The notes: generated by a model from the sequence alone, not told the origin. A stretch of 64,000 bases of DNA from Candidatus Undinarchaeales archaeon (GCA_030753015.1 JASMDC010000004.1:62001-126000); one strand, 5' to 3'. Positions 1 to 64,000 are shown, numbered from the stretch's first letter. Numbers and translations are program-made.

Positions 1-159
1 ATGGATCCCGACTTCGAGTGGCTGAATCCCGACGATACCGTGTACGACGCGGCCCGGCTGCTCCACGAGACCGGCCAGCGCATCCTGCCCGTCATCCGCA
101 ACGGGCAGCTGGAGGGCATCATCACCCGCTCCACGATCCTGGAGCACTTGGTGAACTAG
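1..159 (+). CDS. CBS-domain protein, 3' end (partial)
   Basis: The frame is open from base 1 to a TAG at 157-159, giving 52 residues. They read as the second half of a CBS motif, with LLHETGQRILPVI followed by EGIITRSTILEHL. CBS pairs bind adenosyl nucleotides and act as regulatory modules. Base 1 happens to be an ATG, but the segment is shorter than one CBS repeat, so the gene almost certainly begins outside the window. Its stop codon is part of the ribosome-binding site of the next gene, also a CBS protein, so the two are probably one transcript. Confidence 0.75.
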   Translation: MDPDFEWLNPDDTVYDAARLLHETGQRILPVIRNGQLEGIITRSTILEHLVN

Positions 160-171
160 GAGGTCATGACC

Positions 172-636
172 ATGTTCCAGACCACCGTTGAGAGCGTGAT
201 GGAGGAACGGTTCCCTGCCGTTTCCCCCAACGAGACCATCGAGGAGGCGGTCCATACCCTCCACGAGACAGGAATCGGCGAGATACCTGTAGAGGAGGAC
301 AACATCATCCGCGGGATGCTACGGGAGAAGGACCTGTTGCGCCTGGGGGAGCTGGACCTCAATCCCTCGGACCCGTTCTTCCTCTTCACCGTGCTGTTCT
401 CAACGCCTGCGGACGAGATCCAGCGCCATGTGGAGATCCTCAACAAGGGACGCGTGCGGGATGTCATGCGTAAGAAGTTCGAGCGGCTCGCGCCCGACGA
501 CGTTGTGAAGAAGGCCATCCACCTCCTGGCCACCGGCGACGAGGTTCTTCCCGTCGTGGATGACGATGATCATCTGCTCGGGATCGTCACACGGGACTCC
601 GTGCTCCGGCATGTTGTCCGACACGAGCCTGTGTAA
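172..636 (+). CDS. CBS-domain pair protein
   Basis: This small soluble protein of about 154 residues consists of two CBS repeats. The first starts at VMEERFPAVSPNETIEEAV and ends near the GMLREKDLL segment. The second starts at VRDVMRKKFERLAPDDVV and ends at LGIVTRDSVLRHVV. An acidic loop of about 30 residues, DLNPSDPFFLF, separates them. A perfect AGGAGG lies at 158-163, eight bases before the ATG at 172, so that start is preferred over the ATG at 166. No catalytic domain is attached. The protein is therefore probably a ligand-sensing partner of another protein, and the ligand cannot be read from sequence. It follows another CBS-protein gene by 12 bases. Confidence 0.8.
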   Translation: MFQTTVESVMEERFPAVSPNETIEEAVHTLHETGIGEIPVEEDNIIRGMLREKDLLRLGELDLNPSDPFFLFTVLFSTPADEIQRHVEILNKGRVRDVMRKKFERLAPDDVVKKAIHLLATGDEVLPVVDDDDHLLGIVTRDSVLRHVVRHEPV

Positions 637-763
637 ACGCCTCCAGCAGTACCTGTATCTGGAATGCTCTTCAATCCTGATACATCTCCATCGAGATCAT
701 CTCCAAGGTCTGGTATTTCAAATGACAGCTTTTACAAGAATCGTGGAGAACAGATTTTCCGCT

Positions 764-780
764 CATAAACCTTTTATCTT
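764..780 (+). promoter_or_regulatory. TATA-like promoter of the transglutaminase-like gene
   Basis: The 164-base gap 637-800 contains no ORF with family features. Near its end the AT-rich string CATAAACCTTTTATC lies 21-37 bases before the ATG at 801. An archaeal TATA box here would place the start of transcription within a few bases of the ATG, so the mRNA is expected to be leaderless or nearly so. No ribosome-binding site precedes the ATG, which agrees. Confidence 0.5.
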
Positions 781-800
781 CTGACCCCGTCCTCCTACCC

Positions 801-1886
801 ATGCCTTCAAGGGATCTTGACGAGGACATCGTCGGGCCCATTGTCAGATCCCTAATTACGAACGACATGTCCGATGTGGAGCGTGCTGAGGTCCTCCATG
901 ACTGGATAGTGGAGAACATCGACTTCGGGTACGAGACGTTGATGAGGGCTGAGGATCCCTATCGGCTTCGTTCGACAAGGGAATGTCTCGAACAGCACGA
1001 AGGTAACTGCATCGAGCAATCGCTCATGTGGTTGACCATGGCAGAGGTCGTAGGCATCAAGCGACCGTACCTCGTCATCAGCTATGGCGCCCCCTCCGCG
1101 CTCATCGCCATCGCTGCCGTGGGAGGAGGGGATACGGGGATTACACGCTGGCTCATTCGTACAATGCTCACATTGGTACTCCGCCCCATCATGTGGTATG
1201 AACAACGGACGCGCCGACAATCGCCTGGGGACCGTCATTATTTCAACGCGGTCCGGGACGACGATGGACACATCCATGCGTTCGACATCAGTTACCGCAT
1301 GAAAGGCGCCCTGCCGGTCCTGCGAACGAATTGGACGTTCCTAGAGCCGAAGGACGCTCGCGAGCATTTCGCAGACAACGACAACATCGCTCGGACGACC
1401 ATGGAGACGCTCATCAGGAATCCCGCCATCCCCTTACGAGTGATGAGCACGAGGTCCGAGGGTTCATCTACACATGAGATTCACCATCTGCTGCGTGGAT
1501 CGGACGGTGCACCTCACATCAAGGTCACGGTCAACCACACCTGGGAGAGCCCCCGTTCGAAGATCGTGGAGATCCTGGACATCCGCTTCGACCATCGTTC
1601 ATTGAGACCGGTACATGGCGAGTACTCCTATTGTGAGCGTCGGCAGTCATTGGGCCCTTTCATGAGAACGGTCCATCTGCAGCATGGAGGAATGGTGATC
1701 AAGGACGACGGGACGGACCTCTCAGGGGATGAGAAGACCCGATCGCGAATGATGGAGCTCTATAGGCATGTCGAAGGTCTCTCGCCCCCTACGCCGGAGT
1801 TCTCATCCGACGGGAACGTGTCAGCACCAGGCACCCTCTCCATCATGCTCCAACGACTTGCCCTGATCATCAGGAGAGTACGGTGA
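801..1886 (+). CDS. Transglutaminase-like cysteine-protease-fold protein
   Basis: This 361-residue protein carries a transglutaminase-like core. The probable nucleophile is Cys70 in HEGNCIEQSLMWLTMAEVVGI. The His/Asp pair lies in DGHIHAFDISYR (about His159 and Asp162), and the segment HDWIVENIDFGYE precedes the core. Residues 100-135 are hydrophobic (LIAIAAVGGG and TMLTLVLRPIMWY) and may be a membrane-associated hairpin inserted between Cys and His. The C-terminal 150 residues match nothing I recognise. Archaeal members of this superfamily are mostly predicted peptidases or amidases without known substrates. No signal peptide is seen. The next gene is convergent, with only 67 bases between stops, so the gene is probably monocistronic. 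Confidence 0.6.
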   Translation: MPSRDLDEDIVGPIVRSLITNDMSDVERAEVLHDWIVENIDFGYETLMRAEDPYRLRSTRECLEQHEGNCIEQSLMWLTMAEVVGIKRPYLVISYGAPSALIAIAAVGGGDTGITRWLIRTMLTLVLRPIMWYEQRTRRQSPGDRHYFNAVRDDDGHIHAFDISYRMKGALPVLRTNWTFLEPKDAREHFADNDNIARTTMETLIRNPAIPLRVMSTRSEGSSTHEIHHLLRGSDGAPHIKVTVNHTWESPRSKIVEILDIRFDHRSLRPVHGEYSYCERRQSLGPFMRTVHLQHGGMVIKDDGTDLSGDEKTRSRMMELYRHVEGLSPPTPEFSSDGNVSAPGTLSIMLQRLALIIRRVR

Positions 1887-1953
1887 AGACTGCCAGCAAT
1901 GCGCTGCAGTCCAACTGTCCTCATGGCGAACGAGCCCCAGTAATGTGTGCTAC

Positions 1954-3879
1954 CTATGGGCACGAGACCTTGTATACCCTGTCCCCGCCACGATTGAAGA
2001 CCTGTACGAACACGCTCGCTGCGGGACCGTTCTCCGGATGCAGATAGACATAGTCTATACCGTAGCGATCAAGGAGACCGCAATCCCCTTTGACCATGCG
2101 CTCCGTGTCCGCCAGCGCCTCCTTGTAATCGATACCGACGAACTCCATATTGATGTACCACCCCATATACGTCCTTCTCCCCGCGAGCGAGGTCACGGCA
2201 CTGTAAGGATTGAAGAAGTAGCTATCTTTGTACGGCGGTGGTGTGAGCAAAATTGCATCGGGCGGCGTATTGTCGCGAACCCATTCCGCGACCGCGATGG
2301 AATCGTTCGTGAACAGGATGCTCGGGCTCGATAAGGTCGGATTATCGGGATCAAACATGAACATGGGTCCGAGATAGAGCACGCTCGATGCGAGCACGGG
2401 CACGACAAGGATAAGCCCGATAGGTCCCTTTCGTAGGGCTCGTAAAGCACCCTCGCATAATACGGGAAGTGAGCCCACCAACCAAAGAACGACCATCTTC
2501 GAACTGTCCCATTCCTTTGGCTGGAGTATAACGATATTCGGGATGATGAGTAAGGGCAAGGATGCGAGGACGAGAACGCGGGCCGACCGTGGGAGGCCTC
2601 GAAGACCAAGAGCGTACAGAATGAGCATGAAGCCGAGGTTCTTTATCCAGAATCCCGCGACCTCGAGCGGACCAGTACCCTCGTCAAGCATCCACCACCA
2701 TGACTGACGTATGAAACCCTGCTGAGAGAACTGACCTGACATGGCCATGACCTGCGGGATGGCTAATATGGCTATTGGAACGAGAAAACAGAGTGCATCG
2801 GAAGCGCCGCGCTTGTCACGAAGCTCCATGAGGGCCACCCCCGCGAACACAACGCAGGAGGCGAGGAAGGAGTGCGCATGATACATGGGGAGGAGGCCCG
2901 CGATAAGGCCCGCGAGAGCGAGCTCATAACGCCGGTTGGCGCATCTTTTTGACACGGCCCTTCCCAATAGCAGGAGTATTGCAGAGAAAGCGCAGATTCC
3001 TATCACGGTCGTACGCTGTGGGAGCAGGAATGCCCAGACGGTATTGTGGATGTGGAAACCAAGATCTGATAGACTGAGCGGGTTCCTGATCCCGTAGGCC
3101 GAGGCATAGAGGAACTGGAGGCCACCTGCATAACAGAGCAGGATCGGTGCGAGGCTAGCTACATGATCGTCCTCAAGCACATGCCGGACAAGGGAGTAGA
3201 CCAGGGTCGCACAGCAGGCGTACATCACCATGTCCGGCACGAGGAGCGAGAGCCGCAGGGATGCACCAAGGTCCACGAGTATGGCCGATATGAAATCTAT
3301 CAGGAACGGATACCTCACGGGAATGGACGGGAAGAACGGATAGACGGGAGGTATGTTGCCGCCGTAAGTAAAGGACGAAATGAGCGACAGATGGAAGGGT
3401 ATGTCCCACCACGTTTGCTGCTGTGAATACATCCCCTCGGGCCCGCGAGGGATGTTCGCCAATGACGCAAGAAGCCATAGCGGAACGAGAACGACGAAAA
3501 GAGCTGCACTGAACGTGATCGGAAGCGTGTAGGAGCGGCGGGACGGACGTGAGATGGCAAGCGACAGGAGCGCCAGAGTGCACACGACCGACATCGACAG
3601 GAGGGGTGAGAGACCTCCCTTCAGGACCGTCAACTGGTAGATGATATGCCCTGTCAATAGCGTACCGAGAACGAAGGAAAGACAGCCTTGGGTCTCAGTG
3701 GGCAGGTCATCCAACCTGGAGACGGGGCCAAAGCCGACGACCATACAGAGGGCCAGGAAGATGAACGGTCCAAGCACGGCAGGAAGCACGTCAATCAAAT
3801 TATAAGTGTTGATATGGCGGGGTGGTCGATCCGTCACAGGTGTCCATATACAGGTTATCCTTGACCGGCCCCATCCCAT
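1954..3879 (-). CDS. Polytopic membrane protein, GT-C glycosyltransferase-like
   Basis: This protein of about 641 residues has ten or more hydrophobic segments. A soluble C-terminal domain of about 110 residues begins at AVAEWVRDNTPPDAILLTPP. The first external loop has the pattern QQTWWDIPFHLSLISSF, and this layout is common among GT-C lipid-linked sugar transferases. I cannot assign donor or acceptor. It is the last gene of a three-gene minus-strand operon with the FAD oxidoreductase (25-base overlap) and the GT2 transferase. That context points to modification or assembly of a surface glycan or lipid. The start is uncertain, because the first 25 residues look non-membrane and a TTG about 27 codons in would also work. 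Confidence 0.55.
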   Translation of the reverse strand: MGWGRSRITCIWTPVTDRPPRHINTYNLIDVLPAVLGPFIFLALCMVVGFGPVSRLDDLPTETQGCLSFVLGTLLTGHIIYQLTVLKGGLSPLLSMSVVCTLALLSLAISRPSRRSYTLPITFSAALFVVLVPLWLLASLANIPRGPEGMYSQQQTWWDIPFHLSLISSFTYGGNIPPVYPFFPSIPVRYPFLIDFISAILVDLGASLRLSLLVPDMVMYACCATLVYSLVRHVLEDDHVASLAPILLCYAGGLQFLYASAYGIRNPLSLSDLGFHIHNTVWAFLLPQRTTVIGICAFSAILLLLGRAVSKRCANRRYELALAGLIAGLLPMYHAHSFLASCVVFAGVALMELRDKRGASDALCFLVPIAILAIPQVMAMSGQFSQQGFIRQSWWWMLDEGTGPLEVAGFWIKNLGFMLILYALGLRGLPRSARVLVLASLPLLIIPNIVILQPKEWDSSKMVVLWLVGSLPVLCEGALRALRKGPIGLILVVPVLASSVLYLGPMFMFDPDNPTLSSPSILFTNDSIAVAEWVRDNTPPDAILLTPPPYKDSYFFNPYSAVTSLAGRRTYMGWYINMEFVGIDYKEALADTERMVKGDCGLLDRYGIDYVYLHPENGPAASVFVQVFNRGGDRVYKVSCP

Positions 3880-5201
3880 CGAAGGTATGCCTTCACGTCA
3901 TCGACCGCTGTCGCTGAGGCCTGGATTGTATTGTTGATGTTCCTGCTGAAGGGATAGACCTGGAAGCTTCCTGCCATGAAGAGCCCTTCGATATCCGTCC
4001 TGGGGCGAGGCATGTGGTCGCCATACTCCGTCAAGAACTGCGGTGTCGCGTACTCGTCTCTGGCAAGGGCACTCCAGATGACGTCCTCTTCGCTGAGGTC
4101 CGGGAAGATCCTCTCAAGGCCTGTGAGCACCTCGTGTCGAATACGAGCCTCGTCCATCGTCCACCATGGGTCCGACGTATCGAGATATCTGAAAATATAC
4201 ACGATGTGCTCACCCGTATAATCATTTTCTGGAACAAGGTTGGTGTGCTCGATGATACCTCCGAAGGGAAGCCCTTCATCCAGAATATTGAGCCAGTAGT
4301 ATGGCATCAATCGGCGCTTGAGGCCAATGGTCAGGCAGAGGACGGCACGGTAGCTGATTCGGGAGAGACGTGCTCTTGTCTCGGAGGGGGGATTACTCAA
4401 CAGTTGGAGAAGCAATGGGATTGGAAGGGTATTCAGTACTGCATCCGATCTGATTACTTCCTCTGTACCATCGATATTGACCCTGATAGAGAACCCGGTA
4501 TCACTCCGTTCGAGGGAACGCACATCGGCCCCAGTCGCGATGTGTCCCCCCCTTTCCTCGATGCCCCTCTTCCATGCCTCGATGAGCCGGTGGAAACCGC
4601 CATGGATATAGCCGAGCCTCTCTTTGACCATGCCAGGACCACGAGCACCGACGCGGGCTTGTAGGCGACCGCCCACGAACGCCGCGGAGGCCTTGTCCAT
4701 CGATAATCCGAACTTCGTGAGGAGCAAGGGACGGAACATCTTCCTGTAGATCGATTCTCCATATGTCGCAATGAGCCAATGCTCGGCATCCACCCCATCA
4801 AGATGTTCCCAATCGAGCTCTCCCCTCATTCGCAGAGTCTGGACGCCCAACCTGATCCTCTCAATCAAGTTCAGTGGACCGAATCGCAACAGGTCCAATG
4901 GCGTGTTCAGATCGTAGAATGTTCCCTCGAAGTAGAATCCTGTCTTTCCTGAACGCCACATTACATCGTCCGCCAAGCCCATCTCGTCGAGAAGTTCGAG
5001 GAGCGAAGTGTCGGTGGGAAAGATATGGTGGTAGTACCTCTCGATGCGATAGGTCGTTCGATCATGGTCCGAACAGAGCCCCCCGAGACTGTCCTCTTTC
5101 TCGATGAGCAAGGGAGTAACACCGGCCTTTGCTAGGAGGTACGCTGCATGAAGACCGGCTACGCCGCCACCAAGGACCGCGATACGGACGTCCTTTATCA
5201 T
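3855..5201 (-). CDS. FAD-dependent oxidoreductase (amine oxidase / UDP-galactopyranose mutase-like)
   Basis: This 448-residue flavoprotein starts with a canonical dinucleotide-binding motif, IAVLGGGVAGLHAAYLLAKA. An acidic residue follows at the end of strand 2 (LLIEKEDSLGGL). The C-terminal FAD contact appears as GLFMAGSFQVYPFSRNINN. The middle resembles protoporphyrinogen-oxidase and UDP-galactopyranose-mutase-like proteins that occur in polysaccharide clusters. The gene overlaps the upstream GT2 gene by four bases (ATGA) and the downstream membrane protein by 25 bases, so all three are probably translated together. It may act on a lipid-linked sugar or polyprenyl intermediate, but the substrate is unknown. 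No NAD(P)-binding domain is seen. Confidence 0.7.
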   Translation of the reverse strand: MIKDVRIAVLGGGVAGLHAAYLLAKAGVTPLLIEKEDSLGGLCSDHDRTTYRIERYYHHIFPTDTSLLELLDEMGLADDVMWRSGKTGFYFEGTFYDLNTPLDLLRFGPLNLIERIRLGVQTLRMRGELDWEHLDGVDAEHWLIATYGESIYRKMFRPLLLTKFGLSMDKASAAFVGGRLQARVGARGPGMVKERLGYIHGGFHRLIEAWKRGIEERGGHIATGADVRSLERSDTGFSIRVNIDGTEEVIRSDAVLNTLPIPLLLQLLSNPPSETRARLSRISYRAVLCLTIGLKRRLMPYYWLNILDEGLPFGGIIEHTNLVPENDYTGEHIVYIFRYLDTSDPWWTMDEARIRHEVLTGLERIFPDLSEEDVIWSALARDEYATPQFLTEYGDHMPRPRTDIEGLFMAGSFQVYPFSRNINNTIQASATAVDDVKAYLRWDGAGQG

Positions 5202-6154
5202 GGTCCGATTCTCTCTCGTATCGAATAGTTACGGGTAGAGGCCATTCTATAGAAGATCCGTACTTGTACCTCGAAGAGGAAGCCGAAACATATGAACAGG
5301 AAGCCAAGGATGACGCATACTATCCCGATGAGCTGGATGGGCCCGATGAACACTTCCTGGCCGATGACAAAGAAGAGATAGATCTGTTGGCCAAGCTTCA
5401 GTGCTCCTGCCAAGAAACCGGTAATGACAAGGAAGAGTCCGAGACGACCGAAGAGGTGGAGCGGTCTGTTGGAGAAGGTGGACCAGAAAGTTATGTACAG
5501 AAGGTCCAGGATCCCGTTCACGAGTCGGGCCGAGCCGTATTTCGTAACACCATGTCGCCGGGGATGGTGCGTCACCGCCACTTCGGCGATACGAAATCCT
5601 TGTGCATGGAGGAGCGCAGGGATGTAGCGGTGCATCTCACCAAAGAGGTCGAGGTGGCTCACCGCCTCTCGCGAGAAGCATTTGAGGGTGCAACCCGAGT
5701 CGTGGATGTCAAGCCCGGTCAGTCTTTTATGGAGCCAGTTCGATATGAGGGAGGGAAAGCGCTTGGAGAGAAATGGGTCCTTCCGGTCCGATCGCCACCC
5801 TGTCACGACATCGAAGCCCTCGTCCATCTTCTCAAGAAGCTTCGGGATGTCCTCCGGATCGTTCTGGAGGTCGGCATCGAGAGTTATGATGACCTCACCC
5901 TGTGCTTCCTTGAAACCGGCGTCCATGGCCGCGCCCTGACCGAAGTTCCTCCTGAAAACGAGGGCGCGGACCTTGGGGTCCTTCTGAACGAGTCCAGCAA
6001 GGACCTCACGCGTCCCGTCACGGCTCCCATCATCGACAATGATTATCTCGTAGGAACGCTCCATCCTCTGGAGGGTAGCCATCAGAGCATCATAGAGTTC
6101 GGGAATACTCTCGGCCTCGTTGAACGCAGGAACAATGATTGATAGCTCCACCAT
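5198..6154 (-). CDS. Family 2 glycosyltransferase, DPM1/GtrB type
   Basis: This protein of about 318 residues has an N-terminal GT-A domain. Its start motif is ELSIIVPAFNEAESIPELYD. Nucleotide-sugar and metal-binding motifs appear as IVDDGSRDGT and LDADLQNDPEDIP. Later conserved elements are DSGCTLKCF and RRHGVTKYG. Two C-terminal membrane helices (LGLFLVITGFLAGALKL and IGIVCVILGFLFICFGFLF) identify the class that charges polyprenyl phosphate with a sugar. The frame stays open further upstream, but the ATG at 6154 begins the family motif exactly and follows an AAAGG element. It is the first gene of the glycan operon and diverges from the amidotransferase gene across 69 bases. Confidence 0.85.
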   Translation of the reverse strand: MVELSIIVPAFNEAESIPELYDALMATLQRMERSYEIIIVDDGSRDGTREVLAGLVQKDPKVRALVFRRNFGQGAAMDAGFKEAQGEVIITLDADLQNDPEDIPKLLEKMDEGFDVVTGWRSDRKDPFLSKRFPSLISNWLHKRLTGLDIHDSGCTLKCFSREAVSHLDLFGEMHRYIPALLHAQGFRIAEVAVTHHPRRHGVTKYGSARLVNGILDLLYITFWSTFSNRPLHLFGRLGLFLVITGFLAGALKLGQQIYLFFVIGQEVFIGPIQLIGIVCVILGFLFICFGFLFEVQVRIFYRMASTRNYSIRERIGP

Positions 6155-6223
6155 CCTTTGACGAACATGTAATGCATCGCCTTCTTTTTTAAATGTGATA
6201 ATTACTCCATAGGTTGTTTTCCC
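6155..6223. promoter_or_regulatory. Divergent promoter between the glycan operon and asnB
   Basis: These 69 bases separate two outward-facing genes. The plus strand contains CTTTTTTAAATGTGATAATT, a TATA-like stretch about 30-40 bases before the TTG start at 6224. Minus-strand TATA candidates overlap it. I see no clear operator palindrome. Shared control of the amidotransferase and the glycosyltransferase genes is plausible from the arrangement alone. Confidence 0.4.
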
Positions 6224-8173
6224 TTGTGCGGCATATGCGGTATTACATGGGATGATCCGGATCTCATCAAGCGTATGAGCATTGTCCTGGGACACCGCGG
6301 AACCGACGACGATGGGATCTACACCAGCAGCGGAGTCTCCCTGGGCCATCGGAGATTGTCCATCATCGACCTTGAGGGTGGCCATCAACCCATTACGAAC
6401 GAGGACGGGGACGTCGTCGTCTGTGCCAATGGCGAGATCTATAATCATCAGCGACTCCGCGCTCAGCTCGAAAAGCAGGGGCATTCATTCTCCACTGATT
6501 CGGACACGGAGGTTATTGCACATGGGTACGAGGAGGACGGTCCCGCATTTTTCGGGAAGCTCAACGGCATGTTCGCAGTGGCGGTCTGGGACGAGGGAAC
6601 CGGATCATTGGTGCTCGCACGCGACCGTCTCGGGATAAAGCCGCTCTATTACACCCGGGTCGGCGACAAGCTTCTGTTCGCCTCTGAGATCAAGGCGCTC
6701 CTCCAATACGAGGGGGTTCCTCGAAGGCCCGACATGCAAGCTCTCGCTCACTTCATGACCTTCCGATACACCCCTTCCGCACAGACCATGTTCGATACCA
6801 TCCACGAGGTCCCACCCGGCCATGTATTCGTTGTCAGGAATGGCCGAATCGCCAAGACCATCAGGTATTGGGAACTAGACGAGGTCTTCTCAGGGACCAC
6901 ATCATCCGCTACCTCGCCGAAGGAAATGCGAGGGATCCTCACCGAGGCGGTCCGCCTCCGTCTCATGAGCGATGTTCCTTTGGGTGTCTTTCTTTCCGGT
7001 GGTATCGACTCCTCGATCATCGTGGGCCTCATGAGCGAGATGATCGACGAGCCCATCTCCACGTTCAGCGTCGCATTCGATGCCGAAGAGCCCATCAACG
7101 AGGCACGGTTCGCCCAACTCGTCGCCGATCGGTTCGGTACCAACCATCATGTGCTGACGGTCGAGCCTAACAGCATCGATCTCCTGCCGACCACCATCTG
7201 GCATCTCGACAATCCTGTATCCGATCCGACGATCATTCCCGAGTATCTCATCTCCGAGCTCGGACGTAAACATGTGAAGACGGTCCTTACCGGCGAGGGA
7301 GCGGACGAGATCTTCGGAGGATATATGCAGTACAAGGTCATGTGCCTTGGGGAGCGGTACTCCCGCCTTTTACCGCCCCGTCTGCGCCGTCTTGTCGCAC
7401 GTACTGCTCTTGCATCAATACCTGATGCCCTCCTTGACAGGCTCTTTCCGTACGCGACCGCCCTTGGCACGAAGGGACGTGAGCGTGCTCTCTCCTATCT
7501 TGAGAACATCGAGGACCGAGCACGGACCTTCGTTACACTCCGGTCCTTCTTCTCGGAGGATGAGAAGGCAGAGCTCTACTCACCCGAGCTCCACGATACG
7601 GAGGTCCGACAACAGGGATACATCCCTGAGATGGAGCCGTTCTTCTCGAACGGAGGTACCCGCTCGCTCCTTGACCGGCTCATCCTCATCGACCTCGAGC
7701 GCCGACTTCCCCACTTCATCCTTCATAAGACCGATAAGATGATGATGGCGCATGCGCTTGAGGGCCGGTTCCCCTTCCTCGACCATCGCCTTGTAGAGTA
7801 CTCTTTCAAGATACCCTCTGATATGAAGCTGCGAGGGACCACGGAGAAGTATATCCTCAGGCAGGCATTCTCCGATATACTCCCGCCCGAGATCAGGAAG
7901 AGAAGGAAGCACCCCTTCATCGTTCCCATGAAATCCTGGATCGACGAGAACCTCAAGGGACTCATCCCGAGCATCATCGAGGGCTCTCCCATATGCAGGG
8001 GAACGTTCCTCCGCAAGCGTACGATCGACAGGATCGTTCGTGACTTCGACTCGTCACCCCTCTACTATGGCCGACAGCTCTGGTCGATCCTCACGCTCGC
8101 CATCTGGCATCGCATCTACATCGAGTCGGATGATATCACGAGGCCCCAGCTCGACCTCGAGCGCCTGTTCTAA
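6224..8173 (+). CDS. asnB: Asparagine synthase (glutamine-hydrolysing), AsnB type
   Basis: This 649-residue enzyme has an N-terminal class II glutamine amidotransferase domain and a C-terminal ATP-pyrophosphatase synthase domain. The start is a TTG at 6224, fixed by the required N-terminal nucleophile: translation begins M-C-G-I-C-G, leaving Cys2 after methionine removal. Amidotransferase motifs LGHRRLSIIDL, ANGEIYNH and ARDRLGIKPLYY follow. The ATP loop is VFLSGGIDSSI. Later synthase motifs are TVLTGEGADEIFGGY and EGRFPFLDHRLVEY. Its length is close to that of the long AsnB forms often found in surface-polysaccharide clusters, so amidation of a sugar in the neighbouring glycan pathway is an alternative to asparagine synthesis. 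Confidence 0.88.
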   Translation: MCGICGITWDDPDLIKRMSIVLGHRGTDDDGIYTSSGVSLGHRRLSIIDLEGGHQPITNEDGDVVVCANGEIYNHQRLRAQLEKQGHSFSTDSDTEVIAHGYEEDGPAFFGKLNGMFAVAVWDEGTGSLVLARDRLGIKPLYYTRVGDKLLFASEIKALLQYEGVPRRPDMQALAHFMTFRYTPSAQTMFDTIHEVPPGHVFVVRNGRIAKTIRYWELDEVFSGTTSSATSPKEMRGILTEAVRLRLMSDVPLGVFLSGGIDSSIIVGLMSEMIDEPISTFSVAFDAEEPINEARFAQLVADRFGTNHHVLTVEPNSIDLLPTTIWHLDNPVSDPTIIPEYLISELGRKHVKTVLTGEGADEIFGGYMQYKVMCLGERYSRLLPPRLRRLVARTALASIPDALLDRLFPYATALGTKGRERALSYLENIEDRARTFVTLRSFFSEDEKAELYSPELHDTEVRQQGYIPEMEPFFSNGGTRSLLDRLILIDLERRLPHFILHKTDKMMMAHALEGRFPFLDHRLVEYSFKIPSDMKLRGTTEKYILRQAFSDILPPEIRKRRKHPFIVPMKSWIDENLKGLIPSIIEGSPICRGTFLRKRTIDRIVRDFDSSPLYYGRQLWSILTLAIWHRIYIESDDITRPQLDLERLF

Positions 8174-8604
8174 AAGAGCATCACTCGGACCAGCGTCACC
8201 CCTCGACGGGAGCGGATGCGGTCGGCCAGGGAACGGACCTGGTCAAAGGAACCCTTGGCGAGGATGACCTCCATGCACCCCTCATGTGAAAGGTGGTGAT
8301 GCACCGTGGTGACGATGATGTCGTGGTACTCGTGCTGTGCGTCGAGGATGTCGGTCGCCACCCGCGGGACGTGGTGATCGTACACGAAGGTGATCACAGC
8401 CGAGCCGTACTGCCCCGCACGGTCAACCCCGCGCCAGCGCGCCATGGCATCACGTATGGCGTCGCGGATGGCCTCGGACCGGGTGGTATATCCCTCATCC
8501 CGGATCATGGCGTCGAAGCCCTCGAGCAGGGAGGAAGGAAGGCTCACGCCGATGCGTGTTATCCCTTCGTCTGCATCAGTAATATCCGTGTTATTTTTCT
8601 GCAT
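8170..8604 (-). CDS. nikR: NikR nickel-responsive repressor
   Basis: This 144-residue ribbon-helix-helix regulator has a C-terminal ACT-like metal domain. The DNA-binding part is RIGVSLPSSLLEGFDAMI followed by TRSEAIRDAIRDAM. The high-affinity Ni(II) ligands are all present at His91, His102, His104 and Cys110. This reproduces the +11, +13 and +19 spacing of the E. coli site His76/His87/His89/Cys95. It overlaps the 3' end of asnB by four bases and diverges from the nikM gene across 53 bases. By analogy with known NikR proteins it should repress the nickel importer when intracellular nickel is high. The 16 residues before the first strand are a normal archaeal N-terminal arm. Confidence 0.92.
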   Translation of the reverse strand: MQKNNTDITDADEGITRIGVSLPSSLLEGFDAMIRDEGYTTRSEAIRDAIRDAMARWRGVDRAGQYGSAVITFVYDHHVPRVATDILDAQHEYHDIIVTTVHHHLSHEGCMEVILAKGSFDQVRSLADRIRSRRGVTLVRVMLF

Positions 8605-8636
8605 TGAATGTGTTACTTGTGAAAAAATATTAATAC
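8588..8636. promoter_or_regulatory. Candidate NikR operator and nikM promoter
   Basis: GTGTTA occurs at 8588-8593 and again at 8610-8615. TAATAC at 8631-8636 is the inverse of GTATTA. The second and third elements form an inverted pair separated by 15 bases, similar in layout to known NikR sites with long spacers. An AT-rich TATA-like run (AAAAAATATTAAT) overlaps the right half. It sits about 25-35 bases before the nikM ATG, so that mRNA would be leaderless. Binding by the adjacent NikR is an inference. Confidence 0.4.
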
Positions 8637-8657
8637 TCGCCGATCAATCCTTTACAT

Positions 8658-9293
8658 ATGCACATCCCCGACGGGTTCCTCTCGATCCCCATCTGGGGGA
8701 TACTATGGCTGGTCACCATCGGCGTGGTGGGCTACGCCGTTCAGCAGACCGACCAGCGACTCAGCGAGAAGGCCGTGCCCTTGATGGGTGTGCTCTCGGC
8801 GTTCATCTTTGCCGGCCAGATGCTCAACGTCCCCGTTGCGACAGGCACCTCGAGCCACATGCTGGGTGGCGTGCTCGCCGCGGTGTTTCTGGGCCCCTGG
8901 ACCGCCACTATCATCATGGCCTCTGTGTTCACGGTTCAGTGCGTGCTCTTCCAGGACGGCGGGCTGCTCGCCCTGGGCGCCAACATCGTGAACATGGGCC
9001 TCATCTGCACCATCCTCGGCTACTATATCTTCCGAGCTGTGGAGAGTGTCGTGGGCGGTAGGAACGGGCTCCTCGCGGGCTCAGCTGTGGCAGCCTGGCT
9101 GGCGGTGGTCATCGCATCGGCTGCGACGGCCGTGGAACTGGCCGCTTCCGGAACCTCCCCCCTCAACATCGTGCTGCCCGCCATGGTGGGGGTCCACGCC
9201 ATCATCGGGGTCGTGGAGGCGGCGGTCACGGTGGCGGTGATCGGGTTCGTCATGAGGACGCGGCCTGACCTACTGGAACTGGAGAGGGTCTAG
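8658..9293 (+). CDS. nikM: ECF-type nickel/cobalt importer, substrate-binding membrane subunit M
   Basis: This 211-residue membrane protein is of the CbiM/NikM family. The extreme N-terminus MHIPDGFLS is diagnostic, because Met1 and His2 contribute to the metal site after insertion into the membrane. Further conserved parts are FAGQMLNVPVATGTSSHMLGG and QCVLFQDGGLLALGANIVNMG, with about six or seven hydrophobic segments in all. It binds the metal ion and, with the Q and O subunits, imports it. The adjacent NikR gene argues for nickel rather than cobalt. No ribosome-binding site precedes the ATG, fitting a leaderless mRNA. The N-subunit gene starts 12 bases downstream. Confidence 0.92.
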   Translation: MHIPDGFLSIPIWGILWLVTIGVVGYAVQQTDQRLSEKAVPLMGVLSAFIFAGQMLNVPVATGTSSHMLGGVLAAVFLGPWTATIIMASVFTVQCVLFQDGGLLALGANIVNMGLICTILGYYIFRAVESVVGGRNGLLAGSAVAAWLAVVIASAATAVELAASGTSPLNIVLPAMVGVHAIIGVVEAAVTVAVIGFVMRTRPDLLELERV

Positions 9294-9305
9294 GAGGGGA
9301 TATGG

Positions 9306-9650
9306 ATGGAATGGAAGTACACTGCGCTCATCATCGCGCTTATCATGGCAGCTCTTCTCTCCCCTTACGCTTCGCCGGATCCCGACGGGCTGGAGAGGGT
9401 TGCCGAGGACAAGGGGTTTATAAAGAAAGGGGAGGATCACGACGTCTTCACAGCCCCCATACCCGACTACGAGGTCCCCAATCTGGGCGACGCGTTAAAG
9501 GGACCCGTCGCTGGCATCATAGGCACCCTGGTGACGTTCGGCCTGGGCATCCTCCTCGGCAGACGGCTCAATGGACCGGAAGGGGAGCGGGCCGAGGAGA
9601 AGGATCAAGGGACAGAGGAGGACGTGGGTTCGACCGGTCCCGCCCGGTGA
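9306..9650 (+). CDS. nikN: ECF nickel/cobalt importer auxiliary subunit N (PDGLE-type)
   Basis: This 114-residue protein has two membrane segments, near residues 5-20 and 68-86. Between them lies an external loop beginning SPDPDGLERVAEDKGF, the signature of the N or PDGLE component that pairs with CbiM/NikM. A strong AGGAGG at 9292-9297 lies eight bases before the ATG at 9306. This sets the start and rules out the ATG at 9302 in another frame. The C-terminal 25 residues are charged and variable. The N subunit is needed for metal loading in cobalt systems and is sometimes fused to M. It lies between nikM and nikQ. Confidence 0.85.
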   Translation: MEWKYTALIIALIMAALLSPYASPDPDGLERVAEDKGFIKKGEDHDVFTAPIPDYEVPNLGDALKGPVAGIIGTLVTFGLGILLGRRLNGPEGERAEEKDQGTEEDVGSTGPAR

Positions 9651-9688
9651 GAACATTTTTCAAGCTTGCCTGCAGGAGCAACCACGCG

Positions 9689-10462
9689 ATGGAGATGGAG
9701 CATGACTTCCTTGACAAGTATGCACACATAGATGGCCCGGTCCAGCGACTGCACCCCCACCCCAAGATCCTACTGGCCGTGCTCACCATCCTCCTCGTGG
9801 TGCTCACCTCCCCCACCAACACGGCACGGTTCGCGGGCGTGGGCATCCTCCTGGCCCTCACGCTCGCCGTCTCGGGCGTGCCCGCCAGCTTCGTCCTCCG
9901 CCGCTCCCTGGTGGTGCTCCCCTTCGTGCTCGCCGTGGCCCTCGGCGCCCCGTTCCTGGAGCCCGGGGCTGGCGGCCACGTCCCCATCGTAGCAGGTCTC
10001 GAGGTCCCGCGGGCGGGCCTCCTCGTCGTCTGGAACGTGCTCGTGAAGTCCTGGCTCTCGGCCGTCACCATGCTGCTCCTCGTATCCACTACCCCCTTTC
10101 CCTCCCTCCTTGACGGTGCCCGATCACTGGGCGTGCCACGGATCATGGCCCAGGTGATCGCCTTCATGTACCGCTATCTCTTCATCATACAGGACGAGCT
10201 CATGCGCCTCGTCCGAGCCCGGACGTCCCGGTCCATCGGGAACGAAGGGTTCCTGTGGCACGCGCGGACCGCCGGCGGCCTCCTGGGAAGCCTCTTCATC
10301 CGCTCGTACGAGCGCGGGGAACGGGTGTACCTCGCCATGGCGGCTCGCGGCTACGCTGGCGAGCTGCCCATACTCGAAAGGCAGAAGATGGCGTCGAGGG
10401 ACGTGGTAGCCTCCCTGGTCATGGTGCTCGTCCTTGCCTGCGTCGCGGGGGTGACCCTGTGA
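9689..10462 (+). CDS. nikQ: ECF nickel/cobalt importer transmembrane subunit Q
   Basis: This protein of about 257 residues is of the CbiQ/EcfT family. It opens with a cytoplasmic segment DKYAHIDGPVQRLHPHPKI and has four to six membrane segments. Coupling-helix motifs follow in RSLGVPRIMAQVIAFMYR and ARTSRS, then AMAARGY. These arginine-containing motifs transmit ATP hydrolysis from the CbiO dimer to the metal-binding M subunit. The ATG at 9689 was chosen because the family N-terminus begins there and GGAG lies ten bases upstream. The reading frame itself runs back to 9302 over the N gene. The stop overlaps the GTG start of the ATPase gene. Confidence 0.88.
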   Translation: MEMEHDFLDKYAHIDGPVQRLHPHPKILLAVLTILLVVLTSPTNTARFAGVGILLALTLAVSGVPASFVLRRSLVVLPFVLAVALGAPFLEPGAGGHVPIVAGLEVPRAGLLVVWNVLVKSWLSAVTMLLLVSTTPFPSLLDGARSLGVPRIMAQVIAFMYRYLFIIQDELMRLVRARTSRSIGNEGFLWHARTAGGLLGSLFIRSYERGERVYLAMAARGYAGELPILERQKMASRDVVASLVMVLVLACVAGVTL

Positions 10463-11280
10463 AGGCCGTAGAGGTGACAGGGCTGAGCTACGCCTACCCC
10501 GACGGCACCCGCGCCCTGCGCGACGTGGACCTCTGCATCGATGAAGGGGAGTCGGTGGCGCTGCTCGGGCCCAACGGGGCGGGGAAATCCACCCTCCTGC
10601 TCCACCTCAACGGCGTACTGGCGGTGTCCGACCGCGTCCACATCGGCGGCCTGCCCGTCCTCCAGGAGAACCTTTCCGAGGTGCGCCGCCGGGTGGGCCT
10701 GGTGTTCCAGGATCCGGACGACCAGCTGTTCTCCCCCTCCGTGTTCGATGACGTCGCTTTCGGCCCGTTGAACCTGGGCGTGCCACCAGACGAGGTTCGC
10801 AAGCGCGTCGACGCTGCCCTCGAGAAGGTGGGGATGGCGGGGTACGGCGATCGTTCCCCGTTCCATCTGAGCTTCGGCGAGCGGAAGCGCATCGCTCTCG
10901 CTACGGTGCTCTCCATGGAGCCGAGCCTCCTCGTCCTCGATGAGCCCACCAGCAACGTCGATCCCCGAGCGCGACGCGAGATCATCGAGCTCCTACGCGG
11001 GATGGGACTTACCAAGGTGATCGCCAGCCATGACATGGACATGGTGGCGGAGCTCTGTGATCGCGTGATGGTGCTCGCGGAGGGTCGCGTCGTAGCCGAC
11101 GGACCGGTGGATGAGATCCTGACCGACGTCGAGCTCCTCGAGAGGAACGGCCTAGAGCCGCCCTCCTCCGTCAGGGTCCTCTCCATGCTCGGTGTACGGC
11201 ATCCCCCCGTCGTGCTCTCTCCGGAGACCGCGCGAGAGGCCCGGGACCAGGTCCGACGGGACGGGAGCCGCTCGCCATGA
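10459..11280 (+). CDS. nikO: ECF nickel/cobalt importer ATP-binding subunit O
   Basis: This ABC ATPase of about 273 residues energises metal import. Walker A is LLGPNGAGKSTLLLHL. The Q-loop region is VGLVFQDPDDQLFSPSVFDDV, with the acidic pair typical of ECF ATPases. The signature is HLSFGERKRIALATVL, a slight variant of LSGGQ with F and E. Walker B is LLVLDEPTSNVDPRAR and the switch His is ASHDMDMV. The GTG start at 10459 overlaps the nikQ stop (GTGA) and directly precedes the first ABC strand. The longer open frame upstream is out of register with any homologous sequence. The stop overlaps the start of the NicO gene. Confidence 0.9.
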   Translation: MKAVEVTGLSYAYPDGTRALRDVDLCIDEGESVALLGPNGAGKSTLLLHLNGVLAVSDRVHIGGLPVLQENLSEVRRRVGLVFQDPDDQLFSPSVFDDVAFGPLNLGVPPDEVRKRVDAALEKVGMAGYGDRSPFHLSFGERKRIALATVLSMEPSLLVLDEPTSNVDPRARREIIELLRGMGLTKVIASHDMDMVAELCDRVMVLAEGRVVADGPVDEILTDVELLERNGLEPPSSVRVLSMLGVRHPPVVLSPETAREARDQVRRDGSRSP

Positions 11281-12857
11281 GACGGCTCGTCCTGGTCCTC
11301 CTACTCATCGCTGCCCTGGCCGTCGGCCACCCTCCCATCCGCCTGCTGAGCTCGGAGGGGGGGGGCGCCGTCGCATCGTACCACGGCCGTGACGTCACCG
11401 TCCAGTCCAACTCGACGCTCGGGCGGTTCCGCCCCGTGGGGCCGTTCATGGATTTCCATGCGGTGAATGCCAATGGGAGCCTGGTCAGGCACGAGGTGCG
11501 GCTCCTACGGGTCATCGCATGGGCCGATGAGGATGGTGATGGATCAGCGGACCCGGGCGAGACCGTCCTGGCCGACCTCCACCCCGCAACGGCCCAGTGG
11601 GACGTCCCTTTCTTCTCCTACATACCATCGGGGGGACGAATAGCGGGGATCCGGTTCCCGCTCGTAATGTTCACCAACAACACCAAGGTCGATCCCCTCC
11701 TCCTCGCCAGCCTACGGGTCGAGGCCTCCATGGTGGATGCCGACCACACCGAGACGCTGATGCCGCCGGCGGACCCGCCCATCAAGCTCGCGTATAATGG
11801 CATGCGAGACGTGGGGTTCGACATCGTCGTGGACCCGTGGGAGGGTCCGGATGCTACCCTCCTCTTGACGGTCGATGTCCTCGGTGGGAGTTCGTCGCCC
11901 GATGGCTTCACCCTCGAACGGAAGGATGGGGCGGCACGTCTCTTCCACGGCGACTTCATCCTCCATATCGCCCCGGCCCAGGCGAACGCCACGCCCGCGA
12001 CGGCCGTACGGGTACCCGTGAGAATCAGCGAGGACCTCTCCCGCCCATCACGGGCCGTCCTGAACCTCACCATGCCTCTAAACCATGGTGCCTCGATCCG
12101 GATCCCCCTGATCGCCCATGGAACGGGGACGGAACAGCGCGAGGAGGAACGCTCGTTCATCTGGTTCGCCCTCCTGCTCGGTGGCGCGTTCCTCACGGGA
12201 GCGCTCCACGGGCTGGAGCCCGGTCACGGGAAGACCCTTGTCGTGACCTACCTCGTCGGTACAGGGGCACGACTGGTCGATGCCGTGGTCCTGGGGCTCA
12301 CGGCCACTGTCACCCATACAGCCGGTGTCCTCGCGCTGGCCGTGCTCGCCCTCTCGGCGTCCGAATACTTCCTCCCCGAGGTCATCTCCTATGCCCTCAG
12401 CGTGCTCTCAGGCACCCTGGTCACGATTGTGGGGCTGTGGATGTTCCGTCGCGCCTGGCGGGGCAAGACACACGATCATCATCATGTGCACAAGCATGGA
12501 GAGCGTGTGCACGACAATGATCATGAGCACCTGTCGCCCGGAGAGGGCACGCGCAGGAACTTCCGAGAGCTCGTCTCGTTGGGCATGGCGGGGGGAATCG
12601 TGCCCTGCCCCGCGGCGCTGGTTCTCCTCATCGTCGCGGTGTCCCGCGGCAGGTTCGCCGAGGGCATCGCCGTGCTCCTCGCCTTCAGCCTCGGGGTGTC
12701 GACCACGCTCGTGGGGATAGGTGTTGCAGCAGTCGCCTTCACCTCGGTGATGCAACGGGTTCTGGGGAGCAGCACCCCCGTATGGGCCCAGCGCATCTCC
12801 CTGGCGAGCGCCACGGTCATCACCTGCATGGGGCTGATGATTCTCCACCTGGCCTGA
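11277..12857 (+). CDS. NicO-family nickel/cobalt transporter with large extracytoplasmic domain
   Basis: This 526-residue protein starts with a signal-like segment, RRLVLVLLLIAALAVGHP. An exported domain of about 260 residues follows, rich in beta-strand-like sequence and possible N-glycosylation sites. A six-helix NicO/RcnA-type permease then begins at FALLLGGAFLTGALHGLEPGHGK. The motif HGLEPGHGK is the hallmark of the family. A cytoplasmic histidine-rich loop, HDHHHVHKHGERVHDNDHEH, lies mid-permease. NicO members can import or export Ni/Co. Translational coupling to the importer (ATGA overlap at 11277) makes function with the same metal very likely, but direction is unknown. The external domain is not part of most NicO proteins. 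Confidence 0.8.
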   Translation: MRRLVLVLLLIAALAVGHPPIRLLSSEGGGAVASYHGRDVTVQSNSTLGRFRPVGPFMDFHAVNANGSLVRHEVRLLRVIAWADEDGDGSADPGETVLADLHPATAQWDVPFFSYIPSGGRIAGIRFPLVMFTNNTKVDPLLLASLRVEASMVDADHTETLMPPADPPIKLAYNGMRDVGFDIVVDPWEGPDATLLLTVDVLGGSSSPDGFTLERKDGAARLFHGDFILHIAPAQANATPATAVRVPVRISEDLSRPSRAVLNLTMPLNHGASIRIPLIAHGTGTEQREEERSFIWFALLLGGAFLTGALHGLEPGHGKTLVVTYLVGTGARLVDAVVLGLTATVTHTAGVLALAVLALSASEYFLPEVISYALSVLSGTLVTIVGLWMFRRAWRGKTHDHHHVHKHGERVHDNDHEHLSPGEGTRRNFRELVSLGMAGGIVPCPAALVLLIVAVSRGRFAEGIAVLLAFSLGVSTTLVGIGVAAVAFTSVMQRVLGSSTPVWAQRISLASATVITCMGLMILHLA

Positions 12858-12861
12858 GGAC

Positions 12862-13377
12862 TCAAGCCTCCAGCCGTTCGCCGCCCGTACAGTAGGACGA
12901 TCCCCCAAGATGCTGGAGCAGGGTCAACCGGTCCAGACCTGGTTCGGCGTGCACGGCGACGACCTCGGCTACGAAGATGGTGTGGTCGCCCGCGGGGTGG
13001 GACGCCGTCACCCGGCACTCCACAGCAGCAGGGCAGCAATCCAGAATGAGGGTGTCGACCTCATCACCCGTCCGTCCCGTGAGCCCGAGACCTGCGAGCT
13101 TGTCGCCTGAGCGACCGCTAGTACAACCTGCGGCGTGTACCTTCGCAAGGAGGTCCTTCCCGGGAACATTGAGGATGAAGGCACCTTCCCGCTCGACGAG
13201 CGAATGGGTGTAACGTCCAGGGGCGATGCTCACCGCGAGGAGAGGGGGTCGGACGGACACAGGCATCATCCAGGCCGCGGGCATGGTGTCGTGCCGGTCG
13301 TTCTGCCGATCCCGGGCGGTGACGAGCACCACGGGAGGTGCTGGGAGCAGGGTGCGGAACGTGGCGATGGAAGGCAT
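12862..13377 (-). CDS. Flavin reductase-like (FMN-binding split barrel) protein
   Basis: This protein of about 171 residues is of the flavin-reductase-like family. It begins MPSIATFRTLLPAPPVVLVTARD. The FMN-contact pattern follows as NDRHDTMPAAWMMPVSVRPP, then LLAVSIAPGRYTH and GAFILNVPG. Such proteins bind FMN and either reduce free flavin or act as small flavoprotein oxidoreductases. The frame extends to 13665, but that portion crosses the mobB promoter and reads as low-complexity, so the ATG at 13377 is preferred. It converges with the NicO gene with four bases between stops. Three cysteines near the C-terminus (DCCPAAVEC) are unusual for the family. Confidence 0.7.
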   Translation of the reverse strand: MPSIATFRTLLPAPPVVLVTARDRQNDRHDTMPAAWMMPVSVRPPLLAVSIAPGRYTHSLVEREGAFILNVPGKDLLAKVHAAGCTSGRSGDKLAGLGLTGRTGDEVDTLILDCCPAAVECRVTASHPAGDHTIFVAEVVAVHAEPGLDRLTLLQHLGGSSYCTGGERLEA

Positions 13378-13516
13378 GTCATCGAAAAGGGAGTGATGAA
13401 TAAAAAGATGACATCCGGTGGGCCCACTCCTCCCTGTAGGGCAGTGATGGGGGGCGGGCTTAGTCGAAAAAAGGTTAAGTAGTTGTGCCAATCGAAAAAA
13501 GTGAAGAGTTGAGACC

Positions 13517-14044
13517 ATGGCGGACATCCAGGAGTTATCGGTAGAGGAATCGGAGAACATCCCCATAATCTCTGTCGTAGGCAGATCAGGCACAGGTAAG
13601 ACCACCGTCCTTGAACTGCTCATCGGAGAACTCGTGCGGCGAGGGTACCGAGTGGGTACGGTCAAGCACTGCAGCCATGGATTCGACGCGGACCAACAGG
13701 GTAAGGACTCCTGGCGTCATGCACAGGCCGGGAGCGAGGTCGCGGCCATCTCATGTCCACACAAGATGGCGCTTTTCCGGAACATGGAGAGTGAGATGCC
13801 CCTGGACGACATCGTGAGTTTGATGGGCAAGGTGGACGTAGTGCTCACCGAGGGGTACAAACGTGGGGAAAAGCCGATGATCGAAGTGAGCCGCCAAGCG
13901 GTCGGGACCGATCTGTTGTGCCCGCCAGAGGGTCTTGTGTGCGTCATGGCCGACTACGATGTTGATACTTCAGTGCCATTGTTCGCCTTGGACGACGCCA
14001 AGAGCGTAATCTCTCTCCTAGAGGAGCGCTTCTTGCGTGGTTGA
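13517..14044 (+). CDS. mobB: MobB, molybdopterin-guanine dinucleotide synthesis GTPase
   Basis: This 175-residue P-loop protein has Walker A SVVGRSGTGKTTVLELLI. Typical MobB motifs follow as GTVKHCSHGFDADQQGKDSW, HAQAGSEV and VDVVLTEGYKRG. MobB assists conversion of molybdopterin to its guanine-dinucleotide form, the cofactor used by DMSO-reductase-family enzymes such as the one encoded at 27.3-30.2 kb. A TATA-like GAAAAAAGGTTAAG lies about 45 bases upstream. The first 13 residues precede the family core and are variable. The stop overlaps a small downstream ORF. Confidence 0.88.
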   Translation: MADIQELSVEESENIPIISVVGRSGTGKTTVLELLIGELVRRGYRVGTVKHCSHGFDADQQGKDSWRHAQAGSEVAAISCPHKMALFRNMESEMPLDDIVSLMGKVDVVLTEGYKRGEKPMIEVSRQAVGTDLLCPPEGLVCVMADYDVDTSVPLFALDDAKSVISLLEERFLRG

Positions 14045-14172
14045 GGGCTGGACTGCATCTCATCGAACTGAAAGAATACCTTGACGGGGCGCCGGGAATA
14101 GTCTCCTGTGCTGTGGGACCGGTGTCAGGGGGGGGTATCATACTGCTGAAGAAGATCGTTGAATCTACTTAG
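14041..14172 (+). CDS. Small ORF coupled to mobB, unknown
   Basis: A TTG at 14041 overlaps the mobB stop (TTGA). It opens a 43-codon frame reading LRAGLHLIELKEYLDG, then APGIVSCAVGPVSGGG, then IILLKKIVEST, and ends at a TAG. The composition is protein-like, with a hydrophobic/Gly-rich core and a charged tail. It contains a run of eight G bases at 14128-14135, where replication or assembly slippage could alter the frame. It could be a tiny molybdenum-cofactor accessory protein or the remnant of a longer gene. I recognise no family. The end overlaps the stop of the convergent gene. Confidence 0.35.
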   Translation: MRAGLHLIELKEYLDGAPGIVSCAVGPVSGGGIILLKKIVEST

Positions 14173-14687
14173 GCAAAGTCCCCGTAGTATAGGGAATGCT
14201 CGAACGTGATGGGATGGAAGTCGGTACCCATCCAGTACGCTGCCTTCGCCATGATGATCCTGACGAGTATTGAGCGATCCATCCTCTTTCCCCTCTTGAC
14301 GATCCTGTCGAACCTCTCGATGTATGTCCTGTAGGGGCCACGAAGTGTCCCCGGCAGGTCGTCCACGTCCGTGATCACATCGCTTATCATCGCTGTCCCG
14401 TTTATCATCACACCCTCGTTCTTGAACGGGTCCTCTAGGTGGCGTATGTCCACGGTGAAGGAGACGTGCGGATTATCGATGATGTTCCTGATCTTCTTCG
14501 AGGTCCTGTCCGTCACGAACAGGATCTCATGCAGGTGCGGGATGTAGGCGAAGAAGACGGGTGTTATATGAGGGACGTTGTTACGGTCTCCTGTGCAAAT
14601 ATAGCCGATCCTCTCCTCCCCCAGGAGCCCTTCGACGAGGGCGAGCGTTCTCTCATCTTCAGCAAGGTCTTCAGACAGGGAGCGCAA
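14169..14687 (-). CDS. Pyridoxamine-phosphate-oxidase-like split-barrel protein
   Basis: This protein of about 172 residues has a split-barrel flavin- or F420-binding domain. Its core runs EERIGYICTGDRNNVPHITP, then EILFVTDRTSKKIRNI and DNPHVSFTVDI. The TTG at 14687 is chosen because GGAGG lies ten bases upstream and the family core begins soon after. Upstream in-frame sequence overlaps the preceding gene out of register. It overlaps the larger paralogue at 14671-15960 by 17 bases, and the two share the VPHITPV and SKKIRNI pattern, so they arose by duplication. Relatives bind FMN, F420 or heme, and the cofactor here is unknown. Confidence 0.7.
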   Translation of the reverse strand: MRSLSEDLAEDERTLALVEGLLGEERIGYICTGDRNNVPHITPVFFAYIPHLHEILFVTDRTSKKIRNIIDNPHVSFTVDIRHLEDPFKNEGVMINGTAMISDVITDVDDLPGTLRGPYRTYIERFDRIVKRGKRMDRSILVRIIMAKAAYWMGTDFHPITFEHSLYYGDFA

Positions 14688-15960
14688 TGTGTCTCGCCTC
14701 CTGCCAAAAGACCATGGTCTCGGGAATGACCTCGATGGGAACCCTCCTGATGAGGGGCGTGAGCTGCCAGGCCTCGGGCAGGCGCCGTCGTCCCGTAATG
14801 TACTCCTGAACGTATTCCGGATACTTGTCGTGGAAGAGCGCCCACACACGGAAGAGCTTGATCATGTTCGGAAGTACGTCCCGCCAGCCGAATATCCGCG
14901 CTCTTCCGGTGATAAGCACGGCCTTGTTCTTCATCACGTCATCAGGGTCCCGGACATCTATAAGGAACGCTATCCTTGGGTTCTGCTGGATGTTCCTCAC
15001 CTTCTTCGAGCCCACGGAGGTCTGGAAATAGACCGAATGCCCGTCGAAGACATACGCGACCGGTGTCACATGTGGCATTCGTCGATCATCGGCAGTGCCG
15101 ACATGGGCGAACATCCCTTCCTCCACAAGGGAATGGATGTCCGGGGGCAGCCAGGGTATCCCTCCGATCAGATGAAGGGAGAGGAATGAGACGCAGACGA
15201 TGTAGAGTGAATACAATAACAGGAAGGATGTCAACAAGGTGTCCGTTATGAACACGGGGATGAGGAGAAGTGAGAAGAGTCCAAAGAGGAAGAACTTCGA
15301 ATCGATGTTCCTCAGCCCGTTCAGGTCGTGGAGCGGCGTGTACTCCAACTTCCTACGCCATCCCAGCTCGATCCTGAACATGATCGAACGCACCAGGGAG
15401 ACAGAGGTGACCCATATACCAAGCCCCATCCTGTACGAGACGTCCCAGTGAAGCAGGTACACAAGGAAAAGGACGACGGGATTTGCCTGGTCGCCGAACC
15501 ACGTCACAAGCAGGCTCGTCTCCCACGGCATCCAGTTGTTCAGGTAGGCGAAAGAGAGCACGAAGATCACCACCCCGGGCGCCATCTCCAGGTGTCTGGG
15601 CGAGAAAAGGCGCTTTCGGTATCTCTTGAGGATTAGGCTCTCCGAAAGGCTGCGAGACGGCTTGAAATCACGTATGATGGGTCCTAGCTCGAGCGCGAGA
15701 ATGCTCCATAAAATGGTCGTGAGGATTACGATGGAGCCAAAAAGTACGGTCCGGATTTCCAGATCGAAATACCTTCCGAGCGCGATTCCGATGAGCTCCA
15801 TGAGGATTAGCTGCGCGAGCACGTTGTACCGTCGGGGAAGATGCGAGAGCAATGGCAGCCTCTCCGCAATGGATTCGTACACCCATTTATGTTCGAACTC
15901 TCCTTCCTCTTCCTGCTGTCGACAGATGTTATGATCATCTCGTGCAGTCTCAGAGGGCAT
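14671..15960 (-). CDS. Membrane protein with C-terminal split-barrel flavin-like domain
   Basis: This 429-residue protein has about five or six hydrophobic segments in residues 45-270, including LILMELIGIALGRYF, FLVYLLHWDVSYRMGLGI and LLLYSLYIVCVSFLSL. A pyridoxamine-phosphate-oxidase-like barrel follows from about residue 285, with EEGMFAHVGTADDRRMPHVTP, then SVGSKKVRNI and NPRIAFLIDVRDPDD. Split-barrel domains are normally soluble, so this fusion anchors a cofactor-binding barrel at the membrane. The membrane part matches no family I recognise. It is followed by its soluble paralogue with a 17-base overlap. A motif resembling those at two other promoters lies upstream at 16079-16089. Confidence 0.6.
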   Translation of the reverse strand: MPSETARDDHNICRQQEEEGEFEHKWVYESIAERLPLLSHLPRRYNVLAQLILMELIGIALGRYFDLEIRTVLFGSIVILTTILWSILALELGPIIRDFKPSRSLSESLILKRYRKRLFSPRHLEMAPGVVIFVLSFAYLNNWMPWETSLLVTWFGDQANPVVLFLVYLLHWDVSYRMGLGIWVTSVSLVRSIMFRIELGWRRKLEYTPLHDLNGLRNIDSKFFLFGLFSLLLIPVFITDTLLTSFLLLYSLYIVCVSFLSLHLIGGIPWLPPDIHSLVEEGMFAHVGTADDRRMPHVTPVAYVFDGHSVYFQTSVGSKKVRNIQQNPRIAFLIDVRDPDDVMKNKAVLITGRARIFGWRDVLPNMIKLFRVWALFHDKYPEYVQEYITGRRRLPEAWQLTPLIRRVPIEVIPETMVFWQEARHIALPV

Positions 15961-16078
15961 TGGAGTCGCATCCTTGCTAGGGGATTCGTTCTGGACCGGA
16001 CAGGGAGGCTAGGACCATTCCAAAGGGCGGGATCTTGAATGATCTCCATGTGTCCATGTTCGTCCTCGGCCGGGATTC

Positions 16079-16089
16079 ACAATTGTTAT
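16079..16089. promoter_or_regulatory. ACAATTGTTAT motif upstream of the split-barrel operon
   Basis: The 241-base gap 15961-16201 contains no gene I can support. Near its middle the string ACAATTGTTAT is adjacent to TATATCAGATAAAAGC. On the minus strand this reads GATATAACAATTGT, a TATA-like element about 120 bases before the gene at 15960. The same core recurs at 55550-55563 and, with one change, at 25005-25016. Confidence 0.35.
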
Positions 16090-16201
16090 ATCAGATAAAA
16101 GCATATCGGTAGCATCGGCCTTGTCAACGGTTTTAATGTAGAAAGCCCTCCTCCTTTCATGTGTGGGAAGAATAAAGGGAGCATACAAGTACATGCTCTG
16201 G

Positions 16202-17119
16202 TCATGGGCGGACAGTCTCCATCTCTATCTCGCTGGGAAATCCCATAATCCTATCGAGATGACGCAGGTAAAGGAGCACGGAGGGTAGCGTCTCGTTCTC
16301 CGAGAGCTCGCACATGAGCCTTTGGTGATACTCCTGCTCTAGCCGCCGCAGGGTTCTGATCCATCCATCCCGTGTCTCGTAAGCATTTCCCTCCCCGGTC
16401 GTCCCCAGGTCATCCAGGTCATCACGGAGCTGGTAGAGGGTGCCGAGCTCGAGGCCGATGTGTGCGCACCTTTCCTGAACGTCAGTGGAAGCGCCTGCGA
16501 CCAGTGCGCCCAGCCGGCACGACGCCGAGAAGAAACAACCCGTCTTCCATCTGATCATGCGAAGGTACTCCTCGGGAGTTGTGGTCGCGTCATTTGCCAG
16601 CGTGATCTCTAGAATCTGCCCCTCCTGGGTCCTTGCCGCAGCTTCAAAGAAGTTACGGGAGACCTCGCCGGAGTCGATCTCCAGAAGAATCCTGAAGGAC
16701 TCCCTGAGGAGGACATCCCCCGCAAGGACTGCGGCCCCGGTTCCGGCCTGTACGTGGATGCACGGAACCCCCCTTCGAGTGGTGTCGTCGTCGATTATGT
16801 CGTCGTGGATGAGGCTGTAGTTGTGCATGAGCTCCAGCAGGGTACAGAGCTTCTCCATGAGGTCCTCATCCTCTTGTGAAAGGGACCCGCCCTTGAGGTC
16901 CGTGTAGCAGAGGTATAGGAGGAGCGAACGGAGCCGCTTTCCGCCCCCGACCACGTGTTGACGGAGCAGGGATCCAAGGGGCCTAGGGAGGGTCTCGAGC
17001 CGCGATCCTATCATGGAATCTACGATTTCCTTGACATGCGATAGGGTGTCGGTAAGGTCCGATGATCCCTTCTCGACCATGGAACTCCCTGACAAATTGC
17101 CTATTGCCTGTGCTATCAC
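16202..17119 (-). CDS. Short-chain polyprenyl diphosphate synthase (GGPP/FPP synthase)
   Basis: This trans-prenyltransferase of about 305 residues has both aspartate-rich Mg-binding motifs, LIHDDIIDDD and QLRDDLDDL, plus GGGKRLRSLLLY. An aromatic residue (Tyr) sits five positions before the first Asp, the position that limits product length in short-chain archaeal enzymes. GGPP for archaeal membrane lipids is therefore the likely product. The GTG at 17119 overlaps the stop of the upstream reductase gene (GTGA) and follows a GGGGGAG element. An ATG 14 codons later is the alternative. It is the last gene of the flx-hdr operon, which is an unexpected position for a lipid gene. Confidence 0.85.
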   Translation of the reverse strand: MIAQAIGNLSGSSMVEKGSSDLTDTLSHVKEIVDSMIGSRLETLPRPLGSLLRQHVVGGGKRLRSLLLYLCYTDLKGGSLSQEDEDLMEKLCTLLELMHNYSLIHDDIIDDDTTRRGVPCIHVQAGTGAAVLAGDVLLRESFRILLEIDSGEVSRNFFEAAARTQEGQILEITLANDATTTPEEYLRMIRWKTGCFFSASCRLGALVAGASTDVQERCAHIGLELGTLYQLRDDLDDLGTTGEGNAYETRDGWIRTLRRLEQEYHQRLMCELSENETLPSVLLYLRHLDRIMGFPSEIEMETVRP

Positions 17120-17952
17120 ATCTCCCCCTTGACGTCCTTCAGCACGTCCCACGAGAACACCGGCCCGTCCTTGCAGACGTAGACGTTGCCGATGTTGCAG
17201 CGCCCGCACTTGCCGATGCCGCACTTCATCCGCATCTCAAGGGTTGTGAAGATCTGGTCCGGTGTGAAGCCGAGCTTCTCTAGGGCCTGTATCACGAACT
17301 TGATCATAATGGGCGGGCCGCAGGTGATGGCGATGGTGTTCTCAGGCGAGGGAGCAATACGCGTGAGGTTGGTGGGGACGAATCCCACGAAGCGCGTCCA
17401 TCCCTCCTCCTCGTTGTCGATGGAGAGGTGGACGTCCACATCGTCACGCTTCTCCATCTCTTCGAGCTCCCCCATGAAGCACAGGTCTGCGGTGGAGCGC
17501 GCGCCGTAGATCACGTCCAGCTTCCCGTAGTCCTTCCGGTTATCCATGACATACTGTATGAGGGAGCGCAGCGGCGCCTGGCCGATCCCGCCCCCGATGC
17601 AGAGGATGTTCTTGCCCTTCCATTCGTCCACGGGGAACCCGTTACCGTAGGGGCCGCGGACGCCAACCGTTTCGTCCACCTCCAGCTCGTGGAGGGCGCG
17701 TGTTACCTTGCCCAGCCTCATGATGCTGAACTCCAGGTACCCCTTCTTGGTAGGGGAGCAGGAGATGGCGAAGAAGCATTCCCCCTTCCCGAGGAGGGTG
17801 ACCATGCCACACTGCCCTGGGATGTAATCGAAGCTGTCGGCGAGCTCGGCATCGTTGAACCGCACCCTGAAGGTCTTGATGGCCCGCTCACCTTTTACCT
17901 CCTCCTTGAGGCCGATGATCGTGGCCATGTTCGGTACGTACGGATTCTCCAT
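17116..17952 (-). CDS. FlxA-like NAD(P)H/FAD oxidoreductase subunit with 2Fe-2S site
   Basis: This 278-residue protein is of the ferredoxin-NADP reductase family. The FAD-binding half has DYIPGQCGMVTLL and FFAISCSPTKKG. The nucleotide half has the motif CIGGGIGQAPLRS and CGPPIMI. The C-terminal Cys cluster, KCGIGKCGRCNIGNVYVCKDG, should hold a [2Fe-2S] centre, as in dihydroorotate dehydrogenase K and sulfhydrogenase gamma subunits. In FlxABCD-HdrABC complexes the FlxA subunit oxidises NADH and feeds electrons toward the Hdr part. Gene order and near-zero spacing here support that role. A GGAGG ends eight bases before the ATG. HydG of a sulfhydrogenase is the alternative, but no hydrogenase large or small subunit is present. 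Confidence 0.82.
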   Translation of the reverse strand: MENPYVPNMATIIGLKEEVKGERAIKTFRVRFNDAELADSFDYIPGQCGMVTLLGKGECFFAISCSPTKKGYLEFSIMRLGKVTRALHELEVDETVGVRGPYGNGFPVDEWKGKNILCIGGGIGQAPLRSLIQYVMDNRKDYGKLDVIYGARSTADLCFMGELEEMEKRDDVDVHLSIDNEEEGWTRFVGFVPTNLTRIAPSPENTIAITCGPPIMIKFVIQALEKLGFTPDQIFTTLEMRMKCGIGKCGRCNIGNVYVCKDGPVFSWDVLKDVKGEM

Positions 17953-18951
17953 CTAGATCCCTCCGAGCGTGGAGAGCTCCTCCACGATGCTGAGCCCCAC
18001 CGGGCAGTTCGAGGCGCATCTTCCGCAGCCCACGCAGGCGATGACACCGAAGTTGTCGGGGTAGTACTGGTACTTGTGCAGGATCCGGTTCCTCATCCGG
18101 TTCTTCCTCCCGGGCCGGGGGTTGTACCCGGAGCCGTGGAGGGTGTACTCGGGATTGCTACAGCTGTCCCACACGCGGATCCGCCGTCCCTTCCGTCCCC
18201 GGACCTCGTCCTGGATGTCAAAGCAGTGGCAGGTAGGGCAGAGATAGGTGCAGTTGTAGCACCCCAGGCATGTCTGTGCCATGTCCTCCCAGACAGGATG
18301 GTCGAACAGCGTCTTCAGCTTCTCGGGAAGCCCCGAGACGTCCACCGTTCGTTTGATGGCGCTCTCGGCGCGTTCCCTGATCTCATCGGCGGTCCCGGCC
18401 TCGTCGGTGGCCTCCTCGAAGAGCTCCTCGTTCTCCGTAAGAAGCGTCTTTCCTTTCTCGGTGACGCTCCGCACGAGGAACCGGTCACCCATGTCCACCA
18501 AGAGCAGGTCCAGCCCTGTGGTGTCGAAGGGACCGGCGCCCAGTGAGGTGCAGAAGCAGTTCCTACCGGGGATCGCGCACGCCAGGCCTACGAGCACCGT
18601 ATTCTCCCGCCGTCTGATGTAGTAAGGGTCCTTGAAGTCCTTCGTGAACAGCGGATCCAGGATGGCGAAAGAGCGTGCGTCACAGGGCCGGATGCCAAGG
18701 ACCATCCGCTTTATCGTCTCGGGCGTTCGTTCGGCGATCGTCTTCCCATCGAAGGCGAACAGCTCCTCAGTCTGCGGGAAGAATATCTTCTTAGGAGGCA
18801 CCACGGAGTTCGCATAATCCCATGCGATGTCGGATGCCTTGCTCACGGTCTCGAAGGAGACCGTCGTGCCCTTCCTGACGGGGGCTATGACCTCGTATCC
18901 CAGCTTGGTGATGAGCTCGTCGAGCCTGTCCTTTTTGAGTACAGCGTCCAT
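17953..18951 (-). CDS. FlxB-like 4Fe-4S dicluster subunit (HydB/AsrA family)
   Basis: This protein of about 332 residues belongs to the family of sulfhydrogenase beta and anaerobic sulfite reductase A subunits. Its N-terminal half has the family motif GIRPCDARSFAILD and a Cys pair GRNCFCTSLG. The C-terminal half has two [4Fe-4S] motifs, CLGCYNCTYLCPTC and CVGCGRCASNCPVG. It should relay electrons between the flavin subunit and MvhD/HdrA. The ATG at 18951 follows AGGTGAT by six bases and is preferred over the GTG at 18960. The stop abuts the ATG of the flxA-like gene. The next gene upstream is a related iron-sulfur protein. Confidence 0.8.
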   Translation of the reverse strand: MDAVLKKDRLDELITKLGYEVIAPVRKGTTVSFETVSKASDIAWDYANSVVPPKKIFFPQTEELFAFDGKTIAERTPETIKRMVLGIRPCDARSFAILDPLFTKDFKDPYYIRRRENTVLVGLACAIPGRNCFCTSLGAGPFDTTGLDLLLVDMGDRFLVRSVTEKGKTLLTENEELFEEATDEAGTADEIRERAESAIKRTVDVSGLPEKLKTLFDHPVWEDMAQTCLGCYNCTYLCPTCHCFDIQDEVRGRKGRRIRVWDSCSNPEYTLHGSGYNPRPGRKNRMRNRILHKYQYYPDNFGVIACVGCGRCASNCPVGLSIVEELSTLGGI

Positions 18952-18960
18952 GATGATCAC

Positions 18961-19911
18961 CTACTGGATGAAGTCCTCCTCATCATCCGTCTTGAACGAC
19001 CCGAGCAGCGGCTTGGCCTCGGGATCGGTGCCGGAGGAGTACCCGAAGATGTCCTCAGCCTCGCGTGCCATCCTCTTGTTCAGGGTCATGAGGGGGATGC
19101 CCACGGGGCAGGCGCGTTCGCACGCGCCGCACTCCGCACACCGTCCCGCGTGGTGGAAGGCGCGAATGAAGTGCCACATGGTGTTCTCGGAGAGGTTCAC
19201 GGACCTCTTGACCCAGTTGGGCTTGAGCGAGTCACCCGCGCAAACCTCGCAGAAGCAGAGCGGGCACGCCTGTCGGCAGGCAAAGCACCGGATGCATTTG
19301 CTGAACTTGTCAGACCAAAACGCCCAGCGCTCCTCTGCGCTCATGCCCTCGGTGGGATCGCTCGCCTCCCCGCCGCGGGGCTCAACGGGCTCACCCAGCA
19401 TGACGTCGGCCATGAGCGGGGTGGGGTAGGTACAGGTGAGGCACTCGTCGAACAGCACGTCCTCCTTCTTCAAGGTCTGCTCGCCGTCCCTCGTCTTGAT
19501 GATGAACGTGTCGCCATCCTCGGATATCTCGAGGATGTCGTCCTCGATAACCTCCTGATAGAGCTTGTCCGGTTCGATCATCCCCGTGCAGGGAACACCC
19601 AGGATGACGAGGTCGTCCCGCTCGACACCCCGTTCCTGCAATACCTGAATCAGGGCGCGGGCATCGCACCCCTTGACGATCAGGGCGACCTTCTTCTTCT
19701 CGGGGTCCGTGGGGGGCTCGAGCGTAAGGTATACGGTGAGGTTGTGCTTGCACATGGGCGTGAGGATCAGCCGGTCAGCATCGTCCGGCGAGGTGATGAT
19801 GCAGGGTCTCGCACCCTGGCCTAACTCCCCCTTCTCGTAGCCGATCACGGACGCCACCTTGCCCGTGCTGAGAAGGTCGCGGACGGTGTCCCTCATCTTC
19901 TCTTCGTCCAT
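18961..19911 (-). CDS. FlxC-like 4Fe-4S subunit
   Basis: This 316-residue protein has a family segment VALIVKGCDARALIQVLQE with VILGVPCTGM and DECLTCTYPTP, resembling the F420-hydrogenase beta and FlxC type. Two ferredoxin motifs follow, CIRCFACRQACPLCFC and CAECGACERACPVG. It is the second iron-sulfur electron-relay subunit of the proposed Flx module. The ATG at 19911 lies two bases after the mvhD stop. The frame stays open further upstream only as a shadow of mvhD. An acidic C-terminal tail (DDEEDFIQ) follows the last cluster. With flxB it forms a pair of diverged dicluster proteins, each carrying a GCDAR or RPCDAR motif. Confidence 0.78.
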   Translation of the reverse strand: MDEEKMRDTVRDLLSTGKVASVIGYEKGELGQGARPCIITSPDDADRLILTPMCKHNLTVYLTLEPPTDPEKKKVALIVKGCDARALIQVLQERGVERDDLVILGVPCTGMIEPDKLYQEVIEDDILEISEDGDTFIIKTRDGEQTLKKEDVLFDECLTCTYPTPLMADVMLGEPVEPRGGEASDPTEGMSAEERWAFWSDKFSKCIRCFACRQACPLCFCEVCAGDSLKPNWVKRSVNLSENTMWHFIRAFHHAGRCAECGACERACPVGIPLMTLNKRMAREAEDIFGYSSGTDPEAKPLLGSFKTDDEEDFIQ

Positions 19912-19913
19912 GG

Positions 19914-20339
19914 TCAGACCTCCCTCACGAACTGCTCGTTCGGTCCGAGCTTCCGCACGTCCTCGGTGACCTTCTTGATCACGTCCGCGAACTTCGGGCC
20001 CTCGGAGGCGGAGACCCAACTCATCTGGACCCGACCGGAATCTATGCCCACGTACTCCAAGAGCCGCGTTATGAGGTTCATTCTCCTTCGGGCGAAGTAG
20101 TTGCCCTGGATGTAGTGGCAGTCACCCGGATGACAACCCGAGATCAGCACCCCGTCCGCGCCCTGTTGCAGGGCATGGAGCACCAGCAGGGGATTGATCC
20201 GGCCGCTGCACATCACTCGCACCACCCGAACGCTGGGCGGGTACTGGATCCTGCTGGTGCCAGTGAGGTCCGCTCCCGCGTACGAGCACCAGTTGCACAG
20301 GAATGCCACGATCTTGGGCTCAAAGTCGTCCTCTGCCAT
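19914..20339 (-). CDS. mvhD: MvhD/FlxD [2Fe-2S] linker subunit
   Basis: This 141-residue protein is of the MvhD family. The conserved parts are KIVAFLCNWCSYAGADLTG, then VVRVMCSGRINP and DGVLISGCHPGDCHYIQGN. The cysteines in CNWC, MCSG and GCHPGDC bind an iron-sulfur centre that links an electron-donating module to HdrA in methanogen Mvh-Hdr and in Flx-Hdr complexes. The ATG at 20339 begins the family sequence, five bases after the hdrA stop. Lack of any hydrogenase gene nearby means the donor is more likely the Flx flavin subunit than hydrogen. Confidence 0.92.
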   Translation of the reverse strand: MAEDDFEPKIVAFLCNWCSYAGADLTGTSRIQYPPSVRVVRVMCSGRINPLLVLHALQQGADGVLISGCHPGDCHYIQGNYFARRRMNLITRLLEYVGIDSGRVQMSWVSASEGPKFADVIKKVTEDVRKLGPNEQFVREV

Positions 20340-20344
20340 GGTTA

Positions 20345-23300
20345 TCACCACTCCGTCATTGCATCGAGCGTGGACATCAGCTGCTCGTCCGTGAATCCCT
20401 TCTGCTGCATCGCACCCGACAGACAGGCAGCGGCGCACGAGCCGCAGCCCTTGCACAGCGAAGCGTTCACCGATGCCACGGTCACCTCCTGGCCCGACCG
20501 CTGCTTCCTGGTGACCAGCTCCACGGCACTATAGGGACAGACCTCGACGCAGAACCCACATCCGCGGCACAGCGACTCATCCACCGAGGAGATGGTCGCA
20601 ATGGTCTCCATCTCCGTCTTCGATATGATGGTGCCGGCCCTGGACGCGACGGCATTCGCCTGGGCGATGGTCTCATCCAGGAGCTTGGGGAAGTGTGCGG
20701 ACCCACACAGGAAGACACCGTCGGTGGCGAAATCCACGGGCCGGAGCTTTGCATGCGCCTCGAGGTAGAATCCATCGGGCCCCACGGGGACCTTGAAGGC
20801 CTGGCTCAGACCCTCGGTCTCGTTGGGGACGATGGGGGTGCTCAGGACAACGAGGTCGGCCTTGATCCTGAGGGTTTTGCCGAGGAAGTGGTCATAGACA
20901 TCGACCGTTCCGTCCTCTGCGACCTCCGGCTCGCTGTTGGCCGAGTAGCGCACGAACAGGACGCCCTTCGTCCGGGCTTCCGTGTAGAGGGGCTCCCAGA
21001 GGCCATAGGTCTGGATGTCCCGGAAGAGCACGAAGACGTTCGTCTTGGGTGACCTCTCCTTCAGACTGATCGCGTTCTTTACGGCCTGGATGCAGCATAT
21101 CCTCGAGCAGTAGGTCCTCGGTGGCGTGTTCTCGCGGGAGCCGACGCACTGGATCATGACCACGTTCTTCGCATCGGTATCGTCCAATCGCGTCTCCAGC
21201 TCTGCCTGTGTGATGACCTTGTCCGAGGTGGAGTGGTGGAAGTATCCCTCCGGATCGAGGGGACTCCCGCCTGTGGCGAGGACGGCGGCACCGAATTGGA
21301 TCTCTTCGTCGTTCAGTCTGGCCTTGAAGTTCCCGACGCTGCCTGAAACGTCCTCGAGCACGGCATCGGTGACGACGCTGATGAGCTCGTTGGAGGTCAC
21401 CCTCTTGGTGAACTCCTCCGCGATCTCCTTCCCGCTCTGGCCCGTGTGCAGACGTGGAACGTCGAGTAGGACTCCGCCCAGATGGTCAGACCTCTCCGCC
21501 AGGGTCACGGGGAAGCCCATTTCGGCGATGGCCAGGGCCGCGGTCATCCCGGCGACGCCCCCGCCAACGACGAGTGCTGACTGCTCCACGGTGAACTTCT
21601 CGATATGAAGGGGTTCAAGAAGACGGACCCGTTCCACCGACATGCGGACCAGGTCCTTGGCCTTCTCCGTGGCCCGCTCCTTCTCCTCCCGGTGGACCCA
21701 CGAGCAGTGTTCACGAATGTTCGCAAGGTCGAAGAGATGCGGGTTCAGTCCGGCTTCCCGCTGGGTGCCCTGGAAGAGGGGCTCGTGTGTCCGGGGGGTG
21801 CAGGCGGCCACCACGATCCGGTTCAGGTCGTGCTCCTTGATGGCCTCCTTGATCTTCAACTGATGATCTGAAGAACACGCGTAGATGGTCTCGGCCGAGT
21901 GTACGACATTGTCCAGGGTCTTCGCGTACTCGGCGACCTCCCGAACGTTCACCACGCTGCTGATGTTGATACCGCAGTGACAGACGAACACGCCGATCCT
22001 GGGCTTTCCGGATACGTCCTTCTCAGGGGGCAGTTCCTTTGACGATACGAGCTCGCCCCGGGCCTCGGAGATGGCCGCGCCCGCCTTGGCAGCAGCCCCG
22101 CTCGCCTGGGCCACGGTCTCGGGTATGTCCTTCGGTCCCTGGGATACTCCTGCGACGAATATCCCCGGCCGGTTCGTCTCCAGGGGCCTGTCCAGCGAGG
22201 TCCGCAGGTAGCCGAAGTCATCAATCTCAAGGCCGAGCGTCTCCGCGAGCCTGGATATGTTGGGTGTCGGGTCGAGCCCGGTACCGAGCACCACCATGTC
22301 GAAGTCCATCGTCCGGATCTTTCCGGTGTCCAGGTCCTCGTACTTGAGCGAGAGGCCCTCTGTCCTGGGATCTATCCGGATCGCGCCGATCCGTGATCGT
22401 ACGTAAGTGATCCCGAACTCGTTCTTGCCCCTCTCGTAGAACTCGTTGAACGCCTTACCACAGGCACGGACGTCCATGTAGAACATGTAGGGCTCGATGT
22501 CCGGATCGTGCTCTTTTGCGATGATTGCCTCTTTCGTCGTCATCATGCAGCATACCGACGAGCAGAGGTCCCTGTTGATGTGGGGGTTCCTCGAACCCAC
22601 GCATTGGATGAACGCGATCCTTCGCGGCGTTGTTCCGTCCGACGGCTTCTTCACATGTCCGCCGGTAGGACCGGAGGCGCTGAGGTATCGCTCGAACTCC
22701 AGCGAGGTCAGGACGTCGGGATGATGGTAGCCGAGCTCCGTCTGGTTGGTAGGATCGAACGGAGTGAAGCCCGTGGCGACGATGACCGAGCCGACGTCGA
22801 TGTCGAACTTCCGGTCCTCCTGCTCGAAGTCGATCGCACCGGCCCCGCACGCCTTCTCACAGAGGCGACACACACCCTTCGCGTGATAGAGACATTTCTC
22901 CTTGTCCATCACGGCAACCAGAGGCACAGCCTGGGGGAAGGGGATGCGGACGTTCTTGGTAACGACCGTCCCGGCGTTGTACTCGTCGGAAATCTTTATG
23001 GGGCATTTCTCCTGGCATAGCCCACAGCCGGTACACTTCTCCTCGTCCACAAAACGTGTCTTCTTCTTGATGGTGAGGCTGAAAGCACCCGCCTCTCCAG
23101 TGATGCCCTCCACCGTGGACATGGTCAGGAGCTCTATGTTCGGATGCCGCGCAATCCCAACGAGCTTCGGGCCCAGGATGCACATAGAGCAGTCGAGTGT
23201 GGGGAAGGTCTTGTCCAGCTGCGCCATCCGTCCACCGATGCTCGGCCCCTTCTCGATGAGGTACACCTTGAACCCAGAATCAGCAAGGTCGAGGGACGCC

Positions 23301-23407
23301 TGCATCCCGGCGATCCCGCCGCCGATGACCGCGACGGCGCCAACCTTCTTGCTCGCCGGTGGTGCCCCCTGGGCCTTATCATCCTTGGTCTCGTCAGTGT
23401 TGTTCAT
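20345..23407 (-). CDS. hdrA: HdrA, double-flavoprotein fusion form
   Basis: This 1,020-residue protein is far longer than the roughly 650 residues of methanogen HdrA. After a 20-residue polar leader comes a first FAD domain, with GGGIAGM at 29-35 and DCSMC at 72-76. Inserted ferredoxin motifs follow in CTGCGLCQEKCP and a CRLCEKACG stretch. Near residue 470 a typical HdrA N-terminal domain begins (RIGVFVCHCGINISSVV), followed by a second FAD domain with VGGGVAGM. That domain lacks the ferredoxin insert. At the C-terminus are CRGCGFCVEVCP and CKGCGSCAAACL. HdrA is the flavin-based bifurcating hub, so two flavins in one chain could split oxidation and bifurcation. It lies between hdrB and mvhD. 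Confidence 0.9.
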   Translation of the reverse strand: MNNTDETKDDKAQGAPPASKKVGAVAVIGGGIAGMQASLDLADSGFKVYLIEKGPSIGGRMAQLDKTFPTLDCSMCILGPKLVGIARHPNIELLTMSTVEGITGEAGAFSLTIKKKTRFVDEEKCTGCGLCQEKCPIKISDEYNAGTVVTKNVRIPFPQAVPLVAVMDKEKCLYHAKGVCRLCEKACGAGAIDFEQEDRKFDIDVGSVIVATGFTPFDPTNQTELGYHHPDVLTSLEFERYLSASGPTGGHVKKPSDGTTPRRIAFIQCVGSRNPHINRDLCSSVCCMMTTKEAIIAKEHDPDIEPYMFYMDVRACGKAFNEFYERGKNEFGITYVRSRIGAIRIDPRTEGLSLKYEDLDTGKIRTMDFDMVVLGTGLDPTPNISRLAETLGLEIDDFGYLRTSLDRPLETNRPGIFVAGVSQGPKDIPETVAQASGAAAKAGAAISEARGELVSSKELPPEKDVSGKPRIGVFVCHCGINISSVVNVREVAEYAKTLDNVVHSAETIYACSSDHQLKIKEAIKEHDLNRIVVAACTPRTHEPLFQGTQREAGLNPHLFDLANIREHCSWVHREEKERATEKAKDLVRMSVERVRLLEPLHIEKFTVEQSALVVGGGVAGMTAALAIAEMGFPVTLAERSDHLGGVLLDVPRLHTGQSGKEIAEEFTKRVTSNELISVVTDAVLEDVSGSVGNFKARLNDEEIQFGAAVLATGGSPLDPEGYFHHSTSDKVITQAELETRLDDTDAKNVVMIQCVGSRENTPPRTYCSRICCIQAVKNAISLKERSPKTNVFVLFRDIQTYGLWEPLYTEARTKGVLFVRYSANSEPEVAEDGTVDVYDHFLGKTLRIKADLVVLSTPIVPNETEGLSQAFKVPVGPDGFYLEAHAKLRPVDFATDGVFLCGSAHFPKLLDETIAQANAVASRAGTIISKTEMETIATISSVDESLCRGCGFCVEVCPYSAVELVTRKQRSGQEVTVASVNASLCKGCGSCAAACLSGAMQQKGFTDEQLMSTLDAMTEW

Positions 23408-23408
23408 C

Positions 23409-24266
23409 TCACTCCACCTCCAAGACCTTCAGCGGGGATACCATGTTCCGGCTCAGGCCCAGTTCCGAGGGATCTATCCCGAGGGCATAACCGAGGAGCT
23501 GTGTGAAGTAGAGGATCGGGATCTGGAACTTCTTCTTGAGCACCCGCTCCACCTTGAACTGGATCCCGTCCAGGGCCATGTGACACATGGGGCAGGGAAC
23601 GACGATGAAGTCTGCTCCCGCGTCCTGCGCCTCGGTGAGGATCTCCCCCGCCAGGGCGTAGGCATGATCCTCGTTCGTTACCATGAGCGGACCGCCGCAG
23701 CATTTGGACTTCCTCTCGAAGGGCAGGGGCTCCGCTCCCGCGAGCTTGATGATGGTATCGAGCGACGTGGGATTCTCCGGGTCCTCGTAGGCGACCTCCG
23801 CGGGCCGCACGATCAGGCACCCGTAGTAGCCGACGCCCTTCTTCCCCTTCAGGCGTCGCTTCACCTTCTTCTCGATTTCCTCGGATCCGAGGTCGTTGAC
23901 GAGCACATCGAGAAAACGCCTCGACTCGACCGTGCCCTCGAATTTCACGTCCATGATGTCGTTGATCTTGGTACGGAGCGCCTCGTCCTCGAGGAGCTCG
24001 CGATGCGCCCTCTTGACCCGGTTGAAGCATGCGCTGCACACCATGACGAGGTCCATTCCCTCCTTCTCTGCAACGGCCAGGTTCCTCGCCGGCAGTGCCA
24101 CCGAGGCGACGTGGTCGAGGGCCCCTACCTCCAACGCACCACAACAGTTCCAGTCCTCGATCTCTACAAGCTCGATGCCGAGCGCCTTGGCCACGGCCTT
24201 GGTCGACATGTTGTATTCCTTTGCAGAGGAGTCCAGGGAGCACCCGGGGAAATAGGCGTACTTCAT
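23409..24266 (-). CDS. hdrB: HdrB, heterodisulfide reductase CCG-domain subunit
   Basis: This 285-residue protein has two CCG domains. The first has YFPGCSLDSS, DWNCCGALE and VCSACFN. The second has YYGCLIVRP, KCCGGPLMV and PCPMCHM. In methanogens these cysteines hold the two non-cubane [4Fe-4S] clusters that cleave the CoM-S-S-CoB disulfide. All required cysteines appear present, so a disulfide or similar two-electron acceptor is expected. No methyl-CoM reductase is visible, so the substrate could be another thiol disulfide. The gene overlaps hdrC by four bases (ATGA) and ends one base before hdrA. Confidence 0.92.
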   Translation of the reverse strand: MKYAYFPGCSLDSSAKEYNMSTKAVAKALGIELVEIEDWNCCGALEVGALDHVASVALPARNLAVAEKEGMDLVMVCSACFNRVKRAHRELLEDEALRTKINDIMDVKFEGTVESRRFLDVLVNDLGSEEIEKKVKRRLKGKKGVGYYGCLIVRPAEVAYEDPENPTSLDTIIKLAGAEPLPFERKSKCCGGPLMVTNEDHAYALAGEILTEAQDAGADFIVVPCPMCHMALDGIQFKVERVLKKKFQIPILYFTQLLGYALGIDPSELGLSRNMVSPLKVLEVE

Positions 24267-24856
24267 TCCTTCCCCCCCCCCTTTGTACCAAAGAGCCTTC
24301 TGACCTTCGAGGAGCCCTCTATCCAGTGGGGCAGCAGCGGGATCTTACCCTTGAGGAACATCCTGAGCCCGAGCTCCGTGTAGCCGAGCGCGCCGATGGG
24401 CCCCTTTCCGAAGAGGAGGTATCGGGTCATCATCTCGGGCTCGAAGATGCGTCCATAGCGGCGGACGGTCCCGGCGAACGCCCGATCGAAGATGGGCTTG
24501 GAGCTACCGAGCTTGATGCGGCCCGCATCCGATTCCTTGAGCGCGATCCTTCGCAGGGATTCGACGACGTCGGTGAACCGCACGTTCTGTGGACATCGCT
24601 CGTAGCACATCAGACATCCGGCACAGTTCCAGATGTCCTCGGAGGAGAGCACGTCCTCCCGCATCCCCAGCAGGACCTTCCGGATGATTCGGCGGGGATT
24701 GAATCCATCATCGAGCTCGGTGATGGGGCATGAGAGCGTGCACGAGCTGCACTGGAAGCAGGCCTTGATGTTCTCGCCCCCGGGCTCTCGGGCCACCTCG
24801 TGCTTGAATTCCGAATCAAGGAGAGCGATCTCGACTTTATTTTCATCCGCTGCCAT
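24263..24856 (-). CDS. hdrC: HdrC, heterodisulfide reductase 4Fe-4S subunit
   Basis: This protein of about 197 residues has two [4Fe-4S] motifs, CFQCSSCTLSCP and CAGCLMCYERCP. They are separated by the conserved NPRRIIRKVLLGM. HdrC carries electrons from HdrA to HdrB. The ATG at 24856 is preceded by GGAGGAA seven bases upstream. The in-frame ATG at 24904 has no such signal, so the shorter form is favoured. The C-terminal 70 residues, including FGKGPIGALGYTELGLRM, are typical of soluble HdrC and there is no membrane segment. It is the first gene of the seven-gene hdrCBA-mvhD-flxCBA cluster. Confidence 0.9.
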   Translation of the reverse strand: MAADENKVEIALLDSEFKHEVAREPGGENIKACFQCSSCTLSCPITELDDGFNPRRIIRKVLLGMREDVLSSEDIWNCAGCLMCYERCPQNVRFTDVVESLRRIALKESDAGRIKLGSSKPIFDRAFAGTVRRYGRIFEPEMMTRYLLFGKGPIGALGYTELGLRMFLKGKIPLLPHWIEGSSKVRRLFGTKGGGKE

Positions 24857-25163
24857 GCGCGATTCCTCCAGAGCAGAGAGGGTCTTAAACCTTCCTTTTT
24901 CCATTTGGTCGGGGACGTACCTTCACGATATCCGATCCCTCCGGGACGTGCGTCGCGGCCGGGGATGATCCGTGTGGATATTCCCTATTTCCGATGGAGC
25001 TATTAACGATTGTTATCGCCATTGGGAGGGCATTTTTAAGGGTTGCTAAGATGCCCTCGCGTTTTTAATTAGAACCGGCATATCGGTTAACATTCCATGA
25101 GGCGATCCGGCGCATCCCGCCACCACAACCCCAGATCCCGGTGGGTATGTCCGTCCCACCATC
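24857..25163. promoter_or_regulatory. Intergenic region with the hdr operon promoter
   Basis: This 307-base stretch has no gene I can support on either strand. On the minus strand, TATA-like candidates CCTTAAAAATG and GTTAATAG lie around 25003-25040, upstream of hdrC. A partly palindromic ATTAACGATTGTTAT is at 25002-25016, resembling motifs at 16079 and 55550. An untranslated leader of 100 bases or more is implied. The first half of the region, after the tatA stop, contains a TAATTAAAAAC run that may end transcription of the upstream operon. Confidence 0.4.
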
Positions 25164-25340
25164 CTAATCTGTGCGAGGTTTGCCCTCTTCCGGATCGTCA
25201 TCACTGGAAACACCCTTCTTGAATTCGGACCGTGCCCTGCCAAGTGACCTGGCGAGCTCAGGTATCCTCTTCGCTCCGAAGAGGAGGACCGCTACCAGTA
25301 ATATGACCAGCCATTCCGAGAGACCGACAGAGAATACCAT
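25164..25340 (-). CDS. tatA: TatA/TatE twin-arginine translocase component
   Basis: This 58-residue protein starts MVFSVGLSEWLVILLVAVLL, followed by FGAKRIPELARSLGRA and a charged tail KKGVSSDDDPEEGKP. One N-terminal membrane helix, the FGAKRIPE hinge and an amphipathic helix are the full TatA signature. TatA forms the pore-like assembly that exports folded proteins with twin-arginine signals. It lies 13 bases after moeA, at the end of the operon for a Tat-exported molybdoenzyme, so it probably serves that enzyme. No tatC is present in the window. Small size makes it easy to miss by ORF-length filters. Confidence 0.92.
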   Translation of the reverse strand: MVFSVGLSEWLVILLVAVLLFGAKRIPELARSLGRARSEFKKGVSSDDDPEEGKPRTD

Positions 25341-25353
25341 GGTTTTTCACATC

Positions 25354-26685
25354 CTAAGGTAAGTTATCAAGAGAGTCCATGAGGAGAACGTCCACTTCCG
25401 ATCCCGCCTCGAGAGGCTCCCTTCCGGGAGGGATTACCGCAAGGCCGTGGGATCCCATCATCGAGAGCAGGCGCGACGAGCCATGGCGTCCCGCCGCCAT
25501 CCTTGCGATGTATTTTCCTTCGGACAAGCTGAGGGAGACAGCTATGATGCGGGTCTTCTTGGCCTCCCTCTTGAGGCCTGTCTCAAGGACCGCCTTTACA
25601 CTTGGCCGCTGGTACTGTTTCCTTCCACTCAGGCGTAGCACCATGGGGCGGCCGAACAGCTCGAAGGCGATCATGGCAGCGAGCGGATTGCCGGGGAGAC
25701 CCAGGACGGGGCTCGCGCCGATCCTACCGAATGCCACAGGCTTCCCGGGCTTCATGGATACCTTCCAGAAGATGAGCTCACCTATCTCGTCCAGAGTGCG
25801 GGTGACCAGATCGAACTTCCCCATGGAGACGCCGCCGGACGTGACGATCGCGTCCGCCTTCAGCCCTTCCTCAAGTCGGGACGTCAACTCATCCTGGTTA
25901 TCTCGGGCCGTAGGAAGGAGGATGGGAATCCCGCCCGCACGTGATACCTGGGACGCGATGAAGTACCGGTTCGCATCCCATATCTTGCCTGGGGAGAGCC
26001 TGAGACCCTCATCGAGGTCCTCGATCTCCCCTCCAGTTGAGATGATCGCGATCCGGGGTCTCCGGTGGACCGGGATGCGGCCAATCCCGATTGATGCCAG
26101 TATACCCACCTCCGGTGGGCGGACGACCGAGCCTTTAGTCACGGCGACCTCACCCGCGTGGAGGTTCTCCCCGCAGAGGGCGACGTGCTTCCCCTCCTTG
26201 GACTCATAGAGGATCTCAACTTGGTCCTCGCGGGGCCTAGTCCTCTCCACCATCACAACCGCATCGGCTCCAGCAGGGAGGAGTGCTCCGGTCATAATCC
26301 GTATCGCGTCCCCGGCCCCCACTTTAAGTGTGGACGCCGAGCCGGCCTCTAGCTCCCCCACCACTCTGAGGGTGGCAGGTGAATCCTCGCTCGCACCTCG
26401 CGTGTCCGACGCACGCACGGCGTAGCCGTCCATGGCTGCCCGGTCGAAAGGGGGTACGTTCATGGGGGAGACTATGTCCTCGGCAAGGACCCTGCTGAGA
26501 GCATCGAGGATCGGGACGTTCTCGATTCCCTCTACCACGTTGGTACAGGAGAATATGTGGGAGAGCGCCTCATCTATGGGAATGAGGCTCGGAGGGGCTG
26601 TCGATAGGAGAGGCATTCCCTCATCCCAAGGTGATGGGACGGCAACGACATTCTTCCTGGCACGTTCTCGTTCCATCCCTATCAC
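25354..26685 (-). CDS. moeA: MoeA, molybdopterin molybdenumtransferase
   Basis: This 443-residue enzyme inserts molybdate or tungstate into adenylylated molybdopterin. Family motifs in order are NVPPFDRAAMDGYAVRA, GDAIRIMTGALLPAGADAV, IISTGGE, TSGGVSMGKFDLV and LGLPGNPLAAMIAFELF. A C-terminal domain IV ends the protein, with MGSHGLAVIPPG. The first 30 residues before LIPIDEALSHI are extra. The ATG at 26676 (residue 4) is an alternative start. It lies 16 bases after the chaperone gene and 13 before tatA. A dedicated moeA inside a molybdoenzyme operon suggests co-expression of cofactor insertion with the enzyme. Confidence 0.92.
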   Translation of the reverse strand: MIGMERERARKNVVAVPSPWDEGMPLLSTAPPSLIPIDEALSHIFSCTNVVEGIENVPILDALSRVLAEDIVSPMNVPPFDRAAMDGYAVRASDTRGASEDSPATLRVVGELEAGSASTLKVGAGDAIRIMTGALLPAGADAVVMVERTRPREDQVEILYESKEGKHVALCGENLHAGEVAVTKGSVVRPPEVGILASIGIGRIPVHRRPRIAIISTGGEIEDLDEGLRLSPGKIWDANRYFIASQVSRAGGIPILLPTARDNQDELTSRLEEGLKADAIVTSGGVSMGKFDLVTRTLDEIGELIFWKVSMKPGKPVAFGRIGASPVLGLPGNPLAAMIAFELFGRPMVLRLSGRKQYQRPSVKAVLETGLKREAKKTRIIAVSLSLSEGKYIARMAAGRHGSSRLLSMMGSHGLAVIPPGREPLEAGSEVDVLLMDSLDNLP

Positions 26686-26701
26686 TCCTGGAACATATCA
26701 C

Positions 26702-27340
26702 TTACACATCTTCGGTCCCGAGCCGGTCCCGTTCGCTAAGGATGAAGCTCTCCATGGCTCCCGCCACCTCCAGGTAGAGGGGATTGGTAGTGGAGCTGCG
26801 GATCTTGTCGCAGAGCTGTGTGATCCACTTGGCAAGATGCTTGTCGATGAACTTCCTTTGAATATCCCGCGTTCGGCGGACTGCGTCGTCATCCCTCTTC
26901 CCTAGCTCTTCAGCCTCTCTACGGCAAAGCAGTTCCATGAATCCCAGCTCCACCCCTATGTGATCGTGTGGCTCGGGAAAGCTGGTGGGGAGTGCCACTC
27001 CTGTTTCCATGTACATGCTCTCAACAGCATGTGTGGACTTCCCCAAGACCTGGCCCCCGGTCTCCCCCTCTGTATCGAGATAGACCGATTCGAATGGTTT
27101 CACGTACAGGGTACCCGGGACTATGAAGAGGGTGTTGAACTCGATTACGGTGTCCTCCAACACGGGACGAGGAACGTCTTTCTCGCCTTTTACGCGTGGG
27201 GCCAGTTCGCGGAGTACTCTCTTCTCAAGGATGGCGCTCAGCAAGTTGTCCGTCGGTTCCAGGAGGACCGACCGGGAGAGCAACGCGTAGATGCTCTCCC
27301 GGGCACTCGCCTCGTCCTGTTTGGTCCTGGGGCGAGACAC
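26702..27340 (-). CDS. TorD/DmsD-family molybdoenzyme chaperone
   Basis: This all-helical protein of about 212 residues has the family pattern EFNTLFIVPGTLYVKPFESV and a later EPHDHIGVELGFMELLCR. TorD-like chaperones hold the twin-arginine signal and guide cofactor insertion before Tat export. The GTG at 27340 lies eight bases past the stop of the catalytic-subunit gene and follows GGTGAG, so it is preferred. The open frame continues to 27514 but only as a shadow of that gene. Its position directly after the catalytic-subunit gene matches the role. Confidence 0.85.
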   Translation of the reverse strand: MSRPRTKQDEASARESIYALLSRSVLLEPTDNLLSAILEKRVLRELAPRVKGEKDVPRPVLEDTVIEFNTLFIVPGTLYVKPFESVYLDTEGETGGQVLGKSTHAVESMYMETGVALPTSFPEPHDHIGVELGFMELLCRREAEELGKRDDDAVRRTRDIQRKFIDKHLAKWITQLCDKIRSSTTNPLYLEVAGAMESFILSERDRLGTEDV

Positions 27341-27347
27341 GAATGTC

Positions 27348-30215
27348 TCACCCGATGCGCTTGATCTCGACTGCAGTGTCGTAGAAGGACGAACTCCCGC
27401 CGATGGGATCCTGGAGTCCGATGTCCTTGAGCACTGGATCAAGGCGCATGATCGGATTCCCCGACACACCAGCGCCCCTCCATGTCTGGGCCTCGGTCTT
27501 CGTCCCGTCGACATCGGTCGCCTTGGCGCCGTACTCCCAGTGGCCGTAGGAGTGGCAGATGTTCACCACACCGGGCCGGACGCCCTCTATGACTAGTGCC
27601 TTGCCCTCGACACCCTTGCTGGAGCTTGCGGACGTTATACGAATGCGGTCGCCTGTCTTGATACTCCTTGCCGCGGCGTCCTTCGAGTTGATCTCAATGG
27701 AGTTCTCGGGCTCGAGCTCCATGAGCCACTCGTTCTGGGCGGTCCGCGACTGGGTGTGGTACGACTTCTTGTAGGTGTTCAGGACGAGGGGGAAGCCCGA
27801 GTTGTCGATGGGTTTCCACATGCAATCCTTGATGGCCTCATACATAGGCAGACCGTCGTAGGTCTTGCCGGTCATGGAGTCGATGGTTGTCGCGAGCTTC
27901 TCCGAGTAGAAGAGGCAGACGCCCTTCCAGGTATGCGCGTGCACGTCGTCCTTGTAGCGCTTGGAGTGGTCCTCGAACCGCCCGCCACGGGCGAGGATGT
28001 AGTCGACCTTCTCCTGCTCCGTTGAGCCGGGGACACCGTCACCCTCGCCGGCGATGTTGGCGATACACTTCATGTACCAGTCCACCGCCGAGTTGAGCGG
28101 CATCCCGGGGCCGAATCCGTCGTCGCCGTAGCCGGGAAGCCCCATCTTCTTGGCGATATCGATGATGACGTCCTCCTCCAGGCGCGTCTCCGGGTACACG
28201 GGATCGACGAGCGGGGTACGGACCTGGCTTACCGTGGTGAGGATGGCAGGCGCCGTGTGCGTCGTTGAGTAGCGCTCCAGGTAGTGGCGGTCGGGAAGTA
28301 TGTAGTCACAGAGCGCGTCCGTCTCCCCCATGATGGTTGTGAAGGCTATGTGAAGCGGCAGCTTCTTGGAGTCCTTCAGCATCTCGATGTAGACCGATCC
28401 CGCCGGTGTCGAGTAGACCGTGTTCCCCATGTGGTTGATGAGGCACTTCACGGGATAAGGGTAGTTGTCCTTGATGCTCGGTACGATCTCCTGCCAGTTC
28501 CCGTGGAGGGCCAGGGGGAACCACGGCCGCTTTGCCGGGTAACCGTTGGTCTTGAACTCCGTGGAGCTCTCGTAGTTCTTCTTCACCCGCGTCAGTGGGA
28601 TGCCGGAGGCCTTGACCTTCCCGGGATGGAGCTCCTTTGCGAGGTTGTAGTCGTTGCCCTTCTTCCCGCCGGTCTCGTGCCAGTGGCCTCCGCCCTGGGC
28701 CATGCCGCCCTTGAAGCCCACGTTGCCGATGAGCCAGTTGAGCTCGGCGATGGCCATGGCGTTGTAGGTGCCGTTTGTGTGCTGCACCGTGCCGCGGTAG
28801 AAGTCCGCGCACGCCTTCCTCCCGTGGGATGTGAACTCGTCCGCGGCAGTGGTGATGATGTTGGCGTCCAGCCCGCAGATGTCAGCGTACTCCTGGATCG
28901 ATTTCTCCATCACCCGCTCCTTCAGGAGCTGGAACACGGTCTTTGTCTGGATGCCGTTGACATCGACTGCGTTGCCGTCGGGAGTGAAGAGGTCACCCGC
29001 GTCGGCCTTGTCGGCGATGGCGGGTGCCCCACCTGAGAGAACCACCAGTTGCTCGTCCGTGCCCTCGGGAAGGCCTGCGGCGTCGGCACGCAAGTACTTC
29101 ATGGTGTCCAGTCGCACGAGCCAGGTGGCGTCCGACCAGTTGGGGATGCCGTCGGCAGAGGCTGCGTCCTTGCTCGGGTTCTCGAGGTACTTCGTGTCGA
29201 AACGCCAGTTCTCGAAGATCCAGCGCATCATGCCCAGGGCGAACGCGGCGTCAGTGCCCATCTTGATGGGAATCCACTGGTTCGCCTTCGCTGCGGACTT
29301 GGAGTACCGCGGGTCGACGATGACCAGCTTACCGCCCCGCACTCTCATCTGGACGAGCTTGCGCGCCAGCGCCTGCATGGGGAAGTTCGCCTCGATAGGG
29401 GAAGAGCCGAACCAGATGATGTACTCGGAGTTCTCGATATCGGGCTTGAGATGGTTCTTGGGCTTGCCGCCGAGGCCTCCCTTGTGGAGGAGGAGCTCGT
29501 AGCCCACGTGGTGACTGGTCTCGCAGATGCTCGTGTGGTCGATCCGCTTGTTGGTCGTCCCAAAGGAGCTTCCGAAGAAGCGGTCCGTGAACTCCTTGCG
29601 CCCGTGCTCGGAGCGTCCCACGCTGTAGACGAGCTGGTTGGCCTTGGGACCCAGCTCGGGGGCGTTGGCGTCGATGGGGGTGTCAAGGTCGCGGATTGCC
29701 GCAAGCCCGTCCACTTGACCCTCGCCGAACAGGTCCCCGCCGTTTATGATCTCGTCGATCGCCTGGTCCCAGGAGATCCGCTTCCACTTGCCCGAGCCCC
29801 GGGGGCCCGCGCGCTTCAGCGGGTACTTCACCCGAAGGGGATCGTAGAGCTCCTTGAAGCCTGCCTGTCCCTTCACGCAGGCGGTCCCCGCGATCTTCAT
29901 GGCTTCGGACGGGTCCGTGGCGTAGGGGAGATGGGGCTCCTTCGTGCGCGGGTCGTAGGGGTTGCCGTCGATCTTGATGATCCGGCCGTCCTTGATCCGT
30001 GCACGAATAGCGCACCCGCTGTGGCACATGAGGCAGGTGCTGTACTTGACCTGCACTCCGGCGTCCATTTCAGTGTTCCCTTCCGGCCCTACCTTGTAGG
30101 CCGTTGCGGGGACGAAAAGCTTATCCCGTCCCTCGAGGGCTAGCACGGCCGCTGCCGCAGCCCCCACCTTGATCATACCGAACATGTTGCGCCGGGATAT
30201 CTTCTTGCTATTCAT
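27348..30215 (-). CDS. Tat-exported molybdopterin oxidoreductase, tetrathionate-reductase-A-like
   Basis: This catalytic subunit has about 955 residues and is of the DMSO-reductase superfamily. The N-terminus has a twin-arginine signal, KISRRNMFGMIKVGAAAAA. A [4Fe-4S] site follows, Cys61, Cys64, Cys68 and Cys113 (CLMCHSGC, then TACVKG). The region RIDHTSICETSHHVGYE near residue 225 resembles the TtrA motif, making Cys231 the likely Mo or W ligand. The segment FYRGTVQHTNGTYN also fits the TtrA/SrrA/ArrA branch. Substrates known in this branch are tetrathionate, selenate and arsenate, and sequence alone does not decide. The ATG at 30215 starts the signal peptide. Gene order is B, C, A, chaperone, moeA, tatA. 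Confidence 0.85.
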   Translation of the reverse strand: MNSKKISRRNMFGMIKVGAAAAAVLALEGRDKLFVPATAYKVGPEGNTEMDAGVQVKYSTCLMCHSGCAIRARIKDGRIIKIDGNPYDPRTKEPHLPYATDPSEAMKIAGTACVKGQAGFKELYDPLRVKYPLKRAGPRGSGKWKRISWDQAIDEIINGGDLFGEGQVDGLAAIRDLDTPIDANAPELGPKANQLVYSVGRSEHGRKEFTDRFFGSSFGTTNKRIDHTSICETSHHVGYELLLHKGGLGGKPKNHLKPDIENSEYIIWFGSSPIEANFPMQALARKLVQMRVRGGKLVIVDPRYSKSAAKANQWIPIKMGTDAAFALGMMRWIFENWRFDTKYLENPSKDAASADGIPNWSDATWLVRLDTMKYLRADAAGLPEGTDEQLVVLSGGAPAIADKADAGDLFTPDGNAVDVNGIQTKTVFQLLKERVMEKSIQEYADICGLDANIITTAADEFTSHGRKACADFYRGTVQHTNGTYNAMAIAELNWLIGNVGFKGGMAQGGGHWHETGGKKGNDYNLAKELHPGKVKASGIPLTRVKKNYESSTEFKTNGYPAKRPWFPLALHGNWQEIVPSIKDNYPYPVKCLINHMGNTVYSTPAGSVYIEMLKDSKKLPLHIAFTTIMGETDALCDYILPDRHYLERYSTTHTAPAILTTVSQVRTPLVDPVYPETRLEEDVIIDIAKKMGLPGYGDDGFGPGMPLNSAVDWYMKCIANIAGEGDGVPGSTEQEKVDYILARGGRFEDHSKRYKDDVHAHTWKGVCLFYSEKLATTIDSMTGKTYDGLPMYEAIKDCMWKPIDNSGFPLVLNTYKKSYHTQSRTAQNEWLMELEPENSIEINSKDAAARSIKTGDRIRITSASSSKGVEGKALVIEGVRPGVVNICHSYGHWEYGAKATDVDGTKTEAQTWRGAGVSGNPIMRLDPVLKDIGLQDPIGGSSSFYDTAVEIKRIG

Positions 30216-30231
30216 GATAATCACCTTCCTC

Positions 30232-31257
30232 CTAGGACAGGGGAATCGTCTGACCCCCAATTATCAGAACGTACTTCATAGCGAACACCCCGATGAGCAC
30301 GAGGAGCGACACCAGCTGGTAGGTGGCGACGGACTCTCCGCCGATGAAGACCAGAATGGCCAGAGGGATGAGCAAACCCACTACGACCTGTCCGCCGATG
30401 TACAGGGTGCTCATGCTCCCCTCGGTGAGGAGCTTGGCCGTGGCCTGGCCCTCGGCGCCCGAGTACTTCAGGACGATCATGTCCGAGAACACCAGGATCA
30501 GTTCGAAGGCAAGGAAGATCGCAAGAATCGTTCCCAGGAGCGAGATGACCTCGCCCTTCGTGGGACAGTAGTCGTCCTCAGACTCCGCCTTCACCACCTT
30601 CGCAGCGGGCTTCGGCTTGGCCTCCTCCTTGGACTCCTTGACTGTCTTCTCTTCCTTCTCCTCCTCTTCGGCCTCGTCATCCTCTTCTTCGTCAGCCTTC
30701 TTCGGGCAGCTGTGCGCGGGACCAATTATCCCGTGGACGAGGATGATGAGGGCGGCCGATGACGTGATCGCCGACACCAGGAACACCAGGGGAAGTGTGG
30801 GGCTATGCCAGAGCGGACGCTGTCGGATCACACCGAAGAGAACACCCTTGTACATCTCGATGGCAACGGCGGAGAGGAAGCCGAGCTTGCCGGCGAATTG
30901 GACGAGATCGTTCTTCCCGGTATTGAGGGCATAGAAGTAGAGCGCGCTCATCAGTGTGAAGAGAGATCCGATGTACACGTCCCAGGTCATGGGAGAGGTC
31001 ACGTTCACCCTGAAGAACAGGGTTATGAAGCGCTCAGGGCGCCCCATCTCTGCGATGATGAAGAGGGGACCGACCATGGCGAAGATCAGCGCCAGGAGGG
31101 CTGCCGTCTTCGCAATGGGCTTGAGCCGGCGTATACCGAACACCGGACCCAGGGTGGCGAGCATGAAGGAACCCGCCCCGAGCCCCAGAAGGGTCGAGTA
31201 GATCACGACGAGGTTCCCCCAGAAGAGCTCAGTGACGACCGTGTGGAAGATCGCCAT
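30232..31257 (-). CDS. NrfD/PsrC-like membrane quinol subunit with acidic insert
   Basis: This protein of about 341 residues has eight or more membrane segments and belongs to the NrfD/PsrC/TtrC family. Diagnostic parts are FWGNLVVIYSTLLGLGAGSF, EMGRPERF and SPMTWDVYIGS. It should oxidise membrane quinol and pass electrons to the B subunit. Residues 185-231 are a highly charged insert (runs such as EEEDDEAEEEEKEEK, then KPKPAAK) between membrane segments. This is unusual for the family and probably forms a flexible loop or subunit contact. The ATG at 31257 lies two bases after the B-subunit stop and follows a G-rich element. A decayed copy of the same gene's 3' end is at 32171-32365. Confidence 0.85.
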   Translation of the reverse strand: MAIFHTVVTELFWGNLVVIYSTLLGLGAGSFMLATLGPVFGIRRLKPIAKTAALLALIFAMVGPLFIIAEMGRPERFITLFFRVNVTSPMTWDVYIGSLFTLMSALYFYALNTGKNDLVQFAGKLGFLSAVAIEMYKGVLFGVIRQRPLWHSPTLPLVFLVSAITSSAALIILVHGIIGPAHSCPKKADEEEDDEAEEEEKEEKTVKESKEEAKPKPAAKVVKAESEDDYCPTKGEVISLLGTILAIFLAFELILVFSDMIVLKYSGAEGQATAKLLTEGSMSTLYIGGQVVVGLLIPLAILVFIGGESVATYQLVSLLVLIGVFAMKYVLIIGGQTIPLS

Positions 31258-31258
31258 G

Positions 31259-31954
31259 CTAGAAACCCCCTTCGTATGACTCTTCCTCAATTCTGCCCAT
31301 GATCGTTCCCTCCGGATAGATGTAGAACACGTGGGGATCGGTCCCGAGCTCGGGCTTCAGCACGATGGTCGGGTTCTGGCTGATGAGCTTGAAGGCCTCG
31401 CTATCGGGATCGGTTAGGTCGCCGAAGACGCGTGCCCTTCCCGTGCAGTTGTCTACACAGACGGGCTTCAGGCCCTTATCAACCCGGTGGGAGCAGAACG
31501 TGCACTTGTTCGCCACGCCATCGATCGGGTTGCGGAAGCGGGCGTCGTAGGGGCAGGCGACGATGCAGTAGCCGCACCCGACACAGATGTCGTAATCGAT
31601 GAGCACGATGCCGTCGTCCCTCTTGTGGGCTGCCTTCGTGGGGCAGACGGAGACGCATGGGGGGTCCTCACAGTGGTTGCACAGGCGGGGAAGGAACTGC
31701 CGTGAGACGTTCGGGTACTTGCCTTGCTCCACATCCTTCACCCATGCGCGCCATTTACCCTTGGGGACCTCGTACTCGCTCTTGCACGCTATTGTGCAGC
31801 TGTGGCACCCGGTGCATTTGCGCAGGTCGATGACCATGCCGTAACGCGGTCCGGGGTGTGTGGGATGTCCCGCCAGCGACGATATAGGCACCATCGCTGC
31901 CGCGGCGGCGGTTGCGGCGACCGCCTTTACTACGTTCCGTCTCTTTTCGTCCAA
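31259..31954 (-). CDS. Four-cluster ferredoxin subunit (TtrB/PsrB type), Tat-like N-terminus
   Basis: This 231-residue protein relays electrons from the membrane NrfD subunit to the molybdoenzyme. Cysteine groups for four [4Fe-4S] clusters are CTGCHSCTIACK, CNHCEDPPCVSVCP, CVGCGYCIVACP and CTFCSHRV with a later CVDNC. The N-terminus, DEKRRNVVKAVAATAAAAAMVP, looks like a Tat signal with RR and a hydrophobic stretch, so the protein itself may be exported or anchored. The start is a TTG at 31954, seven bases after GGAGGG, while the nearby ATG is in another frame. It is the first gene of the operon, behind a structured, AT-rich upstream region. Confidence 0.86.
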   Translation of the reverse strand: MDEKRRNVVKAVAATAAAAAMVPISSLAGHPTHPGPRYGMVIDLRKCTGCHSCTIACKSEYEVPKGKWRAWVKDVEQGKYPNVSRQFLPRLCNHCEDPPCVSVCPTKAAHKRDDGIVLIDYDICVGCGYCIVACPYDARFRNPIDGVANKCTFCSHRVDKGLKPVCVDNCTGRARVFGDLTDPDSEAFKLISQNPTIVLKPELGTDPHVFYIYPEGTIMGRIEEESYEGGF

Positions 31955-32170
31955 GCATATCCCTCCAATAACACGGTGATAGCGCCGGGGAGGTGCCCCG
32001 GTTTTTTAAAAGTTATCATCGAAACTTTGCATTTTAAAGATTATTCCGATATAAGTTTCAAAATAGAAACTCTCTCTTCGATTGAACGTTTATTTTGTCC
32101 TATCTATACCCATTATATCCTTCAGTTCATAGGTTTCAGACCATAATTATAACAGGGGGATAATCTGCCC
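31955..32170. promoter_or_regulatory. Upstream region of the molybdoenzyme operon with paired palindromes
   Basis: Two inverted repeats lie 45 bases apart. The first is AAAGTT at 32009-32014 against AACTTT at 32023-32028. The second is AGTTTC at 32054-32059 against GAAACT at 32066-32071. TATA-like minus-strand strings CTTTTAAAAAA and TCTTTAAAATG lie between and beside them. Nearer the gene, CCGGGG at 31985-31990 pairs with CCCCGG at 31996-32001, a hairpin that would sit in the mRNA leader. No regulator gene is adjacent. The paired sites suggest operon-specific control, for example by electron acceptor. Confidence 0.45.
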
Positions 32171-32365
32171 TCATATCACGATCATGTACTTCATCGTAAA
32201 GACCTCGACGAGGACGAGAAATGACGCGAGCTGGAATACAGGAACGGGCTTCTCTCCACCAAGGAACGCGAGGATGGCGAGCGGGATGATCGATCCCAGA
32301 ACGATATTGATCCAGATGAACTGGGTGCTCATGGCGCCCTCCGTGAGGAGTTTTACGGTTTCATC
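32171..32365 (-). pseudogene. NrfD-like subunit, C-terminal remnant
   Basis: On the minus strand the frame ending in TGA at 32171 reads DETVKLLTEGAMSTQFIWIN, then LGSIIPLAILAFLGGEKPV, then FQLASFLVLVEVFTMKYMIVI. This aligns residue for residue with the C-terminus of the intact NrfD subunit at 30232-31257 (AKLLTEGSMSTLYIGG, then IPLAILVFIGGESV, and so on). Upstream the frame meets a TAG about 30 bases beyond the similarity, and no start or N-terminal part exists. It is therefore a truncated paralogue, diverged well beyond a fresh duplication. It suggests a second molybdoenzyme operon was once here, or a rearrangement break. Confidence 0.8.
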
Positions 32366-32407
32366 CCCATTATCTGGGCGGGGCCATGGCCACTTCTACC
32401 ACACGTC

Positions 32408-33100
32408 CTACCTTATCTGGCACGATGCCACATATCCCCCCACGACCTCCTTCATGACCCGCAGCTCATCCTCGCCGGGGCTCCTCGCGTCCATGAGGTC
32501 CGGATCGAGGAGCTTCGATGAAGGGCGGAATCCCTGGAGGAAGAATCGTCGGGCCCCGCGGACCATGGCCCCCACTTCCATGAGGTCCCCCTCCTTGAGC
32601 TGGGACCCGACGACGGTGGTCCTGAACTCGTGGTCGATCCCCGAATCGATGATCGTGGCGATGCTTCGAAGGACCCGGTCCTTGTCGATCCTTTTCCGGA
32701 CGATCGATCCGTACCTGTCCAGGGGCCCTTTCACGTCCATGGCGACATAGTCGACGAGCCCGGAGCTTATCACCCTCGCGAGCCTGTCCGGGAAGCTGCC
32801 GTTGGTGTCCAGCTTAACGAGATAGCCGAGCCTCTTGACCTTGTCGAGGAAGTCGTCGAGATCACGGTGTAGGAGGGGCTCGCCGCCCGTGACGGTGACG
32901 GCGTCGAGCTTCCCTCTTCGCTCTCCCAGGAAGGACAGGACTTCCGCTTCCGGGATGGGAGCGTGGAACCGTTCCGGGTCCACGAGCTCGGGATTGTGGC
33001 AATAACCGCATCTCAGATTGCACCCCTGGGTGAAAACGACGGCCGAGAGCTTGCCAGGGTACTCTATCAGCGAGAACCTCTGGAGGCCGGCGATCTTCAT
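32408..33100 (-). CDS. nrdG: Radical SAM activase of anaerobic ribonucleotide reductase (NrdG-like)
   Basis: This 230-residue radical SAM protein has the cluster motif TQGCNLRCGYCHNPEL, where CxxxCxxC binds the [4Fe-4S] that cleaves SAM. The glycine-rich VTVTGGEPLLHRD follows. It generates the glycyl radical on NrdD, which lies immediately upstream with a two-base gap. The ATG at 33100 follows GGAGGGG by five bases, whereas the longer frame upstream is a shadow of nrdD. Its length and the family segment FSLIEYPGKLSAVVF match archaeal and deltaproteobacterial NrdG-type activases rather than pyruvate-formate-lyase activases. Confidence 0.9.
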   Translation of the reverse strand: MKIAGLQRFSLIEYPGKLSAVVFTQGCNLRCGYCHNPELVDPERFHAPIPEAEVLSFLGERRGKLDAVTVTGGEPLLHRDLDDFLDKVKRLGYLVKLDTNGSFPDRLARVISSGLVDYVAMDVKGPLDRYGSIVRKRIDKDRVLRSIATIIDSGIDHEFRTTVVGSQLKEGDLMEVGAMVRGARRFFLQGFRPSSKLLDPDLMDARSPGEDELRVMKEVVGGYVASCQIR

Positions 33101-33102
33101 GG

Positions 33103-35208
33103 TCACCCCTCCACGGCATACACGGTCCTCGTCCCGAACTCGGCTTTCTTTCCCTTGTTCCACTGACTCGTGGGCCTCAGGTACCCCACCACCCTCGAGA
33201 AGACCTCCGCTCTGCGCCCGCAGGTGGGACAAGTCTCATGCTCGCCTGCAAGATAGCCATGAGTGGGGCAGACGCTGAAAGTCGGGGTGAAGGTAATATA
33301 GGGTAGGCGGTAGTTCTCGCAGAGCCGTCGGACCAGGAGCTTGACCGTGTCGGGGCTCAGGGGCATTTCACCTGCGAAGACGTGCAGGACCGTCCCCCCG
33401 GTGTACCGTGTCTGGAACTCGTCCTGCAGATCGAACGCCTCGAACACGTCGTCGGTGAAGTTCACGGGCAGGTGTGTGGAGTTGGTATAGAACGGCTCGG
33501 CCCCTTGGCCGTGGTGTTCCTCGTTGGCGCATATGATGGCGGGATGCTTCTCCTTGTCGGCCTTGGCAAGCCTGTAGGACGCTCCCTCCGCAGGGGTGGC
33601 CTCGAGGTTGTAGTTGTTCCCCGTCTCCTCCTGGAACGTCACGAGCTTCTCCCTCATTGCGTCAAGGACCTTGAGCGTGAAGGCATGCCCGCGCTCGCTT
33701 GCGATGTTTTCTCCGAACAGGTTCAAGCAGGCCTCGTTCATCCCAATGAGACCGATCGTCGAGAAGTGGTTCTTCCAGTATTCACCGAACCTTTCTTTGA
33801 TATGGTCGAGGTAATGCTTCGTATATGGATAGAGGTCGTTCTCCGTGAACTTCTCCAGCGCCTTCCTCTTTATCTCAAGGCTCTCCCTGGCCAGGACCAT
33901 CAGTGCGTCAAGGCGCTCCATGAACCCGTTCTCGTCATCGGCGAGAAAGCCGATCCTCGGCATGTTCAACGTGACCACACCGATGGAGCCTGTCAGTGGA
34001 TTGGCGCCGAAGAGCGCGCCTCCCCTCTTCTCCAGGACCCGGTTGTCCAGTCGTAGCCGGCAGCACATCGAGCGGGCGTCCTCGGGACTCATATCGGAAT
34101 TGATGAAGTTGGAGAAGTAGGGCACCCCGTACTTTGCCGTCATCTCCCACAATCCCTCCAACCGGGGATTTTCCCAGTCGAAATCCTTGGTGATGTTGTA
34201 GGTCGGGATCGGGAAGGTGAACACCCTCCCCTTGGCGTCCCCTTCCATCATCACTTCGAAGAGCGCTCTGTTGAAGATGTCCATCTCCTCTTGGAACTCC
34301 CGATAGGGCTCACTCTGCATGACGCCGCCGATAATGACGCCTTGATCGGAATAGGCGCTCGGCACCGTCAGGTCCAGGGAAAGGTTCGTGAAAGGCGTCT
34401 GGAAACCCACTCTCGTGGGAACGTTCACGTTGAAGACGAACTCTTGGAGGCACTGCTTGACCTCTTTATAATTCAGCCCATCGTACCGTATGAAGGGGGC
34501 CAGGAGGGTGTCGAAATTGGATAGTGCCTGTGCACCAGCGGCCTCACCTTGCAGCGTGTAGAAGAAGTTGACCACCTGTCCGAGAGCACTGCGAAAATGT
34601 CTAGCCGGATCGCTCTCCACCTTCCCCGGAACACCCCTGAATCCTTCCATCAGCAGTTGATGGAGGTCCCAGCCGACGCAGTAGACGGAGATGGTATTGA
34701 GATCATGGATGTGAAGGTCGCCGTTCACATGGGCCGCTCTCACCTCCGGCGGGTAGATGCTGTTCAACCAGTAGACCTTGCTGACCTCCGAGGATATGTA
34801 ATTGTTCAATCCCTGCAATGAGAAGGCCATGTTGCTGTTCTCGTTGACCTTCCAATCGTTCAGCTCGAGATACTGGTCCACGAGGTCAACTCCTGCCTTC
34901 TCTGCGATCTCCCGCATCCGTGCATGTTGCTCTCGGTACAGGATGTACGCTTTGGCCGTCATGCGGTAGGGGGATGACAGCAGCACCTCCTCGACGACGT
35001 CCTGCACCTCTTCCACCGTCGGGACCTTGTGGGTGATCACCTGCTGGACAAGGCTCAGGACCTTCAGCGTAAGCCGCTTGGCGACCACCTCGTCGAACTC
35101 GCCCGTGGCCTCCCCGGCCCGCCGGATGGCGACCGTTATCTTTGCAGGATCGAACTTCCGGATCTTCCCGTCCCTCTTCCTAATTCTCTTGAATACATGG
35201 GGGGCCAT
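33103..35208 (-). CDS. nrdD: Anaerobic (class III) ribonucleoside-triphosphate reductase
   Basis: This 701-residue glycyl-radical enzyme makes deoxynucleotides without oxygen. The N-terminal ATP-cone spans about residues 5-95, beginning VFKRIRKRDGKIRKFDPAKI. The catalytic barrel includes HVNGDLHIHDLNTISVYCVGWDL and NNYNLEATPAEGASYR. Near the C-terminus a Zn-binding site, CPTHGYLAGEHETCPTCG, is followed by the radical glycine in SRVVGYLRP and the conserved WNKGKKAEF. It is first in a two-gene operon with its activase. TATA-like strings lie 70-120 bases upstream. No class I or II reductase is seen, which fits an anaerobic lifestyle but does not exclude one elsewhere. Confidence 0.95.
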   Translation of the reverse strand: MAPHVFKRIRKRDGKIRKFDPAKITVAIRRAGEATGEFDEVVAKRLTLKVLSLVQQVITHKVPTVEEVQDVVEEVLLSSPYRMTAKAYILYREQHARMREIAEKAGVDLVDQYLELNDWKVNENSNMAFSLQGLNNYISSEVSKVYWLNSIYPPEVRAAHVNGDLHIHDLNTISVYCVGWDLHQLLMEGFRGVPGKVESDPARHFRSALGQVVNFFYTLQGEAAGAQALSNFDTLLAPFIRYDGLNYKEVKQCLQEFVFNVNVPTRVGFQTPFTNLSLDLTVPSAYSDQGVIIGGVMQSEPYREFQEEMDIFNRALFEVMMEGDAKGRVFTFPIPTYNITKDFDWENPRLEGLWEMTAKYGVPYFSNFINSDMSPEDARSMCCRLRLDNRVLEKRGGALFGANPLTGSIGVVTLNMPRIGFLADDENGFMERLDALMVLARESLEIKRKALEKFTENDLYPYTKHYLDHIKERFGEYWKNHFSTIGLIGMNEACLNLFGENIASERGHAFTLKVLDAMREKLVTFQEETGNNYNLEATPAEGASYRLAKADKEKHPAIICANEEHHGQGAEPFYTNSTHLPVNFTDDVFEAFDLQDEFQTRYTGGTVLHVFAGEMPLSPDTVKLLVRRLCENYRLPYITFTPTFSVCPTHGYLAGEHETCPTCGRRAEVFSRVVGYLRPTSQWNKGKKAEFGTRTVYAVEG

Positions 35209-35864
35209 TACAATCTTCCTCTAATCCCAAGGAATCGGGGATGAGTTCCGCCCGGGGGTGGGGGTGGGTGGAAATGTCCTTCTTCGAAGGGGATAAAGAT
35301 ACAATAATTGATTCTTTATATTTCCATGCTTGGGGTTGTTGAGTTGCCATTCTTCACCTGCGGAAATCGTGTTTGATTGGGCTGCGGGTCATCGGTTTTC
35401 AGAGTCTTTATAAACGTCACGGCCGCGTGTTAAGGTATCCCTATTGATACTATTTATTTAATAGTTATCGGGATTCTGTCGATTTTACATTCCCTGCGGC
35501 CGAGGCCGGCTGATTCATGGAGATTTTGATGGAATGGACCGCTCCCACGTTCCCACTGGGTTTGCAGTGGCCCAGTTAATGTGATCTCCGAGAGCGGCGC
35601 CTTTAGAGTCATTACATTGGATTTGAGGTAGATGAAGGCGTCCCATGAATCACTCTCAATGAGCGTCGCCTCTTTATTCCACCAGATGAAGGCCCTTGAG
35701 CATCCCTCCGGACAATAGTAGGCGGTTCAACGTTATATACAAAAGGAGGGTGGCATGCCGGTACTCAGGTGGATCTCGTACCTTTCGGATTTGGTTCCCC
35801 CCCGGGAAACACGATATTCATCCTACCCATGAATTTGTGGGCTTTCTAGATGCTCCGCCACTAG
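35209..35864. other. Gene-poor region with structured AT-rich segments
   Basis: These 656 bases hold no convincing gene. The first 120 bases contain the nrdD promoter. A plus-strand TATA-like TTTATAAACG at 35407-35416 is followed by two inverted repeats: GTATC/GATAC at 35435-35450 and CTATT/AATAG nearby. A further hairpin pairs CCACTG at 35553-35558 with CAGTGG at 35565-35570. At 35731-35757 a TATA-like GTTATATAC, an AGGAGGG and an ATG open a frame of only 25 codons. The region could hold an untranslated RNA or the decayed left part of the neighbouring insertion element, and I cannot choose between them. Confidence 0.4.
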
Positions 35865-36190
35865 GCTGCAACGGCCAGGGCGGAGCTGGTCGAGGTGGAA
35901 CCGAGGAACACGTCACGGATGTGCAGCCTGTGCGGGAACATCGTTCCCAGGGCGCGGATCAGCGCCCATCGGTGCCCGCATTGTGGGTCTGAGGAGCATT
36001 AGGACGTGAACGTCGCAGTGAACATTCTCGCAGAAACTAGGGCTGGACGAGCCCGAAGTCATGCCTGTGGAGATCCTGCCTCTACTCCCTCCCTGAACGC
36101 GGGGGCTAGCGGAGTCGACGAAACTGGAACTATACGCGGTTGTCCGCACGCCCGTGTGGTCACCGCTGGAAGCCCGTGGATTTATCCACG
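35865..36190 (+). pseudogene. TnpB (IS200/IS605-type) C-terminal remnant with internal stop
   Basis: The frame from 35865 reads ARAELVEVEPRNTSRMCSLC, then GNIVPRARISAHRCPHCG, then a TAG at 36000-36002, then DVNVAVNILAETRAG. This is the classic TnpB end: a four-cysteine zinc finger (CSLC and CPHC) and the DxN motif of RuvC-III. The stop replaces the residue just before the retained Asp. Downstream it continues with HACGDPASTPSLNAGASGVDE and SPWIYPRED, typical of archaeal TnpB tails. The N-terminal 250-300 residues are missing, so the element is dead. TnpB is the RNA-guided nuclease ancestor of Cas12. No tnpA is nearby. Confidence 0.85.
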
Positions 36191-36192
36191 GG
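36173..36192 (+). mobile_element. IS200/IS605-type right-end hairpin
   Basis: CCCGTGGA and TCCACGGG form a perfect eight-base stem around a TTTA loop. It lies at the 3' end of the tnpB remnant and inside its codons for SPWIYPRED. Subterminal hairpins at this position are what TnpA recognises in IS200/IS605 elements, and the same 3' segment encodes the guide-RNA scaffold in active TnpB loci. Its perfect stem beside a decayed gene suggests recent inactivation or retained function of the RNA end. The left end was not found. Confidence 0.65.
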
Positions 36193-36309
36193 AGGATGTC
36201 ACCTACAGTTTGACTTCAACGGCCCTTTGCGTCGGAATTCCTGCATCGTATCCTGGCGCTCATGGGATGCCAATGTCGGGAGGCCCGGTCGCCCATGCGA
36301 CTCCTACCA

Positions 36310-37557
36310 TCATTCCTGCTCGTGTTCGCACACGTCTCTGACGTCGTCCTGGGACAACGCCCGCCGCAGCTGCGCCGTGAGCACGGGTATCACCTCGTTC
36401 ACGTCCCCCACGATACCGAAGTCGGTGTGGTCGAAGATGGGGGCCTCCGGATCGTTGTTGATGGCCACGATGACCTCCGATGTCTGCATGCCCGCCATGT
36501 GCTGGACGGCACCGGAGATGCCGCAGGCGATGTAGAGCCGTGGGCTGACTGTCCTGCCGCTCAGTCCGACCTGATGTGCGTGATCGGTCCAACCCTCGTC
36601 CACCAGCGGCCGGCTCACGCCAACCACGCCCCCCAGGAGATCCGCAAGCTCCCGGAGCATCAACAGTCCCTTCCGGTCACCAAGACCGCGCCCGCCGGCG
36701 ACGACCACATCGGCGTCGACGATGCTCTCCTCCCGTACACCACAGACGATGTCAAGGACACGGATGCGCTCGGTGAGGCCGGACAGGTCGGACACCTGAC
36801 GCGCGATGTCGCCCTCGTGATGGGGGTTCGACAGCGGCCTGGGGAAGGTGCGCGGGCGCACGGTGGCCATCTGCGGCCGGCTGTCAGGGCAGACGATGGT
36901 GGCCATGACGTTGCCGCCGAAGGCGGGGCGCGTCTGGAGAAGGAGCCGTCGTCCCTCGTGCTCGCCAATTGCCAGACCGGTGCAGTCGGCCGTCAGTCCC
37001 GTTCGCAGTCGCACCGCCAGACGCGGGCCCAGGGATCTACCCAGGGAGGTGGCGCCGATCAGCAGGATGCTCGGACACACCTCGCCTACGAGCCCGGCCA
37101 TCGCCGCTGTGAGGGCTTCCACGCGGGGATTGGTGAGGCAAGGGTCGTCGAGCAGAAGGACGCGGTCGGCCCCCGACATCACCAGGGAGCTGGCCAGTCC
37201 TTCATCAACTGGTCCCGGCAGGGCGCACACCAGAGGCTCGGCCAGCTCGTCGGCCAGCTCCCGGCCCTTGCTCAGGAGCTCGAAGGCAACGTCCCGCACG
37301 GCATCACCATCGCGCTCGGCGAATACCATGACACCACATCCTTCGTCAGGTCCCCGGCGCGGGACGGCCTCGCGAAGGATGAGCGCCACCTCGGGACAGG
37401 CTTTGATGCACGCACCGCACAGGCGGCAGCTATCGTCGATGACGGGGTACGGATCCAGCAAGACCGAGCCGAAGGGGCAGACGTCGCGACACACGCCGCA
37501 TCGCGAGCACCGGTCGCGGTCCAGATCGATGGCGCCCTGATCCCTTTTGCCGCTCAT
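36310..37557 (-). CDS. etfA: Electron-transfer flavoprotein alpha subunit with N-terminal 2x[4Fe-4S] domain
   Basis: This 415-residue EtfA begins with a ferredoxin domain, CSRCGVCRDVCPFGSVLL and CRLCGACIKACPEVALIL. The EtfA nucleotide-binding part follows. The C-terminal FAD domain has VVAGGRGLGDRKGL, SRPLVDEGW, VGLSGRTVSPRLYIACGISG and AINNDPEAPIFDHTDFGIVGD. EtfA proteins with ferredoxin domains occur in bifurcating or confurcating ETFs, such as the lactate dehydrogenase ETF of acetogens. The ATG at 37557 overlaps the etfB stop (ATGA). It is the last gene of the operon with two glutamate synthase parts, so it probably supplies reductant from ferredoxin or another donor to the FMN barrel. Confidence 0.9.
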   Translation of the reverse strand: MSGKRDQGAIDLDRDRCSRCGVCRDVCPFGSVLLDPYPVIDDSCRLCGACIKACPEVALILREAVPRRGPDEGCGVMVFAERDGDAVRDVAFELLSKGRELADELAEPLVCALPGPVDEGLASSLVMSGADRVLLLDDPCLTNPRVEALTAAMAGLVGEVCPSILLIGATSLGRSLGPRLAVRLRTGLTADCTGLAIGEHEGRRLLLQTRPAFGGNVMATIVCPDSRPQMATVRPRTFPRPLSNPHHEGDIARQVSDLSGLTERIRVLDIVCGVREESIVDADVVVAGGRGLGDRKGLLMLRELADLLGGVVGVSRPLVDEGWTDHAHQVGLSGRTVSPRLYIACGISGAVQHMAGMQTSEVIVAINNDPEAPIFDHTDFGIVGDVNEVIPVLTAQLRRALSQDDVRDVCEHEQE

Positions 37558-38384
37558 AGGCCGCCATCCCCTACGATGCGCTGTTCGAGGAGCACCTGGA
37601 CGAGCCCGGAGACCGCGTCCTCGGGATCCCCGTCGAACACCCTGCCCCGTGCCCGCTTCGGCGGCGGGAACACACGTACTACGCGGGTCGGTGAGCCCGC
37701 GAGGCCCAGGCGCCGGATGTCCACGTCGAGGTCCTTGGCCGTCAGTACCTTGAAGGATCGCTCCCGGGCCGCCATCCATTGTTCGAGGTCGGGCATCCGC
37801 GGCTCATTGATCCCCTTGACGACGGTGACGAGGCAGGGGAGGTCCACCACGAGCGTCTCGACCCGAAGGTCCAGCTCCCGCTCCACGGTGAGCGCCCCTT
37901 CATCCGGCCCCGAGACGGACGTGACATAGCACACGTGGGGTATCGCCAGGAGCTCGGCCAGTCCCGGCCCCACCTGACCAGTGTCCCCGTCGGTCGTCTT
38001 GGTACCGCAGAGGATCAGGTCGAACCGGCCGCACGCCGCCACACCTCGGGCGAGCGTGTAGGATGTAGCGAGGGTGTCAGCGCCGGCGAAGGCCCGGTCG
38101 GAGAGGAGCACAGCGCGATCGCAGCCTAGGGCCAGCGCGTACCGTAGAGCGTGCTCTGCCTGGGGCGGGCCCATGCTCAGCGCGGTCACCTCAGCGCTGC
38201 ACCCCGTGGCCGCCAACCGCCCGCGTATGCGCACCGCTTCCTCGAGTGCATAGAGGTCGAAAGGGTTGAGCTGCGAGGCGACACCGGTGCGCTTCAGCGT
38301 CCCCGTCCCCTCGTCGGTCTCCACCGTCTCGGAGGCCGGCACCTGCTTGACACAGACAATGATGGAGAACGTATCGCCGGTCAC
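37554..38384 (-). CDS. etfB: Electron-transfer flavoprotein beta subunit
   Basis: This 276-residue EtfB has family motifs FSIIVCVKQVPASETVETDE, NPFDLYALEEAVRI and LALGCDRAVLLSD. The nucleotide-binding signature is CGTKTTDGDTGQVGPGLAELL, which in bifurcating ETFs surrounds the second FAD. A further segment DLPCLVTVVKGINEPRMP is typical of the beta subunit. The GTG start at 38384 overlaps the stop of the upstream glutamate synthase gene (GTGA), so the two are translationally coupled. Presence of both ETF subunits inside a glutamate synthase operon, with no acyl-CoA dehydrogenase gene, is the main clue to function. Confidence 0.9.
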   Translation of the reverse strand: MTGDTFSIIVCVKQVPASETVETDEGTGTLKRTGVASQLNPFDLYALEEAVRIRGRLAATGCSAEVTALSMGPPQAEHALRYALALGCDRAVLLSDRAFAGADTLATSYTLARGVAACGRFDLILCGTKTTDGDTGQVGPGLAELLAIPHVCYVTSVSGPDEGALTVERELDLRVETLVVDLPCLVTVVKGINEPRMPDLEQWMAARERSFKVLTAKDLDVDIRRLGLAGSPTRVVRVFPPPKRARGRVFDGDPEDAVSGLVQVLLEQRIVGDGGL

Positions 38385-40858
38385 GCGAGCACCTCCACCC
38401 GAGGGACGACCTTGCGGTACACCGCCTGCGGCGGGCAAAGGCGTCCGTCCACCGTGAGGAGCTCGCGCAGCGCAATGCCGAACAGCCGCTCGTTCTCCTC
38501 GAGGTAGGGTCTGATGAGCTCCCAGTCGTCGGCGGAGAGCTCGGTGAAGACGCCTCCGTTGAGCTGGCCCTCATCCAGCTGACTACGAGGATCGCGGATG
38601 TAGAGCGCGCCACCCGACGCGAGCGAGAACAGGTTCCCGCCGGAGAAGGGGGTGTCAAGCTCGTGCAGGGTGCCGTCTGGGAGGGCCGCAACGCCGTTGA
38701 GCACGGCGAAGCCGCCACCGGCAAGCGGATCGCCCGCCATGAAGCTCTCAGCCAGGTAGTCGAGGCAGGTGCCGTTGATGACCACCCGCGGACCCCCCAC
38801 GGCGTTGATAAGGGGACGGCCCGCGGCGTTGCCCCGCACGTAGACCTCGCCGCCCTTGGCGCCGTAGAGGAAGGTCTGTCCCACGTCCCCGTGGACCACC
38901 AGGCGTCCCGCGGCGAGGATCTGGCCCAACTGGTCCTGGCCATCGGCGTGGACGCGGACCTCGCCGTTCATGAGACCTGAGCCCAGGTAGTCGCCGGGGC
39001 TGCCGTACACGTCGATGATCACCGGCTCCTCCTGCCCCAAGAGCCCGCACCCCACGAACCGCTGGCCGCACAGGTCGAAGGCGATGATGTGCCGCCATCC
39101 GGCACGATAGGCGTCCACGATGGACCGGGAGAGGGAGTCTGGGCCCTCCATGGGATATCCCCTGCCGCGCACCACGAGGGTGGCTCCGGAGCCGGGTGGC
39201 GAGGGAACAGGGCCCGTCCCCGCGTGGCGGTGAAGCCCGCCCACGTCAGGTCCGGGGAGCACCATGGTGCGGAGGAGGAGGTCGTTGATCGCGCTCTCGA
39301 TGAGCGTCCGACGCCATCCTGGTGAGACGTGCGGCGTGTCTACCCCGCGGTCCAGGAGCAGGGTGAGGAGCCCGAGCACGGTCCGGGGTCCAGGTCCTTC
39401 GGTGTCGTGGGCACTCGCGGCGAGCCCGCTCAGCAGGCCGCGCAGTCCGTCACTGGTCGCCCCTGCAAGCAGCGGGCGGAGCCACAAGAAGGCGCTTTCG
39501 ACCCCGTTGCGTGCGAGGTGGGCCATCACCGTGTCCGCTGACGGGATGGATCCGTTACGGGAGGAGGGCGTTGCTCGCGGACAGTCCACCTCACCACCGT
39601 ACTTGTCGCGGCATACGAGCAGGCCGTCCTCCAGGGAGAACGCGAAGGCGCCACCATCGGTGTGGCTCCCGCCCCGGGCGTTCCAGTACAGGTCCGCCCG
39701 CGTCGGCACACCTGATCGCTCGCCGTGGATGTTCTCCAGCACGGCGTCGATGGCCTGCTTCTCGCTGGCGACGAGCCCGATATCCAGCTCCCCCCGCTGG
39801 AGGGCGAACACCTGGGGGCGGAGCATGGAGGTATCGGTGATGCCCACCAGCTGCAGCAGGCCCCGGTCCGGCTTGGCGCGCCCGATGATGAAGAACCACG
39901 GGCCGTCGGGCGAGCCATGGATGTGGGTGCGCTGGATGGCTGCGTACACCTCCTGCTTCCCTTCGGGCAGCATGAGGAAGTCACGCTCGGTGGTGGGGGC
40001 GAGCGCCTCGATGATGTACTCTAGCGGGTAGCCATACACTCTGTCCAGCAGGTCGAAGAGCTGGACGGACACCTCGGTGTCCGTGAGGAACAGGGGCGTC
40101 ATCCCGTGCTGTCCCAGATAGTCGCGCACGCTCTGGTAGTTGGCGAAGTCACCGTTGTGCACTAGCGCCTCGTTGAGGCCAATGAAGGGGTGGGCGCCAC
40201 CGGGGTGCCAGACCCTGCCCTTGGTTGGGTAGCGCTGGTGGGCGATCCAGAGTCGGGCGTGAAGGTCGCCCAGGCGGTAGTTGGTGATTACCTGCTCGGC
40301 GAACCCGACTATCTTGAACACCAGAAGGTCCCGCCCGTGACAGAGCACGAAGGCCTGCGGGTCCGGGCGGTCAGTGTAGTAGGCGGTGTTGAGGGCGAAG
40401 GAGTTGGCGTGGACGAAGGCGTCCTCCTGCGAACGGCGGTCCAGGTCCGCAAACCCCCGCTCCGCGACGAACGCAGCCAGCTGCTCCTCCCGTGGTCGAC
40501 AGAAGTACCGCCACACCTCGGGAGGCGGCACCTCCAGCCCCGGGACGTCATGCCAGTCATCGATGGCAGGCACCCGTTCGGACCGGGCCACTGCAAACGG
40601 CCCGAGGACGTGCCGGTCCTCGACCTCCTCCCGGCACTCTGGATCCAGGTAGGCCACCTGGACGAGGTAGTGGGAGCGCAGAACCTCGGGCGACACTCCC
40701 AGCTGTGCCGGATCGAGGCCGGCGGCCACGATACCACCGCCCTTACCGTTACCGCGGTTGTTCATCTGTCGGGCGGCCGCCTCCAGGTGCCGTCCGGCCA
40801 CGGGCTCGGAGGCCAGGAACCCCACGACCCCGCATCCGCCCTCGGCCGGCTGTCTCAA
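38381..40858 (-). CDS. Split glutamate synthase: class II amidotransferase plus GXGXG domain
   Basis: This protein of about 825 residues starts with a class II glutamine amidotransferase domain. The probable nucleophile is the Cys in QPAEGGCGVVGF, nine residues from the TTG start at 40858. Further motifs are LWIAHQRYPTKG, AHPFIGLNEALVHNGDFANY and FLTDTEVSVQLFD. The C-terminal 200 residues are the GXGXG beta-helix of glutamate synthase, with GSGLMNGEVRVHADGQDQLG and GAKGGEVYVRGNAAGRP. The central FMN domain is absent and lies in the preceding gene. The TTG overlaps that gene's stop (TTGA). The amidotransferase should release ammonia from glutamine for the barrel encoded by the partner. An eight-residue pre-Cys segment may be processed. 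Confidence 0.8.
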   Translation of the reverse strand: MRQPAEGGCGVVGFLASEPVAGRHLEAAARQMNNRGNGKGGGIVAAGLDPAQLGVSPEVLRSHYLVQVAYLDPECREEVEDRHVLGPFAVARSERVPAIDDWHDVPGLEVPPPEVWRYFCRPREEQLAAFVAERGFADLDRRSQEDAFVHANSFALNTAYYTDRPDPQAFVLCHGRDLLVFKIVGFAEQVITNYRLGDLHARLWIAHQRYPTKGRVWHPGGAHPFIGLNEALVHNGDFANYQSVRDYLGQHGMTPLFLTDTEVSVQLFDLLDRVYGYPLEYIIEALAPTTERDFLMLPEGKQEVYAAIQRTHIHGSPDGPWFFIIGRAKPDRGLLQLVGITDTSMLRPQVFALQRGELDIGLVASEKQAIDAVLENIHGERSGVPTRADLYWNARGGSHTDGGAFAFSLEDGLLVCRDKYGGEVDCPRATPSSRNGSIPSADTVMAHLARNGVESAFLWLRPLLAGATSDGLRGLLSGLAASAHDTEGPGPRTVLGLLTLLLDRGVDTPHVSPGWRRTLIESAINDLLLRTMVLPGPDVGGLHRHAGTGPVPSPPGSGATLVVRGRGYPMEGPDSLSRSIVDAYRAGWRHIIAFDLCGQRFVGCGLLGQEEPVIIDVYGSPGDYLGSGLMNGEVRVHADGQDQLGQILAAGRLVVHGDVGQTFLYGAKGGEVYVRGNAAGRPLINAVGGPRVVINGTCLDYLAESFMAGDPLAGGGFAVLNGVAALPDGTLHELDTPFSGGNLFSLASGGALYIRDPRSQLDEGQLNGGVFTELSADDWELIRPYLEENERLFGIALRELLTVDGRLCPPQAVYRKVVPRVEVLA

Positions 40859-43416
40859 CCCATCACCTCCTCGCCCAGTTCCCGGCCCTCGGCCATGAGG
40901 AGGAGCTCGGGATGTCCCCGCAGGTCGGCGATGGAGCCCAGACCCAGACCGAGGCAGATGGCCCGCAGCTGTGCCTCCCAGGAGCGCCGGAGGTTGACGA
41001 TGCGCTGGCGACCCCACTGCGGATCTATGAGCGCCGCGCGCCGGGGATCAGTGGTGGTGATGCCCAGCGGGCACCCCCAGTCCTTCTCACAGCTCCCCAA
41101 GCGCTCGCAGCCCAGCGCCACGAGGTCCGCTGTCCCGACCATGGCCCCGTCGGCGCCCAGTGCCACAGCCTTGGCTATGTCGAACGCCGTCCGTACCCCG
41201 CCCGAGGCGATGAGCACCACCTCGTCGCGAACGCCCTCCGACTGCAGGAAGTCGTGTACCTTGGGGATGGCGTACTCCACGGGCATGGCGATGTTCTTCT
41301 TGCTCACCTCAGGGGCGGCGCCGGTGCCGCCGTAGGAGCCGTCGAGGTTGATGACGTTGCTCCCGGCGTGGTAGCTGCCCACCGCCACCATGTCGACGTC
41401 GGTGGGGGTGGACACCTTGGTGATGACCAGGGCGTCGGGATTGATGGACCTGATCCAGTCGATGTGCTTCTTGTGGTCCTCCACCGAGTACACCGAGTGG
41501 AAGGGGAAGGGGGAGAACAGGGAGATGCCGGGGACCGAGCCCCGGGCGATGGCCACGGCCTTGGACACCTTCTCGGCGAGGAGGTGGCCGCCCAGCCCGG
41601 GCTTGGCACCCTGGGCGTACTTGAACTCCACCACGGGCACGCTGGCGATGGTCTCCTCGCTCACCCCGAACAGCCCGGTCGCCACCTGGGTGATGACGTG
41701 ATCGCGGTAGGGGACCAGCTCCCGGGGAAATCCGCCCTCGCCCGTGGACACCAGGCTCCCGGTGTCCGCCGATGCCATGGCGCGGGCGAGCATGACGTTG
41801 CTGGAGATGGAGCCGAAAGACATCCCGCCGCCGTACAGGGGCATGCGCAGGGTGTACTGGGGACCGTTGCTCCGACGGTTGAGGGGGAGGGCGAGATCCA
41901 CCGACCGGTCGACGGTCCCGCGCTCCATGAGCGCATCAAGGTCCGTACCATCGGTCTCGAAGGGAAGGAAGAGGGCATCGAACCCGCCGCCAGAGCGACC
42001 GGCACGGTAGTCAATGGAGCTTGCCGGGGGATGGCCGGTCCGGGCCTGCTCGATGGTGGCGCGCAGGAGCTCAGGTGTCCAGCGCATATCGCCGATCAGG
42101 CCCTCGCGGAAGCCGCCGGCCCGGTCACGCAGGGGAGACCCGGCGGGGAGCCTCCCCGTCACCAGTTCCCTGAAGGCGGCCTCCTCGTGGGCGTAGAAGA
42201 TGACGCGGCCCGTCTCCCCGCGCAGCCGTCGCACCTCCCGCATCCCCATGGCGCCCAGCACCTCCAGCAGCTGGTTGCGCCAGGCGGCCATGAGGTTGCA
42301 GATATGGGCGGCACCCTCTGTGGGTTCGACATCGCCGTGCTCCACGGGACAGGGGTACCGGGTGTCGGCCCAGAGCATGCACCCGAGCGCCACCATGAGC
42401 GCGAGGTCCACGGTGACCGCGTCAGCGCCGCACGCCAGCGCCTTGGGCACGTGCTCGGCATCGGCGATCCCGCCGCTAAAAAGCACCGTCACGGCGTCTC
42501 GACTCTCTGCCTCCAGCAGCAGCCTGTGGAGCCGGTGAAGAGTGCGGCCGGCGAAGCGACCCGATCCGTCCCGGTCCCGGGCATGGTGGTCGGCGTTGAG
42601 GTGGATCCAGTCAAGCTCTACGCCACCAGCCACCAGGGCGGCGAGGGCGTCGGCAGCGCGGAGCGTGCACGGTGCCCGCACGCCCACTAAGGCGTCGGGA
42701 GCGAGGTCCCTGAGCACGCCAAGGAGATCGACGACCGTCTCCCTGTCCAGCTCGTCATTGTCCAGGCTGAGTTCGATGGCAGGGAGGCCCGCGGAAGCGA
42801 GCTCGTTCACACGCTCGACCTGGCTCGCCTCGATCCGGAGCACGACCGAGTGACGGAACGGTTCACGGTCCTCCCCCCACTGGGACACGGGCACCACCGC
42901 CAGTGTCCCGACATCCTGTGCTGCACGCAGCACGGACAGGTGGGCGCCCCGGCCCGAGGTCGGGATGTTGGGGAGCTCGAAGAGCACGGGGAGTGGAAGG
43001 TCGATGTGGGGCGGCATCTCGGTGGCTACCCTGCCGTCGGGATGGAACCGGAGGAAGGACGGCGCCCGTCCGAGCTGAACGGTCGTCGAGATGTACTCGC
43101 GCCCGTGGATGCCGTCCCGGGTGGGCCGCACGATCTCGGACATGTCGAACCAGATGCTGTCGAAACCAACACCCGCGAACCGACCCCCATACCCAGCCCC
43201 GGAGATGGGGATGCGGCCGGTGACGGCCTGGTAATGGGTGCGGCTGAGCACTTGGGATGTCCAGTGGGGATCACCACCCCTGCCGATGTCGAAGGCAAGG
43301 CGTCCGAACCGTACGTAATCATCGACCTTCTGGAGGTGGAAACGGGTGGGCAGCCCCGTCGGCTCCACTTGCCGGACCGCTATGGTATACCTGCCCGAGC
43401 CTGCTGGGTTGACCAT
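40855..43416 (-). CDS. Split glutamate synthase: FMN-barrel subunit with extra N-terminal barrel-like domain
   Basis: This protein of about 853 residues has a C-terminal glutamate synthase FMN domain: YGGGMSFGSISSNVMLARAM, STGEGGFPREL, KYAQGAKPGLGGHL, GSYGGTGAAPE and IASGGVRTAFDIAKAVALGA. The cysteines of the family's [3Fe-4S] cluster follow in GCERLGSCEKDWGCPLGI. The N-terminal 450 residues contain a second, weaker copy of the barrel's end: LFSGGIADAEHVPKALACGA, then DLALMVALGCM, then NLMAAWRNQLLEVLGAMGM, mirroring IVNLRRSWEAQLRAICLGLG. So the chain appears internally duplicated. It should convert 2-oxoglutarate plus ammonia to glutamate using FMN and iron-sulfur electrons. It is the first gene of the operon and diverges from an Lrp regulator. 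Confidence 0.8.
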   Translation of the reverse strand: MVNPAGSGRYTIAVRQVEPTGLPTRFHLQKVDDYVRFGRLAFDIGRGGDPHWTSQVLSRTHYQAVTGRIPISGAGYGGRFAGVGFDSIWFDMSEIVRPTRDGIHGREYISTTVQLGRAPSFLRFHPDGRVATEMPPHIDLPLPVLFELPNIPTSGRGAHLSVLRAAQDVGTLAVVPVSQWGEDREPFRHSVVLRIEASQVERVNELASAGLPAIELSLDNDELDRETVVDLLGVLRDLAPDALVGVRAPCTLRAADALAALVAGGVELDWIHLNADHHARDRDGSGRFAGRTLHRLHRLLLEAESRDAVTVLFSGGIADAEHVPKALACGADAVTVDLALMVALGCMLWADTRYPCPVEHGDVEPTEGAAHICNLMAAWRNQLLEVLGAMGMREVRRLRGETGRVIFYAHEEAAFRELVTGRLPAGSPLRDRAGGFREGLIGDMRWTPELLRATIEQARTGHPPASSIDYRAGRSGGGFDALFLPFETDGTDLDALMERGTVDRSVDLALPLNRRSNGPQYTLRMPLYGGGMSFGSISSNVMLARAMASADTGSLVSTGEGGFPRELVPYRDHVITQVATGLFGVSEETIASVPVVEFKYAQGAKPGLGGHLLAEKVSKAVAIARGSVPGISLFSPFPFHSVYSVEDHKKHIDWIRSINPDALVITKVSTPTDVDMVAVGSYHAGSNVINLDGSYGGTGAAPEVSKKNIAMPVEYAIPKVHDFLQSEGVRDEVVLIASGGVRTAFDIAKAVALGADGAMVGTADLVALGCERLGSCEKDWGCPLGITTTDPRRAALIDPQWGRQRIVNLRRSWEAQLRAICLGLGLGSIADLRGHPELLLMAEGRELGEEVMG

Positions 43417-43569
43417 CTCGATGCCTTGCCGGGGTTGGCACTATGCCAATCTAATATACTGATATTGGACTCTAGATATATAACACTGAAAGAAAATAAT
43501 AAAATTGGAAATAAATTTATAGTAATTAACGAAAATAATTAACAAAGTAGAAAAATCGAGGGAAATACC
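43417..43569. promoter_or_regulatory. Divergent promoter between glutamate synthase operon and Lrp gene
   Basis: This strongly AT-rich 153-base region separates the two start codons. TAATTAAC occurs twice as direct repeats, at 43523-43530 and 43536-43543. They lie 27 or more bases before the GTG of the regulator and are candidate Lrp sites. TATA-like strings ATAAATTTATAG (plus) and GATATATAACAC lie within. The arrangement fits autoregulation and control of glutamate synthesis by the adjacent Lrp/AsnC protein, but this is inferred. Confidence 0.5.
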
Positions 43570-44070
43570 GTGCCACAGATTACGAAACATTCCATCGATG
43601 CCACGGACCTGCGCATCCTGGACCTCCTCATGGACGATGCCCGACGCACCTACCGTCAACTTGCCGACGAGGTCGGTGTGTCACCGGTAACGGTGATGAA
43701 GCGCGTCCACAGCATGGAGCGCACGGGCGTCGTCCAGGGCTATACTGCGCGGCTGGACTACCAGGCACTGGGATACGACATCCTGGCCATCATCCAGCTG
43801 CGGATCTCTAAGGGGAAGCTCCTGGAGGTGGAGAAGCGCATCGCCACCCACAACGCCGTGTTCGCCGTGTACGACATCATCGGCCCCTTCGATGCACTGC
43901 TGCTGACGCGGTTCCGCACGACACCAGACATGGACCGGTTCCTTAAGACCATCCAGACCTACGATTTCGTGGAGCGGACCGAGACTATACTGGTGCTGAA
44001 CACGATCAAGGACGAGCCGCTGCGGGTAGGGGAGGACCGGTCTCCCCCGCTGCCGCCGCGCCTGCCGTAG
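43570..44070 (+). CDS. Lrp/AsnC-family transcriptional regulator
   Basis: This 166-residue protein has an N-terminal winged helix-turn-helix, DATDLRILDLLMDDARRTYR followed by QLADEVGVSPVTVMKRVHSM. The C-terminal ligand-binding RAM domain runs from ALGYDILAIIQLRISKGKL to FVERTETILVLNTIKDEP. Such proteins sense amino acids and form octamers. Translation starts with GTG at 43570. It diverges from the glutamate synthase/ETF operon, which makes that operon its most likely target. The C-terminal tail RSPPLPPRLP is proline-rich and unusual. A near-copy of the DNA encoding this tail occurs at about 48475-48516. Confidence 0.88.
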   Translation: MPQITKHSIDATDLRILDLLMDDARRTYRQLADEVGVSPVTVMKRVHSMERTGVVQGYTARLDYQALGYDILAIIQLRISKGKLLEVEKRIATHNAVFAVYDIIGPFDALLLTRFRTTPDMDRFLKTIQTYDFVERTETILVLNTIKDEPLRVGEDRSPPLPPRLP

Positions 44071-44127
44071 CAGGGGGCCAGTGCTCCTGAGCGGTCTGCG
44101 TGACCCCCCAGGACCTGTGCGAGCCGT

Positions 44128-45180
44128 TCACGGGGGCCTGGCCACGCGGTCCCCACTGAAGGCGACGATGTGCGCTGGGGCCGCCGTCACGCTGACCCTC
44201 GTTCCTCGCTCGACCAACAAGGTGGAGGGACGGCTGCTGTGCACCAGCTTCCCCGAGGCGAGGCTCAGGGTGTAGATGTTCTCCGAGCCCCTGAACTCCT
44301 GTCCTTCCACGACCGCTCCACCCTGGTCATCCACCGTGAACGTGATGTCATCGGGCCTGATCATGAGCTGAACGTCCGATCCCTCCGCCAATCCCGCTTT
44401 GTTCGGGAACACACCCAGTTCGGTCTCGATGCCCTCCTTTTCCACGAGGCCGTCGATGAAATCGGCCTGCCCCACGAAGTCTGCGACAAAGCGGGTGGAT
44501 GGGAAATGATAGATCTCCTCCGGGGTTCCGACCTGCTCGGTCCGCCCAGCGTTCAGCACGGCCACGCAGTCGGCCATGGAGAAGGCCTCCGCCTGGTCGT
44601 GCGTCACCAGGATCGCGGTGGAGTGTGCCTTTTTCAGGATGTTCAGCACCTCGTCCCGCATCTGGGCACGCATGTCGGCATCGAGGTTGCTGAGAGGTTC
44701 ATCCAGTAGTATGACCACCGGACAGGGGGCAAGCGCCCTGGCCAGGGCGACGCGTTGCTGCTGGCCGCCGGAGAGCTGGTGCGGATAGCGATCCCCCAAT
44801 CCCTCCAGCCCGACGAACTCCAGCATGTTATCAACGATCTTCTCACTCTTCTCCCTGTCGAACCCGGTCAGCCCATAGGCGATGTTGTCCTTCACCCTCA
44901 GGTGGGGGAACAGGGCGTAGCCCTGGAACACCATGCCGACATTCCGCCTATTGGGGGGGATGAACACCCCGCCGCCGGCGACGGGCTCACCGTCGATCAG
45001 TATCTCACCGCTGTCCGGTGTCTCCACTCCGGCGATCAGGCGGAGGGCCGTGGTCTTCCCGCATCCGCTGGGACCGAGGAAGGCAAATATCTCCCCCTTC
45101 TCCACCGTAAAGGACATGTCATCGATTGCCTTCACGTCGTCGTAGCTCTTGGCCACGTTCCTCAATTCGATTCTCGTCAT
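44128..45180 (-). CDS. Iron(III)-type ABC transporter ATPase (FbpC-like)
   Basis: This ABC ATPase of about 350 residues has Walker A LGPSGCGKTTALRLIAG, a Q-loop in VGMVFQGYALFPH, signature HQLSGGQQQRVALARAL, Walker B VILLDEPLSNLDADMR and switch ILVTHDQAEAF. A C-terminal regulatory OB-like domain of about 110 residues follows, beginning near DFIDGLVEKEG. This is the form that drives FbpABC/AfuABC uptake and also sulfate or putrescine importers. The ATG at 45180 fits the upstream G-rich ribosome site better than the ATG at 45189. The permease and binding protein lie upstream on the same strand, though 139 bases separate this gene from the permease. Confidence 0.88.
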   Translation of the reverse strand: MTRIELRNVAKSYDDVKAIDDMSFTVEKGEIFAFLGPSGCGKTTALRLIAGVETPDSGEILIDGEPVAGGGVFIPPNRRNVGMVFQGYALFPHLRVKDNIAYGLTGFDREKSEKIVDNMLEFVGLEGLGDRYPHQLSGGQQQRVALARALAPCPVVILLDEPLSNLDADMRAQMRDEVLNILKKAHSTAILVTHDQAEAFSMADCVAVLNAGRTEQVGTPEEIYHFPSTRFVADFVGQADFIDGLVEKEGIETELGVFPNKAGLAEGSDVQLMIRPDDITFTVDDQGGAVVEGQEFRGSENIYTLSLASGKLVHSSRPSTLLVERGTRVSVTAAPAHIVAFSGDRVARPP

Positions 45181-45319
45181 AGATCCCATCCCCCTCGTCC
45201 TCGGGACGTCACTTCAGGGCCCTCCTGCAAAGGTCCTTGCCGTAACCCGATCGTGCATCGAGCGAGTCCAGCAGGGCCGTATGGAGGCCCACGTCGTCAT
45301 CATAATCTCCATCACGGAT

Positions 45320-46927
45320 TCACCCGTTCTCATCGCTGCCCGGTTCCTGGGAGAGGATGATCATCATGGAGAGGGCCGAAACGCCCACCAATAGAAGTGC
45401 CGGGATCGCGGCACGTGCAAAGTAGACATCGTCCGTGGCTGACCACACGCGGGTCGCCAGGGTGCTGAAGCCCGTGGGCGCCAGGAGGAGCGTCGCCGGG
45501 AGCTCCTTCATGGTAGTGAGGAACACAAGGGACGCGCCGGTGAGCAGGCCTGGGGAGATAAGGGGCAGGGTAACCGTACGCATGGCACGCCAGGGCGTGG
45601 CACCCAGGCTCCGGGCCGCCTCCTCCAGCTGGGGGCTCAACTGCAGGAGGGATGCGCGGATCGTGCCCACAGCCTGGGGGATGAACAGCACCACATAGGC
45701 GAAGATGAGCATGGCCGTGGACTGGTAGAGGGGCATGGCGTACGTTACGCCGAAGAACACCAGGGAGAGGGCGACCACGATGCCCGGTAGGGCGAATCCG
45801 ATGTAGGTGCTCCGCTCCAGCAGGTTGCTGAGCAGTCCAGGGAACCGCACCGAGAGCGAGGCTACGGGAATTGCTGCGAGCATGGCAACGAGGGCCGTCA
45901 GTCCGGAGACGTAGATGGAGTTCGCGGCGAGATGCCATACGGGAGTGAGCTGCTCCCCGGCGGAGAGCCCGCGCACAAGCCAATAGGTGATCACGCTCAG
46001 GGGCATCACCAGCGACAATCCCACGATTGTTGTGCAGAAGAGCAGGGCAGGCCAACGCCAGCGGCCCAGCTCGACAGTACCGGGGGATCTCCTGGAGCCT
46101 GTGCCGCTGGTGTAGTACCTGCCCCCGCTGCGGGCCAGGTATTCCAAGATGAGGAGAATTGCCGCTAGCCCGACCAGGGAGATGGAAAGAACGGCCGCCA
46201 TGCTCCGATCGAAGCTGGACTGGTACTGGATGTAGATGACCCTGGTGAATGAGTCGAAGCGCATCAGGGAGGGCGTCCCGAAGTCTCTCAGGGTGTAGAG
46301 GGCCACCAACAGCCCACCCGCCGCGATGGAGGACTTGAGGAGGGGGAGGGTCACCCGAATGAAAGTCTGCCAGCGACCGTGCCCGAGGCTGCGCGAGGCC
46401 TCCTCGAGGGCCGGGTCGAGGGAAAGCAGGCTGGCACGCACGGTCAGGAGGACGTAGGGATAGCTGAAGAGGGTGAGCGACAGCAGCGCACCGGGCCATC
46501 CGTAGATGGACGGCAGCCGCTGTACACCGAGCAGCTCGAGCCATGTCTGGAGGATGCTCCCCTTGGGGCCGAGGGCGGCGATGATGGCGAAGCTCCCCAC
46601 GTAGCTGGGGATAACCAGGGGGAGTGCCGTGGCCACCGACCAGAACCGTCTTCCCGGGAGGTCCGTCCGCACCGTGAGGAAGGCAAGGGGCACGGCGATG
46701 AGGGTGGACGCAACGGTGACGGCGAGGGCAAGGAGTGCGCTGTTGACAAAGACCCGGATCGTGCGGGGATGGAGGAGGAGATCCCAGACGCCATCCCCTA
46801 CACCGGCCGTGCGGATGACCAGATAGGCGAGCGGGAACAGCATGGCAGAGGCGACGAGGATGGAGGCGAGGACCAGGGGAAGGGGGGGCCTGGGTGAGGG
46901 GATGAGGCGCGTCAGCAACGTCACCAT
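45320..46927 (-). CDS. Iron(III)-type ABC transporter double permease (FbpB-like)
   Basis: This permease of about 535 residues has 12 membrane segments made of two fused halves. Each half has the EAA coupling motif: LEEASRSLGHGRWQTFIRVTLP and LEEAARSLGATPWRAMRTVTLP. Such duplicated permeases are typical of FbpB/ThiP-like systems. With FbpC and the exported binding protein it would import ferric iron. The 266 bases between this gene and the binding-protein gene (46928-47193) contain no gene or clear promoter, so the order A-B-C is probably one transcript with long spacers. The 130-base gap before fbpC likewise shows nothing. Confidence 0.87.
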   Translation of the reverse strand: MVTLLTRLIPSPRPPLPLVLASILVASAMLFPLAYLVIRTAGVGDGVWDLLLHPRTIRVFVNSALLALAVTVASTLIAVPLAFLTVRTDLPGRRFWSVATALPLVIPSYVGSFAIIAALGPKGSILQTWLELLGVQRLPSIYGWPGALLSLTLFSYPYVLLTVRASLLSLDPALEEASRSLGHGRWQTFIRVTLPLLKSSIAAGGLLVALYTLRDFGTPSLMRFDSFTRVIYIQYQSSFDRSMAAVLSISLVGLAAILLILEYLARSGGRYYTSGTGSRRSPGTVELGRWRWPALLFCTTIVGLSLVMPLSVITYWLVRGLSAGEQLTPVWHLAANSIYVSGLTALVAMLAAIPVASLSVRFPGLLSNLLERSTYIGFALPGIVVALSLVFFGVTYAMPLYQSTAMLIFAYVVLFIPQAVGTIRASLLQLSPQLEEAARSLGATPWRAMRTVTLPLISPGLLTGASLVFLTTMKELPATLLLAPTGFSTLATRVWSATDDVYFARAAIPALLLVGVSALSMMIILSQEPGSDENG

Positions 46928-47193
46928 CGGATCAGTCTCCAGATGTTACAGTGCATGTTTTATCGTTTCCCCTCCTTCGACGTGACTGGCGCTCATCCCG
47001 CGGGACGTGCCCCCCGCCGGAGGGTCGGGGCTCTCGTGCTTCACCCCTTTCGTCCGTGCGTTGCCGGCCTCGGACTCCGCGTGCATCCTCCACAGGCACG
47101 ACCCGCCGCTCACATGGTCACCTCGGGAGGTCGGTTCCGGCAGCGGGCGGGAGTGGCGGCCCCCACCCACGCTTGCGGATCCCTGTCCTCCCG

Positions 47194-48225
47194 CTACAGG
47201 GCACCAACATCCTGAAGGAGCTTCAGCGTCCCCCTCAGATCGTCCAGGTCGCTCAGGTCGATGTCCGGCGAATTGATGTCCGAGAGGCGCTTCTGCGGTC
47301 CGAGCACGCTCGTTCCATTGACCAGCGGGTACTCGTAGGTCTGCGTGGCGTAGGAGGTCTGTGCTCCCTCGTTGAGCATGAACCCGATGAACCTCTCTGC
47401 AAGCGCTTGATCAGTTGAGGTGTCAACGATCCCCAGCCCCGCCACGTTGATCATGGAGCCGGCGTCGCCCGTGGTGTAGTGGTGCGCTACGGGGAACCCG
47501 GGGTCCTCCGCTTGGAAGCGGTGGAGGTAGTAGTTGTTCACGAAGCCTACGTGGATCTCTCCGCGGCCAAGGGCCGCGACGATGGGTGAGTTCTTGGGGT
47601 AGACCTGGGGCTCGTTGGCTATGATCCCTGTCAACCACTCCCGCGCCTTCTCCTCGCCCTCGAGCACCCTGAAGGCGGTGATGAATGACTGGAAAGAGCC
47701 GTTTGTCGGCGCCCAGCCGATCTTACCACCGCCCCATTTCTCCTCGACGAACCCCCAGATGGAGTCGGGAAGCTCCTCCTTGCTCACCAGCTTCATGTTG
47801 TAGTCGACCGTCCTCGCCCTGCCGGAAATGCCGATCCATTTCCCCGAGCGGGAGCGAAATCGAGGCTCCACACGCTGCAAGAGCGCGTCGGAGAGTGTGG
47901 ACAGGCGTCCCTCCTTGGAGAGTGCGCCGAGCGCCCCTGCGTCCTGAGCGAAGAAGAGGTCGGCAGGGCTGTTCTTTCCCTCCTCCAGGATCGTGGCGGT
48001 CAGCTCGGCCGTCTTGCCGTACCGAACCTCGGTCTTGATGCCTGTCTCCTCCTTGAACTTGTCGATCATAGGGCCGACAAGGCTCTCCCCGCGACCGGAA
48101 TAGATTGTCAGTGTCGGCGGTTCGGCCGAGACGCTCCCGCCGGCCGGCCCCTGTTTCAGACAACCTGCGGTCGCGACGCCCAGTGCCGCCACGCCCAGGT
48201 ATTTCACGAGTGTCCGCCTATTCAT
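47194..48225 (-). CDS. Iron(III)-type ABC transporter binding protein (FbpA-like), Tat/lipoprotein signal
   Basis: This solute-binding protein of about 343 residues starts MNRRTLVKYLGVAALGVATA. Its signal combines a twin-arginine-like motif with a lipobox-like ATAGC, giving lipid attachment at Cys. Binding-protein motifs follow: TLTIYSGRGESLVGPMIDKF, ADLFFAQDAGALG and a late segment DAGSMINVAGLGIV. The tyrosines in NYYLHRFQ fit the metal-binding YY pair of FbpA/FutA proteins. The frame allows starts up to 48279, so the exact start is uncertain. A TATA-like element and a DtxR-like palindrome lie just upstream and support iron control. Confidence 0.82.
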   Translation of the reverse strand: MNRRTLVKYLGVAALGVATAGCLKQGPAGGSVSAEPPTLTIYSGRGESLVGPMIDKFKEETGIKTEVRYGKTAELTATILEEGKNSPADLFFAQDAGALGALSKEGRLSTLSDALLQRVEPRFRSRSGKWIGISGRARTVDYNMKLVSKEELPDSIWGFVEEKWGGGKIGWAPTNGSFQSFITAFRVLEGEEKAREWLTGIIANEPQVYPKNSPIVAALGRGEIHVGFVNNYYLHRFQAEDPGFPVAHHYTTGDAGSMINVAGLGIVDTSTDQALAERFIGFMLNEGAQTSYATQTYEYPLVNGTSVLGPQKRLSDINSPDIDLSDLDDLRGTLKLLQDVGAL

Positions 48226-48291
48226 CACGGTGTAGCCGGGTTCAGGATTGTCGAGCGTTGGGGTGAACATGGTCATCACTTTTTTTGTAAA

Positions 48292-48306
48292 CCTAACATT
48301 GTTAGG
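48292..48306. promoter_or_regulatory. DtxR/IdeR-like iron box at the iron transporter promoter
   Basis: CCTAAC (48292-48297), ATT, and GTTAGG (48301-48306) form a perfect 15-base palindrome. It shares the GTTAGG/CCTAAC half-sites of DtxR-family operators. It lies immediately downstream of the TATA-like TTTAAATATTATATG (48311-48325, minus strand). A bound repressor would therefore cover the expected transcription start of the iron transporter. Archaea use DtxR-family regulators (MDR1, IdeR-like) in this way. No such regulator gene is in the window. Confidence 0.65.
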
Positions 48307-48614
48307 CCCCCATATAATATTTAAACTTTTCGAACTTCATTAACCTCAAGCCCGCCCGAGTGCTGACAGGATATCTGCGGCGTCGCGTCGGCACCTCACG
48401 CATACAGCCTTGTCTCTCCAGCTCGTCAGGATCCAAGAACCTCAACCACCAGCGGTATGGTCCTCCCCGACACCACGTCGGCGAGGAACGGATCACCCCC
48501 CGCTGCCGCCGCGCCTGCCGAACGCGTGCGCCGGTGCAGCGAGTAGGATCCCCCGAGGGTGAGCCCTAGTCGTCCCGTCAGACGCTGACGACATCCTTGA
48601 CCGAGGGAACCCCC
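48307..48614. other. Intergenic region with short duplicated debris
   Basis: These 308 bases carry the TATA box of the iron transporter at their left end and no gene I can support. Around 48475-48516 the string CCCCCGCTGCCGCCGCGCCT and flanking bases match the 3' end of the Lrp gene at about 44030-44070. The right end adjoins a truncated gene copy. The region looks like a site where fragments have accumulated. Confidence 0.4.
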
Positions 48615-48919
48615 CTAGTCATAGGCCCATACGTACATGCCTTTCTGCTCCGCCTCGAACAGGTAGTGGAGCAGCATTGAGTCGTGGTCGTTGATGATCC
48701 TCAGCGTCTGGCCCGGCTCGAGCCGCTCCCTATTCCTCGAAGATCCTCTCGTGCCGTTAGAACGACAGCATGGGCTGCATGTGCAGCTCCACGGCGACCT
48801 CTCCGGGCCCTTGGTCCTCCGAGGTGAAGCAGCAGTAGCCAATCTTGTCGCAGTCCCTCTTGATCGTGTCCCACTCCTCGGGCGTGAGCACCTGGAGGGC
48901 GATCTGGTAGAGAGCGACA
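48615..48919 (-). pseudogene. Broken partial copy of the DUF438/hemerythrin/DUF2249 gene
   Basis: On the minus strand one frame reads ALYQIALQVLTPEEWDTIKR, then DCDKIGYCCFTSEDQGPGEV, then a stop at 48757. A second frame then continues ERLEPGQTLRIINDHDSMLL, then FEAEQKGMYVWAYD, and stops at 48615. Both parts match the last 110 residues of the intact protein encoded at 50255-51475, with about four in five residues identical. The copy lacks the 5' two thirds, carries a frameshift near 48750 and has lost the final 15 residues. It sits after mrp, whereas the parent precedes nifU, so the two copies are direct repeats flanking mrp and nifU. Confidence 0.85.
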
Positions 48920-48938
48920 TGACCAAGTGAACGCCAAT

Positions 48939-49751
48939 CTACGTCAGCTTCCTCCGGATGGCGTCGGCGATCCTCATGACGTGTCGGGACGCGGGGGCGT
49001 CCAGGTCCTCGGCGACGATGGGGTTCCCCGCATCGCCCGAGGTGCGCATCTCTAGCGAGAGGGGGATGGAGCCCAGATGGTCGATCCCGTACCGCTCTGC
49101 GGTCCTGGCCACGCCCCCCTCGCCGAAGATGTGGCTCTCGGTCAGGCAGTTGGGGCACACGAACCCAGCCATGTTCTCCACGAGCCCCAGCACGGGGACG
49201 TCGATCTGTCTGGCCATATTGATGGTCTTGCGCGAGTCCAGGAGGGCCACGTCCTGGGGGGTGGAGACGATGACGACACCGTCGAGGGGGATTGTCTGCA
49301 TCACGGTCAGCGGCTCGTCGCCGGTGCCCGGTGGGAGGTCCACTAGGAGGATGTCCAGCTCCCCCCACGCGACATCCGAGAGGAACTGCCGCAGCACCCC
49401 CATTTTGAGGGGGCCCCGCCAGATGACGGGTGCGTCGTCCTCGTCGAGGAGGAAGGACATGGACATGGTGAGTATCCCTCCCTTGCTTACCACCGGGAAT
49501 ATCCCGGGGGGACCGGACGTCGCCCGCCGCCCCTGGACGCCCAGCATCTTGGGGACGTTGGGGCCATGGATGTCTGCGTCCAGGACACCCACGCGCAATC
49601 CTTTCGCGGCGAATGCCGCGGCCAGGTTCACGGTGACCGAGGTCTTGCCCACGCCGCCCTTGCCGCTCATGACGGCGACCTTATACCTGATGTGGTCAAG
49701 CGTAAGACTGATCCTCTCGTTCTGCTCCTCCATCTCTTCCTTGTGTCCCAT
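48939..49751 (-). CDS. Mrp/NBP35-family Fe-S cluster carrier ATPase
   Basis: This protein of about 270 residues is a deviant-Walker ATPase, VAVMSGKGGVGKTSVTVNL. Further motifs are GVLDADIHGPNVPKMLG, ILLVDLPPGTGDEPLTVMQ and the cluster-binding pair FVCPNC. Mrp/ApbC proteins carry [4Fe-4S] clusters to target enzymes as dimers bridged by the CPNC cysteines. The ATG at 49751 follows GGAGG by seven bases and is favoured over 49757. The upstream small ORF stops inside ATGA at 49754, so the two are coupled. Neighbouring nifU-like, hemerythrin and FmdE-like genes suggest a role in cluster supply or repair under stress. Confidence 0.9.
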   Translation of the reverse strand: MGHKEEMEEQNERISLTLDHIRYKVAVMSGKGGVGKTSVTVNLAAAFAAKGLRVGVLDADIHGPNVPKMLGVQGRRATSGPPGIFPVVSKGGILTMSMSFLLDEDDAPVIWRGPLKMGVLRQFLSDVAWGELDILLVDLPPGTGDEPLTVMQTIPLDGVVIVSTPQDVALLDSRKTINMARQIDVPVLGLVENMAGFVCPNCLTESHIFGEGGVARTAERYGIDHLGSIPLSLEMRTSGDAGNPIVAEDLDAPASRHVMRIADAIRRKLT

Positions 49752-49753
49752 GG

Positions 49754-49909
49754 TCATGCCTCCATCCGTACATCCTGTTTTGTTTTCCGGGCCATTGTCC
49801 GGAAGAACGTCCTCCGGCCGAGCTCGGTCATATGCTTGATGCGCTCGAACCTCTCGCCGTGGTCCTCCCCCTCGGAGGCGGTCCCTCCGGGATCAGGATA
49901 CGGCGCCAT
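49754..49909 (-). CDS. Small charged protein coupled to mrp, unknown
   Basis: An ATG at 49909 (or 49912) opens a frame of about 51 codons. It reads MAPYPDPGGTASEGEDHGER, then FERIKHMTELGRRTFFRTMA, then RKTKQDVRMEA, and ends at TGA 49754. That stop overlaps the first ATG of mrp. The N-half is acidic and flexible, and the C-half is basic and could form a helix, reminiscent of small regulatory or cluster-binding adaptor peptides. There are no cysteines. No family is recognised. The remaining gap up to nifU (49913-50018) shows nothing. Confidence 0.5.
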   Translation of the reverse strand: MAPYPDPGGTASEGEDHGERFERIKHMTELGRRTFFRTMARKTKQDVRMEA

Positions 49910-50018
49910 CATGTTGTGGTCGGGGCGGGGAGCCCATCAACTACCGCCGCGTCTGCCGCAGCAGGACGCCGACACAGTTGGAGGGGACCGCCAGAGGTAT
50001 GTCTTGGAAAGAGCCCAG

Positions 50019-50240
50019 TCAGGCGCTCACGACCTCCGTGACGCCCGGCACCCGCTCCTTGAGCAGGCGCTCGATCCCCATCTTGAGCGTCATCATGCTC
50101 ATCGGGCACCCAGCGCAGTGGCCCATGAGCCGTACCGTCACCACACCATCGTCGCTGACGTCCAACAGCTCGACGTCGCCGCCGTCGGCCTGGAGCGCGG
50201 GCCTGATATCGTCCAATGCCTTTTCAATGTCATCTTTCAT
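50019..50240 (-). CDS. NifU-like C-terminal-domain Fe-S scaffold protein
   Basis: This 73-residue protein corresponds to the NifU/Nfu C-terminal domain alone: IRPALQADGGDVELLDVSDD followed by VTVRLMGHCAGCPMSMMTL. The CAGC cysteines bind a [4Fe-4S] cluster at a dimer interface for transfer to target proteins. It lies 14 bases after the hemerythrin-type gene and upstream of mrp. Scaffold and carrier are therefore in one cluster. Confidence 0.92.
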   Translation of the reverse strand: MKDDIEKALDDIRPALQADGGDVELLDVSDDGVVTVRLMGHCAGCPMSMMTLKMGIERLLKERVPGVTEVVSA

Positions 50241-50254
50241 GTGGTTTCACCTCG

Positions 50255-51475
50255 TCACTTCGTTCGCGTGATCCTCACGATCCAGTCACGGGGCCCTTCC
50301 TGGTCGTAGGCCCATGCGTACTTGCCTTTCTGCTCCGCCTCGAACTGGTAGTGGAGCGGCCTGGGGTCGTGGTCGTTGATGATCCTCAGCGTCTGGCCCG
50401 GCTCGAGCCGGTCCCATTCCTCGAAGATCCTCTCGTGTCGCTGGAACGGCGGCATGGGCCGTAGATCCAGCTCCACGGTGACCTCCTTGGGCCCCTGATC
50501 CTCCGGTGTGAAGCAGCAGTAGCCGATCTTGTCGCAGTCCCTCTTGACCGTGTCCCACTCTTCCGGAGTGAGCAGCTGGAGGGCGATCTGGTAGAGAATG
50601 TTGTCCTCCTTGAATATGTGGGCCTCCAGCTCCCGGGACAGGTAGCGGCCCAGCTCGATGATCCTTCCCTTGAACTCGTCGAAGGGGAGGTCCTCGGGGT
50701 TGTGGGCGAGCCGGTACAGCTCTTGCTTCCGCTTCCGCAGCTCGAGGTGGTCCATCCGCATGATGTTCGGGGGCTCGACCACGTCGTGCTTCTCCAGCGC
50801 AGGGAACAGCGCCTCCTCCTCCCGCTCGTGATGGCTCTCCGCCTCCACCAAATGGTGGGCGATGTCCTGCAGTCTCGCCACGTCGTCACCCATGGCCTTC
50901 AGGTCCTTTACGTCCTCCAGCCGCCCCACGAGGGTGGCCAGCTCACCCAGGCTCTCGAGGATGACCTTGTGCTCCTCCATGAGGGTGTTCACCGGGTGGG
51001 GCGCTTGCACCTCCTTCCTGCTCTCCACCAGTGCGTCCCGCATGAACTCGAGGTGGATGTCGCACAGTCCCCCCCGGATCTCGTCGTGGGACACACCCTC
51101 CCTGATCAGCTCTTGTTCCAGAATTCCCAGGGTGCTCGCGTCCACCTCACTCAGAAGCTCCCGAACGCGCTCCTTGATCTCCTCCGACACATCACCACTC
51201 TGCAGTTCCCTCAGCAGCGCTCTCAGGCGGTCTTTCTTGTCCCCGCCGCTGGTGATGCGCTTCACGCCCAGGATCCATGCCTCGGGGCCCTCCTTCTCGT
51301 GGGCGACCTCGAACTCTTCCCTGGCTTTGAGCATGTGGACGAGCGGTACGGGATTGAACTCTATTACGAGCCGGAGCGCATCCCCGTCCCTGAGAGCCTC
51401 TAGCGCGGGGAAGATCAGCGCCTCCCGCTCGCTGTGTTCCAATCCTCTCACATCGATCGTTCTTGCAGTTTCCAT
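50255..51475 (-). CDS. DUF2249-DUF438-hemerythrin-DUF2249 protein
   Basis: This 406-residue protein appears to combine four modules. First is a DUF2249-like domain (TIDVRGLEHSEREALIFPAL), then a DUF438-like helical part (LRALLRELQSGDVSEEIKERV). Third is a hemerythrin-like four-helix domain with LMEEHKVILESLG, ESHHEREEEALFPAL, RMDHLELR and EAHIFKEDNILYQIAL. Last is a second DUF2249 domain, ERLEPGQTLRIINDHDPRPL by pattern. The hemerythrin His/Glu set would bind a di-iron centre for O2 or NO sensing or scavenging. Its last third is duplicated in broken form at 48615-48919. It lies one base after the FmdE-like gene and 14 bases before nifU. Confidence 0.8.
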   Translation of the reverse strand: METARTIDVRGLEHSEREALIFPALEALRDGDALRLVIEFNPVPLVHMLKAREEFEVAHEKEGPEAWILGVKRITSGGDKKDRLRALLRELQSGDVSEEIKERVRELLSEVDASTLGILEQELIREGVSHDEIRGGLCDIHLEFMRDALVESRKEVQAPHPVNTLMEEHKVILESLGELATLVGRLEDVKDLKAMGDDVARLQDIAHHLVEAESHHEREEEALFPALEKHDVVEPPNIMRMDHLELRKRKQELYRLAHNPEDLPFDEFKGRIIELGRYLSRELEAHIFKEDNILYQIALQLLTPEEWDTVKRDCDKIGYCCFTPEDQGPKEVTVELDLRPMPPFQRHERIFEEWDRLEPGQTLRIINDHDPRPLHYQFEAEQKGKYAWAYDQEGPRDWIVRITRTK

Positions 51476-51476
51476 G

Positions 51477-52124
51477 TCATATCCTCCTTGTCTCGATAGT
51501 AATCCACTGGTCGATATCCCGTCGCTCCGCGACCATGAGCTGCACCCGTTCCATCCACAGGTCCTGGAACTCCTTCCGCTCCTCGTCCCTGGCGGCGTCC
51601 CATACGACCTTCTCAAGAAGGCGGGCCATCCGCTCCCCGCCCGCGGGTACGGGCACCAGCCCTGGTCGGTAGGTGACCAGAACGGCCTCATGTGTGTCCG
51701 ATCGTTCGAACTCGAAGCATATGGCCCCAGGCTCGCTCCCTCCGGGCTCGAACCGGAGCAGGTCCTTCCTCCTGAACTTGTGCCCTAGTCCTCTGAAGCC
51801 CGAGTGCGGGGCGGCGCCGGTCAGAAAGGAGAACACCTGTCCCATGACACCGAAGACGCCCTCGTCGGGCTCGCCGTGGACGGTGACCGCCACCTCCCCC
51901 CTCACGGGTACGGCATCGGGATAGAGCCGCTCGAGTGCCAGCTGGCAACAGAGGTAGGCGGCCGCCACCGTGGGGCAGGCATGGCCGGCCATCTTCACGG
52001 TATCGATGAAGGTGTACTCGATGACGTTGTCCTCTGAAGTGAGGGCCCCCAAGGTTCCGGCAAGGGGTTCCTTGAAGAGGATCGGCTCGACCTGAGTGAG
52101 GGCCTCCTTGAACGCTTTAACCAT
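51477..52124 (-). CDS. FmdE-family protein (formylmethanofuran dehydrogenase E-like)
   Basis: This 215-residue protein has the FmdE-type motif KMAGHACPTVAAAYLCCQLA. The phrase GHACP with a following His/Cys environment is diagnostic, and FGVMGQVFSFLTGAAP with GHKFRRKDLL comes later. FmdE-like proteins are widespread outside methanogenesis and bind metal, but their reaction is mostly unknown. No other formylmethanofuran dehydrogenase subunit is present, so a methanogenic role is unlikely. It is first in a minus-strand operon with the hemerythrin-type, nifU, small ORF and mrp genes. It diverges from a SufR-like regulator across about 80 AT-rich bases. Confidence 0.75.
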   Translation of the reverse strand: MVKAFKEALTQVEPILFKEPLAGTLGALTSEDNVIEYTFIDTVKMAGHACPTVAAAYLCCQLALERLYPDAVPVRGEVAVTVHGEPDEGVFGVMGQVFSFLTGAAPHSGFRGLGHKFRRKDLLRFEPGGSEPGAICFEFERSDTHEAVLVTYRPGLVPVPAGGERMARLLEKVVWDAARDEERKEFQDLWMERVQLMVAERRDIDQWITIETRRI

Positions 52125-52204
52125 GGGGCATCGACCTTTTCTTCATTATACACACTATATTGTTAGTAAAATATATAAATATTCCCCTCCTTTATATTAT
52201 CAGC
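52125..52204. promoter_or_regulatory. Divergent promoter of the FmdE-like operon and SufR-like regulator
   Basis: This 80-base region is very AT-rich. A plus-strand TATA-like AAATATATAAATATT at about 52168-52182 lies 22-36 bases before the ATG at 52205, implying a leaderless mRNA. Minus-strand TATA-like strings overlap it. A GTTAG/CTAAC-type palindrome is not complete here. The next gene on the left lacks a strong ribosome-binding site too. One bound regulator could control both directions. Confidence 0.5.
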
Positions 52205-52861
52205 ATGGCGGAGGACACCCAAGAGGTCCGGATGCCCGAGAAGGGGCCACGTATCACCATCCTCAAGCACCTTCTGGGCGAGGACCTCGGCGCCGTGGAG
52301 CTGTGCGCTCTGCTGGGGATCGCCGAGAACGCGGCACGGCGACACCTGGACATCCTCGAGAACAAGGGATTGGTGGAGCACCACTTCGAGCGGGCGGCCC
52401 GTGGCCGGCCCAAGAAGCTCTACCGGCTCACCCAGGCCGGGCGCGACCTCTTCCCGCGGCAGACGGGACTGTTACTTTCCATCATGCTGAGGAAATGTGA
52501 GGAGAGGTTCGGGAGCCGGGAGGTGGAGGACCTGCTGAACGCGGTGGTCGAGGAGCTGGTGGACCACTTCGTCGCCGAGGACGTAGGTGACGACCTTGAG
52601 ACTCGGCTGGAGGCACTGGTGAGAGCCTTCGACGAGTTCGGGTTCTTCTCCACCCTCTCGCGGGAGGACGGCTCTTACAACATCGAATACCGGAACTGCG
52701 CTTTCTCGGACGTGTCACGGGACACCGCCACGCTGCTCTGCAAGGTGCACCGCCGGGTGGTCCGGCGTGCCCTGCGGAACGTTGACATCAGACAGGACCT
52801 GTGCGTCATAAAGGGCGACTGCCTGTGCCGGCATGTCGTCAACATCAAACCGGACCGGTGA
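52205..52861 (+). CDS. Winged-helix regulator with SufR-like C-terminal Cys cluster
   Basis: This 218-residue protein has an N-terminal winged helix, TILKHLLGEDLGAVELCALL followed by GIAENAARRHLDILENKGLV. The C-terminal half has a cysteine pattern: YRNCAFSDVS, ATLLCKVHRR, DLCVIKGDCLCRHVV. Spacing and GDCxCRH resemble SufR and related iron-sulfur sensors of the DeoR/ArsR type, where three or four cysteines bind a redox-labile cluster. The ATG at 52205 is chosen because upstream codons lie in the promoter. It diverges from an operon with Fe-S assembly and di-iron genes, so it is probably a cluster-status, oxygen or NO sensor for them. Confidence 0.75.
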   Translation: MAEDTQEVRMPEKGPRITILKHLLGEDLGAVELCALLGIAENAARRHLDILENKGLVEHHFERAARGRPKKLYRLTQAGRDLFPRQTGLLLSIMLRKCEERFGSREVEDLLNAVVEELVDHFVAEDVGDDLETRLEALVRAFDEFGFFSTLSREDGSYNIEYRNCAFSDVSRDTATLLCKVHRRVVRRALRNVDIRQDLCVIKGDCLCRHVVNIKPDR

Positions 52862-52924
52862 GTGCAGTGGTCGACCAATTATTAACTGTTACGTCGGAAG
52901 GGTAAGAAACAAGGAAGGCGTATA

Positions 52925-54133
52925 ATGATGGAACCAAGGAAGATGACCGACTCAGTGACCTGGATGGGAGCGATCGACTGGGACCGCCGACTGTTCGACG
53001 CGCTCATCCCGCTACCTGATGGCACGAGCTACAACGCGTACCTCATCAGAGGAAGCGAGAAGACCGTGCTGTTGGACACGGTCGATCCGACAAAGGCTGA
53101 GGTGCTCCTGCGTCAGTTACAGGACGTCAGGTCCATAGACTACATCGTGTCCCATCACGCCGAGCAGGACCATTCAGGCGCTATACCGGACGTCCTCGAA
53201 CGCTACCCCGAAGCACGGGTGATCACGACACCCAAGGCTAAGCCGATGCTCATCGACCTCCTGGGTATCGACGAGGACCGAATCATAACGGTAGAGGATG
53301 GTTCTACCATATCGCTCGGGGACAGGACCCTCACCTTCATCCACACGCCCTGGGTGCATTGGCCTGAGACGATGGTCACGTATATGCCCGAGGAGCGCAT
53401 CCTCTTCAGCGGCGATTTCTTCGGTTCGCATTTGGCGACCACTGACCTCTACGTGACCGACGGGGCGAGGGTGCTCGAGGCGGCCAAGCGGTACTACGCC
53501 GAGATCATGATGCCGTTTAGGACGATCATCGCCAAGAACCTGGCGAAGCTCGAACAATTCGACATCAGGACTATAGCTCCAAGTCACGGCCCCCTGTACG
53601 ACCAGCCATCGTTCATTGTGGACGCCTACAAGGCCTGGACGTCGGACCATCTGACGAATATCGTGGTGCTCCCCTACATTTCCATGCACGGCAGCACCGG
53701 GACGATGGTGACGCATCTCATCGGGGCGCTCGCGGAACGTGGCGTGATGGTGGAGCCCTTCGACCTCGCCGTCACGGACATAGGAAAGCTCGCGATCGCC
53801 CTGGTGGACGCCCCCACCATTGTGGTAGGTACGCCGACGGTACTTGGCGGGCCGCACCCGTCCGTGACGTACGCCGCAACGCTGGCGAACGCGCTCCGGC
53901 CCAAGACGCGGTTCGCGGCGGTCATCGGCTCCTACGGCTGGGGTGGGAAGGCCGTGGAGACCGTGGTAGGATCGATCCCCAACCTCAAGGTCGAGGTCGT
54001 CGGCTCGGTCCTGTGCAAGGGCACGCCTGGAAAGGATGAGTTCGTCGCCCTAGACGGGCTCGCCGACACCATCGCCGGCAAGCACCGGGAGATCGGTGTC
54101 CTGGAGGTCGCAGGGGATGAGGGCGATGTTTGA
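52925..54133 (+). CDS. fprA: Flavodiiron protein (A-type flavoprotein, FprA-like)
   Basis: This 402-residue enzyme has an N-terminal beta-lactamase-fold di-iron domain and a C-terminal flavodoxin domain. Iron ligands are visible in VSHHAEQDHSGAIPD, HTPWVHWPETM and FSGDFFGSH, then APSHGPLY. The FMN domain starts LTNIVVLPYISMHGSTGTMV and continues with VVGTPTVLGGPHPSVTYA. FprA proteins reduce O2 to water or NO to N2O, and archaeal ones commonly use F420H2. An AAGGAAGG ribosome site lies just upstream, and a TATA-like AATTATTAAC precedes it. Its place beside hemerythrin and Fe-S genes supports an oxygen/NO defence role. Confidence 0.92.
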   Translation: MMEPRKMTDSVTWMGAIDWDRRLFDALIPLPDGTSYNAYLIRGSEKTVLLDTVDPTKAEVLLRQLQDVRSIDYIVSHHAEQDHSGAIPDVLERYPEARVITTPKAKPMLIDLLGIDEDRIITVEDGSTISLGDRTLTFIHTPWVHWPETMVTYMPEERILFSGDFFGSHLATTDLYVTDGARVLEAAKRYYAEIMMPFRTIIAKNLAKLEQFDIRTIAPSHGPLYDQPSFIVDAYKAWTSDHLTNIVVLPYISMHGSTGTMVTHLIGALAERGVMVEPFDLAVTDIGKLAIALVDAPTIVVGTPTVLGGPHPSVTYAATLANALRPKTRFAAVIGSYGWGGKAVETVVGSIPNLKVEVVGSVLCKGTPGKDEFVALDGLADTIAGKHREIGVLEVAGDEGDV

Positions 54134-54272
54134 GCCGAAGATAGAGCGTGCCTGATGCCCCGAGATCGACACCATCATCGATGATCATGGACGTATCATC
54201 GCGCAGAGCGACCGTCTCGGGCAGCCCATATGGAGGTCTGATGATCCGGAGGGACGTGATGTCGGGTCCCGC

Positions 54273-54821
54273 TCAGCCCTTGGCCCTGCCCTCGAGCTCC
54301 TCCACGATCGACAGGAACCGCTCCTTGGACCCTTTCTCGAACCTCTTTTGCTCGGCCTGGTCAAACCGCTTCAGGATCGATTGCTTCACCTTTGCGTCCA
54401 ACGCCTCCTCGGCCATGACGTAGAGGATGTTGTCCTCCTTGTAGATGTGCTCCTGGAGCAGCTGCGCGTAGTTCAGAGCGTTCTCCATGACCTTGGACGG
54501 ATCGTTCTCACCCACCCCTGCCTCCATGCCCTTGACGAAGTCCCTCCCGATGTCGTGCTCGTGTAACATTTGCGGTATGGGATTGCAGTGCATTTGCACG
54601 TCGTCCTTGCACAGCTCGACGAACAGGATGTCCTCCTCCTTCGCATGGTGGAACCTGTCGGCATAGTTACGTATGAAGTCGATGGCCTTCTCAAAGAACT
54701 CCCTGTCTAGCTCCTTGCCCGATCGAAGGGACTCGCATTCCTTGACCAGTGCACCTATCAGCCTCAGTATGTTCTGGTGTTCCTCTGAAAGGATCGTTGT
54801 TGGTCTTTCGGCAGGGTTCAT
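54273..54821 (-). CDS. Hemerythrin-like di-iron protein
   Basis: This protein of about 182 residues is a four-helix bundle with hemerythrin ligands: LSEEHQNILRLI, DRFHHAKEEDILFVE, MLHEHDIGRDFV and LLQEHIYKEDNILYVM. It probably binds O2 or NO at a di-iron site. A TTG at 54842 would add seven residues. However, a TATA-like GTATAAATAATT on the minus strand at 54842-54855 predicts transcription starting near 54824, so the ATG at 54821 is likely a leaderless start. A 24-base palindrome of ArsR type lies directly upstream at 54856-54879. Confidence 0.85.
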   Translation of the reverse strand: MNPAERPTTILSEEHQNILRLIGALVKECESLRSGKELDREFFEKAIDFIRNYADRFHHAKEEDILFVELCKDDVQMHCNPIPQMLHEHDIGRDFVKGMEAGVGENDPSKVMENALNYAQLLQEHIYKEDNILYVMAEEALDAKVKQSILKRFDQAEQKRFEKGSKERFLSIVEELEGRAKG

Positions 54822-54855
54822 GTCAGTGGTTGATGAAGCCAATAATTATTTATAC

Positions 54856-54879
54856 ATATGTGAATTTAAATTCACATAT
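54856..54879. promoter_or_regulatory. 24-base perfect palindrome, SmtB/ArsR-type operator
   Basis: ATATGTGAATTT is followed directly by its exact inverse, making a perfect 24-base palindrome. Its core is TGAA-TTTAAA-TTCA, the TGAA-N6-TTCA pattern of ArsR/SmtB operators. It abuts the TATA-like element of the hemerythrin gene on the minus strand. On the plus side it lies about 135 bases before an ArsR-family gene. Binding by that regulator is the simplest reading. Confidence 0.75.
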
Positions 54880-55013
54880 AATGTATGGACGAGGTGGACA
54901 ATAGCATAGGGATAGCCATGTTCCTCTTAGAGACCGGGGACCACCAGATGGTGTTCATTTGACAGCTTTCGCTGGAGGTGGAGGATGCACAGCACATGTG
55001 AGTCCCATTTCAA

Positions 55014-55328
55014 ATGACGCGTGAATGTCATCTCTTCTTTGAGACCCTGGGCACAAAGGTGAAGCTCAACATCCTCACCACCCTGAGGGAAGGGCCGTTG
55101 AGCGTCAATGAGCTTTCAAGGGCCGTCAATCATGAAAGGAGCAAAGTCTCCCATGCACTACGCTCCCTTCATGACTGCCGCTTCGTCGTGGTCAGTAAGG
55201 ATGGGAGGAGGAGAATCTACTCTCTGAACACGGACACGATCGTGCCGCTGCTCGACCTGGTCGAGAGGCACATGAACACCTATTGCATGGGCAAGGGCTG
55301 CAACAAACAGGCCCGCGGGGGTCGGTAG
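55014..55328 (+). CDS. ArsR-family winged-helix regulator
   Basis: This 104-residue protein has the ArsR fold: FFETLGTKVKLNILTTLREG, then LSVNELSRAVNHERSKVSHA, then FVVVSKDGRRRIYSLN. Cysteines at residue 5 and in the tail YCMGKGCNKQ could bind metal or act as redox sensors, although the classical metal-site motif in the recognition helix (ELCVCDL) is absent. An ArsR operator-type palindrome lies upstream and next to a hemerythrin gene, which is the probable target. The 135 bases between contain only short open frames. Confidence 0.85.
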   Translation: MTRECHLFFETLGTKVKLNILTTLREGPLSVNELSRAVNHERSKVSHALRSLHDCRFVVVSKDGRRRIYSLNTDTIVPLLDLVERHMNTYCMGKGCNKQARGGR

Positions 55329-55672
55329 GCCGGGCGTTCGGGACGCTAGACGGCTATCGCAACAGTGCCAGAAGCCGCTCCTCCGCGCCGTAGAGCCATC
55401 CCTGGAAGGAAGGTCGTCCCCACGTAACGGTTCAAGATGATCAGCTCCCTAGAGAAGATGAGGTCGCCCAGCACGAGGAACAGCAGTCCGGAGACCAGCG
55501 AAGTGGAATGGAGAAAGGCCGAGTCAGACGGGAACCGAAGGAAGTTTTTATAACAATTGTTATGTTCGCTTTGCCATGGACACGTGTGGACACCACGAAC
55601 ATGTCCCGGCCGGAACGACACCGGTCACGAGCAGAGGGGGCACACCCCCCGCCCTTCCCTGAGATAAGGACC
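55329..55672. promoter_or_regulatory. Intergenic region with palindromic promoter and a possible decayed membrane ORF
   Basis: These 344 bases lie between two plus-strand genes. ATAACAATTGTTAT at 55550-55563 is a perfect 14-base palindrome overlapping a TATA-like TTTTTATAAC. It implies transcription starting near 55580-55590, with a leader of about 90 bases before the ATG at 55673. On the minus strand 55360-55515 one frame reads SLVSGLLFLVLGDLIFSREL followed by IILNRYVG, a membrane-like stretch faintly resembling YhhN-type proteins, without an intact gene. I treat it as debris. Confidence 0.45.
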
Positions 55673-57229
55673 ATGGAAACCATATCGCGTACCGTTGCCC
55701 TGACCCTGCTCATCTGTTTTGTCCAAGCAGCGAGCCTGTCGCCAACACCTGTCCCTACCATGACTGCCGTACCGACCTCGGCGGGCATTGAAGTAGAATG
55801 GTGCGGACGCTACACCCGCATCTGCGGGCCGTGGCCAGCCGACGCCGAGAAGGGGTGCGGGTCGTTCTGGGAGAAATCCCCGACGGGCAGCGAAGGGGAC
55901 ACCCGTGGAGCGACGAAGGTCTGCTACAACACCCACCTCACCTTTGCAGAGGTGGAGGGGCCGGGCAGCGACGAGCGGACCATGCACTGCGGTCACGCCC
56001 GCGGGGAGCCGCCGTGCGTCGATCCGGAATGGTGCGGACGCTACACACGCATCTGCGGGCCGTGGCCAGCCGACGCCGAGAAGGGGTGCAGGTCGTTCTG
56101 GGAGGGAGCACCGACGGGCGGCGAAGGGGACACCAGTGGAGCGACGAAGGTCTGCTACAACGCCCACCTCACCTTTGCAGAGGTGGAGGAGCCGGGCAGC
56201 GACGAGCGGGCCATGCACTGCGGTCACGCCCGTGGGGAGCCGCCGTGCGTCGAACCGGATGAGGTGGAGGGCGAGGTCACCCCCGTGCCGGTGGATGCCG
56301 TCGAGCTAGAGGAGTCCAGAGCAGCGACCACCGGCCCCGAGGTCACCGCTCCACCGGCGCCGCCGTCCCCCACGCCCTCACCAAGCCCCGCACCCGAGCT
56401 CCTGTTCGGAGTCATCCCCAAGGCCAGGGAGGGGATGATCGCCTTCGCCAAGGAGTACTGGGAGATCTTGGCCGGCGCCATCGGCTCCCTGGGTGTCGTC
56501 GCCTACTACCTCCACGTCCTCAAGCGCAAGACTCTGGGCGAGGAGGACGTGGTTGTCGAGCGGGGGAAGACGCTGGATGGGAACGCTGTCAAGGTGGCTA
56601 TCACGGTCAGGAACAACTCCACCTTCAAGATCACCGATATCAAGGTCACCATCGACCACCCCCCCGCCTTCAAGGTCCAGGGCGGCTCCCCCACCGTGGA
56701 GCTGGGTAACATCAGGGCCGGCGAGTTCCAGAGCTCCGTCTTCCACCTCGTCCCCACCAGGAGCGTGAAGGGTTCGGTGACCGGCTCCATCACCTACGAG
56801 AACAACAAGGGCAGGCCCAAGGTCGTTCCCATCGAGCCCATTGATCTGGGCTCGGTGTCCCCCGCCCTTGAGCAGGTGCGGCTCTCCCACGAGGAGTTCG
56901 CTCAAAGGGTCCAATCCCTCATACAGGACAGCAAGACCGTGACCATCCGAACCGACCCCGCCACGGTCTTTGGCAGGATCAAGGAGCGGTTCTCCGCCAT
57001 CCACACCGTGTATGAGGTGGTGGACCCCGAGCGGACGACGTTCCTCGGCGAGTATGCGGGCCAGAACGCCTACAGCAAGGCATTCATCGGCGCATGGATC
57101 AATGTCGTCGGGGGCGCTGCGGAAGGCCAGGTCGAGCTCATCGTGTACGGCGAGGAGGAGGCGAGTGTCACGGGCCTCCTGAGCGAGCTCGTGGAGCTCA
57201 TCGAGACTAAGGAGAGCTGGGTGGCGTAG
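55673..57229 (+). CDS. Surface-anchored protein with tandem Cys-rich repeats, unknown
   Basis: This protein of about 518 residues matches no family I recognise. A signal peptide (ETISRTVALTLLICFVQAAS) is followed by two 77-residue repeats at residues 42-118 and 119-195. Each has six cysteines in the order WCGRYTRIC, EKGC, KVCYN, MHCGH and PPCV. A proline/threonine-rich linker follows (PAPPSPTPSPSP). One membrane helix near residues 262-286 (ILAGAIGSLGVVAYYLHVL) is next. A soluble domain of about 230 residues ends the chain, with beta-rich sequence KVAITVRNNSTFKITDIKVT. Six paired cysteines per repeat suggest three disulfides outside the cell. The longer frame to 55508 overlaps the promoter. 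Confidence 0.65.
   Translation: METISRTVALTLLICFVQAASLSPTPVPTMTAVPTSAGIEVEWCGRYTRICGPWPADAEKGCGSFWEKSPTGSEGDTRGATKVCYNTHLTFAEVEGPGSDERTMHCGHARGEPPCVDPEWCGRYTRICGPWPADAEKGCRSFWEGAPTGGEGDTSGATKVCYNAHLTFAEVEEPGSDERAMHCGHARGEPPCVEPDEVEGEVTPVPVDAVELEESRAATTGPEVTAPPAPPSPTPSPSPAPELLFGVIPKAREGMIAFAKEYWEILAGAIGSLGVVAYYLHVLKRKTLGEEDVVVERGKTLDGNAVKVAITVRNNSTFKITDIKVTIDHPPAFKVQGGSPTVELGNIRAGEFQSSVFHLVPTRSVKGSVTGSITYENNKGRPKVVPIEPIDLGSVSPALEQVRLSHEEFAQRVQSLIQDSKTVTIRTDPATVFGRIKERFSAIHTVYEVVDPERTTFLGEYAGQNAYSKAFIGAWINVVGGAAEGQVELIVYGEEEASVTGLLSELVELIETKESWVA
55796..56026 (+). repeat. Tandem repeat unit 1 (231 bases, Cys-rich 77-residue module)
   Basis: This is the first copy of a 231-base unit that encodes EWCGRYTRICGPWPADAEKG and the following 57 residues. 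It is followed without a gap by the second copy. Only about 15 of 231 bases differ by eye, so the duplication is recent or is being homogenised. Confidence 0.9.
56027..56257 (+). repeat. Tandem repeat unit 2 (231 bases, Cys-rich 77-residue module)
   Basis: This second copy of the unit is in the same frame. Amino-acid changes relative to unit 1 are few: G to R after EKGC, KSP to GAP, S to G, R to S, T to A twice, G to E, and D to E at the end. All six cysteines are kept, as expected if disulfides matter. Copy number may vary between strains. Confidence 0.9.
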
Positions 57230-57319
57230 CTGCATCCAAAGATCCCCTGCATCGTCGGCGACGGTTGTCATCACACGACGGGCCCCCCGTCATCTCTTTA
57301 GCCACCTCAGGAGACCCAC

Positions 57320-57925
57320 CTATGCTTCGTCGCTTTCTCCCAGCAACGTGACGATGTCCTTCCTGATGCCCTCGGGCTCCCACTTGTTCATAAGGTACAT
57401 CTTCCTCACGTTGTTGTCCCGGTCAATGAGAAGGGCGATCATGGAATGGCGGAAGGTCTCGTCATCCTGCCTCTCCGCGATGATCTCGTACTCGTCGAGG
57501 ATCTTTTCTATGGCTTCTTCGTCCCCACCGAGGAAGTGCCAGTTACTGAAGTCCGCGCCGTACAGCTCCCCGTACTTCTTGAGCATACCGAGGGTGTCGC
57601 GCTCGGGATCGAACGAGACGAGAATAAGCACGGTCCTTCCACCGAGCTCCTCCCCCAGGGATTCCTGGAGCCTCCTGAAGTTCTTGGTGGTCCTCGGACA
57701 CATGTTCGGCATCTCGCAGCTCGTGTAGATGAAGCTCATCACCTTCACCTTTCCAAGGAGCTGGTCCGAGGATATCGTCTCATTGTCCTGGTTCAGAAGC
57801 TCGAAATCGGGAGCCTTTTTGATGATGTGTAGAACTTTCTTCTCAGGTGCTGCTCTATAGGAGATTATAAATATACTCCCTAATACGATTATCCCTATTA
57901 TTATGGCTATTATCTTCGATTCCAT
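57320..57925 (-). CDS. Sco1/SenC-type copper chaperone, membrane anchored
   Basis: This protein of about 201 residues has an N-terminal membrane anchor (KIIAIIIGIIVLGSIFIISY) and a thioredoxin-like domain. The copper ligands are the two cysteines in YTSCEMPNMCPRT, with five residues between as in the CPxPxFCP subtype, plus the His in FRHSMIALLIDRD. Sco proteins load the CuA site of oxidases and nitrous-oxide reductases. A CuA protein is encoded 4 kb upstream on the same strand, which is a fitting client. The ATG at 57925 shares a base with the stop of the preceding heme-binding protein gene (TAATG), so the start is well supported. Confidence 0.88.
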   Translation of the reverse strand: MESKIIAIIIGIIVLGSIFIISYRAAPEKKVLHIIKKAPDFELLNQDNETISSDQLLGKVKVMSFIYTSCEMPNMCPRTTKNFRRLQESLGEELGGRTVLILVSFDPERDTLGMLKKYGELYGADFSNWHFLGGDEEAIEKILDEYEIIAERQDDETFRHSMIALLIDRDNNVRKMYLMNKWEPEGIRKDIVTLLGESDEA

Positions 57926-58767
57926 TATTTCACCTCGAGCTTGACCCAGTCCGATATGTACTTCCTGCCTCCACGGTCGCCCTTTGCACCGTTCCACACG
58001 GCGAACGCAAAATAGCTTATCTCACCGGATACGAACGTAGCATCGGGCTCACTGTGGGCGGAATCGAGCCTCCGTTTGAACACCACGTGCCACCTCCCGT
58101 TGTCGTACAGGCCCCGACCCTGCACCGTCTGGTTCTCCTTCACCACAGAGGTGCCGATCCCCGTCGCCACGAGGTCACGCACCGCCGAATTGAGCGCAGG
58201 TCGTGTGACGACGAGCACCTCCTCCTCCTCGAACGGATAATGATAGTCGGCATAGGGCGTCGACCCCTCTGGAACCTCGTTCGACCAGAACTGACCATCC
58301 AGGTCGGCCTTCCAGTGCCAGATACCGACCATGTCCTTGAAGCCCATTATGATCGAGGAGGGCTTTGTCCTGTTCTTCAGGGGGAACATGATCGCGCAGG
58401 CGTCAGAGAACGTGTTCGTGCCAGACAGGATGTCCTCGGTTTCGTCATCCCAGCTCACATAGAGATAGATGTCCTTCCCGTTGTGGAAGGCCTTCACGGC
58501 GATGGGGGGGAGCGAACCTTTTGCGGGCCAGGGGATCACCGTGAGCTGGTAGACGAGCTCGACCTCCGTTGGTGGCTGCGTGTCCCACACCTCCAGGGAG
58601 ATGCCCGTGGACAGATCTATGTCCCTGTCGACGAAGGGCGCTTCTGTAACCTCCGGTTCCCCCACCCCCACCGGGCCCTCCACCGACCGGATGAAGCCAT
58701 AGGTGACGAGCACCAGGAAGGAGAGCACCAATGTGATCGATACGATCACGACGGTCTTCGGTCTCAT
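57925..58767 (-). CDS. Ethylbenzene-dehydrogenase-type heme-binding protein, membrane anchored
   Basis: This protein of about 280 residues has an N-terminal anchor (TVVIVSITLVLSFLVLVTYG) and an exported DOMON-like domain of the EB_dh family. That domain binds heme b with Met and Lys or His ligands. Family parts are GKDIYLYVSWDDET, FSDACAIMFPLKN, GIWHWKADLDGQFW and ISYFAFAVWNGAKGDRGGRK. In molybdoenzymes such domains are the gamma electron-transfer subunit, and free-standing ones occur in nitrogen-oxide and other respiratory clusters. Here it follows the heme synthesis genes and precedes the Sco gene. It may be the electron donor to, or subunit of, the reductase implied by the cluster. Confidence 0.75.
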   Translation of the reverse strand: MRPKTVVIVSITLVLSFLVLVTYGFIRSVEGPVGVGEPEVTEAPFVDRDIDLSTGISLEVWDTQPPTEVELVYQLTVIPWPAKGSLPPIAVKAFHNGKDIYLYVSWDDETEDILSGTNTFSDACAIMFPLKNRTKPSSIIMGFKDMVGIWHWKADLDGQFWSNEVPEGSTPYADYHYPFEEEEVLVVTRPALNSAVRDLVATGIGTSVVKENQTVQGRGLYDNGRWHVVFKRRLDSAHSEPDATFVSGEISYFAFAVWNGAKGDRGGRKYISDWVKLEVK

Positions 58768-58861
58768 GCAGGCGTCCCTCCACGGCGATCCTCCCCGGCC
58801 CGTCCGGACACACTATCCATGAACCCCTTCAGAGGCCTACGGGACCATTGATCGCGAGGGA

Positions 58862-59950
58862 TCATCGATGACCCTCCCCCGAAGGATGGTACACGCAGTA
58901 CGGCTCCTCGCCCAGGAGGTTCCCCGAGGTGCCCAGCGCTCTGGCCCTGCACCCCCCGCAGACCGACCGGTACTCGCAGACGCCGCATCTGCCCTCTAGC
59001 AGGTCGTGGTCCCTGAGCGACCGGAAGAGGGGGGAGCCCTGGTATATCCTCTGGAAGGACTCCTGCCGGACGTCCCCCGCCTTCACCGGCAGGAATCCGC
59101 ACCCGTACACCTCGCCCGTGCTGGAGATGAAGCAGAAGCCGTTGCCGGCCATGCATCCCCTACCACCCGAGCGTGAGCCCCGTCCACCGCCGTGGGGCCG
59201 GCCCGCAGGTCCATCCGGCGGCTTGCCGTCGTCCTCCCCCTCCATCTGGGCGATGACCCTCGTGTAGTGCGGGGCGCAGGTCATCTTGATAGGGAGCGGC
59301 AGAGAACGGTTCCATCCATATACTCTCCTCAGCGTCCGCTCGTACTCCTCGGGAGATATCTCCATCCTCACCTTGGCCCTTCCCGTGGGCACCAGCATGA
59401 ACACGTCCCACGCCTTGGCACCGAGCCTCTCGGCAAGGTCCCGGATGTTGGGAAGGTCCCCCAGGTTGTGCTGGGTGACGGTCGTGTTGATCTGGAAGGG
59501 CATCCCGCCGTCCTTGAACACCTTGAGGGCCGATGCGGCCATCTCGAACGAACCCGCCACCTTGCGGAAGCCGTCATGCACCTCGGGATTCGAACCGTCG
59601 ATGCTTATGGAGACCATCCTCACCCCGCTCTCCTTCATCCTCCGAACGGTCCCGGGCACTATTTTGCTCCCGCTCGGCGCCATGACAACCCTGAAACCCC
59701 GCTCGTCGGCGCGTGCCGCTATGTCGAAGATGTCCTTCCTGAGAAGGGGATCACCGCCCGACAGGATGAAGACGGGTTTGGCGAACCCGGCGATGTCATC
59801 GATAAGCCTGAAGGTCTCCTCGGTGGTGAGCTGGTGTGGATCGGGCTCGGTCTGCGCATTGGCCCTGCAGTGGACGCACGCGAACCTGCAGGCCCTGGTG
59901 GACTCCCAAGCAATGACCCGGGGCGAAGGGTGATCGTCCGACACCCTCAT
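58862..59950 (-). CDS. ahbD: AhbD-like heme b synthase (radical SAM)
   Basis: This 362-residue radical SAM protein has the cluster motif TRACRFACVHCRANA, the sequence type of AhbD. The segments FILSGGDPLLRKDIFD and PSGSKI follow, and a C-terminal SPASM-like cysteine set: CMAGNGFCFIS, VYGCGF, GRCGVCEYRSVCGGC. AhbD oxidatively decarboxylates iron-coproporphyrin III to heme b. The ATG at 59950 overlaps the ahbC stop (ATGA). A Gly/Arg-rich insert (GGGRGSRSGGRG) of about 25 residues before the first auxiliary Cys is unusual and looks unstructured. NirJ of heme d1 synthesis is the main alternative. Confidence 0.85.
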   Translation of the reverse strand: MRVSDDHPSPRVIAWESTRACRFACVHCRANAQTEPDPHQLTTEETFRLIDDIAGFAKPVFILSGGDPLLRKDIFDIAARADERGFRVVMAPSGSKIVPGTVRRMKESGVRMVSISIDGSNPEVHDGFRKVAGSFEMAASALKVFKDGGMPFQINTTVTQHNLGDLPNIRDLAERLGAKAWDVFMLVPTGRAKVRMEISPEEYERTLRRVYGWNRSLPLPIKMTCAPHYTRVIAQMEGEDDGKPPDGPAGRPHGGGRGSRSGGRGCMAGNGFCFISSTGEVYGCGFLPVKAGDVRQESFQRIYQGSPLFRSLRDHDLLEGRCGVCEYRSVCGGCRARALGTSGNLLGEEPYCVYHPSGEGHR

Positions 59951-61017
59951 ACAACCTCCATCCCGATCTCCTCGTCGGTGAGGTAGCATGCCGGATCGGG
60001 TGCCCAGAGGTCGTGGTGGGCGGCCTCCGCCCGCACCCTGAGGTTCCCGTTGCACATGTCGAGGTAGCTGCATCCAGCACACCTCCCCGTGAGGAGCGTT
60101 TTACGGTTCCTGAGGTCCTTCAGCAGCGGTTGGTCCGGATCCGACCAGATCTCGCTGAACCTGCGCTCCAGGATGCTCCCCACCGAGTGGTGGTGCCAGA
60201 ACTGGTCGGCATGCACGAATCCGTTGAAGTCGACGCATCCTATGCCCGAGCCGGAGCTGTTCCCGCCGTTCATCCGGAAGAGCTCCCGGGCCTCCTGCGC
60301 CCTCTCGGGATCCTGTTCGAGCAGCTTCCGATAGACATAGGGGGCATCGCAGTGGTTGTCCACGGTCAGGACCTCCACGTCCCTCCCGCTCCTGTCCAGT
60401 GCCTCGACCCTCTCTATCATGTGGTCGATGAAACCGCGCCTCTCGGCGTGCGACAGGTCGTCGTGGATCAGGTCTGCCGCTCTCCCCGAGTAGACCAGGT
60501 GGTAGAAGCACACCCGCGGTATCCCCTCCTCCTCAACAAGGTCGAACATCCGGTAGGCGTCCGGAAGGTTGTGCCTCGTGAGTGTGAACCTCAGACCGGT
60601 CCTGAGCCCGGCCGAGATGCAGTTCCGGATCCCCTGCACAGCGGAAGCATAGGCGCCGTTCAGTCCCCTGAAGCGGTCGTTCGTCCCCTCCATCCCGTCC
60701 AGGCTTATCCCGATGTAGGAGAATCCCGCTCTCTTCAGTCTCCCGGCATTCTCCCTGGTGATGAGCGTCCCGTTGGTGGACAGGACAGTCCTCATCCCGA
60801 GATCCTTCGCCCTGCCTGCCAGGTCGAACAGGTCTTCCCTCATGAGGGGCTCACCTCCCGAGAATATGAGGACGGGCACGCCGAACTGAGCAAGATCGTC
60901 GATGAGGTCCTTCCCCTGCTCCGTGGTGAGCTCGTCCGGGCGGATCCCGCCCTCGGCCCGGGCATAGCAGTGCACGCAGCTCAGGTTGCATCTTTGCGTG
61001 GTGTTCCAGACCACCAC
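59947..61017 (-). CDS. ahbC: AhbC-like radical SAM (iron-coproporphyrin III synthase)
   Basis: This radical SAM protein has at least 356 residues and the motif NTTQRCNLSCVHCYARA. LIFSGGEPLMREDLFD follows, and auxiliary cysteines lie in GIGCVDFNGFVH and GRCAGCSYLDMCNGN. AhbC removes the acetate side chains of didecarboxysiroheme. The nearest canonical start in frame is the GTG at 61017, but homologous sequence continues upstream as RIWCGREGAGDHLRYRR, which matches the usual AhbC N-terminus. No ATG, GTG or TTG precedes that segment in frame. A non-canonical ATA at 61092, overlapping the ahbB stop, is the best candidate. Confidence 0.85.
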   Translation of the reverse strand: MVVWNTTQRCNLSCVHCYARAEGGIRPDELTTEQGKDLIDDLAQFGVPVLIFSGGEPLMREDLFDLAGRAKDLGMRTVLSTNGTLITRENAGRLKRAGFSYIGISLDGMEGTNDRFRGLNGAYASAVQGIRNCISAGLRTGLRFTLTRHNLPDAYRMFDLVEEEGIPRVCFYHLVYSGRAADLIHDDLSHAERRGFIDHMIERVEALDRSGRDVEVLTVDNHCDAPYVYRKLLEQDPERAQEARELFRMNGGNSSGSGIGCVDFNGFVHADQFWHHHSVGSILERRFSEIWSDPDQPLLKDLRNRKTLLTGRCAGCSYLDMCNGNLRVRAEAAHHDLWAPDPACYLTDEEIGMEVV

Positions 61018-61088
61018 GGGCCTGCGGTGAACACCCCTCCGGTACCGGAGGTGGTCACCCGCTCCCTCCCTTCCACACCATATCCTGG

Positions 61089-61619
61089 TTATATTGATAA
61101 TGTCCGATCAACTTCCCCTGTGACGGCTGCTATCGCCCGTTCCACGATGCGGCCGTTGCTCGTCTTCTTGAACTGCCTCGTGCTGAAGAGGATGAGGTAG
61201 TTCGCGATCCCGGTGGAGTCGCTCATCTCCTGCACGAGCCCCTCGACCGTTGCACGATCACGGCCGTGGAGTACGGTGAACAGGTTGTACGTCCATCGGC
61301 CGGGCACCGTCCCGCGGAGGATGCAGTGTGTCACCCGCTCGTTTCCCGCGAACGCCGTCCCCACGTCCTCGATCCGGCTCTGCGGCACCTCCCAGGCTAC
61401 CAGGGCGTTGGCAACGATCCCCACCCTTCTGTGGTTTATCGATGCACCGAAGCGGCGTATCACGCCATTCTCCTTCAGCCTCTTCAGCCTCGTCACGACC
61501 TCGTCCTCGCTCAGGCCTGTGACCCTGGCTATGTCGCGGAAGGGCTCTGGCACGAGCGGTATCCCGTCCTGGGTGGCTCGCAGTAGGGCGACATCCCTCC
61601 CATCCAACTGAGGCTCCAT
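61089..61619 (-). CDS. ahbB: Siroheme decarboxylase subunit B (AhbB/NirDLGH family)
   Basis: This 176-residue protein has an AsnC-like fold. It has a helix-turn-helix-like N-part (FRDIARVTGLSEDEVVTRLK) and the hallmark IRRFGASINHRRVGI, where the His is near the active site of siroheme decarboxylases. LHGRDRATVEGL and LFSTRQFKKT follow. With AhbA it decarboxylates siroheme to didecarboxysiroheme, the first step of the archaeal heme route. It is easily misread as an Lrp regulator. It begins two bases after ahbA ends, and the gene order A-B-C-D confirms the assignment. Confidence 0.9.
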   Translation of the reverse strand: MEPQLDGRDVALLRATQDGIPLVPEPFRDIARVTGLSEDEVVTRLKRLKENGVIRRFGASINHRRVGIVANALVAWEVPQSRIEDVGTAFAGNERVTHCILRGTVPGRWTYNLFTVLHGRDRATVEGLVQEMSDSTGIANYLILFSTRQFKKTSNGRIVERAIAAVTGEVDRTLSI

Positions 61620-61621
61620 GA

Positions 61622-62113
61622 CTACCGCCCGCCCATGTTGAAGTTCACCCTTACCTTGAAGAGGCGTTCTGTGGGGAGGTTCAGGACATCGCCTTCAGAG
61701 ATCCCTGTCCTCATGTGTATCTCGGAGAGGAGGTGGGTCAGGCTCTCTCGGTCAGGTGCGGTGAGCGTGAACCAGACGTTGTATATGTGGTCCCTCTCGT
61801 AGTTGTGTGAGACCTCATCGTAGCCGTTGATGATCCCCACGATCTCGGAGAGCTTCCTGGAGGGCACCTTCATCGCCACCAAGGTCGCAGCCCTCAGCCC
61901 CACCTTCCGTGCGCTTATCACGGGGCCCAGCTTTCTCACAATCCCCTCCTCGCTCAGCCGTCTCAGCCGCGCCAGCACCTCCTCGCCGCTCAGGCCAAGC
62001 CCCCTGCCGATCTCCGCCCACGGCTCCTCTGTCAGGGGTATCTCCCTCTGTACCGCATCCAGAAGCTGCCTGTCCGGGCCATCAAGCCCTTCATCCACAT
62101 CTCTTTCGGGCAT
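61622..62113 (-). CDS. ahbA: Siroheme decarboxylase subunit A (AhbA/NirDLGH family)
   Basis: This protein of about 163 residues is paralogous to AhbB, with EIGRGLGLSGEEVLARLRRL, then IVRKLGPVISARKVGLRAAT, then YERDHIYNVWFTLTAPDRES. The segment lacks the RFGAxxNH form of AhbB and has KLGPVIS, as expected for the A subunit. The start at 62113 is eight bases after the upstream stop and follows GTGGAGTAGG. The longer frame to 62182 is a shadow of the CuA gene. It heads the heme synthesis block within a respiratory cluster. Confidence 0.88.
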   Translation of the reverse strand: MPERDVDEGLDGPDRQLLDAVQREIPLTEEPWAEIGRGLGLSGEEVLARLRRLSEEGIVRKLGPVISARKVGLRAATLVAMKVPSRKLSEIVGIINGYDEVSHNYERDHIYNVWFTLTAPDRESLTHLLSEIHMRTGISEGDVLNLPTERLFKVRVNFNMGGR

Positions 62114-62121
62114 GCAAGGAC

Positions 62122-62505
62122 CTACTCCACCGTCAGCTCTCCGGTCATGTCCATGTGATGGTTGGAGCACCACACCGTGCACATGAAGGGGAAGGTCCCC
62201 TTCCTGTCGGGCGTGAACTCGATCACCTTCACGTGCCCGGCCTTGATCTCGGGGGCCGCGACATCGAACGCCGGCAGGGCGAACCCGTGGCTCACGGTGT
62301 CGACGTTCCTGATGCGCATGGTGACCTTCTCCCCCACAGGGACCGTGACGTGCCTCGGTTGCCAGTTTCCCCTCTCGGGTGCCCTGGCGATGAGGTCCAC
62401 TGTGTATGCGCTGCTCCGGTAGCTCTCGGCCCCGAGTATAGCTGCGACGACGCCCACCGTGGAGATGAGCACGATGATGACTGCAATCATTTCTCGTATT
62501 TCCAT
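62122..62505 (-). CDS. Stand-alone CuA cupredoxin, membrane anchored
   Basis: This 127-residue protein has one N-terminal membrane helix (MIAVIIVLISTVGVVAAILG) and a cupredoxin domain. The CuA binuclear copper site is complete: His in TVSHGFALP, then CTVWCSNHHMDM with the C-x3-C-x3-H-x2-M spacing. CuA centres occur in cytochrome oxidase subunit II, nitrous-oxide reductase and some NO reductases. No catalytic domain is attached here, so this small protein is a subunit or electron carrier. It lies four bases after the polyferredoxin gene and nine before ahbA. The Sco chaperone downstream fits copper loading. Confidence 0.88.
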   Translation of the reverse strand: MEIREMIAVIIVLISTVGVVAAILGAESYRSSAYTVDLIARAPERGNWQPRHVTVPVGEKVTMRIRNVDTVSHGFALPAFDVAAPEIKAGHVKVIEFTPDRKGTFPFMCTVWCSNHHMDMTGELTVE

Positions 62506-62509
62506 GTCC

Positions 62510-64000
62510 TCACCCCAGGAACAGCTTCAGGAACCCCAACGTCGCCAGCGTCAGGAAGCAGAGCATGGGAAGCCAGCCACGCTGTGCCTCTCCGGGTTCA
62601 GGATAGGTCTGCTTGGACAGCCGGTAGCCGAACGCGATACAGAACAGCTGGAACACGATCAGGACGGCTCCCTGCAGGTACCCCATCACATCCGTGAACA
62701 CAGGTGTCCAGGGGAAGTTCGCCGTGCCCAACAGGTTCCATCCCCAGGCGAAGGGATCGGAGATCACGTGCAGGAGATAGCTCCCGTTCGGGAGAAGTAT
62801 GCCGAGGCTGAACGCTATCCACACGCCAAGACCCATGGGGACGAGGGTGTAGGAGAAGTTCACGAACACCCTCTTCAGCGACACCTCCCTGTTCCCGCTC
62901 GCAAGCTTCGAAAGATAGGCGAACACGCCGAACACGGCGGGTAGGGCGATGAGGCTGACCGTCGAGTGGATGGCGATGAACGTCAGGAATCCCGAGTAGG
63001 TCGTTGCCCTCATCATGTCCTTGAGCTCGCCGTAGGGACCCTGGTAGATTATGAAGAAGACCACGGCGATACCCAGCATGATGAAGCCCTTCCACGCCTC
63101 GTCAAGCCCCCTCTTCTCCCTCTTGGTCTCCACCAGCAGGTCCACACCGGGAGGCCTCAGGTTGAACGCCATGTTGTCGTGGGGGCAGGTCTTGAAGCAC
63201 TCGAGGCACATGCCGCAGTAGGTGTTCTTCTTGAAGTCGAAGGGGGTCAGGAGCCAGGGGCATCCGTGCCCCTCCTCACTTCCCACGAAGCATGTCTTGG
63301 GTGTGTGGCCCTTACAGATTTCCGGGTCCTTGCACCGAATCTCGCTCATGGCGAACTGGGAATAGAGCGCCTGGAACCCGGAGACGGGACACATGTACAG
63401 GCAGAAGGACCGCTTCTTGTACACCAGCCCTACGATGAACGAGGCCAGGATGACGGCTCCCAGGAGGATGAAGCTTGCCAGCGGCTTCACGGTCATGAAT
63501 CCGGAGAAGAACGTGGTGCCCAGGAACAGGAAGTTCATGACCCACATGTTCTTGAGGCTCTTGGGCCACGGCTTGTTCAGGCCCGATTGCTTCCCCGGCT
63601 TGACCTCGATCACCGCTCCCCGGTGGTACCAGTCGGAGAAGAGGGGGAACGGGCACACCATGCACCACGTCCGGGCGAAGAAGGGTACCAGGATGAACAT
63701 CAGCATGACCCACCAGAGGATCCATACGAACATCACTCCCACGTTGTAGTTACCGGCCGAGTACCCCCCCACGAACATGGAGAGGAGGAGGGCGAAGAAG
63801 AAGAGGAGGTTGACCAGGATGGCTCCGAGGGGGAACCACCTCGACTTGAAGAGCGTCCTTATGGGCTTGAAGCTCGTGAGGTCGAACCGCCAGTCCAGGT
63901 CGATGAGCCCGAACAGCTTGTCCTTCGCAGGCTTGTCACCGTTCCCTTCCCGAGCCATCACAATCAGGCTTCCCAATGCCACGAGCACCGCCAGGGCCGC
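62510..64000 (-). CDS. NosR/NapH-like membrane polyferredoxin (5' end beyond window)
   Basis: At least 496 residues are present, and the frame remains open through the right edge with hydrophobic codons. Membrane segments alternate with cysteine motifs TWCMVCPFPLFSDW and FCLYMCPVSGFQALYSQ, each resembling the NosR/NapH CxxxCP type. A soluble double-cluster region follows with CGMCLECFKTCPHDNMAF. Several C-terminal membrane helices complete it. NosR and NapH pass electrons across the membrane to nitrous-oxide or nitrate reductases. It is upstream of the CuA gene and the heme block. What precedes it outside the window would settle which reductase is served. Confidence 0.78.
   Translation of the reverse strand, partial: AALAVLVALGSLIVMAREGNGDKPAKDKLFGLIDLDWRFDLTSFKPIRTLFKSRWFPLGAILVNLLFFFALLLSMFVGGYSAGNYNVGVMFVWILWWVMLMFILVPFFARTWCMVCPFPLFSDWYHRGAVIEVKPGKQSGLNKPWPKSLKNMWVMNFLFLGTTFFSGFMTVKPLASFILLGAVILASFIVGLVYKKRSFCLYMCPVSGFQALYSQFAMSEIRCKDPEICKGHTPKTCFVGSEEGHGCPWLLTPFDFKKNTYCGMCLECFKTCPHDNMAFNLRPPGVDLLVETKREKRGLDEAWKGFIMLGIAVVFFIIYQGPYGELKDMMRATTYSGFLTFIAIHSTVSLIALPAVFGVFAYLSKLASGNREVSLKRVFVNFSYTLVPMGLGVWIAFSLGILLPNGSYLLHVISDPFAWGWNLLGTANFPWTPVFTDVMGYLQGAVLIVFQLFCIAFGYRLSKQTYPEPGEAQRGWLPMLCFLTLATLGFLKLFLG

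Follow-up and report, generated by a model that had tools for sequence, protein, structure and literature searches.

In classical glutamate synthases (GltS), electrons from GltD or ferredoxin pass via a [3Fe-4S] cluster to FMN, with potentials of about −240 mV for FMN and −280 mV for the cluster (−190 mV with 2-oxoglutarate) (PMC8097209). The catalogues of bifurcating enzymes consulted here comprise acyl-CoA dehydrogenase, lactate dehydrogenase, quinone, transhydrogenase, hydrogenase, formate, and heterodisulfide systems; in none of these does a step of amino-acid biosynthesis provide the exergonic branch (PMC6085437, PMC5861303). In Ldh-EtfAB of Acetobacterium woodii, changing the motifs DGDTAQVGP, RxFxG, or SPT, or Arg205 of EtfA, abolishes or strongly reduces bifurcation/confurcation (PMC9232219). 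ETF-bifurcating complexes and GltS are each known; a search of the open-access literature (subscription papers were outside its scope) found no matching description of a link between the two.

Layout of the locus

The locus described here lies in the window, i.e. the whole stretch of 64,000 nucleotides analysed, from a Candidatus Undinarchaeales archaeon. Its features are as follows.

43570-44070, plus strand: divergent Lrp/AsnC-family regulator (AsnC HTH and ligand domains)
43417-43569: AT-rich stretch between the divergent genes, read directly and presumed to hold the operon promoter
43416-40855, minus strand: gene 1, synthase subunit with FMN double barrel, 853 aa (Pfam PF01645, E 1.6e-97)
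40858-38381, minus strand: gene 2, glutaminase subunit with GATase and GXGXG, 825 aa (Pfam GATase_6 and GXGXG)
38384-37554, minus strand: gene 3, etfB, bifurcating type as judged by motifs, 276 aa (Pfam ETF, E 3e-42)
37557-36310, minus strand: gene 4, etfA with N-terminal ferredoxin domain, 415 aa (Pfam ETF, ETF_alpha, and two Fer4)

Reading of the three junctions between the four genes revealed a 4-base stop/start overlap at each (TTGA, GTGA, and ATGA), as a preliminary description of this DNA had claimed, and GGAGG precedes the second and third starts (genes 2 and 3). The genes named in that description, an FMN barrel, an amidotransferase with GXGXG, etfB, and etfA with two [4Fe-4S] motifs, agree with the Pfam matches and with two CxxCxxCxxxC motifs in EtfA, and no gltD was present within the cluster, again as described. 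The interval given there (36310-44070) contains the four genes but also includes the divergent Lrp/AsnC regulator, which is not one of them. Gene 2 starts with TTG at 40858 behind GGAGGTGAT; a longer GATase reading frame from GTG at 41017 was rejected because the TTG start has this element and keeps the conserved EGG-C near the N-terminus.

From its position, the Lrp/AsnC protein is a possible local regulator of the operon. Near a Fer4-bearing GltS of another Asgard genome lies a gene (L167:11551-12060) whose N-terminal sequence likewise indicates a probable Lrp/AsnC-type regulator. The surroundings of the operon in the window contain a tetrathionate/polysulfide-reductase-like molybdoenzyme cluster (27348-31954), a 1020-aa HdrA-like protein (20345-23407), and a PhnSTU2-like ABC transporter (44128-48279). 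Ribosomal protein S28e was found in the window's genome and, among the controls, was detected only in the four archaeal ones. On S28e and neighbours, the genome is assigned to the archaea; its assembly contains no SSU sequence. The genome has a size of 3.85 Mb versus 0.6-1.1 Mb in nine genomes of the same phylum and class, an unusual contrast, and its assembly is rated 5% contaminated.

A re-cut glutamate synthase

The gene 1 product carries the GltB central domain (residues ~48-422, a degenerate barrel) and the FMN barrel (~441-839) on one chain. Its C-terminal half matched GltB FMN barrels of solved structures (E 2e-49), and the N-terminal half is a diverged relative of the C-terminal one, with 22-27% identity between halves across loci. 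The 853-aa protein, previously listed as an FMN barrel only, is a double barrel whose N-terminal half is the counterpart of the GltB central domain. In the AlphaFold (AF2) model (mean pLDDT 78), residues 49-842 aligned to GltB 452-1171 (central plus FMN) with Z 34.3, and the best seven structure matches were all glutamate synthases (Z 29.5-34.3 versus 25 for the next family). The large rmsd of 14.6 Å to GltB is most likely due to a different setting of the two modelled barrels relative to each other. Gene 2 encodes a class II GATase, in which a short propeptide with EGG at its end precedes Cys9, joined to a GXGXG β-helix; its AF2 model (pLDDT 85), which also ranked solved GltS first, aligned over residues 9-821 to GltB 1-1498 (578 residues, rmsd 3.2 Å, Z 29.3), with Cys9 superposed on Cys1 of GltB.

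All four GltB domains (class II GATase, central, FMN barrel, and GXGXG) were thus found across the two genes. Since the models align to complementary parts of GltB, gene 1 to central plus FMN and gene 2 to GATase plus GXGXG, the two subunits form a complete but re-cut glutamate synthase, and the earlier claim of a split, permuted enzyme was confirmed. The window has two chains with re-ordered domains and not the single chain of standard GltB in the order GATase-central-FMN-GXGXG; the synthase is therefore classed as a GltB variant.

The functional residues were compared with relatives from other genomes. EGG-C9, R209, HNGD, and TDTE of gene 2 are conserved (25 relatives), and E560, K599, Q602, K605, and R625 of gene 1 are invariant (72 relatives). 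The 2-oxoglutarate/FMN site of gene 1 is present, with TGEGG, the KYAQGAKPGLGG block, and Arg625 conserved in the same 72 sequences; in its conserved block, KxAQGAKPGxGG is followed by H where GltB has Q, the single change versus GltB. The putative Fe-S ligands C770, C776, and C782 are kept as Cys in 72/72, 72/72, and 71/72 relatives, respectively, and this triad matches that of the GltB [3Fe-4S] cluster with a spacing one residue longer, predicting a cluster at this site. A fourth cysteine, giving CxxCxxCx5C near the FMN, occurs in 65/72 members of the wider family; Leu at this position (residue 773 in the window) is confined to the ETF-linked clade described below and its two-member bacterial sister. 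This distribution of the three-Cys pattern suggests that the cluster may have changed before or with ETF recruitment.

The split GltS family bears on an open point, the possible origin of the GltS central domain from a duplicated FMN barrel (PMC8097209). N-terminal barrel genes, e.g. L059:9734-11143 and L037:9737-11113, matched Glu_synthase (to 1e-22), that of L059 also Glu_syn_central (1e-7). As judged by these matches to the FMN-barrel family, an origin of the central domain by FMN-barrel duplication appears favoured.

The ETF and its pairing with GltS

The best PDB match of EtfA was CarE (6fah, E 5e-100, aligned from residue 10 and including the Fd domain), that of EtfB was LctB (7qh2, E 1.7e-68), and both subunits scored far better to these than to canonical ETFs. 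A PHROGs scan of EtfB gave no match. The N-terminal ferredoxin domain of EtfA with its two CxxCxxCxxxC motifs is CarE-like. EtfB has the b-FAD motif as DGDTGQVGP (reference: DGDTAQVGP), the changed position not being among those mutated in the A. woodii study, and both the NAD site RAFAG (RxFxG) and the SPT anchor are present. EtfA contains the QTRPAFGG-type Arg that contacts N5 of b-FAD; this Arg is found in all five GltS-linked ETFs known from our searches and is also kept in the genome's second ETF, so it does not discriminate. The second ETF adjoins an acyl-CoA dehydrogenase gene, has DDDANQVGG, and is without RxFxG, SPT, and the ferredoxin domain. A lone ETF for β-oxidation was rejected for the window pair, as that role fits the second ETF. 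By its motifs, the window ETF is of the bifurcating type, and its nearest relatives among solved ETFs are bifurcating. EtfAB of C. propionicum, a close relative of bifurcating ETFs with two FADs, nevertheless appears to be non-bifurcating (PMC5861303, PMC9232219), so that such motifs are no proof of bifurcation. All five GltS-linked EtfBs have DGDTGQ, whereas the other tree members showing the motif have DGDTAQ. In Lokiarchaeota, the Pro of DGDTAQVGP is lost in all four EtfBs and the NAD-site Arg of RxFxG in three (Ile or Ser; L006, L007, and L009); on this sequence evidence, EtfBs lacking the Arg may use another (hydride) donor.

A gene 1 search of 84,980 species genomes yielded 80 loci. The preliminary description had proposed looking for the four-gene order in other archaeal genomes, and four Lokiarchaeota (L006, L007, L009, and L014) have it in identical form, at ~50% identity and with most junctions overlapping or abutting. 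With the order kept in these four, the arrangement is not due to chance. A glnA gene lies directly upstream (78-79 bases) in L006 and L007, and a nadE-type gene downstream in L006 and L009. No further locus among the 80 had etfBA beside GltS, and the four-gene module was not found in nine other, small genomes of the window's own phylum. Among 227 Asgard genomes, ten more gene 1 relatives were detected (56-65% identity over the C-terminal barrel), and those with readable neighbourhoods were separate-gene forms without ETF. Matches of the Fd-EtfA type occurred in 162 of the 227 genomes, in sampled cases usually standing alone or next to a dehydrogenase of the acyl-CoA or GlcD type.

In a tree of EtfB plus EtfA, the five GltS-linked pairs formed one clade among 25 (98/92), and the same five formed one clade in the GltS tree (SH-aLRT 99, quick method). 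The branching order agreed in both, running from the window through L014 to the remaining three Lokiarchaeota; in each tree the window sits on a long branch, which makes its exact depth uncertain. Because both partners are monophyletic, the pairing is, as far as these trees indicate, old and stable. The sister GltS of the ETF clade (L008 and L015) have no adjoining ETF. Within the tree sample, the GltS-linked ETF clade was never beside another dehydrogenase, and in the Loki genome G013 no EtfA match apart from the GltS-linked one passed the cut-off. ETF homologues always paired with another dehydrogenase had been named as evidence that would speak against a link to GltS; Asgard Fd-ETFs are indeed commonly beside acyl-CoA or GlcD-type dehydrogenases, but the GltS-adjacent ones form a clade of their own.

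A gltD elsewhere had been named in the same sense. The whole genome of the window was searched, and no free GltD partner for the synthase was found: the two clear GltD-like (Fer4_20) proteins are, by neighbourhood, NfnB beside NfnA and PreT beside PreA. With both assigned to other partners, a hidden GltD was rejected. The same genome has two glutamate dehydrogenases near a NuoE/NuoF-like plus NfnAB cluster (L094, C84:98000-117000). A 423-aa protein with a Glu_synthase/FMN_dh domain and unclear function lies several kb from tetrapyrrole genes (L098:8395-9666, minus strand).

Electron transfer, alternatives, and known systems

The gene order in Lokiarchaeota, the monophyletic ETFs and GltSs, and the lack of a free GltD in the genome support the earlier suggestion that the iron-sulfur ETF is the electron source of the synthase, which we regard as probable. 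We somewhat favour an ETF-coupled, bifurcating glutamate synthase, with the four gene products in one complex. Subunits 1 and 2 would rebuild a complete GltB, and EtfAB would replace GltD. Cys9 of subunit 2 would hydrolyse glutamine, and the released ammonia would be transferred to 2-oxoglutarate lying before the FMN of subunit 1, in its C-terminal barrel. NADH, the presumed donor, would reduce the EtfB flavin (b-FAD), which would split the electron pair: one electron would pass via the mobile EtfA FAD, docking near the three-cysteine Fe-S cluster, to this cluster and on to FMN, and the second would leave through the ferredoxin domain of EtfA to reach external ferredoxin. Run twice, this would give 2 NADH + Gln + 2-oxoglutarate + 2 Fd(ox) → 2 NAD+ + 2 Glu + 2 Fd(red).

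The 2-oxoglutarate + NH4+/glutamate couple has a potential of about −0.12 V, and the hydrolysis of glutamine a free energy of about −14 kJ/mol. From these values, the potential of the GltS couple is estimated at about −0.05 V, well above that of NADH. This estimate disagrees with the confurcation considered in the preliminary description, which would need glutamate to be oxidised back to glutamine and 2-oxoglutarate, a strongly uphill reaction. Confurcation is thus probably the wrong direction, and the favoured course is bifurcation, in which NADH donates and ferredoxin is the second acceptor. The estimated potential resembles those of crotonyl-CoA (−10 mV) and caffeyl-CoA (−30 mV) (PMC5861303). 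For the overall reaction given above, about −33 kJ/mol was estimated, compared with about −40 kJ/mol for Bcd-ETF and −36 kJ/mol for Car (PMC5861303); GltS with NAD(P)H is estimated to waste about 50 kJ/mol. Against the bifurcating reading stand the apparently non-bifurcating EtfAB of C. propionicum, the loss of the NAD-site Arg in three and of the Pro in all four Loki EtfBs, the sister GltS without adjoining ETF, and the other partners that Asgard ETFs of this type mostly serve.

A GltS coupled to the ETF may also work without bifurcation, EtfAB relaying NADH electron pairs, or single electrons from reduced ferredoxin via the Fd domain, to the Fe-S cluster and FMN, so that GltD is replaced and no ferredoxin is reduced. 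Coupling in itself is backed by the operon, the trees, and the full set of domains, the two-FAD ETF of C. propionicum offers a non-bifurcating parallel, and the Arg loss in three Loki EtfBs would fit a ferredoxin-only route there. We nevertheless consider a simple relay doubtful, as it would not need the mutation-tested bifurcation residues, all of which, including Arg and Pro, are retained in the window ETF. The coupling itself would be absent if the ETF served a dehydrogenase elsewhere and were merely co-transcribed with GltS, the latter taking ferredoxin directly as in plants and cyanobacteria. GltS relatives without adjoining ETF or GltD are common, and in Asgard archaea the Fd-ETF type is widespread next to genes of the GlcD type or for acyl-CoA dehydrogenase; the separate clade of GltS-linked ETFs, which had no other dehydrogenase as neighbour in the sample, the overlapping start/stop coupling retained across lineages only ~50% identical, the sole EtfA match in G013, and the acyl-CoA dehydrogenase already accompanying the window genome's other ETF render this improbable.

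The synthase could also be a related aminotransfer enzyme powered by the ETF, e.g. of the N-methylglutamate synthase (Mgs) type. Mgs-type enzymes share the GATase, GXGXG, and FMN parts, and the conserved block departs from GltB at a single residue (H for Q). Both subunits, however, align with genuine GltB chains along their entire folded length, neither the nucleophile of the GATase nor the motifs close to it vary, and two Loki loci have glnA just upstream, which makes an Mgs-type function very unlikely.

For the bifurcating glutamate synthase, we see about even chances that nitrogen assimilation is the exergonic half driving NADH-dependent ferredoxin reduction, which would define a new bifurcating class in at least two archaeal lineages. 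If so, part of the GltS energy would be captured as reduced ferredoxin, linking nitrogen assimilation to energy conservation, and glutamate synthesis may also charge this low-potential carrier via an ETF type that normally serves quite different enzymes. This would matter for energy-limited anaerobes, including relatives of the eukaryotes' archaeal ancestor.

GltBD (A. brasilense, 1ea0/6s6s) and Fd-GltS (Synechocystis, 1ofd) share with the window the GATase, central barrel, FMN barrel, GXGXG helix, N-terminal Cys, and Fe-S cysteines near FMN; the window differs in its two polypeptides, an Fe-S spacing of Cx5Cx5C instead of Cx5Cx4C, the absence of GltD, and etfBA next in the operon. The split double-barrel GltS of Deltaproteobacteria, Chloroflexi, Aminicenantes, Acidobacteria, and other Asgard archaea have the same GATase-GXGXG fusion and central/FMN barrels, but usually two barrel genes, often Fer4 insertions, a four-Cys motif, no etfBA, and often a GlcD/GlcF-like FAD/Fe-S oxidase ahead. 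This ~600-aa FAD plus [4Fe-4S] protein lies directly upstream of separate-gene GltS at L060:7942-9744, L065:7809-9647, and some twenty loci of the same kind (in Aminicenantes, Syntrophaceae, Dehalococcoidia, and others; two proteins scanned), and may serve as a further module for electron input or as a 2-hydroxyacid dehydrogenase that provides 2-oxoglutarate. In ANME archaea, F420-dependent glutamate synthases have been proposed from GltS subunits clustered with FrhB (PMC9012536). There, too, GltS adjoins a non-GltD electron-input gene, with FrhB/F420 as input and, in the parts of that paper drawn on here, no bifurcation proposed; to that extent, these clusters indicate that GltS input modules can be swapped.

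On the ETF side, Ldh-EtfAB (LctBCD, A. woodii, 7qh2) provides the nearest solved relative of the window EtfB, with the same mapped residues; its partner is an FAD-containing lactate dehydrogenase, it has one EtfA cluster, and it runs as confurcation. The bifurcating caffeyl-CoA reductase-ETF complex CarCDE (A. woodii, 6fah) has the two-[4Fe-4S] N-terminal ferredoxin domain of EtfA and all bifurcation motifs in common with the window, whereas the partner is caffeyl-CoA reductase in Car and an amidotransferase/FMN barrel in the window.
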